This document shows positions 1 through 24,548 of a stretch of 24,548 bases of DNA, piece by piece. Made by a program: the position numbers and the translations under genes. Within the stretch, counting starts at the first letter, position 1. The number at the start of each line of letters is the position of its first letter. The stretch comes from a virus, in IMG/VR virus record IMGVR_UViG_3300034198_001600, positions 1-24,548 of that record; one strand, 5' to 3'. Under the pieces are notes generated by a model, which saw only the letters and a program-made list of their open reading frames with translations, ran no database searches and was not told where the DNA came from.

Positions 1-1371
1 CCCCGAGATGTTATAATTTCCATTAGACAACACCAACGATGGTTCACCAAAAGATGCTGGATTATATCCAATACCAGTTCCTGTGTTGAATGTTGTATCA
101 ACTGAACCGTCAGAGTTTAATCTAACCAACCCACCTACTGCTGTTCCATTATAGTTATCAAATACACCAGTAACAAAATATTTTCCATTTGTTTCTGTTA
201 TATCCAATACGAATCTATCACCACCAGTAAATCCACTACCAACATTGAAAGTTGCATCATAAGTTCCATTTGAATTTAATCTTGCAATATCTCTTGAAGA
301 AACACCACTATAAGTTAAGAAATTACCACCAATCATTATTTTATCATCTGATAATACTGTCAATCCATATACACCAAGAAATCCACCAGCAGTTACACCT
401 GATGTTGGGAAAGTTGAATCGATAATACCAGCAGTTGTCAATCTAACAAGACCTCCAACGGATACTCCACTATATGAAGTGAATAATCCACCTGCCAATA
501 TCTTTCCATCACTCTGTTGTGCTAATTGATATACAGTGCTATTTACTGAACTTGGAGATGAGAATGTAGAATCGATTGAACCATTTGTGTTCAATCTAAC
601 AACACCTGCTTTTGATGCTCCACTATAAGTAGCAAAATCACCAGCAGCAACAATCTTTCCATCAGATTGAACCAATACTGACCATACTGTCGCATTGAAA
701 CCAGTTCCGATTCCAAATGATGTATCCAAAGAACCATCAGTATTCAATCTTACCATTCTGTTTCTTGCAGTTCCATTATATTGTGTAAAGTTTCCTCCAA
801 CAATTAACTTACCATCAGATTGAATTGCTAATGCAGTTGCATTACCATTGAAACCTGTTCCATAAACGAATGTATCATCAACACTGAAATCAGCATTTAA
901 TCTGATTATTCTATTTGCTGCAGTTGAACCATAAGATGTGAAATAACCCACATAGACAATTTTTCCATCAGGTTGTTCTATCATCATTTCAGGGTTGGAT
1001 GCTCCACTCTGCCAAGCACTCAATGTATAACAATCGAAGTCAGGATCAGAAATTGCCATAGTCAAACTATCAGATGCAGTTAGAATTGGGGTTGGAACTT
1101 GAATCAAACCTGAAGAATATCTAGCACTTGAATATAATGTATTATTTACATAGGCGTCAATTTGAGCATCACCCTGTTGTAACATCATTTGAAATGTTCC
1201 ACCAGGTGCACCTTTTTGATCATCTATGGTTGTATTTGTTCCACTAACAATCCCACCTGCAAAGAGGGGTAGGGAACCACTTGTCACTGACAATGTGCCA
1301 GTCACGCTACTCGGTGTGGATATCTTTGTGATAACCGCTGAAGCCGAGGTATTTGCGATTGAAAAACTCAT
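1..1371 (-). CDS. Delta-60 repeat beta-propeller virion protein, N-terminal part (open at left edge)
   Basis: The reading frame is open from an ATG at 1371 to the left edge (457 codons, no stop), so the C-terminus lies outside the window. Residues 1-130 are a non-repetitive Ser/Thr/Gly-rich region starting MSFSIANTSASAV. From about residue 132 there are six complete repeats of 50-57 residues and the start of a seventh. Each follows the pattern QSDGK-(I/L)-x-x-G-x-F-x-x-Y-x-G, then (V/I)-x-RLN-x-(D/N)-G-(S/T)-x-D-x-(S/T)-F. This is the delta-60 repeat (DUF5122-type beta-propeller) family, found in secreted and phage proteins, especially of Bacteroidota. Six to seven blades would form a propeller. 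As the last visible gene of the structural cluster, it is probably an exposed tail-fibre or adhesin component. The fold is a confident family match; the receptor-binding role is inferred. Confidence 0.85.
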   Translation of the reverse strand, partial: MSFSIANTSASAVITKISTPSSVTGTLSVTSGSLPLFAGGIVSGTNTTIDDQKGAPGGTFQMMLQQGDAQIDAYVNNTLYSSARYSSGLIQVPTPILTASDSLTMAISDPDFDCYTLSAWQSGASNPEMMIEQPDGKIVYVGYFTSYGSTAANRIIRLNADFSVDDTFVYGTGFNGNATALAIQSDGKLIVGGNFTQYNGTARNRMVRLNTDGSLDTSFGIGTGFNATVWSVLVQSDGKIVAAGDFATYSGASKAGVVRLNTNGSIDSTFSSPSSVNSTVYQLAQQSDGKILAGGLFTSYSGVSVGGLVRLTTAGIIDSTFPTSGVTAGGFLGVYGLTVLSDDKIMIGGNFLTYSGVSSRDIARLNSNGTYDATFNVGSGFTGGDRFVLDITETNGKYFVTGVFDNYNGTAVGGLVRLNSDGSVDTTFNTGTGIGYNPASFGEPSLVLSNGNYNISG

Positions 1372-1407
1372 ATTTTTATTTTTTTTTATTTATCTGTTTA
1401 TTGTCAT

Positions 1408-2220
1408 TTATATATAAGATTCTATCAATTCGATATGTCCATCCATATACGATACGTCGTGGATCATACCCAATTCTTCATCTATTTCATCCATTAGATT
1501 ATAGAAGTCATCAACCAATATTTCAGCTTGTTGGAGTTGTTCCTGACTAGCCTTCTTATCTTCCAAAACTTTCTTCTCTATTTCAAATACATTATCAGCG
1601 ATTTGTGCCGCACTTCTGATCATACCAGCAGTTTCCTCATCAGGATTCATGCTAATCAAATGTTCGAACGTTCCTTGAGCACCAGGACAGATATAAAAAT
1701 ATTTGGTCATATAACCCAATACATTCATTTCACTAAAAAATACTGGTTCAACAATTAGATCCTGTCCCAATACAATAGGGGTGCTTGGAACAACCACCTT
1801 AGAAGCACATTCTCTGTAGGCTTGTTTATATTCAACTCCTCGAGCTCTTTTTCTTGCGATACATCTACCTAACGCTGACTCCTCAGGAATCCCGCCATTG
1901 TCAAATTTACCCCACCATCTATAATATTCTTGATACGCATTGAGACAATATCCCATACGTTCTTTCATATACGGATAAATCTCTCTCATCTTAGAATTAG
2001 ATGAACAACGTTTTAGATAAGTCCCCCTATTTTCTTTCTTTCGAGGTTGGACAATGAACTTATCCTCTTTCTCCTCTTTCGACATTTTGAACTTTTCCAA
2101 CTGGCTGTAGCAAACTGCCAGTCGTTGTTCTATGGAAGGGAACTCATCAGCAACTTTACCAACGCATCTCGAGATGAACTCGTTGTCCGTTTCCTGTTCG
2201 TTTTTGGTAGGTAATGGCAT
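1408..2220 (-). CDS. Phage protein with three Cys-pair repeats (MPLP...FISRC type N-terminus)
   Basis: A 270-residue protein. The N-terminus (MPLPTKNEQETDNEFISRC, then EFPSIEQRLAVC) matches a motif I recognise in many phage head or portal-associated proteins (MPLP-x-E-x-FI-x-RC-x-EFP-x-QR-x-AVC). Two more segments share this layout: around residues 62-101 (TYLKRC ... RMGYC) and 113-143 (ALGRC ... AYREC). The Cys pairs are spaced C-x17-C, C-x19-C and C-x17-C, so the N-terminal half looks like a triplicated small helical unit that might bind metal or form disulfides. The C-terminal half (about 200-255) is acidic and probably helical or coiled-coil. The start overlaps the stop of the preceding gene by one base. 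The biochemical role is unknown; its position after the connector suggests a virion or assembly protein. Confidence 0.75.
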   Translation of the reverse strand: MPLPTKNEQETDNEFISRCVGKVADEFPSIEQRLAVCYSQLEKFKMSKEEKEDKFIVQPRKKENRGTYLKRCSSNSKMREIYPYMKERMGYCLNAYQEYYRWWGKFDNGGIPEESALGRCIARKRARGVEYKQAYRECASKVVVPSTPIVLGQDLIVEPVFFSEMNVLGYMTKYFYICPGAQGTFEHLISMNPDEETAGMIRSAAQIADNVFEIEKKVLEDKKASQEQLQQAEILVDDFYNLMDEIDEELGMIHDVSYMDGHIELIESYI

Positions 2221-2477
2221 TATTTAACTAAAGATTTTAATTTTTTATTTTCTTGATGAAGGTCATCTATCTTCTTCTCCAATTCTTGTATTTTTATATT
2301 CAATGATTCGATTTCTTTTTTCAAGTCATCAATAATCTGAGAATAAACAGATATGGCTAACTCCAAGTTTTTTAGGACTTGGTTGTCTGTCTCTGCTGTA
2401 ACTTTTCTTTTTCCAACAAACCAACCAGCTATTGCTGTTAATGCGTTTGATATAAGTAATAGTATCGTTTCGTTCAT
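2220..2477 (-). CDS. Small membrane-anchored coiled-coil protein (holin- or spanin-like candidate)
   Basis: An 85-residue protein with one N-terminal hydrophobic segment (about residues 4-22, ILLLISNALTAIAGWFVG). A short basic stretch (GKRK) follows, then a long heptad-like coiled coil to the C-terminus (IIDDLKKEIESLNIKIQEL and onward), ending in Lys-rich sequence. Small proteins of this layout are common in Bacteroidota phages near structural or lysis genes. A single membrane helix plus coiled coil could fit a holin or spanin-like role, or a virion protein that contacts the membrane. No lysin gene is visible next to it, so the lysis assignment is only a possibility. Its stop abuts the start of the next gene (TAATG-type junction at 2220). 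Confidence 0.7.
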   Translation of the reverse strand: MNETILLLISNALTAIAGWFVGKRKVTAETDNQVLKNLELAISVYSQIIDDLKKEIESLNIKIQELEKKIDDLHQENKKLKSLVK

Positions 2478-2486
2478 AATATCAAA

Positions 2487-3101
2487 TTACCATCCACAAC
2501 AAGCCCAAGTGGGATCACTGTAAATTACAGAGGTTAATGGGCCTGATCCAGGCCCAACATTCAATCCTTGATAACGAGGGCCATTATTAAGATGAAGTCC
2601 GCTAAAGTAGTTTTTACCCAAGTGAGGTCTCATACCATCTGTGCTCGTGTAGCTGTAAACCGCGGGATAATTAGATGAATTAAAAATTATCTCTTCAATC
2701 ATTCTTCTCTCGAAAAATTGAGACCTGTCATCAGCTCTGGTTTGCATATATTGCATCTCACTTATGGTGATGGTCTTTTCAGAACCATTAACAATACCAT
2801 TATTCTTTATTCTCATAAAGATGGATGGTAAACATTCTGCGTAAGCTGCCCAAATTAACAATGGTTGACAGAAATATTGAAGGAAATTATTATTGATTGT
2901 TGTCAAAGTGCTAGTTTGAACTTGATTCAACAATTCAACGTAATAACGTCGTCCTAGTATGTATTCTAACTTGGTTTGTTGGACTACGCCAATGAAAGGT
3001 AGCAACACCGCAGAGGTTACGTTTTGGTCAATATCAGTAAAATTCTTCAATTTTGTTTCTGATACTAAAAGAATATTTTGTGGAACTAATGCTTGAGACA
3101 T
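2487..3101 (-). CDS. Head-tail connector (adaptor) protein
   Basis: A 204-residue protein starting one base after the portal stop. The N-terminal half is helical with the pattern typical of gp6-like head-tail adaptors of Bacteroidota phages: a first helix (SETKLKNFTDIDQNV), a second helix with the motif LLPFIGVVQQTKLEYILG followed by RRYYVELL, then a hydrophobic helix (LQYFCQPLLIWAAYAECLP). The C-terminus (from about 140) is Gly/Pro/Asn/Tyr-rich and ends WACCGW; that end is unusual and likely flexible or exposed. The adaptor would dock on the portal ring and link it to the neck and tail. Adjacency to the portal supports this. The family call rests on pattern recognition, not a profile search. 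Confidence 0.7.
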   Translation of the reverse strand: MSQALVPQNILLVSETKLKNFTDIDQNVTSAVLLPFIGVVQQTKLEYILGRRYYVELLNQVQTSTLTTINNNFLQYFCQPLLIWAAYAECLPSIFMRIKNNGIVNGSEKTITISEMQYMQTRADDRSQFFERRMIEEIIFNSSNYPAVYSYTSTDGMRPHLGKNYFSGLHLNNGPRYQGLNVGPGSGPLTSVIYSDPTWACCGW

Positions 3102-3102
3102 A

Positions 3103-4305
3103 TTATATTTGGTTTTCTTGGATTGTTTCGTCTTTTACAACTCCAACATTTTCATTTTTATTTATATCTATGGTTGGAGCCGCATCTTTCATCGTTACCA
3201 TCTCGAATTGTTTGATTTCTATTTGAGTTGGAGCACCAGCATCTCTGATAGTTAATAACTTTTCAAATACAGATTTTATTTCAGTTTGAAGTGGTTTGAT
3301 AACCAAGTTTTGAAAGTGGTCTTGTGCTTCCAAATGGTCAGCTGTTCCCAACTTACCAGGTGTCATAATACCTAATAATTCAGGTGAAGATAATTGGTGA
3401 GCGGTCAAGATCGCTTCTTGAACCATTGAATTTAATTCAACCCATAATCTATCAGAACCATTGTGTTGGATTGGGGTAATTTCAGGTGCTTGTTCCTTAC
3501 CATCCGAGAAGGTCAACATCAATTTACCACTGACATTAGAACCAGCATATTTGCTAACAAGTGTGTTGTAAATTTCTTCCCTCTGATCAGGATCAGGAAT
3601 ACCACTATTCAAAGCAATAAATAACGATGGTGATAGACCATTCACAATGTTATTGAAATGCCAGTTGAATATTTCTATCTGTGTGGATATAGCAGTTGCT
3701 CCACCCCAATATGAAGGGGTTGGATAATAGTTATTACCAGCTGAGTGTGTGGTATAATAAAAAACCTGTGAAGGTTCTTCATTTTGAATGTCGAATGCTG
3801 GTAACTTTCTTGGAACAAACTTTTTAGGGAATGCCCAATCTGAACTATAATAGAAATTATGGATTCTATCGTGGAAATCAGATTTTTCTGCTCTCAATTT
3901 GGAGAAGTCCATATAATACATATCGAATCCCATATCCCTATCTTTTCTCCATACAACATTGATGGCAAACCCACCATATAATATAAAATCGAGACACGCC
4001 TTATCCCATATATCATACACTTTATCACCGAGGCTATTTGCCATCAATAACCTCTGATTATCCCCTAATTTCAATGATATTGATTCACCCCTTGTTCCAT
4101 ACCACTTTGATGTAATGGCGGCTCTGTGAGTCGGAGAAGTGTTGTATAGACGAATTAACTCTTGAGCGGCCAAGTTTGCGACCCCATAGTAAACCCAGGG
4201 AGTTCTTGTGTTTATAATGAGGTTTTCCTCAATCAAGGGAACCCTGGCTGTTGCGAAGTCGAATACTTGTAAAAAGTCTTTATTTTGTTTTATTTGTTCG
4301 TCCAT
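3103..4305 (-). CDS. Portal protein
   Basis: A 400-residue protein with the layout of a phage portal, the dodecameric ring at the capsid vertex through which DNA is packaged. The N-terminal part has the wing-like pattern (WVYYGVANLAAQELIRLYNT, then KVYDIWDKACLDFILYGGFA). The central part carries the conserved stretch IEIFNWHFNNIVNGLSPSLF followed by IPDPDQREEIYNTLVSKYAG. The crown/stem region has VQEAILTAHQLSSPELLGI. Portals are usually 400-550 residues, so this is compact but complete. The C-terminus is a charged flexible tail. The start is preceded by a TATATTTATA element 3 bases upstream. It lies far from terL, which is unusual, but directly before the connector gene, which is normal. Confidence 0.88.
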   Translation of the reverse strand: MDEQIKQNKDFLQVFDFATARVPLIEENLIINTRTPWVYYGVANLAAQELIRLYNTSPTHRAAITSKWYGTRGESISLKLGDNQRLLMANSLGDKVYDIWDKACLDFILYGGFAINVVWRKDRDMGFDMYYMDFSKLRAEKSDFHDRIHNFYYSSDWAFPKKFVPRKLPAFDIQNEEPSQVFYYTTHSAGNNYYPTPSYWGGATAISTQIEIFNWHFNNIVNGLSPSLFIALNSGIPDPDQREEIYNTLVSKYAGSNVSGKLMLTFSDGKEQAPEITPIQHNGSDRLWVELNSMVQEAILTAHQLSSPELLGIMTPGKLGTADHLEAQDHFQNLVIKPLQTEIKSVFEKLLTIRDAGAPTQIEIKQFEMVTMKDAAPTIDINKNENVGVVKDETIQENQI

Positions 4306-4308
4306 AAT

Positions 4309-4318
4309 TATAAATATA
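4309..4318 (-). promoter_or_regulatory. TATATTTATA element before the portal start
   Basis: On the coding strand the 10-mer TATATTTATA lies 3 bases before the portal ATG. The same exact 10-mer occurs 3-5 bases before three other starts in this window (11090, 14276, 23955). It resembles the Bacteroidota -7 box TAnnTTTG in 7 of 8 positions, which would imply a leaderless or near-leaderless transcript. It could instead be an A/U-rich translation initiation element. A TTGACA-like sequence lies about 6 bases further upstream, at atypical spacing. Confidence 0.45.
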
Positions 4319-4338
4319 CTATTTTGTCAATTGCATCA

Positions 4339-4563
4339 TCATTGGTTTATAGTTGTTCCTGATGGACAATAATAACCTGTCCATTCAATCAATGGTAAGT
4401 CCTTTACCCAAATATAATCTACATTGGTGCAGAACTCCATTTCTTGAGTTGATATAATCCAATTAGCGTTAGCATCTTGCACGGGGTTAAAATAACTATC
4501 TGTTGTATATAGTTTACCTTCTACTGCTTCTTTCTCTATTACTGATAATAATCCTACTAACAT
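4339..4563 (-). CDS. Small conserved phage protein, paralogue of the 65-residue protein at 14307-14504
   Basis: A 74-residue protein with core YFNPVQDANANWIISTQE, then NVDYIWVKDLPLIEW. It is clearly paralogous to the 65-residue protein at 14307-14504: shared YFNPVQD, WIISTQE, TNVD, IWVKDLPLIE, and a 32-base identical DNA run (4383-4414 versus 14324-14355). It starts one base after the stop of the 788-residue modular protein, so translation is probably coupled. Each paralogue directly follows a large modular protein carrying domains D and C. This suggests a helper, chaperone or cap for those proteins, but no function is established. I do not recognise a named family, although similar short proteins occur near tail-fibre genes of Bacteroidota phages. 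Confidence 0.75.
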   Translation of the reverse strand: MLVGLLSVIEKEAVEGKLYTTDSYFNPVQDANANWIISTQEMEFCTNVDYIWVKDLPLIEWTGYYCPSGTTINQ

Positions 4564-4564
4564 T

Positions 4565-6931
4565 TTAATATGTGTTTCTTCCTAATGAAGTTTGATACGT
4601 GTTTATTATACTTGATAGATTAACTATTTCAGTATTTGTTAAACCTGAAGCCATCAATGCAAATGCATATCTGTTGGAGCTATAAAAATCTATAGTAGCA
4701 CCTCTCTGAGCTCCAATGACCAAGTTTCTATTACCATATTGAATAGCTTGGTTTGTAGTTTGAGTTGCAATACTTGATCCATTTCTATATAAAATTCTAT
4801 CTGTTGAACTCCTCACAGAACCTATTGTCATACCTGATGCCGATGCTTGTGATGTTGTTTCAACTCTAGCATTAGGATAATCACCAGAATCAAATAGAGT
4901 ATTATTACCAGATCCTGATGTTCTTTTTGCTGTGAGATTCCACATATCAGTCAATAATGTAGCATCTTGTGCGACACCCATATCGTAAATTCTATCTCCA
5001 ACTGTTCCTTGCAAATTGACATAAATACCTAAAGAAGAAGTATTACCATCTCCAATTCTTGTCAATGGATTAAAATTAGTATCTGCATATCCATTTGTTC
5101 CATTAGGTTGCATACCACTTGAATTGTGAGTCCATCCTCCATTGAATGCCAAAGTATTTCCAGATAATGGATTTTTAGCGTCCAAACAATGTGATCCAGC
5201 AACTCCACCCAAAACAGGATAGAAAGAATATATTTTATCCCATAAATTATTAGAGAATAAAGATGAGAACATTGTTATTGTTGCCGCTGATGCAGTTGCA
5301 TCAACTGTTCCACCTGATGTCACAACTGTATTGAGATACAACTGAGCTTGAGCAAGACCTTGCGGAGGAGTTGTAGATGGAGTTGGAGTCATCGTTGGAC
5401 TGGAAGTTACCGTTGCAGTATTAGTTGGTGTAGATGTTTGGGTTGGAGTATTTGTTGGAGTCGGAGTTTTAGTCGGACTAGCAGTATTTGTTGGTGTTTG
5501 AGTTGCAGTATTTGTTGGAGTCGGAGTTCTAGTCGGACTAGCAGTATTTGTTGGTGTTTGAGTTGCAGTATTTGTAGGAGTTTGGGTTGGAGTTTGTGTT
5601 GGAGTAGCAGTATTGGTTGCTGTCTGCGTAGGGGTTTGAGATGCAGTATTTGTTGGTGTTTGAGTTGGTGTTTGAGTTGGGGTGTTACTTGCTGTTTGAG
5701 TTGGCGTAGAAGTATTGGTTGCTGTCTGCGTAGGAGTTTGAGACGGAGTATTTGTTGGAGTTTGAGTATTTGTTGGAGTTTGAGTATTTGTTGGAGTTTG
5801 AGTTGGAGTTCTAGTTGGAGTTGGAGTAGGGCATACTACTGGATAAGTAATATATCCTCCTAAATTCATACCTGATCTTGGGAATTTAATTCCCCCAAAA
5901 TCAATTGAACTAGTTGTAGCAGCACTGAAATCAAATAAGTTGATAGCTGCTCCTACCCAAGTAGAACCTGATGACAAAATATTTACAGATTGTTCCATAC
6001 TATGCCATCCACGTGATTCTCCTGATAAATTGAAACGAACATAGACAGTATTTATATCACTAAAATCTTGATATTGAAATATGCTGTAATTATTTCCGTC
6101 AGGAGCTGTTCCTAATACAACATATCCTCCACTCAATGAGTTAGATAAAACATAACCAGATTGGAATGTTTGACCCGAAGCCAAATATTGTCTTTCATAA
6201 ACTCCATTATCAAACACAGGACTAAAAATAGCATCACTAACAGTGAATGATTCAGGACAAACTGCATTTGGAGTATTAGATGGGGTTGGAGTCGGAGTTT
6301 GCGTTTGTGTTGCAGTATTTGTTTGAGTTTGAGTTTGTGTTTGGGTAGGAGTTTGCGTTTGTGTTGCAGTATTTGTTTGAGTTGGAGTATTAGTTGGTGT
6401 TGAAGTATTAGTAGGAGTATTAGTTGGAGTGGTAGTTGGAGTTGCGGTTTGAGTAGGTGTTTGAGTAGGAGTTGGAGTTCTAGTTGTTGTTTGAGTAGGA
6501 GTCGCTGTTGGAGGATTTATCTCATCAGGAGCAAAAATAGTATTAGAATTTATTTCATCATTGGAAATAAACTCAAAATAATATTCATTTGTTGTATCCG
6601 CACTTACAACAATGAAGTCAGCAATACCATTTTCAACCAACTCGGTGGCTTGCAATGGATTCAGGTTACCTGAACCAAAGGGTTGGGCATACACATAATA
6701 ATTATATTGTCCTTCATAAGGGAATGGTATCTGACCCACACCTTGACCTTCAACAAATTCAAATTGATTATATCTCGTTGGATGCGGTGATACATCAGGC
6801 AAAATGAATTTAACCTCTTGTTTGGAGAATATATGAACAAATTGAAATAGATATTCAGGATCGCAAACAGTAGTGTTCTGTGTGAGCGTTACAACAATCT
6901 TATTTAATTGGTTGGATTTTAATAATATCAT
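4565..6931 (-). CDS. Modular virion surface protein with Thr/Pro linkers (anchor-linker-D-linker-C)
   Basis: A 788-residue protein. Residues 1-139 are an N-terminal domain (MILLKSNQLNKIVVTLTQN; later FPYEGQYNYYVYAQPFG) of a type common in Bacteroidota phage structural clusters, probably a virion-binding anchor. Residues 140-221 are a Thr/Pro/Gln/Asn linker. Residues 222-367 are domain D (VCPESFTVSDAIF to ITYPVVCP). Residues 368-523 are a second linker. Residues 524-788 are domain C (LYLNTVVTSGG; YPVLGGVAGSHCLDAKNP; FNGGWTHNSSG; NGTNGYADT). Domain C resembles LamG/concanavalin-like phage adhesin domains. D and C recur in the same order in the 1814-residue protein. The likely role is host-surface recognition or capsid/tail decoration. 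The start lies only 14 bases after a terminator-like hairpin. Confidence 0.8.
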   Translation of the reverse strand: MILLKSNQLNKIVVTLTQNTTVCDPEYLFQFVHIFSKQEVKFILPDVSPHPTRYNQFEFVEGQGVGQIPFPYEGQYNYYVYAQPFGSGNLNPLQATELVENGIADFIVVSADTTNEYYFEFISNDEINSNTIFAPDEINPPTATPTQTTTRTPTPTQTPTQTATPTTTPTNTPTNTSTPTNTPTQTNTATQTQTPTQTQTQTQTNTATQTQTPTPTPSNTPNAVCPESFTVSDAIFSPVFDNGVYERQYLASGQTFQSGYVLSNSLSGGYVVLGTAPDGNNYSIFQYQDFSDINTVYVRFNLSGESRGWHSMEQSVNILSSGSTWVGAAINLFDFSAATTSSIDFGGIKFPRSGMNLGGYITYPVVCPTPTPTRTPTQTPTNTQTPTNTQTPTNTPSQTPTQTATNTSTPTQTASNTPTQTPTQTPTNTASQTPTQTATNTATPTQTPTQTPTNTATQTPTNTASPTRTPTPTNTATQTPTNTASPTKTPTPTNTPTQTSTPTNTATVTSSPTMTPTPSTTPPQGLAQAQLYLNTVVTSGGTVDATASAATITMFSSLFSNNLWDKIYSFYPVLGGVAGSHCLDAKNPLSGNTLAFNGGWTHNSSGMQPNGTNGYADTNFNPLTRIGDGNTSSLGIYVNLQGTVGDRIYDMGVAQDATLLTDMWNLTAKRTSGSGNNTLFDSGDYPNARVETTSQASASGMTIGSVRSSTDRILYRNGSSIATQTTNQAIQYGNRNLVIGAQRGATIDFYSSNRYAFALMASGLTNTEIVNLSSIINTYQTSLGRNTY
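5364..5830 (-). repeat. Thr/Pro linker-coding repeat between domains D and C
   Basis: About 155 codons with 6- and 12-base periodicity encoding repeats of the type TPTQTPTNTATQTPT. The tract contains internal near-exact duplications, including a 60-base tandem repeat at 5461-5580. The peptide should be an extended, flexible-to-stiff spacer. The DNA should be prone to slippage and homologous recombination. Confidence 0.9.
5461..5580 (-). repeat. 60-base tandem duplication inside the linker
   Basis: 5461-5520 and 5521-5580 are adjacent 60-base copies differing at two positions. They encode the same 20-residue Thr/Pro unit (TPTNTATQTPTNTASPT type). The near identity marks a recent in-frame expansion, in contrast to the more diverged surrounding linker. 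Confidence 0.9.
6268..6514 (-). repeat. Thr/Pro linker-coding repeat between anchor and domain D
   Basis: About 82 codons encoding TPTQTPTQTNTATQTQT-type repeats. A segment of about 34 bases near 6295-6330 recurs nearly exactly at 6349-6384, showing internal duplication. Confidence 0.88.
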
Positions 6932-6945
6932 CTGTGTATAAAATA

Positions 6946-6973
6946 ATCACAGGGGATTTGACCCCCCTGTGAT
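6946..6973 (-). terminator. Hairpin terminator after the tail-tube-like gene
   Basis: A perfect 10-bp inverted repeat (ATCACAGGGG, 8-base loop, CCCCTGTGAT) lies 6 bases after the stop of the 175-residue gene. On the coding strand it is followed by TATTTTATA, a broken U-rich tail. The next start codon is only 14 bases beyond, leaving no room for an ordinary promoter. It may therefore act as a partial terminator or an mRNA-stabilising 3' end. Confidence 0.75.
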
Positions 6974-6979
6974 AAATAT

Positions 6980-7507
6980 TTAGGATTGCACTGTCATACC
7001 TTGAACGACAGAAGCGATTGGTCCGCTAAGTTCATTCATAGGTAATTGCTCAAGAGCCTGAAGGGTTAGATTATAACCTTGTCTGTCTCCTAATGCAAGG
7101 CCAGTTACGTTAGAACCAGCACTTACGAACATTCCATACTCCTCACCTAATAAGAAGTAGGAACCATTGTTATCTTCAAAGATAACTGCCAATCTGAATG
7201 ATTGTGCAAGGGTTTTGATGATATTACGCTTGTATTGTTCAAGTTTTGCAAAGAACATTGTCAATTCTTGAGTATAGAATACAGTTCCGTTTTCAAGTGA
7301 TGCATTGATAGTTTCAGTCATCTCAGAAGTAGTTCTGATCAACTCGAAAGAATAGAATGTTCCTGTTCCTGAAATAGCTGTGATAGTGTCACCAGAGTTC
7401 TTTGTTACGGTTGCGATATTATCGTAATCAGTAATCCAAACTTTATTAACACCACCCGCATTGTCTCTACAACCAAGTGTGATACCAGCTGCTAAATTAC
7501 AACTCAT
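6980..7507 (-). CDS. Probable major tail tube protein (or other abundant virion protein)
   Basis: A 175-residue protein starting MSCNLAAGITLGCRDNAGG. The sequence is beta-rich with the pattern of a family repeatedly found next to capsid genes in Bacteroidota phages: GGVNKVWITDYDN, a central TETINASLENGTVFYTQEL, VIFEDNNGSYFLLGEEYGMF, and GDRQGYNLTLQALEQLP near the C-terminus. The size and the closing strand pattern fit a phage tail tube subunit, and tape-measure and chaperone genes are present elsewhere in the window, so a long tail is expected. Placement between two hairpin terminators directly after the major capsid gene fits an abundant structural protein. A capsid decoration protein cannot be excluded. 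Confidence 0.6.
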   Translation of the reverse strand: MSCNLAAGITLGCRDNAGGVNKVWITDYDNIATVTKNSGDTITAISGTGTFYSFELIRTTSEMTETINASLENGTVFYTQELTMFFAKLEQYKRNIIKTLAQSFRLAVIFEDNNGSYFLLGEEYGMFVSAGSNVTGLALGDRQGYNLTLQALEQLPMNELSGPIASVVQGMTVQS

Positions 7508-7544
7508 ATTTTTTTATATTTAGTTTTTTTAGTTTATGTGTGGT

Positions 7545-7569
7545 AAAAAGGGGAGACAAACTCCCCCTT
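7545..7569 (-). terminator. Rho-independent terminator after the major capsid gene
   Basis: On the coding strand, just after the capsid stop, AAGGGGGAG and CTCCCC pair around a TTTGT loop and run directly into TTTTT (five T). This is a compact GC stem plus U-tract. It would uncouple the highly expressed capsid mRNA from downstream genes. Confidence 0.8.
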
Positions 7570-7571
7570 AA

Positions 7572-8528
7572 TTATAGACCATTAGTTACAAAGAACTGAG
7601 GGAATGCGATTGCAGTTCCGATCTTCCAAGCTGACATAATTCTTACCTCTTGGAAATCTTGTGACCACCAGCTTCTGAAAGAATCTTCATCAGACATCAA
7701 GTCAACACCTACCATAAAGTATTGTTGAGGAGCAGCTGCGATTAAGTTAGAACCATTCAATCCTGGAACACCAACAACCTTGTATTTAGTTTGTGGGTGG
7801 AATGTTTCATATACCTGACCCAAAGTTGGTTCAGTGAAGTGGAAGTTGTTTACGTTTCTGATAGCAGTCAAGTAACACTTGAACTGTTGCTGAGACATAA
7901 AGATAACGATATCGTCTCTGTCATAGATGTTTCTATTCAAAGCATTTATGATGTTATCAACCTGAGTCAATACTCTATTAGCTTGTTCTACAGTTGAAGA
8001 ACCAGTTACAGAACAAAGAGCTGTAGCACCAGTCAATTTAACAACACCAGCAGTGTTATTCAACAATTCAATGAAACCAGAGAAAGTTGAACTTCCTGAA
8101 GAAGCATTCCATACAATGTCTTCATTGTATCTTTTAATTTGTTTTGTCTGAAGGTCAACGATAGCCTGCTCGAATGGAGCTTGCTCGTTATAAGAACCTG
8201 GAGTCAAATACTGACCTAACCAAAGGGTATTTAATTCTTCCAAACAAAGAGATTGGTTTACTTTCAAAGCCTGAACCGACAAAGCAACAGTTGAGAAAGT
8301 TACATCACCCGCATCGTTCCATCCGCAAGTAGTTCCAGTTTGAACAGACAATGTCTCGCTCAAAAGGTTTACGTTCTGAGTTCCTTTAATACCAGGAACA
8401 ACGTTTACATATTTCATTGTCACAGGGGACAATACAGCTTCAGAAATAATATCAGATGAAAGTTGGTCTACATACGCTGACAATCCGCCAAGGTCGTAGT
8501 TAAAATTCATTTTTTGTAATTTTTTCAT
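7572..8528 (-). CDS. Major capsid protein (HK97-fold type)
   Basis: A 318-residue protein with features of HK97-fold capsid proteins that lack a long N-terminal delta domain. These include the N-terminal arm (YDLGGLSAYVDQLSSDIISE), an E-loop/early strand region (GIKGTQNVNLLSETLSVQTG), the helix with LTQVDNIINALNRNIYDRDD followed by VIFMSQQQFKCYLTAIRN, and the C-terminal P/A-domain strands (YFMVGVDLMSDEDSFRSWW, QEVRIMSAWKIGTAIAFPQF). It lies directly after the scaffold candidate and protease genes and is followed by a strong terminator, as expected for the most abundant virion protein. The start could be ATG 8528 or an in-frame ATG six codons later (MNFNYDL); neither has a Shine-Dalgarno sequence. 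Confidence 0.85.
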   Translation of the reverse strand: MKKLQKMNFNYDLGGLSAYVDQLSSDIISEAVLSPVTMKYVNVVPGIKGTQNVNLLSETLSVQTGTTCGWNDAGDVTFSTVALSVQALKVNQSLCLEELNTLWLGQYLTPGSYNEQAPFEQAIVDLQTKQIKRYNEDIVWNASSGSSTFSGFIELLNNTAGVVKLTGATALCSVTGSSTVEQANRVLTQVDNIINALNRNIYDRDDIVIFMSQQQFKCYLTAIRNVNNFHFTEPTLGQVYETFHPQTKYKVVGVPGLNGSNLIAAAPQQYFMVGVDLMSDEDSFRSWWSQDFQEVRIMSAWKIGTAIAFPQFFVTNGL

Positions 8529-8552
8529 TTTAGTATGATTTTTTATTTATGT

Positions 8553-9482
8553 TTATTTTTTCATCGCTTCTCTCAATCTCTTGAATGATTCCATTCTATC
8601 GATTGATGGAGATTCAGCGAATGTTTTTTGATTGTAAACTCGGTCACCAGCTGGTTCTTTGGAGAACTTTTTGAACTTTGACTCGAGTTCAGTTTGTTTA
8701 GTTACGAGAACGTCAATCTTATTCTCGATTTTTTTCAATGCTGCAGAAAACAACTCAGCAATTTTTTCAGCTGACATTTCTTCCACATTTTCTCTTTCGG
8801 TAATTATACCATCTTTGGTGATAAATCTAACTTTGTTCTCGTTTCCACTCTCGTCTTTGAGAACAACTTGGTGTTCTCCATCAGGAGCAGGAGTTTTAGA
8901 ATCACCATCAAGGACATAGACCTCTTCCCCAACATCGAATGTTTTGGATTCAACTTTAGCACCTTGAGCTGTCTCTGCGATGGTGAAGGATTCATCCTTA
9001 CCTTTCTCTTTGACACCTTCAATTGCTCCACCTACGATTGAAATAATCTTTCCATCTTCAGTTTCATAATCACCATCAGTGAATGGCAACAAAGCTCCAT
9101 CATAAGAAACTTTCTTGGTTAAACGACCCACAGTTGGAACGTCACCTTCAACTCTCATAATCTCACCGTCTTTCAACTTGACATCTGCGAATTTTTCTTT
9201 CATTTCTTCTTCTTTTTCGATTTCAACTTCGATACCACCCATATCAATTTTGGTGATTTTAGAATCCTCATCAACTTCGATTTTAGTTCCATCCATTAAC
9301 ATATGATCACCAGCAGGAGCGGGGATTAAACCTTCCTCCGTAGCTACATATATCATTGCCCCTAACTCTAGTTCACCTTCCATCTTCATTGTGATACCTT
9401 GATCAGTTTTTGATTCAAAGAACACTTGTGGAGATAAACCAAGAATTTGTATAATTTTTTCAAGGGTTTTTTTACTATTCAT
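8553..9482 (-). CDS. Putative capsid scaffolding protein with internal triplicated repeat
   Basis: A 309-residue, strongly acidic protein between the protease and major capsid genes, the usual scaffold position. Three internal beta-rich repeats are visible at about residues 41-79 (AMIYVATEEGLIPAPAGDHM, then LMDGTKIEV), 119-151 (LLPFTDGDYETEDGKIISIV) and 185-227 (EEVYVLDGDSKTPAPDGEHQ, then FITKDGIIT). Each has a PAP-x-G-(D/E)-H or equivalent turn followed by DG-(T/K)-I-x-V and a closing I-x-x-I. Residues 233-275 form a coiled coil (AEKIAELFSAALKKIENKID), and the C-terminus is basic, as in scaffolds that bind the capsid protein through a terminal helix. The protease encoded upstream would degrade it during maturation. 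A decoration role is an alternative. Confidence 0.65.
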   Translation of the reverse strand: MNSKKTLEKIIQILGLSPQVFFESKTDQGITMKMEGELELGAMIYVATEEGLIPAPAGDHMLMDGTKIEVDEDSKITKIDMGGIEVEIEKEEEMKEKFADVKLKDGEIMRVEGDVPTVGRLTKKVSYDGALLPFTDGDYETEDGKIISIVGGAIEGVKEKGKDESFTIAETAQGAKVESKTFDVGEEVYVLDGDSKTPAPDGEHQVVLKDESGNENKVRFITKDGIITERENVEEMSAEKIAELFSAALKKIENKIDVLVTKQTELESKFKKFSKEPAGDRVYNQKTFAESPSIDRMESFKRLREAMKK

Positions 9483-9494
9483 CTTGTTATTGAT

Positions 9495-11090
9495 TTAGTA
9501 GTTTTTTATTTGGTTTATTTTTGTTTTCTCTTTAGAAAAAACTGACTTTTCTCTAAATAGACCCTCAACCGAGAATCCACTCAAAGCATTCTGTTTGACA
9601 AGTTCCCAAACCTTCGGATCATCTACTTTCATTTGAATATACCAAGTTCCCGCAGGTAATTCAAATCCATATAATGAGGACTTATCTTTCTTGGGGTCTT
9701 CGCTAATCCAACTTTCAGTAATATAAACTTTGTCAGAACCTAACTTAATTCCGTTATGTTCTATTGAAGTTTCATCCGTTCTCTTTTGTTTCAAGAACCT
9801 ATCAGCCATTTTCCTAATAGATTGTTTGGAGAAATAAACATAATACTTATTTCCAAACATATCATATCTGTGAATCATCTTATTTGGAACCATAGCAGCT
9901 CCGATGATTATCATTTTATCTTCACTAGCAACTGCGAATGTCATTTTCTCATTCTCCAATTGCTTTAATTTTCTTTCTGACCAAGTCAATGCGGCTTCAC
10001 CACCCCAACTATCATACATCAACTTACCACATCCATCTTCATAAGTCTTTGATGACTCAAGGTCAACCTTATGTCTTGATAGATATGAATACATGCGCTT
10101 CAACGTGTCCACTGAAATGGGGTCTCCGTTTGCTAACTGTGATGCTCTGGTTTTACCCACCTGAGTTCCACAAGAACCCCATCCATTCTCATCAGCCCAT
10201 TCGACAGCCATTCTGGCTCTGTCTCTTACACCTTGAGGATAATCTGTAATACTCTCAGCAAAATCATCTTCTGTCATTTTGATTGGAACACAATTTGGAA
10301 CTTCTTTACCATCAAGTATTTTAGTTCCAATTGCTTCATATCCCTCCCAACAAGCATCTTCAAGTCCTTTGTCCTCTGCGAATAAGTTTGGACCAGTTCT
10401 TGGCATTCCTTCTTTCCATTGATCTCCACCCCTACCTTGATCTACTGATCTAATTGTTGGTCCTGGTCTTGTATCAGGTTGTAATCCTGCTGATAATGGA
10501 TCAGTTGCTTCAAGTCCTCTCGTTGAATCACCAGAGTTTCTGATTTTACCTTCAGCGGTATAAATAAGTTTTACCCAAGTATGTCTGCAGTTGAATGAAC
10601 CTCTCCAAGTAAAAATGTCATAATTACCAAACTCGGGGTTTGATAATTGTTCAATGTCTTCAATTCTATAAACTCGATTCTTTGATAACATATCAGCACA
10701 AAACTGACGATTCTTGTTGTCTCGTGGACCTACATATTTGAATCTTATTCTAAATTGAACTGTATCTTCTTGTGATTCTGCGTTTGGATCAGAGAACTTC
10801 TCACGACTCATTTTGAGTATCCTCTCAGGGGTCATCTGTTCAACCTTAGTCAACACCCATCCTTCATCAATTAAGTTGTTGTATGGTTCTCCTAATGTGT
10901 CAAGGAGTGGATTGTTAGCACAGAAGTCATCCTCCACAATTCTGTATGTAATAGAGTTGTCAACTTCGGGTTGTTCTTCCGAGTTGAACGCAATCCAATT
11001 TTCTTCGTGTGCTGGTGTTGAAACTAAAGAAATGGCTTCGATACCTGATTCTTCAAATTCATCATCAATAAGTAATTCAACGATTTTCAT
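9495..11090 (-). CDS. Head morphogenesis fusion: MuF-like region, Cys/Gly domain and XkdF-type prohead protease
   Basis: A 531-residue multi-domain protein. Residues 1-35 are an acidic leader (MKIVELLIDDEFEESGIEAI). Around 106-180 is a MuF/SPP1 gp7-like minor head segment (NKNRQFCADMLSKNRVYRIE, ending SFNCRHTWVKL). Residues 280-380 are a domain I recall from phage head proteins (DYPQGVRDRARMAVEWADEN, SCGTQVGKTRASQLANGD, then CGKLMYDSWGGEAALTW). Residues 385-515 match XkdF (Peptidase S78_2): a candidate catalytic His in SIEHNG (about 443), the ITESWISEDP strand, LPAGTWYIQMKVDDPKVW, and a candidate Ser in GFSVEG (about 504). The enzyme would cleave scaffold and capsid precursors in the prohead. 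The scaffold and capsid genes follow, and a TATATTTATA element precedes the start. Confidence 0.8.
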   Translation of the reverse strand: MKIVELLIDDEFEESGIEAISLVSTPAHEENWIAFNSEEQPEVDNSITYRIVEDDFCANNPLLDTLGEPYNNLIDEGWVLTKVEQMTPERILKMSREKFSDPNAESQEDTVQFRIRFKYVGPRDNKNRQFCADMLSKNRVYRIEDIEQLSNPEFGNYDIFTWRGSFNCRHTWVKLIYTAEGKIRNSGDSTRGLEATDPLSAGLQPDTRPGPTIRSVDQGRGGDQWKEGMPRTGPNLFAEDKGLEDACWEGYEAIGTKILDGKEVPNCVPIKMTEDDFAESITDYPQGVRDRARMAVEWADENGWGSCGTQVGKTRASQLANGDPISVDTLKRMYSYLSRHKVDLESSKTYEDGCGKLMYDSWGGEAALTWSERKLKQLENEKMTFAVASEDKMIIIGAAMVPNKMIHRYDMFGNKYYVYFSKQSIRKMADRFLKQKRTDETSIEHNGIKLGSDKVYITESWISEDPKKDKSSLYGFELPAGTWYIQMKVDDPKVWELVKQNALSGFSVEGLFREKSVFSKEKTKINQIKNY

Positions 11091-11095
11091 TCAAT

Positions 11096-11105
11096 TATAA
11101 ATATA
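11096..11105 (-). promoter_or_regulatory. TATATTTATA element before the protease fusion gene
   Basis: An exact coding-strand 10-mer lies 5 bases before the ATG at 11090, in the 35-base gap after the tape measure gene. It is one of four identical copies at the same position relative to a start. It would mark the head of the protease-scaffold-capsid transcription unit if it is a promoter box. Confidence 0.45.
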
Positions 11106-11125
11106 TTCCTTCTTAGTTTATGCCA

Positions 11126-13474
11126 TTATATCAATGACCTTGATTTAATGGTTCTATCAAACTGTTGTTGGTTAGACATATCTTGTGCTGTCACATAAGT
11201 TTTGATAGGTCTATTGTTGGCAGTTTGAGCCATAACATCAACCAATGACTGATTACCTATTGACTGTGGTAAACCTATATTTGGCAAGTTTCCAACATCA
11301 TTCATTGCTGTCAACATTGGTGAGAACATCGATGCTGACTTTGCATTCATCACGAACTCTCCATTGGATAACATCGCTGGTATGGAATCAGTAATTGACC
11401 CTCCATCACCATAAACAAATCCACCTTGATTTCTTCTTGCAACCACTCCTGTTGGTGCTGCTGCGGTTGGTGCGGTTCCTGCTCCACCTTCTAATCCACC
11501 GACATCTACAGAAGTTTTTGAAGCTCTCGTAGCACTAATAATTGCACCAATGATACTGGCAGCTTGAACTGCATATAATGCTAACGGAATTATATTTTGT
11601 GGAAAACCAATTTTTGCGGTTTGTGCCGTGCCTTCAGCCACAGCGACTTGGGAACGAGCCAATGCACTTTTTGAGAATGCAATATTTTTCTTAACCTCCA
11701 ATACTAATTCTTTTGCCAATAGGATTTGTTTTGCAACCAAAGCTGCCCGACCAACAGCAGTTTCAGCACCAGCAAGTTGAATGATACCATCCAATGCCTG
11801 TGCCTTCATTGCAAATCTTTCTTGTTCGTAAGCCTGTTCGTCTTGTAGAAGTTTTAGATTATCTTGTTTTGTCTTTTCAGCATTTGCCGCTAATCTTTCG
11901 TTTTCCTTGAGTGTAGCATCAGTTCTTATTTTTTCTATTTCAGCTGCTTGTAGTGCTTCTAAAGTTTTGAACTCCTCATTGTTAGCTTTCGCCGCAGCAA
12001 TAAGTGCTTCATACTTTTGATTCACAATATCAATCTCAAGTTGTGCATCATCCATCAAGGTTTCAGTCCTTGATGTTTCTATTTTTCTGAGTTGATTTTG
12101 TAAATCTTGTTGTCTCTTTAATTCTTCAGCGGCATACTTATCCCTTAATTCTTTGAGTTTAGCATCTCGTAGTGCTAACAAACTACCATCATCCTCTATA
12201 CCAGCCTCTTTTAACTTTAGAAGTTTTGCCTGATAATCTGCTTCAATTGCAGCTTCTTCCTGTGCTCGTTTTGATTGCTGTTGTAATTTTGCATCATCAA
12301 GGATTTTTTGAGCCTCAAGTTCCTTAGCATTATTTTCTTTGGTGGTCTCCGCTTTTTTATCCGCTGCCTGTTTATCAATATCTTTGACTGCTAACTGATA
12401 ACCAGCCTGCTGTTCCTTTAATTTATTAAGTGTATCTTGTTGTGTAGTAACGACTGCTTGTGCTTCTTCTTCAACCGCTTCGGGGTCAAAAACAAATGAA
12501 GAAAGATAATCAAAGGTGTCTTCACGTAATGTGAGTGCTTCTTCTATTACCCCTAATTCTTTCAGGCCGACGCTGACTGCGTCTATTGTTGCTAAAATCC
12601 CTGTGATTGGAATACTTATGAATTGTAATAAACCAGATAAAATTGTTTGATTCCGTTTCGCGGCGTCAACTTGAGCCTTTTTAGTATCCTCAGCACTCTG
12701 TAACGCAACTTCTGCCGCAGTTATGGCTTGATTACTTTGTTGTATTTTGAGTTGGAGAATCTCCTTCTCTGTCTTACCTTGAAGTTTGAGTTGATTAGTT
12801 TGGCCATCTAAATCAGATAGTTTCTTTTGTTCAATTTCAAGATTTTTTTGGGTTAACTCATTTAACTTTTTTTGTTCACTAGATACCCCATTGACGAGAC
12901 CTACAATATCCTCCCAATAAGCAACAATAAGACCAACAGCAACGACAATAGCACCAATACCTGTCGCAACTAATGCTTTACTAAAACCCTTTACACTAAT
13001 GGTTGCCGTTTTTACACCATCACTGACAGCACCGAATCCCTCTTGAGTTGCTTGAACTGTTTTACCAAAAAGTGATGAAAGACCCGTAGCATCTGCTAAT
13101 GATTTTCCAATGTCCTTTACATCATTAAGAGTTTCCTTGAATTGAAATTTTAAGTCCTTGAAACTGAAACCTGAGAATTGTTTCAATAAAGCAATTGCTC
13201 CATTAAACTTACTTGCAATCTCACCAATGGGGCCTGGTATAAGTTGAAGGGATGTTAATAAGTCACCAGACCTTGTTTTGGTCTTTGCCATTTGGTCTTC
13301 AACATCCCCCAATTTGGTTGCTAATATCTCAAACTCTTCTTGAGAATATTTACCACTAGCAAGTTCAGCCTTTAATAGTCGAACCTGTTGGCTCAACTTC
13401 ATTGTTTCCTCACCAGCAATTTTTACTGACTTATCGTCTACATTGAATTTTATGTCAATTCTTTTTTGAGCCAT
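11126..13474 (-). CDS. Tail tape measure protein
   Basis: A 782-residue protein with tape measure architecture. An N-terminal helical region (MAQKRIDIKFNVDDKSVKIA) is followed by a hydrophobic segment at about 167-195 (LVATGIGAIVVAVGLIVAYW). A second hydrophobic stretch lies near 280-300 (LLQFISIPITGILATIDAVS). A long charged coiled coil rich in Lys/Glu/Gln/Ala spans about 330-580. A third hydrophobic segment follows (NIIPLALYAVQAASIIGAII). From about residue 683 comes the characteristic tape-measure end motif GGFVYGDGGSITDSIPAMLS followed by NGEFVMNAKSA. Tape measure length scales with tail length at roughly 0.15 nm per residue, so a tail of about 115-120 nm is expected. It is preceded by a tiny gene whose stop is one base before this ATG. 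Confidence 0.88.
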   Translation of the reverse strand: MAQKRIDIKFNVDDKSVKIAGEETMKLSQQVRLLKAELASGKYSQEEFEILATKLGDVEDQMAKTKTRSGDLLTSLQLIPGPIGEIASKFNGAIALLKQFSGFSFKDLKFQFKETLNDVKDIGKSLADATGLSSLFGKTVQATQEGFGAVSDGVKTATISVKGFSKALVATGIGAIVVAVGLIVAYWEDIVGLVNGVSSEQKKLNELTQKNLEIEQKKLSDLDGQTNQLKLQGKTEKEILQLKIQQSNQAITAAEVALQSAEDTKKAQVDAAKRNQTILSGLLQFISIPITGILATIDAVSVGLKELGVIEEALTLREDTFDYLSSFVFDPEAVEEEAQAVVTTQQDTLNKLKEQQAGYQLAVKDIDKQAADKKAETTKENNAKELEAQKILDDAKLQQQSKRAQEEAAIEADYQAKLLKLKEAGIEDDGSLLALRDAKLKELRDKYAAEELKRQQDLQNQLRKIETSRTETLMDDAQLEIDIVNQKYEALIAAAKANNEEFKTLEALQAAEIEKIRTDATLKENERLAANAEKTKQDNLKLLQDEQAYEQERFAMKAQALDGIIQLAGAETAVGRAALVAKQILLAKELVLEVKKNIAFSKSALARSQVAVAEGTAQTAKIGFPQNIIPLALYAVQAASIIGAIISATRASKTSVDVGGLEGGAGTAPTAAAPTGVVARRNQGGFVYGDGGSITDSIPAMLSNGEFVMNAKSASMFSPMLTAMNDVGNLPNIGLPQSIGNQSLVDVMAQTANNRPIKTYVTAQDMSNQQQFDRTIKSRSLI

Positions 13475-13475
13475 C

Positions 13476-13613
13476 TTATCTTATGTTAAGGGATTCCAAT
13501 AGGTAATTATAATTCAACAAACTTTTCATCTTACCTTGTAAGTGATTCAGATATGTGTTAATTTGTTTTGGGGTATCATTTACCCCTTCGTCAGTTATAA
13601 ATTTAATTTCCAT
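13476..13613 (-). CDS. Small 45-residue protein before the tape measure gene
   Basis: A short frame fills the gap between the 218-residue gene and the tape measure gene: ATG at 13613, TAA at 13478-13476, one base before the tape measure ATG. The peptide begins MEIKFITDEGVNDTPKQINT and continues with an amphipathic helical stretch (LQGKMKSLLNYNYLLESLNI). The tight junctions on both sides and ordinary amino-acid composition support a real gene. No family is recognised; it could be a small tail assembly factor. Its shortness keeps confidence moderate. Confidence 0.55.
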   Translation of the reverse strand: MEIKFITDEGVNDTPKQINTYLNHLQGKMKSLLNYNYLLESLNIR

Positions 13614-13619
13614 AAGTCA

Positions 13620-14276
13620 TTATAAAGGGTCACAAGATCCACCAACACAAATGAATATTCCTAATATTTCACCATTTGTATCAATTTGTGCTATTCTAAA
13701 TACACCTGTTGATGTATCGGTTGAAGTTGCAGCATATGCAACATATCCTGCTGTCCCACCTTGATTATATATTGTATCTCCAATTGTAAGTGCTGCATAA
13801 CTAGCATCTGCTGGTGTTTGAACATCTATTTGATAATTCGCATTACAGAAGTCAGAACAAGTTGCTCTAACCGTTCCGTGAGTATAAATTTGAGGTAATC
13901 CTGTTGGAGTTGGAGTTGCAGTCAATGTGCTTGTTGGTGTCGGTGATTGACCTGGAGTGCTAGTCGGTGTTTTAGTTGGTGTTGTAGTAGTAGTTGGAGT
14001 TGGGGTTATTCCTAATGTTGATGTTGGAGTTGGAGTTTGATTTGGAGTGCTTGTGTTAGTTGGGGTTTGAGTCGGTGTTGGTGTTACAACAGGACTATTA
14101 CAACTACCACTGATTGTTATACCATCACATATGATAATGGGAAGTTCGGCTTCCATACATACAGAATCACCAAAATTAAGATTATAAACATCTGTGGTTC
14201 CCAAACAGGTTGTTCCTGAAATGTATTTTGTCCCACTATCTAAAGGGTCATTATGTGTATATGTTAAACAACTCAT
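13620..14276 (-). CDS. Small modular surface protein (Cys-rich N-domain, Thr/Pro linker, domain B)
   Basis: A 218-residue protein. Residues 1-63 are a small Cys-containing N-terminal domain (MSCLTYTHNDPLDSGTKYIS; later VCMEAELPIIICDG). Residues 64-126 are a Thr/Pro/Gln/Asn linker. Residues 127-218 are domain B (QIYTHGTVRATCSDFCNANY, then LTIGDTIYNQGGTAGYVAYA, ending FICVGGSCDPL). Domain B matches the C-terminal domain of the 1814-residue protein along its whole length, at about 60% by eye. Domain B has a C-x3-C pair and a closing G-x-F-x-C. There is no recognised tail-attachment domain, so it may assemble through its N-domain onto another virion protein. A TATATTTATA element lies 3 bases before the start. 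Confidence 0.75.
   Translation of the reverse strand: MSCLTYTHNDPLDSGTKYISGTTCLGTTDVYNLNFGDSVCMEAELPIIICDGITISGSCNSPVVTPTPTQTPTNTSTPNQTPTPTSTLGITPTPTTTTTPTKTPTSTPGQSPTPTSTLTATPTPTGLPQIYTHGTVRATCSDFCNANYQIDVQTPADASYAALTIGDTIYNQGGTAGYVAYAATSTDTSTGVFRIAQIDTNGEILGIFICVGGSCDPL
13901..14088 (-). repeat. Thr/Pro linker-coding repeat in the 218-residue protein
   Basis: About 63 codons encoding TPTPTQTPTNTSTPNQTPT-type repeats joining the N-domain to domain B. It is of the same class as the linkers in three other genes of this window. Confidence 0.88.
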
Positions 14277-14279
14277 ACT

Positions 14280-14289
14280 TATAAATATA
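14280..14289 (-). promoter_or_regulatory. TATATTTATA element before the 218-residue gene
   Basis: An exact coding-strand 10-mer lies 3 bases before the ATG at 14276, preceded by an A-rich run. Like the copy before the portal gene, it follows one of the two paralogous small genes (65 and 74 residues). The two intergenic regions also share a TAAACCAAT(A/G)AT stretch. Confidence 0.45.
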
Positions 14290-14306
14290 TTTTTTTTATT
14301 ATTGGT

Positions 14307-14504
14307 TTAGGCTAAAGGAACATATTCAATCAATGGTAAGTCCTTTACCCAAATAACATCGACATTCGTGTTATTATCTATTTCTTGTGTTGATATAATC
14401 CAATCACCATTTCCATCTTGGACAGGATTGAAATACCAGTCGTGTTGGAGTTGAACACCAACCAACTGATCTTTTTGTTCTATTGTTAATAATCCTACTT
14501 TCAT
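14307..14504 (-). CDS. Small conserved phage protein, paralogue of the 74-residue protein at 4339-4563
   Basis: A 65-residue protein starting six bases after the stop of the 1814-residue modular protein. Its core (DWYFNPVQDGNGDWIISTQE, then IWVKDLPLIEYVPLA) matches the 74-residue protein at 4339-4563, including a 32-base identical DNA run. Both copies directly follow a large protein carrying domains D and C. Conserved acidic, Trp and Pro positions suggest a small folded protein-binding module. Function is unknown; an assembly partner for the adjacent modular protein is the simplest inference. Confidence 0.75.
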   Translation of the reverse strand: MKVGLLTIEQKDQLVGVQLQHDWYFNPVQDGNGDWIISTQEIDNNTNVDVIWVKDLPLIEYVPLA

Positions 14505-14510
14505 ATTTTT

Positions 14511-17500
14511 TTATATTGGAGAACAACTTCCACCGATACATTCGAATAGACCTGTTACGACACCACTTGTATTTATTTCTGCAATCTTGAATGGACCAGT
14601 CGTTGTATCTGTTGATACATTGGAGTATGCTACAAATCCTGCAACCCCACCCTGTCCATATATCGTATCACCGATAGTTAAAGATGTATAGTTTCCGTCT
14701 GCTGTGGTTAATGTTGTTATGTTATAATTTGTATTACAATAATTGCTACAAGTTCCCAATACTGTTCCGTGTGTATAAATTGTTGGTAATGGTGTCACAC
14801 TTGGAGTTGGTGTTTGAGTTCTTGTATTAGTTGGGGTATTAGTTGGTGTTGAATTTGGTGTTGATGCTGGTGTCGAAGATACACTCACAGTTGGTGTATT
14901 CGTAGGGGTTGAGGTTTGTGTTGGAGTTGGTGATGGACAAGCTCCGAATACTGACATTGAACCATCTGTTCCAACTTGGAATACCTCACCTCCTCCTACT
15001 GACTTAAACCATTTATTATTACCATTGAATTTATTTGCTATAGTAAATGTGGTGCTACTATATAGTGGTAATCCATAAGTTACAGCCGCTTGTTGGAATG
15101 AAGTTACACCAGCCTGTGGGACATATACGGTTTGAGTGTTACAGAAACCATTACAAGCATCCGTATCAGTATTCCATCCAATTCCACCTGTATCAACACA
15201 AAGTGTTAATGGTGTGAAGCTACTCGATGTTGAAGTTGGAGTTGTTGTATTAGTTGGGGTGTTGCTCGGAGTTGATGTATTTGTTGGTGTTGGGGTTGGT
15301 GAAACACTAGGATCAGTAATATTTCTACCTAATGTTGTGTTGAATGTTGTTATTGCATCTCTCAAACAACCCAATTCAGTTGTGGTTAAACCATCACCAA
15401 TGAATGCTGTTCCTAATCCCCTATTTGAATATCCACCAAAACCAGCCGCAAATAAAATAGCTAAGGACTGACCAGCACGGGCAACATCCGTATTTCTCGT
15501 CACTGTTTGAACTCCTCCACCTGCTCTCACAAATGAAACTTGCGAATTATTTGTTCTAGTTAAACCGAAGAAGTTTATTGCTTGAGAAGGGGTCGTTGCA
15601 GTTAAGTTTCCAAGTGTTGAGTTTTGAATAGACCCAATCGTATTATTCGATAATGAACCATTTAACGCTAACCAACCACCAGGATATTGTCTTCCTATTT
15701 CGTAGCCAGCTGTTCCTGAAACTGAAATAAAGAAACCAATAGTTGTGTTTGCTGACGTTGGTGTTTGTGCACTTTCAACCCAATATGTATCCGCAAAAGC
15801 ATTACTAGCATTACCTTGAATACCGAATGATTGATTATAAACCATACCACCTGCGAATGTCAATCTAAACGCTGCATTTGTATCAACAGGATTTTTAGCA
15901 TTCCATTTAGCAGATGCTGCAGTTCCACCTAAGAATGGATATAGAGCATCCAATTTATCATAAACACCACATGTTTTTAGATCTGCAAATAAGGTTTGTG
16001 TTGCTGCTGATACAGTTGAAGTTATACCAGTTCCACCTGCTTGAACTACGGCTTCAAGATATAGATTTGCATCGGTATTACCTGTGGACAATGTTGCTGT
16101 TGGTGTTGGTGTGCTAGTAGGTGTTACCGTTCTAGTCGGAGTTACACTTGCAGTAGCTGTATTTGTTGGGGTTACAGTTGGAGTTGCAGTATTTGTTGGT
16201 GTCACACTCGGTGTTTGAGTAGGACAAACAAAAGGATATGATACAGTTACCTGTGTCAAAGCTTGAATACCAGGATTTATGAATCTAACCCCGTTATAAT
16301 CGAAACCTTGATCGAATGTAACCGAAAATGCACCATTAGAAGTTGGTTCATATGCAACTTGTCCCAATGTTCCACCTGTCGTTCTAAATAAAGCCCAATC
16401 ACATCCCCCGAAATCACAAAGATTAGTCTTAATCAAAGTTGCATAAACATTCGGTTGAATCTCTTTATAGAATACACTATAAGAATATCCATCTCCACTG
16501 AATGCTCCTTCTACAAAATAAATTTCTGATCCTACAGATCTTCCCCATCCAACATTGAATGTTCCACCAGAGTAAGTTTCCAATCTATAGTATGTTCCAT
16601 TTGCATAAGTTGCGCCTGTAGTGAAACCTGTCAATACCAACTCATCTGTGCATATTGGAGTTGACGATGGTGTCGGAGTATGAGTAGGTGTTTGAGTTTG
16701 TGTTGCGGTATTGGTTGGGGTCTGTGTTGGAGTTTTAGTTTGAGTTATAGTATTAGTTGGTGTTTGGGTTGCCGTATTTGTTGGAGTATTTGTTGCGGTT
16801 TGAGTTGGTGTATTAGACGCAGTATTAGTAGGTGTCTGAGTTGCCGTATTGCTCGGAGTCTGAGTTATTGTCTGAGTAGGAGTTGATGTATTAGTAGGAG
16901 TTTGTGTTGGTGTGTTAGACGCAGTATTAGTAGGTGTCTGTGTTGCAGTATTAGTCACAGTATTAGTTGGCGTCTGTGTTACAGTCGGAGTTTGAGTTGC
17001 TGTCTGACTCGGAGTCTGTGTTTGTGTTGAAGTTTGGGTAGCAGTCATAGTCGGAGTTTGAGTAGGAGTGTTGCTCGCTGTCATACTCGGAGTAGCTGAG
17101 TTGCTTGGTGTCTGTGTTGGTGTAGATGTATTTGTTGGTGTTACTTGATTAGTTGGGGTTGGAGATGGTGTTGGTGGAGGTAATACCGCTTGACCATCCT
17201 GAACCACATTAAATGCAGTTAAACCTGAACATCCACAATCAGAATAAGCATTTACTTGATTAAAAGTATATCCTGAAGCGATATAATAATGTTGATAGTT
17301 ATTACTTGGATTATCATAGCCCTGAAGAACTTGATGACAACCTAAAGCATTCAAACTATCATCATATAAAGTTACATAGTTTCCTATGTAGGCATAAAGA
17401 TTAAAATTTAGATCAGAATTACAATATCTACTAGCCCCTCCCGCACAAGGAACTAACTCATAATATAATACTTTATGTTCATCATAGGTCTTTGTCAACT

Positions 17501-19955
17501 TAATGAGTTCTAAATCACAAATGGATGGTTCTAATAAATTGAAGTTCTCTATTTTATTAACTCTGAATATTGAGTTTTTTATTAGTATTTTTTCATCATA
17601 ACGAAGTTGTTTTACCTCATTAGGTGTAAGATATATTTTTACTTTGTATATTTTGTTTTCAGGACTAATAAGATCATCAATATAATCTTTGTAATAGATG
17701 TCATATAAGTCCTCTGCAATAAACTCAAATTCTCTTGGTTGAATAGTAGTTACGTCTTCACCTTTGAAGTTAATATAGTGAGAAAAACCACTATAATTGA
17801 ATGGATAAGTTGTAAATCTATTGATGTTGGTGAATGTTCGAAGTGTAAATTGTTCTGCAAACGATTGCATATAATACGGCACTTCATAAGTGAAAAATTG
17901 CGTGATACCGAAAACTCTTGTGAAACCATAATTCAAAGCAGGTAATGTCAATCCTCTGAATACAACACGTGGTAATATTTTGAATGGTTGGAATTGTTGT
18001 AAACTTGTCCCTTGACTATCGACATTCTTAATCTTAGAAAATGAAGATAAAGTCAGATAATTACTCTGCACGCTATTTATGGTGATATCAATAGGGGATG
18101 AGAAAATCAATGAAAAATTTATATTTGAGTTCTTATATGGTATATTCAGATTTATTTTATCTGTGCCGAATACTTTATTGGATGCACTCTTAAAATCTTG
18201 ATTAGCATAATCTTGGTCAAGTTGAAAGTTAAAATCTAAAGTTCCATTGATAAGAGAGGTCGTTGGTGCTACTGATTGCAATTGGTTGTAATCAACTTTT
18301 GTCGTCCAATCTAATAACTCACCCTTACCAAAATATTCAACTATTGGTTCAATAATTAAATTGCTTGGTTTATCAGGATTTGGAACAACTACTAAGTTAA
18401 AATATCTATTGACTGAAGTTATAAAATCTATCTGTTTATAATCATTATCAGGAAATTCTAAAGCATAATCAAATGTTTGACCTGATAAAAGAAATCTTGG
18501 TGCATCAAAAATCTGAAACTTGAAATCTGATATTTCAACATTATTACCTTCAAAATAAAATTGTATTTGATAATTGATTTTTGGAGTTGAGAATGGGCCA
18601 CGAACGAAAGAAAATCTAGCTATAGATTCTACTTGTGAACTTTGAAATTGAGAGGTGCAATTCTCATCGAATCTCACAGCAAAAGGCCCTTCATAAAATG
18701 TTTGACCAGGAAAATCATCTTGTTGATAACTTATAAGACCATATAAAGCTGCTCCTGAAGTTGAGCTTGACGTTACAGTCCCATTACCACTTTGAACACT
18801 AAGAAATGTCCCTTGATAAGTATATGGAATACCAATTTCTGAAGATGGAATTGTTACTACAAATTCTTGAAGTGTATTATCAACATAACTAAAAGTCATA
18901 TTACCTGGTCCTGTGTTTACTATGGTAAACTCACAAATTCCGTTTGATTGTATTGTATAATTGAACTGAAAATCGTATACTCCTTGATAAAGATCTGGTA
19001 TTGCTAAATTTGTAGTATTAGCAGACAAATTAAGATTATTACAAGTTATTCCTGAACTCGGATTGGTGGATGCTGAAGTTGAACCACTAAATAAAAAGTT
19101 TTCATTTATGTAAGTATAACAAGGAATTAAAGCGTTTCTTGAATATGGGGTTTCATCCAAGAACTTTAATGGCATATAAAATCTTTCAAAGTAAGATGTA
19201 TCAAAAAAGTCAGATTGTATTTCATAACCCGCATCTTTAATAATACTTGAGTATAATTCTTTAATCTGAATTGTTGGTTTGTAGTAATAATCTCTAACAG
19301 GGAAATTAAAATTATCAAAATGACCTTCTGAAGGGTCATAAGCACCATCAACCAAATCTGAAAATTCCACCAAAGGGGTTGCAACATAATCAACAAATGG
19401 GGTATTACCAGTATAATCATAACCGATATTATAAAGCCCCCACATCGTCTTACCATTCTGATATGAATAGTTTGTCGCACCAGTTAATGGGAATAAGTTA
19501 TAATCAACATTAGATTGTAATATAACTTCTGATGTGAATGGATGTGATAAATGAGATAAGTCAGTTTGACGTAAGAATTTGTCCCCTATGTTTGCAGCTA
19601 AATTTCCAACCTGATTATAGAACGTAACTTGATAAGTAAAATCTTCATCTTGAATCGTAACCCCATCCAAACGAATATTTCCAACTAGTATCTCATAACC
19701 ATCCCAAGATATAATTGCATCAAATTTATCATTCGGGTCAAAATCCAAAGGTGTTGAGTTTATATCATAAAAATAGTTGAATATTTCATTATTGTTCTTC
19801 GTTCCTGGCAATGTGAATGCCTTTGAATAACTTGAGTTCTTTGATGTGATATCTTGTATTTCCCCAACGGAGAATGACATCAAAATATCTTCATCATCAA
19901 ATAAATCCAAGTATTTGTGAACACCTGATATTACAGTCCTGATTCGTAAACTCAT
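14511..19955 (-). CDS. Giant modular tail protein: baseplate/hub-like N-terminus plus linker-joined surface domains
   Basis: An 1814-residue protein. Residues 1 to about 835 resemble baseplate-hub or tail-tip proteins of Bacteroidota phages (FSVGEIQDITSKNSSYSKAF, then TLPGTKNN; later WDGYEILVGNIRLDGV). Residues 836-927 are a Cys-rich domain (YELVPCAGGASRYCNSDLNF; CGCSGL). Modules separated by Thr/Pro linkers then follow: linker 928-1099; domain D 1100-1243; linker to about 1289; domain C about 1290-1548 (LYPFLGGTAASAKWNAKNP); linker to about 1577; domain A to about 1673 (TSFQQAAVTYGLPLYSS); linker to about 1722; domain B to 1814. D and C recur in the 788-residue protein, A in the 334-residue protein, and B in the 218-residue protein. 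The start overlaps the previous stop as TAATG. The role is probably a tail tip with several receptor-binding domains; the hub assignment is by pattern. Confidence 0.8.
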   Translation of the reverse strand: MSLRIRTVISGVHKYLDLFDDEDILMSFSVGEIQDITSKNSSYSKAFTLPGTKNNNEIFNYFYDINSTPLDFDPNDKFDAIISWDGYEILVGNIRLDGVTIQDEDFTYQVTFYNQVGNLAANIGDKFLRQTDLSHLSHPFTSEVILQSNVDYNLFPLTGATNYSYQNGKTMWGLYNIGYDYTGNTPFVDYVATPLVEFSDLVDGAYDPSEGHFDNFNFPVRDYYYKPTIQIKELYSSIIKDAGYEIQSDFFDTSYFERFYMPLKFLDETPYSRNALIPCYTYINENFLFSGSTSASTNPSSGITCNNLNLSANTTNLAIPDLYQGVYDFQFNYTIQSNGICEFTIVNTGPGNMTFSYVDNTLQEFVVTIPSSEIGIPYTYQGTFLSVQSGNGTVTSSSTSGAALYGLISYQQDDFPGQTFYEGPFAVRFDENCTSQFQSSQVESIARFSFVRGPFSTPKINYQIQFYFEGNNVEISDFKFQIFDAPRFLLSGQTFDYALEFPDNDYKQIDFITSVNRYFNLVVVPNPDKPSNLIIEPIVEYFGKGELLDWTTKVDYNQLQSVAPTTSLINGTLDFNFQLDQDYANQDFKSASNKVFGTDKINLNIPYKNSNINFSLIFSSPIDITINSVQSNYLTLSSFSKIKNVDSQGTSLQQFQPFKILPRVVFRGLTLPALNYGFTRVFGITQFFTYEVPYYMQSFAEQFTLRTFTNINRFTTYPFNYSGFSHYINFKGEDVTTIQPREFEFIAEDLYDIYYKDYIDDLISPENKIYKVKIYLTPNEVKQLRYDEKILIKNSIFRVNKIENFNLLEPSICDLELIKLTKTYDEHKVLYYELVPCAGGASRYCNSDLNFNLYAYIGNYVTLYDDSLNALGCHQVLQGYDNPSNNYQHYYIASGYTFNQVNAYSDCGCSGLTAFNVVQDGQAVLPPPTPSPTPTNQVTPTNTSTPTQTPSNSATPSMTASNTPTQTPTMTATQTSTQTQTPSQTATQTPTVTQTPTNTVTNTATQTPTNTASNTPTQTPTNTSTPTQTITQTPSNTATQTPTNTASNTPTQTATNTPTNTATQTPTNTITQTKTPTQTPTNTATQTQTPTHTPTPSSTPICTDELVLTGFTTGATYANGTYYRLETYSGGTFNVGWGRSVGSEIYFVEGAFSGDGYSYSVFYKEIQPNVYATLIKTNLCDFGGCDWALFRTTGGTLGQVAYEPTSNGAFSVTFDQGFDYNGVRFINPGIQALTQVTVSYPFVCPTQTPSVTPTNTATPTVTPTNTATASVTPTRTVTPTSTPTPTATLSTGNTDANLYLEAVVQAGGTGITSTVSAATQTLFADLKTCGVYDKLDALYPFLGGTAASAKWNAKNPVDTNAAFRLTFAGGMVYNQSFGIQGNASNAFADTYWVESAQTPTSANTTIGFFISVSGTAGYEIGRQYPGGWLALNGSLSNNTIGSIQNSTLGNLTATTPSQAINFFGLTRTNNSQVSFVRAGGGVQTVTRNTDVARAGQSLAILFAAGFGGYSNRGLGTAFIGDGLTTTELGCLRDAITTFNTTLGRNITDPSVSPTPTPTNTSTPSNTPTNTTTPTSTSSSFTPLTLCVDTGGIGWNTDTDACNGFCNTQTVYVPQAGVTSFQQAAVTYGLPLYSSTTFTIANKFNGNNKWFKSVGGGEVFQVGTDGSMSVFGACPSPTPTQTSTPTNTPTVSVSSTPASTPNSTPTNTPTNTRTQTPTPSVTPLPTIYTHGTVLGTCSNYCNTNYNITTLTTADGNYTSLTIGDTIYGQGGVAGFVAYSNVSTDTTTGPFKIAEINTSGVVTGLFECIGGSCSPI
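14791..14935 (-). repeat. Thr/Pro linker between domains A and B
   Basis: About 49 codons of Thr/Pro/Ser/Asn repeats (TPTNTPTNTRTQTPTPS type) joining the last two modules of the 1814-residue protein. Confidence 0.85.
15225..15308 (-). repeat. Short Thr/Pro linker between domains C and A
   Basis: About 28 codons encoding SPTPTPTNTSTPSNTPTN-type sequence. It is the shortest linker in this protein. Confidence 0.8.
16091..16222 (-). repeat. Thr/Pro linker between domains D and C
   Basis: About 44 codons of TPSVTPTNTATPTVTPTNT type. It occupies the same position between D and C as the 5364-5830 linker of the 788-residue protein but is much shorter, so linker length varies between the paralogous regions. 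Confidence 0.85.
16656..17178 (-). repeat. Long Thr/Pro linker before domain D
   Basis: About 174 codons of TQTPTNTASNTPTQTPTNT type, the longest linker in the window. Internal near-duplicates are visible, for example around 16810-16850 and 16910-16950, which share a GTATTAGTAGGTGTCTG core. The tract implies repeated expansion. Confidence 0.88.
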
Positions 19956-21631
19956 TAGTAAGGTAAGTTATATTGTCTATAAGGGGTTAATTTCAATTCA
20001 AGTTCATATTGGAATACTCTGTCGTATTTCTGTTGATATTTCTTCACCTCTTTATTCAACACTTGAACTGGTAATAAATATGGATATATCAATGACTGAT
20101 TATCTTGTGGTGTCCAATCATCTTTAATAACATATACAGTTGGGGACATAATCAATTCTTCAATTATATCCACGTCATTCTGTTTTACAAAGTTTGATGC
20201 TACTGTCATAAATTCTGCTGCATCCCCATAATAAACTGTTTCAGATGAATCATAACTTTGCATATTCCATACCGTTGAATTTAATGTCTTCTGTGATCCA
20301 TATATCTTCTTTTGTGGGGTCTTAGCATATTGAGATTTCTTTGTGAAGGTGAATGTATCCCATACTCCATTTCTATTGATAAACAAGAAGTTTACAGGAT
20401 CATTGAAACACTCAGGTTCCATCATCTTGTATTGAACAATTTCAGATACACCAGCAGAATAGTTGGTATCACAAGATCCACTTGACAAGAAGATCGCTAC
20501 ATCACTATTTGGTCTTACATTAGGGTTTTGTTTCCAATTGACATATGCAATTCTTTGACCCAAGAATGAGTTATAATTTGTGGGGTTTTGAGTGTATGAA
20601 ATAGGTTGTGAATAAACCACATCATAGTTAAGTTGAGCATTTGGCCCATTCTTTTGTAAGATACTCACAGATTCAATTACTGATGAGTTATCATACAATG
20701 GGTTCTCACCATACATAAATCCTAATACAATAGGACAAGTATAATAATGAGATCTATATCTTGTTTGAATTGGTTGTCCATTTAGGATGGTCATTGGTTT
20801 TGTTTCCTCACCAAATGTTCCCATAAACTTACCATTTATGTTGAATGGAATAACCCCACTATTCATAGCGAAGTCATATACCTTTGTATTCCAAAAGTTA
20901 TATTGACCATTTAGATTGACACCAGAATAATAATAATTTAGATATGGATTGTCCGATACCCCATATCTTTTATTGTCTTGAACACCAGGCCATACCATCA
21001 CACCATAAGGTTGGGTTGCAGCACTAAGAGGATTTATTGTTTGTCCTGTGAACCCTGAATAAACCCCGTAGTTTGACGAATCTATTATGATGGTAGTTGT
21101 CCCTCCACTTGCATACTGAACCCCAAAAATCAAACGATATTCGTTGATATGATAGATGTTCTCAAACCCATTATAACCACCATTGAAACCATTAGAATAA
21201 CTTATGAAATTTATAGGTAAATTATTGATTGTTGCTTGTGATGTTTCTTTGTCCACATTCACCAATGATGAATTTGTTACAGATACAGCATAGGGGTCAG
21301 ATTCTGCAAAACCAGTATCAGTGTCATAAATCATCGACATATTTCGAGGATTTGGTTTTACAATATTTCTGATAATCGTTTCAACATTGAAGATACAATT
21401 TCCAAACTCATTGGATGGGATAAGTAGTCGAGCTATTTTACCTGATTCTTGTGTTGAACCAGTTGTGTTATTAGGACCCATATCATTTTGATAGGGGTTC
21501 TTATAGATGTCCACAACCAAACGAATATCGGTGTAAGCAGAATAACTATTTAATGCCACATTCCAAGTGTGGTCAGAATGTGTTTCTGTTACCGATAGGG
21601 GTTGTTGTAATATTGTTAAATTGAAGCTCAT
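19955..21631 (-). CDS. Virion structural protein of unknown role (558 residues)
   Basis: A 558-residue protein, Asn/Tyr/Ser-rich with mostly beta character. Recognisable segments are the N-terminus (MSFNLTILQQPLSVTETHSD), an early strand pair (AYTDIRLVVDIYKNPYQND), a conserved-looking IPSNEFGNCIFNVETIIRN, and a C-terminal section (LLPVQVLNKEVKKYQQKYDR, then FQYELELKLTPYRQYNLPY). I recognise the general type from structural clusters of uncultured Bacteroidota phages but no named family. It lies between the neck protein and the giant hub-like protein, with 1-base spacing or overlap on each side (stop TAA overlaps the next ATG as TAATG). It therefore probably belongs to the same tail or baseplate complex, perhaps a distal tail component. 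There are no Thr/Pro linkers. Confidence 0.7.
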   Translation of the reverse strand: MSFNLTILQQPLSVTETHSDHTWNVALNSYSAYTDIRLVVDIYKNPYQNDMGPNNTTGSTQESGKIARLLIPSNEFGNCIFNVETIIRNIVKPNPRNMSMIYDTDTGFAESDPYAVSVTNSSLVNVDKETSQATINNLPINFISYSNGFNGGYNGFENIYHINEYRLIFGVQYASGGTTTIIIDSSNYGVYSGFTGQTINPLSAATQPYGVMVWPGVQDNKRYGVSDNPYLNYYYSGVNLNGQYNFWNTKVYDFAMNSGVIPFNINGKFMGTFGEETKPMTILNGQPIQTRYRSHYYTCPIVLGFMYGENPLYDNSSVIESVSILQKNGPNAQLNYDVVYSQPISYTQNPTNYNSFLGQRIAYVNWKQNPNVRPNSDVAIFLSSGSCDTNYSAGVSEIVQYKMMEPECFNDPVNFLFINRNGVWDTFTFTKKSQYAKTPQKKIYGSQKTLNSTVWNMQSYDSSETVYYGDAAEFMTVASNFVKQNDVDIIEELIMSPTVYVIKDDWTPQDNQSLIYPYLLPVQVLNKEVKKYQQKYDRVFQYELELKLTPYRQYNLPY

Positions 21632-21632
21632 T

Positions 21633-22190
21633 TTATTTTGATGGTATTTCTCTATTTAATGTTCTGATAATGAAGTTTTCCACGTCGTCTCCAACTGCAT
21701 TATATAATCTTTCAAAATCATCTCTAAATTCTGGTGGAGGATTCATTAAAACATCTTCCAATGAATCATAGGCTTTATCATAAATGTTGGTTCTTCTAAT
21801 ACCAAACTTATGTATGTTCTTTTGTATTGCGAATGCTAAACTCAACTGACTACCTTTTACGAATCGTCCTTTCTTATCACGTCTTCGTATTCCCCTAATT
21901 TTTATCCAATCCAATAATGCTTTGATTGGAACAAACTTACCACCTTTTTTACGACCAAGATTAACATACTTGAAATAGTCCATATATTCTATTTCCAACA
22001 TAAGTCCATCTTGTGTTTCAATGACCTTTGTCTTTATACTATTCAATAACTTACCAGACGCAACTTTGTTGGATAGACCCCTAACTGAAGGGTTCCCAAA
22101 TGGATATATTTTTGCCTTTATTTTTTGTCTATAAAAAGCGGCAAACATATCACCTAATTGTTGAAGTTGTTGTTCTGTTAAATCATACAT
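21633..22190 (-). CDS. HK97 gp10-like neck / tail-completion protein
   Basis: A 185-residue protein, basic in its middle. The pattern fits the HK97 gp10-like family: an N-terminal helix (QQLGDMFAAFYRQKIKAK), a SGKLLNSIKTKVIE strand-helix unit, the hallmark GGKFVPIKALLDWIKIRGI, a basic loop (RRRDKKGRFVKGS), then LAFAIQKNIHKFGIRRTNIY, and a C-terminal helix (FERLYNAVGDDVENFIIRTL). Proteins of this family sit in the neck between connector and tail terminator. The next gene upstream is the tail-completion-like protein (six bases apart), which agrees. Confidence 0.75.
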   Translation of the reverse strand: MYDLTEQQLQQLGDMFAAFYRQKIKAKIYPFGNPSVRGLSNKVASGKLLNSIKTKVIETQDGLMLEIEYMDYFKYVNLGRKKGGKFVPIKALLDWIKIRGIRRRDKKGRFVKGSQLSLAFAIQKNIHKFGIRRTNIYDKAYDSLEDVLMNPPPEFRDDFERLYNAVGDDVENFIIRTLNREIPSK

Positions 22191-22196
22191 AGGTTA

Positions 22197-23201
22197 TCAG
22201 GTTGGACAGGTTCCAAATAATGACATTGCTCCGTCATTATCAACTTGGAATATTTCAGATTTATCGGTTGAACCATACCATTGAGAATTACCATCATATA
22301 AGTTTGCTGGTATGAAAACAGGTGATGTATAGATCGGTAACCCATAAGTTATTGCAGCTTGTTGGAAGGTTGTTATCCCTGTCTGTGAAATGTAAACTGT
22401 GACAGGGGTGCAAGTTCCAGAACAAATATCATTTGTTGAATTGAAACCATTTACCCCGTTGCTAGTGCATAAACTTATTGTGGAATATGTCAATGGGGTC
22501 GTTGGAGTAGGAGTACTAGTTGATGTTGGGGTTGGACTAGATCCTGTTGTAGCAGTTGGACTTTGAGTAGGGGTTTGTGTTTGAGTAGGTGTTCCCGTAT
22601 TAGTTGGAGTTTGTGTTTGAGTAGGTGTCTGTGTATTAGTCGGGGTATTTGTTTGAGTAGGTGTTGGTGAAACACAAGGATCAGCGGGGAAGTCATCAAA
22701 TGCTGCCACACATCTATCCAAGTAAGTTTTGGTTTTGATTCTAATGGTTGCTGAATATCCACACAATAAGTCCTCATATTCTTCAATGAATGGAACCATT
22801 GTTACAGCATCATCCAAATAATAATATTCGTTATAGTTTCCGAGTTGTTCTGTAACAGATAATCTGAACATAGATATAACATCATTCATTATCTGCAATG
22901 TATCAGACAATATGTCAGTCATATTATCCATATCACGTTTCATAATATCAGATACGATCAAGTTGAACTCAAATGTCATAAACCCAAACTCTTGGATTAC
23001 ATTAGCGGGAACAACATAAAGATATGGATAGTAAGGTGATTGATCGCTTGGGTTAACGACTTTATCCCTTCTATCTACTTGATAAGTGAACTCATCCAAA
23101 TCACCAAATCCGAATGAGTTTATTTGTTTGTGTCTATTAGCCAATAACTGAAAGTCATCGACTATATTTTTTAGATTGAGAGCATTTACTGTTTTTGTCA
23201 T
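22197..23201 (-). CDS. Tail-completion-like protein fused to a linker and surface domain A
   Basis: A 334-residue protein. Residues 1-176 resemble tail terminator/completion proteins of Bacteroidota phages (INSFGFGDLDEFTYQVDRRD; YPYLYVVPANVIQEFG; FEFNLIVSDIMKRDMDNMTD; then FIEEYEDLLCGYSATIRIKT). Residues 177-236 are a Thr/Pro/Gln/Asn linker. Residues 237-334 are domain A (DICSGTCTPVTVYISQTGIT, then FQQAAITYGLPIYTSPVF, then EIFQVDNDGAMSLFGTCP). Domain A also occurs in the 1814-residue protein. The start overlaps the -1 frame stop of the chaperone gene as ATGA. The fusion predicts a ring near the top of the tail carrying outward-pointing domains, like neck or collar fibres. The anchor assignment is by pattern and neighbours; the domain A homology is seen directly. 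Confidence 0.75.
   Translation of the reverse strand: MTKTVNALNLKNIVDDFQLLANRHKQINSFGFGDLDEFTYQVDRRDKVVNPSDQSPYYPYLYVVPANVIQEFGFMTFEFNLIVSDIMKRDMDNMTDILSDTLQIMNDVISMFRLSVTEQLGNYNEYYYLDDAVTMVPFIEEYEDLLCGYSATIRIKTKTYLDRCVAAFDDFPADPCVSPTPTQTNTPTNTQTPTQTQTPTNTGTPTQTQTPTQSPTATTGSSPTPTSTSTPTPTTPLTYSTISLCTSNGVNGFNSTNDICSGTCTPVTVYISQTGITTFQQAAITYGLPIYTSPVFIPANLYDGNSQWYGSTDKSEIFQVDNDGAMSLFGTCPT
22495..22672 (-). repeat. Thr/Pro linker-coding repeat in the tail-completion-like protein
   Basis: About 59 codons of SPTPTQTNTPTNTQTPTQT type. The core units repeat with 6-base periodicity and join the anchor to domain A. Confidence 0.88.
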
Positions 23202-23464
23202 CTTTGTTCTTTCATTTGTTTTTTAATTGCTTTCTCTTCTTCCGAACGTAAGTCACTAAGATACGACAGATGGTTGAGACAAAGAATAAGGGGGAGACTA
23301 GTAATACCATCAACTTTCCAAACTTTGTTCTCTGAGAGTTGAGCAATCCAGATATAGTATCCCCAAAATTTCGAGAAATTATTACTATCTTTATCCCCCT
23401 CCACATCCACTTGTTCTTTGAATAAAGTTCCGAAAGACCGAACAATCCCTTTTCTAAAGTCCAT
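23198..23464 (-). CDS. -1 frame extension of the tail assembly chaperone (gpT-like)
   Basis: An 88-codon segment in the -1 frame relative to the upstream chaperone frame, beginning exactly at the T10 run. It reads MDFRKGIVRSFGTLFKEQVD, then NFSKFWGYYIWIAQLSENKV, and ends with a charged helix (SDLRSEEEKAIKKQMKEQR). Aromatic/helix spacing, purine-rich first codon positions and the ATGA overlap with the next gene (23201) all argue that this is real coding sequence, better than the competing 0-frame. Translated by -1 frameshift at residue 164, the fused product would be 252 residues. Phage tail chaperones usually make a short and an extended form by such a shift. An alternative is a homopolymer length error that split one gene. 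Confidence 0.75.
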   Translation of the reverse strand: MDFRKGIVRSFGTLFKEQVDVEGDKDSNNFSKFWGYYIWIAQLSENKVWKVDGITSLPLILCLNHLSYLSDLRSEEEKAIKKQMKEQR

Positions 23465-23955
23465 AAAAAAAAAACGGCACCCTCAATATATTTCAAAGGT
23501 AATTGTTTGAAATTCTCTATATTCTTCTTGAAGTTTGTTTCACCATACTTCTTACCCTTCTCAGTGTATAAATATGCCGCCAACTCATTTAGATTGGCAA
23601 CCTTATAGGATTCGTCCTTCATTACAAAACTATCAATATCTACAAACTGACCGAATGTTATATTACTAAAATCGACCAACTCATATTCAACACCTTTGTG
23701 TTTCATAGTATGGAACACTTGTTTCGATTCTTGATTGATGTATGAATGTAATAATTCACCACAAGAAACTATCGCTTGAGCATCCCCATCTCTGACTTGC
23801 TCTGGTTCCAAACCAGTCATTTCAGATATCATCATAATATACATATCGACTTCATCATATATGTCTTTGAACTTCATTATGTTCTGCCATTTTTCAATGG
23901 TTAATTCTTGGAGTTCGAATTTTTTACTGTCGTATTCTATGTATGTTCCTGCCAT
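23212..23955 (-). CDS. Tail assembly chaperone, 0-frame (gpG-like)
   Basis: The 247-codon 0-frame product. Residues 1-164 look like a tail assembly chaperone: a helical N-terminus (LTIEKWQNIMKFKDIYDEVD), MISEMTGLEPEQVRDGD, the segment VDFSNITFGQFVDIDSFV, then LNELAAYLYTEKGKKYG and FKQLPLKYIEGAVFF. After the T10 run (codons 161-164) the 0-frame continues 83 codons with a Lys/Arg-rich, partly hydrophobic sequence. That part has less coding-like codon use than the overlapping -1 frame, so I judge it likely a fortuitous open frame. Chaperones of this kind coat the tape measure protein during tail assembly. The gene follows terL, far from the tape measure gene. A TATATTTATA element lies 5 bases before the start. 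Confidence 0.75.
   Translation of the reverse strand: MAGTYIEYDSKKFELQELTIEKWQNIMKFKDIYDEVDMYIMMISEMTGLEPEQVRDGDAQAIVSCGELLHSYINQESKQVFHTMKHKGVEYELVDFSNITFGQFVDIDSFVMKDESYKVANLNELAAYLYTEKGKKYGETNFKKNIENFKQLPLKYIEGAVFFLWTLEKGLFGLSELYSKNKWMWRGIKIVIISRNFGDTISGLLNSQRTKFGKLMVLLVSPLFFVSTICRILVTYVRKKRKQLKNK
23464..23474 (-). other. Slippery site for -1 frameshifting (T10 run ending in T TTT TTA)
   Basis: On the coding strand G-T10-A-TGG is read in frame as GTT TTT TTT TTA TGG (codons 161-165). The last seven bases, T TTT TTA at 23470-23464, form the canonical X XXY YYZ heptamer in the correct phase. A -1 slip gives ... TTT TTT ATG GAC, entering the extension frame exactly. A T10 run could also cause polymerase slippage or a sequencing/assembly indel. 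Confidence 0.75.
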
Positions 23956-23960
23956 ATATC

Positions 23961-23970
23961 TATAAATATA
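23961..23970 (-). promoter_or_regulatory. TATATTTATA element before the tail chaperone gene
   Basis: An exact coding-strand 10-mer lies 5 bases before the ATG at 23955, in the 31-base gap after terL. It is one of four identical copies placed just before start codons. Confidence 0.45.
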
Positions 23971-23986
23971 ATTTTTCTAAAATCGC

Positions 23987-24548
23987 TTACATTACGTAAA
24001 CTCCCGTATTACGAAATACCTTCATTTCAAGGACATAGCGTAAGGGGTCAATTAAGTGGTTATTATCATCCACTGGCTCATCAAGGTTATTATTATTTTT
24101 GTCAGTTTTCCAAACATAACTTAATAACTCTTGTTCAAGATTTGTAGATGATTCGTGAATATAAAAATTGTTTCGTTTAATAAGATCAATGCCGTGTAAT
24201 ATGGAGTTCTTCTTTACTGGCTTCGCATTGATACCTTGTCGTCTTAATTCTTCAATAGATTGGGGATTTGCACTATCACAAATGAAATCATCTTTGAGGT
24301 TTATACCCAAGTCCTTTATCTTATAGATAAAGTCAGGTATGGTGATATTTCTGAGATACAACAATTCCTTACAATAAATTGACTCCCCGTTCTTATGAAC
24401 TTGTATCAAAGTGCAAGGATCTTGGAATCCAAAGTCAATTCCATAACCAAGCAATTTAGAACCCTCTGGTAAGGTTGAATACTTCTGCTGATGTGAGAAT
24501 ACCATTTTGGTGGGAAGTCCTCTCTCACCCAATCCAAATACCCTCCAC
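23987..24548 (-). CDS. terL: Terminase large subunit, C-terminal nuclease part (open at right edge)
   Basis: The frame is open to the right edge: upstream of the first possible start (TTG at 24532) it reads WRVFGLGERGLP in frame, a motif typical of the region before the TerL nuclease domain, so the N-terminal ATPase lies outside. The visible 187 codons form the RNase H-like nuclease: first acidic site in GYGIDFGFQDP, second in DDFICDSANPQSIEELRRQG, third in DDNNHLIDPLRYVLEM. These three Asp positions match the metal-binding triad of TerL nucleases. The protein cuts concatemeric DNA and drives packaging through the portal. Its usual neighbour, the portal, lies about 20 kb away here, separated by tail genes. 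Confidence 0.9.
   Translation of the reverse strand, partial: WRVFGLGERGLPTKMVFSHQQKYSTLPEGSKLLGYGIDFGFQDPCTLIQVHKNGESIYCKELLYLRNITIPDFIYKIKDLGINLKDDFICDSANPQSIEELRRQGINAKPVKKNSILHGIDLIKRNNFYIHESSTNLEQELLSYVWKTDKNNNNLDEPVDDNNHLIDPLRYVLEMKVFRNTGVYVM

Follow-up and report, generated by a model that had tools for sequence, protein, structure and literature searches.

Surface domains on Thr/Pro linkers are lost, gained and moved between carrier proteins among related viruses

We analysed the virus record IMGVR_UViG_3300034198_001600, a virus of bacteria, probably flavobacterial ones; the window is the whole stretch of 24,548 nucleotides. Four display genes were observed, all on the minus strand, at 22197-23201 (334 aa), 14511-19955 (1814 aa), 13620-14276 (218 aa) and 4565-6931 (788 aa), and each is referred to here by the length of its protein. 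Their architectures, with ~ marking a linker, were anchor~A (334), anchor~D~C~A~B (1814), anchor~B (218) and anchor~D~C (788). An earlier note, made from the letters of this DNA, had listed the same four genes at positions that agreed with the ORF coordinates, while the range it gave for the system (13620-23201) excludes the 788-aa gene that the note itself covers. Thr/Pro/Gln/Asn linkers of 31-180 residues bounded every module in the four genes, as had been proposed. The gene order was terL, 247, 334, 185, 558, 1814, 65, 218 and tape measure, and an identical order of homologs was found in Nonlabens phage P12024S. The features were as follows.

4339-4563, minus strand: 74-aa gene, small partner of C, following a gene that carries C
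4568-5359, minus strand: module C of the 788-aa protein, predicted ConA/LamG-like jelly roll
5360-5827, minus strand: Thr/Pro linker between D and C, 788-aa protein
5828-6268, minus strand: module D of the 788-aa protein (pair alignment), sister to a D on a 218 anchor in L031
6269-6520, minus strand: Thr/Pro linker between anchor and D, 788-aa protein
6521-6931, minus strand: 788 anchor (137 aa), between a 175-aa gene and the portal gene
13623-13892, minus strand: module B on the 218 anchor (pair alignment)
13893-14087, minus strand: Thr/Pro linker, 218-aa protein
14097-14276, minus strand: 218 anchor, short (60 aa), with about 70% identity to its counterparts in relatives where other modules are attached
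14307-14504, minus strand: 65-aa gene, small partner of C, following a gene that carries C
14514-14789, minus strand: module B, C-terminal in the 1814-aa protein
14790-14939, minus strand: Thr/Pro linker between A and B, 1814-aa protein
14940-15218, minus strand: module A of the 1814-aa protein (pair alignment)
15219-15311, minus strand: Thr/Pro linker between C and A, 1814-aa protein
15312-16091, minus strand: module C of the 1814-aa protein, putatively ConA/LamG-like by homology to the modelled copy
16092-16223, minus strand: Thr/Pro linker between D and C, 1814-aa protein
16224-16652, minus strand: module D of the 1814-aa protein
16653-17192, minus strand: Thr/Pro linker (180 aa, by sequence composition) between anchor and D, 1814-aa protein
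17193-19955, minus strand: 1814 anchor (921 aa), large tail-region protein with 67 related loci, homolog of P12024S gp45 (E=2e-36)
22200-22493, minus strand: module A on the terminator-like anchor, in the clade of A found on 334 anchors
22494-22673, minus strand: Thr/Pro linker (by sequence), 334-aa protein
22674-23201, minus strand: 334 anchor, tail-terminator-like domain (neck end of tail) by AF2 model and PDB/BFVD matches

Modules were aligned in pairs with the linkers removed, and alignments were scored as z against residue-shuffled controls. Every pair aligned far above these controls: A (334 versus 1814) with 44 of 92 identical (48%, z=39), B (1814 versus 218) with 57 of 92 (62%, z=43), C (1814 versus 788) with 87 of 248 (33% by BLASTP, z=27) and D (1814 versus 788) with 35 of 137 (23% by BLASTP, z=7). 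The D pair was the weakest of the four; both of its copies fell in one profile family with sequences of relatives, an independent support. Neither the cross-family module pairs nor the anchor pairs included any with z>4 in the same comparison; the N-terminal anchors of the four proteins are unrelated. The earlier claim that four families each occur twice held in the sense of two divergent members per family (23-62% identity), not of copies. Searches of A-D against Pfam, NCBIfam and PHROG gave only chance-level matches, except for the unnamed PHROGs 17104 and 18498 with C, and A, B and D matched no Pfam family, Ig included. Profile comparison found weak likenesses of B with m34 and of A with m30/m34 (modules labelled m are further families), and gave no support to a deep kinship of A with B. 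Two matches were set aside as owing mainly to linker sequence, namely those to PHROG 15511 and that of the 1814-aa protein to 8zvk, which covered mostly low-complexity Thr/Pro linker.

The 334 anchor was modelled with AF2 at moderate confidence (pLDDT 74.7). Its best PDB matches were lambda gpU (prob 1.00, TMq 0.40-0.46), T5 p142 and the A-1(L) gp7-terminator, all PDB matches with E<=0.001 were terminators or neck proteins, and the BFVD matches included P12024S gp41. The gene also adjoins tail-completion genes upstream of the tape measure gene, a position that fits a terminator. The model, at this confidence and a TM of about 0.45 to gpU, supports a tail terminator-like alpha/beta fold, and with it the neck site that the earlier note had named among the places of display; a tail-tip place for the 1814 anchor was not supported. 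Profiles of the 334 and 788 anchors gave no significant match to PDB sequences.

We surveyed about 100 related virus fragments, all metagenomic contigs, in which the same arrangements recurred in several samples. Relatives with flanking (structural) genes mostly 80-98% identical had the same anchors with other modules, with none, or with a bare linker stub. The 788 anchor, 87-96% identical in these relatives, carried D-C, C, m1 or x-C, and the 334 anchor (83-93% identical) carried A, m5-A, C or nothing. Bare anchor ends were observed in 19 of 54 terminator-anchor proteins and 19 of 52 788-anchor proteins, and one protein ended in an empty linker stub. On some anchors in relatives no Thr/Pro linker preceded the first module (m2 on 218, m3 on 1814). 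A fixed pairing of modules with anchors among relatives is clearly contradicted by this survey, and the modules can be called interchangeable on several virion anchors, as first suggested. Families differed in this respect. At least seven classes of anchor carried module C, and the C tree showed hardly any tie to the anchor (21 anchor changes versus 25.5 when shuffled). Module A did follow the anchor, with one clade on 334 and another on 1814; therefore not every family moves freely.

The earlier note had also held that the same binding modules stand at several virion sites. Taken strictly this was not supported: the members of each pair belong to divergent lineages, and for each C copy some other phage has, on a different anchor, a C that is about as similar as the partner copy here or more so; the nearest relatives of the 1814 C came from other phages, where they sat on 1814, 788 and 334 anchors. 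Redundant display, in which the paired modules of one genome would bind one ligand and give the same specificity at several sites, is in our judgement distinctly unlikely. All four families occur twice in this genome, families repeated within the genomes of close relatives in modest excess of shuffled expectation (11 versus 7.0, P=0.02, a statistic that ignores phylogeny), and P12024S, too, has a weak BACON match on an 1814-type anchor, all of which would fit such redundancy. It fits less well with the divergence of the pairs, with within-genome pairs of B, A and m10 that were not more alike than between-genome pairs, and with the different families that anchors carry in most divergent relatives. 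No concerted evolution of paired modules was seen.

Comparison of close phages placed the exchanges at the nucleotide level: homology broke within the linker and returned either at the stop codon or shortly ahead of the following gene. Between 213_932 and 299_339 (92-95% identical DNA), the terminator gene differed by a 795-bp insertion of C exactly between linker and stop. In the 788 gene of 213_932 and 641_3556, 91% identity ended within the linker and 96% identity resumed 13 bp before the portal start, with C and the small gene between these breakpoints in one genome and m1 in the other. In the same two phages m10 and the end of its linker were 86% identical in DNA but attached to different anchors (218 in 213_932, 1814 in 641_3556), an anchor-to-anchor transfer. 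The proposal that modules swap by recombination in the linkers thus found support in breakpoints between close phages and none in exchange between this genome's own linkers. DNA words common to the linkers of its genes were 11-19 nt, a length not exceeding that seen when codons were shuffled synonymously, so there was no sign of recent exchange inside this genome, which we reject on this measure.

Module C was examined by structure prediction, and the 788 copy gave a confident AF2 model (pLDDT 94.3, pTM 0.92). Foldseek matched it to AbnA domain 4 and other ConA-like jelly-roll binding domains (E about 1e-7, 10-17% identity), and on this model C is a ConA/LamG lectin-like jelly-roll beta-sandwich, a fold which suggests that C modules may bind carbohydrate. 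At the sequence level, Pfam gave no match at E<=1 and thus no LamG or lectin profile, and a PDB profile search gave no match. A likeness to clostridial neurotoxin binding domains (10-16% identity) reflected the jelly-roll fold in common and suggested neither kinship nor a toxin. When bacterial genomes were searched with C, the one match was weak (31%), on a Terrimicrobiaceae MAG contig, and so pointed to no host.

The 65- and 74-aa genes, 61% identical to each other, are partners of C by position and co-variation. Members of their family lay directly downstream of a C-module ORF in 52 of 53 cases, and their divergence tracked that of C (Mantel r 0.59, P=0.0005; on 788 anchors, 0.80 with C versus 0.44 with the anchor). 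The two genes had no Pfam match and no match to a known chaperone family, and PHROG 8731 appeared at E=0.13 only. These data bear on the reading in which low-complexity linkers are simply prone to recombination and the modules are passengers without function. Repetitive linkers and optional modules agree with such neutral mosaicism, which we nevertheless regard as very improbable: the modules persist as open reading frames whose cores are conserved across large divergence (C has 13 invariant columns in 48 sequences), C keeps its partner gene, and display takes up as much as half of a gene.

Surface domains on Thr/Pro strings in at least four virus-particle proteins are confirmed, and this is extended by their loss, gain and movement between carriers among the related fragments. 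We consider the locus likely to represent a socket-and-module system for surface display in a tailed phage. Evenly balanced, in our estimate, is the wider proposal of a Bacteroidota-type siphophage group in which at least four unrelated virion proteins, the tail terminator included, serve as interchangeable sockets with one linker type and draw modules from a common pool of dozens of families, some of them cassettes with a dedicated small assembly partner. The comparisons show several virion-region proteins (tail-terminator-like, the 921-aa tail-region anchor, the 60-aa anchor and the 137-aa anchor beside the portal gene) that each end in a Thr/Pro linker carrying one or more globular modules. 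These are optional across relatives, are replaced by unrelated modules and move between anchors; one breakpoint lies in the linker and the other at a stop codon or intergenic gap, and C brings its small partner gene directly downstream. In the mechanism we propose, the linker may act as a flexible or rod-like spacer, such that any module fits any anchor. The modules could be adhesins by which the virion is held to glycans on the host surface or in its surroundings, C being most likely a carbohydrate-binding jelly roll and the small partner an assembly factor or subunit of C. Low-complexity linker DNA in common, together with exchange among co-infecting phages, would provide the route of swapping, and diversifying selection on adsorption may keep the variety of modules.

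A further reading takes the modules as the main receptor-binding domains, whose swaps would change the bacteria infected. The C fold, lectin-like on the model, would suit this, and mosaic swapping in near-identical genomes is typical of receptor-binding proteins (PMC10684548). We think host-range switching rather unlikely, as modules are optional per anchor and can be missing, and long linkers on a neck-like protein are more in keeping with an accessory tether than with one primary receptor-binding protein. In receptor-binding and neck-passage proteins, neck proteins included, a conserved N-terminus is joined to non-homologous C-terminal domains in near-identical genomes (PMC10684548); this is common to both systems, whereas the socket-and-module arrangement also moves modules between anchor genes via one linker type.

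Promiscuous virion decorations, both Ig-like and CBM, are already known, and the system here is a variant of these. According to PMC10385173, Ig-like virion domains (Fraser et al. 2006, cited there; Hoc of T4 and relatives) are optional and variable, have a conserved virion-binding anchor, are thought to help weak attachment, and are exchanged among phages and among virion proteins. The optional domains on several virion proteins and their exchange between phages are alike, but here C is predicted to be a ConA/LamG-like jelly roll rather than an Ig fold, the linkers are long and Thr/Pro-rich, one pool serves several anchors per genome, and C has a partner gene. Phages of lactic acid bacteria carry CBMs in evolved Dit/Tal loops or as decorations of tail-tube (major tail) proteins (PMC7291167). 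One carbohydrate-binding fold is likewise reused there on several tail proteins, while the modules here sit at the C-terminus behind linkers, a terminator-like protein is among their anchors, and the phages are relatives of a flavobacterial siphophage. Distant Alteromonas phages have a tail fibre and cognate chaperone in common (PMC10579305), similar in that a host-recognition cassette moves with a small partner gene; unlike that chaperone, the 65/74-aa family matches none of the known chaperone profiles and comes after a module of lectin-like fold, and its partner role is putative. Gut Bacteroidota phages have modular BACON/PKD adhesins with combinatorial binding domains near structural genes (PMC13370021), whereas the families here are others, joined by Thr/Pro, and nothing points to an epithelial role.

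That phages swap domains in their receptor-binding and decoration proteins is familiar, mostly from cases that concern a single protein. In the present system several anchors per genome use one linker type, modules can be traced between anchors, genomes that are 92-95% identical reveal an empty socket and the precise insertion of a single module, and a partner gene can be identified for one module. The system makes testable the ligands of accessory virion domains, the importance of virion position and the route of module exchange, and its separable lectin-like modules are a source of candidate glycan-binding domains.

The partner genes of C were absent from the earlier note, as was a fifth candidate display gene at the end of the contig.

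1-1371, minus strand: fifth candidate display gene, cut by the contig end, with its own N-terminus and delta-60 repeats

This gene matched TIGR02608 in six stretches (E=7e-52, 173 bits against a cut-off of 76.5). Its repeats were 38-46% identical to m2 modules, a delta-60 repeat family that is itself mobile, being found on 1814, 218 and 788 anchors in relatives.

The earlier note had proposed four C-terminal module families, A to D, each occurring twice behind Thr/Pro linkers on genes named here by product length in residues (334, anchor~A; 1814, anchor~D~C~A~B; 218, anchor~B; 788, anchor~D~C, with ~ a linker). With linkers cut out, all pairs aligned well beyond residue-shuffled controls, bearing out this claim, while the N-terminal anchors of the four genes gave no match to one another in the same test. 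The window linkers are Thr/Pro/Gln/Asn stretches of 31-180 residues, encoded by DNA that is A/C-rich on the coding strand. Linker DNA words common to different window genes were 11-19 nt, not longer than after synonymous codon shuffling, and recent DNA exchange is therefore not required to explain the linker likeness within this genome.

Six scans of viral contigs, using modules A, B and C and anchors 1814, 334 and 788 as queries, yielded 196 loci in related metagenomic contigs, many of them partial. These were examined with a profile for each of the four anchors and four modules, followed by clustering of leftover linker-bounded segments, which gave some 45 further recurring families (51 clusters, a few being anchors, tape-measure ends or antisense artefacts). 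Each of the four anchor types bore differing modules across relatives, and the flanking structural genes of phages with differing modules were mostly 80-98% identical to those of the window. Module C was observed on at least 7 anchor classes, D on 4 and m1 (one of the further families, as are m2, m10 and the like) on 7.

Module sets observed on each anchor type across relatives
Terminator-type 334 anchor: A; m5-A; C; nothing
1814 anchor: D-C-A-B; m23-A-B; C-B; C; D-m10; m2-m2; m3-B; m3-m10
788 anchor: D-C; C; m1; x-C
218 anchor: B; m1-B; m33-m10; m10; m2-B

As a linker search favours linker-bearing proteins, anchors were also surveyed alone. Of the complete proteins with a terminator anchor, 19 of 54 ended at the anchor, as did 19 of 52 with a 788 anchor, and thus modules are optional. 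The terminator-type anchor was also observed doubled in tandem within one ORF (L075, L085, L053, L076 and other divergent relatives), each copy about 46-59% identical to the single copy of the window.

Breakpoints were located by comparing IMG/VR contigs, abbreviated as 213_932 (3300032213_000932), 299_339 (3300032299_000339), 641_3556 (3300044641_003556), 805_309 (3300005805_000309), 050_516 (3300032050_000516) and 448_1963 (3300008448_001963). Contigs 213_932 and 299_339 are 92-95% identical in DNA, and their terminator genes, a 194-aa stub with a bare linker end in the former and anchor~C in the latter, differ by one ~795-bp insertion that starts within the linker and ends at the stop codon. 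This empty socket, a terminator-type gene ending in a bare Thr/Pro linker stub, lies at L095 6251-6835 (213_932). The 788 genes of 213_932 and 641_3556 are 91% identical until a point within the linker; identity resumes, at 96%, 13 bp ahead of the portal start, and the intervening stretch holds C and its small gene in one contig and m1 in the other. Identical arrangements in separate samples (641_3556, L103 and L105; likewise 050_516 and 448_1963) argue against assembly errors.

Likeness also crossed anchors. Module m10 and the end of its linker lie in the 218 gene in 213_932 but in the 1814 gene in 641_3556, with 86% DNA identity; as protein, the 213_932 copy on 218 was 94% identical to the m10 carried by the 1814 anchor of L065, a more distant relative. 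The C on 1814 in 213_932 had 78% protein identity to a C that sits on a 334 anchor, that of L068; its closest counterpart among the C modules of other 1814 anchors reached 38%. A quick tree search for C, with 42 rows labelled by anchor, gave 21 anchor changes, where shuffles averaged 25.5 (range 19-29). The two C copies of the window fell in separate clades and were therefore most likely acquired independently. Module A was the exception, with two lineages each staying with its anchor.

The earlier note further held that the same modules are displayed at several virion sites. Families did recur within genomes somewhat above shuffles (11 vs 7.0 once the set was collapsed to eight genomes; P=0.02, by a statistic that ignores phylogeny), but paired copies were mostly no more alike within genomes than between them. 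Deliberate redundancy of modules across sites is possible but unproven.

Two paralogous small genes, of a family whose members almost without exception follow C-module genes, lie after the C-module genes of the window:
14307-14504, minus strand, 65-aa gene after 1814
4339-4563, minus strand, 74-aa gene after 788

Their products are 61% identical. Among 92 distinct C-module ORFs of relatives, 66 had a small gene directly downstream (gap nearly always <=20 nt), 10 reached the contig end and 16 were without one. Fifty-two of 53 distinct small genes came directly after a C-module ORF, whatever its anchor and even when C was not the last module. In the single exception (L121 19805-20017), no C-module ORF precedes the small gene, and a 788-type anchor gene begins shortly after it. 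The more two C modules diverged, the more their small proteins did too (Mantel r=0.59, P=0.0005); on 788 anchors, divergence of the small protein correlated at 0.80 with C vs 0.44 with the anchor. On the simplest reading, the small gene would encode a C-specific assembly factor or subunit that moves together with C. Different small genes were observed directly behind m1-bearing 788 genes (L106 11430-11666 and L104 11478-11759), and these may be partner genes of m1.

We infer the functions of the parts from fold and context. The 334 anchor model (39 sequences, pLDDT 74.7) had tail terminators and neck proteins as its best PDB matches; its BFVD matches included P12024S gp41 (a homolog of 138 aa that bears no module), one relative whose annotation names a ConA-like lectin domain, and further relatives annotated with collagen repeats. 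Module C (48 sequences, pLDDT 94.3) is modelled as a ConA/LamG-like jelly roll, and no Pfam lectin profile recognised it in a Pfam search. P12024S gp45, a homolog of the 1814 anchor, has a weak BACON match close to its C-terminus (18 bits, under the cut-off of 25). Among published systems, those nearest to this one are virion decoration by Ig-like domains and CBMs, domain mosaicism, and cassettes of a fibre with its chaperone (PMC10385173, PMC7291167, PMC10684548, PMC10579305, PMC13370021). No description of this linker-based system was found in the open-access full-text literature, which is weak evidence of novelty.

The 24,548-base virus record carries tailed-phage structural genes, all on the minus strand, in the order terminase (Terminase_3C), 247-aa gene, 334, 185, 558, 1814, 65, 218, tape measure protein, XkdF-type protease, 309-aa gene, probable major capsid protein (weak PHROG match only), 175-aa gene, 788, 74, portal and delta-60-repeat protein. 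Nonlabens phage P12024S, which infects Persicivirga, is the nearest annotated isolate by portal (26.5% identity) and has homologs of window genes in the same order; a flavobacterial host is therefore likely. The tape measure protein (11126-13474) was strongly variable among relatives (38-71% identity, partial coverage), with neighbouring genes mostly 80-98% identical. The last gene in this order is cut by the contig end:
1-1371, minus strand, delta-60-repeat gene

The delta-60 repeat family (m2) was observed in relatives on 1814, 218 and 788 anchors, which makes this gene probably a fifth display gene.
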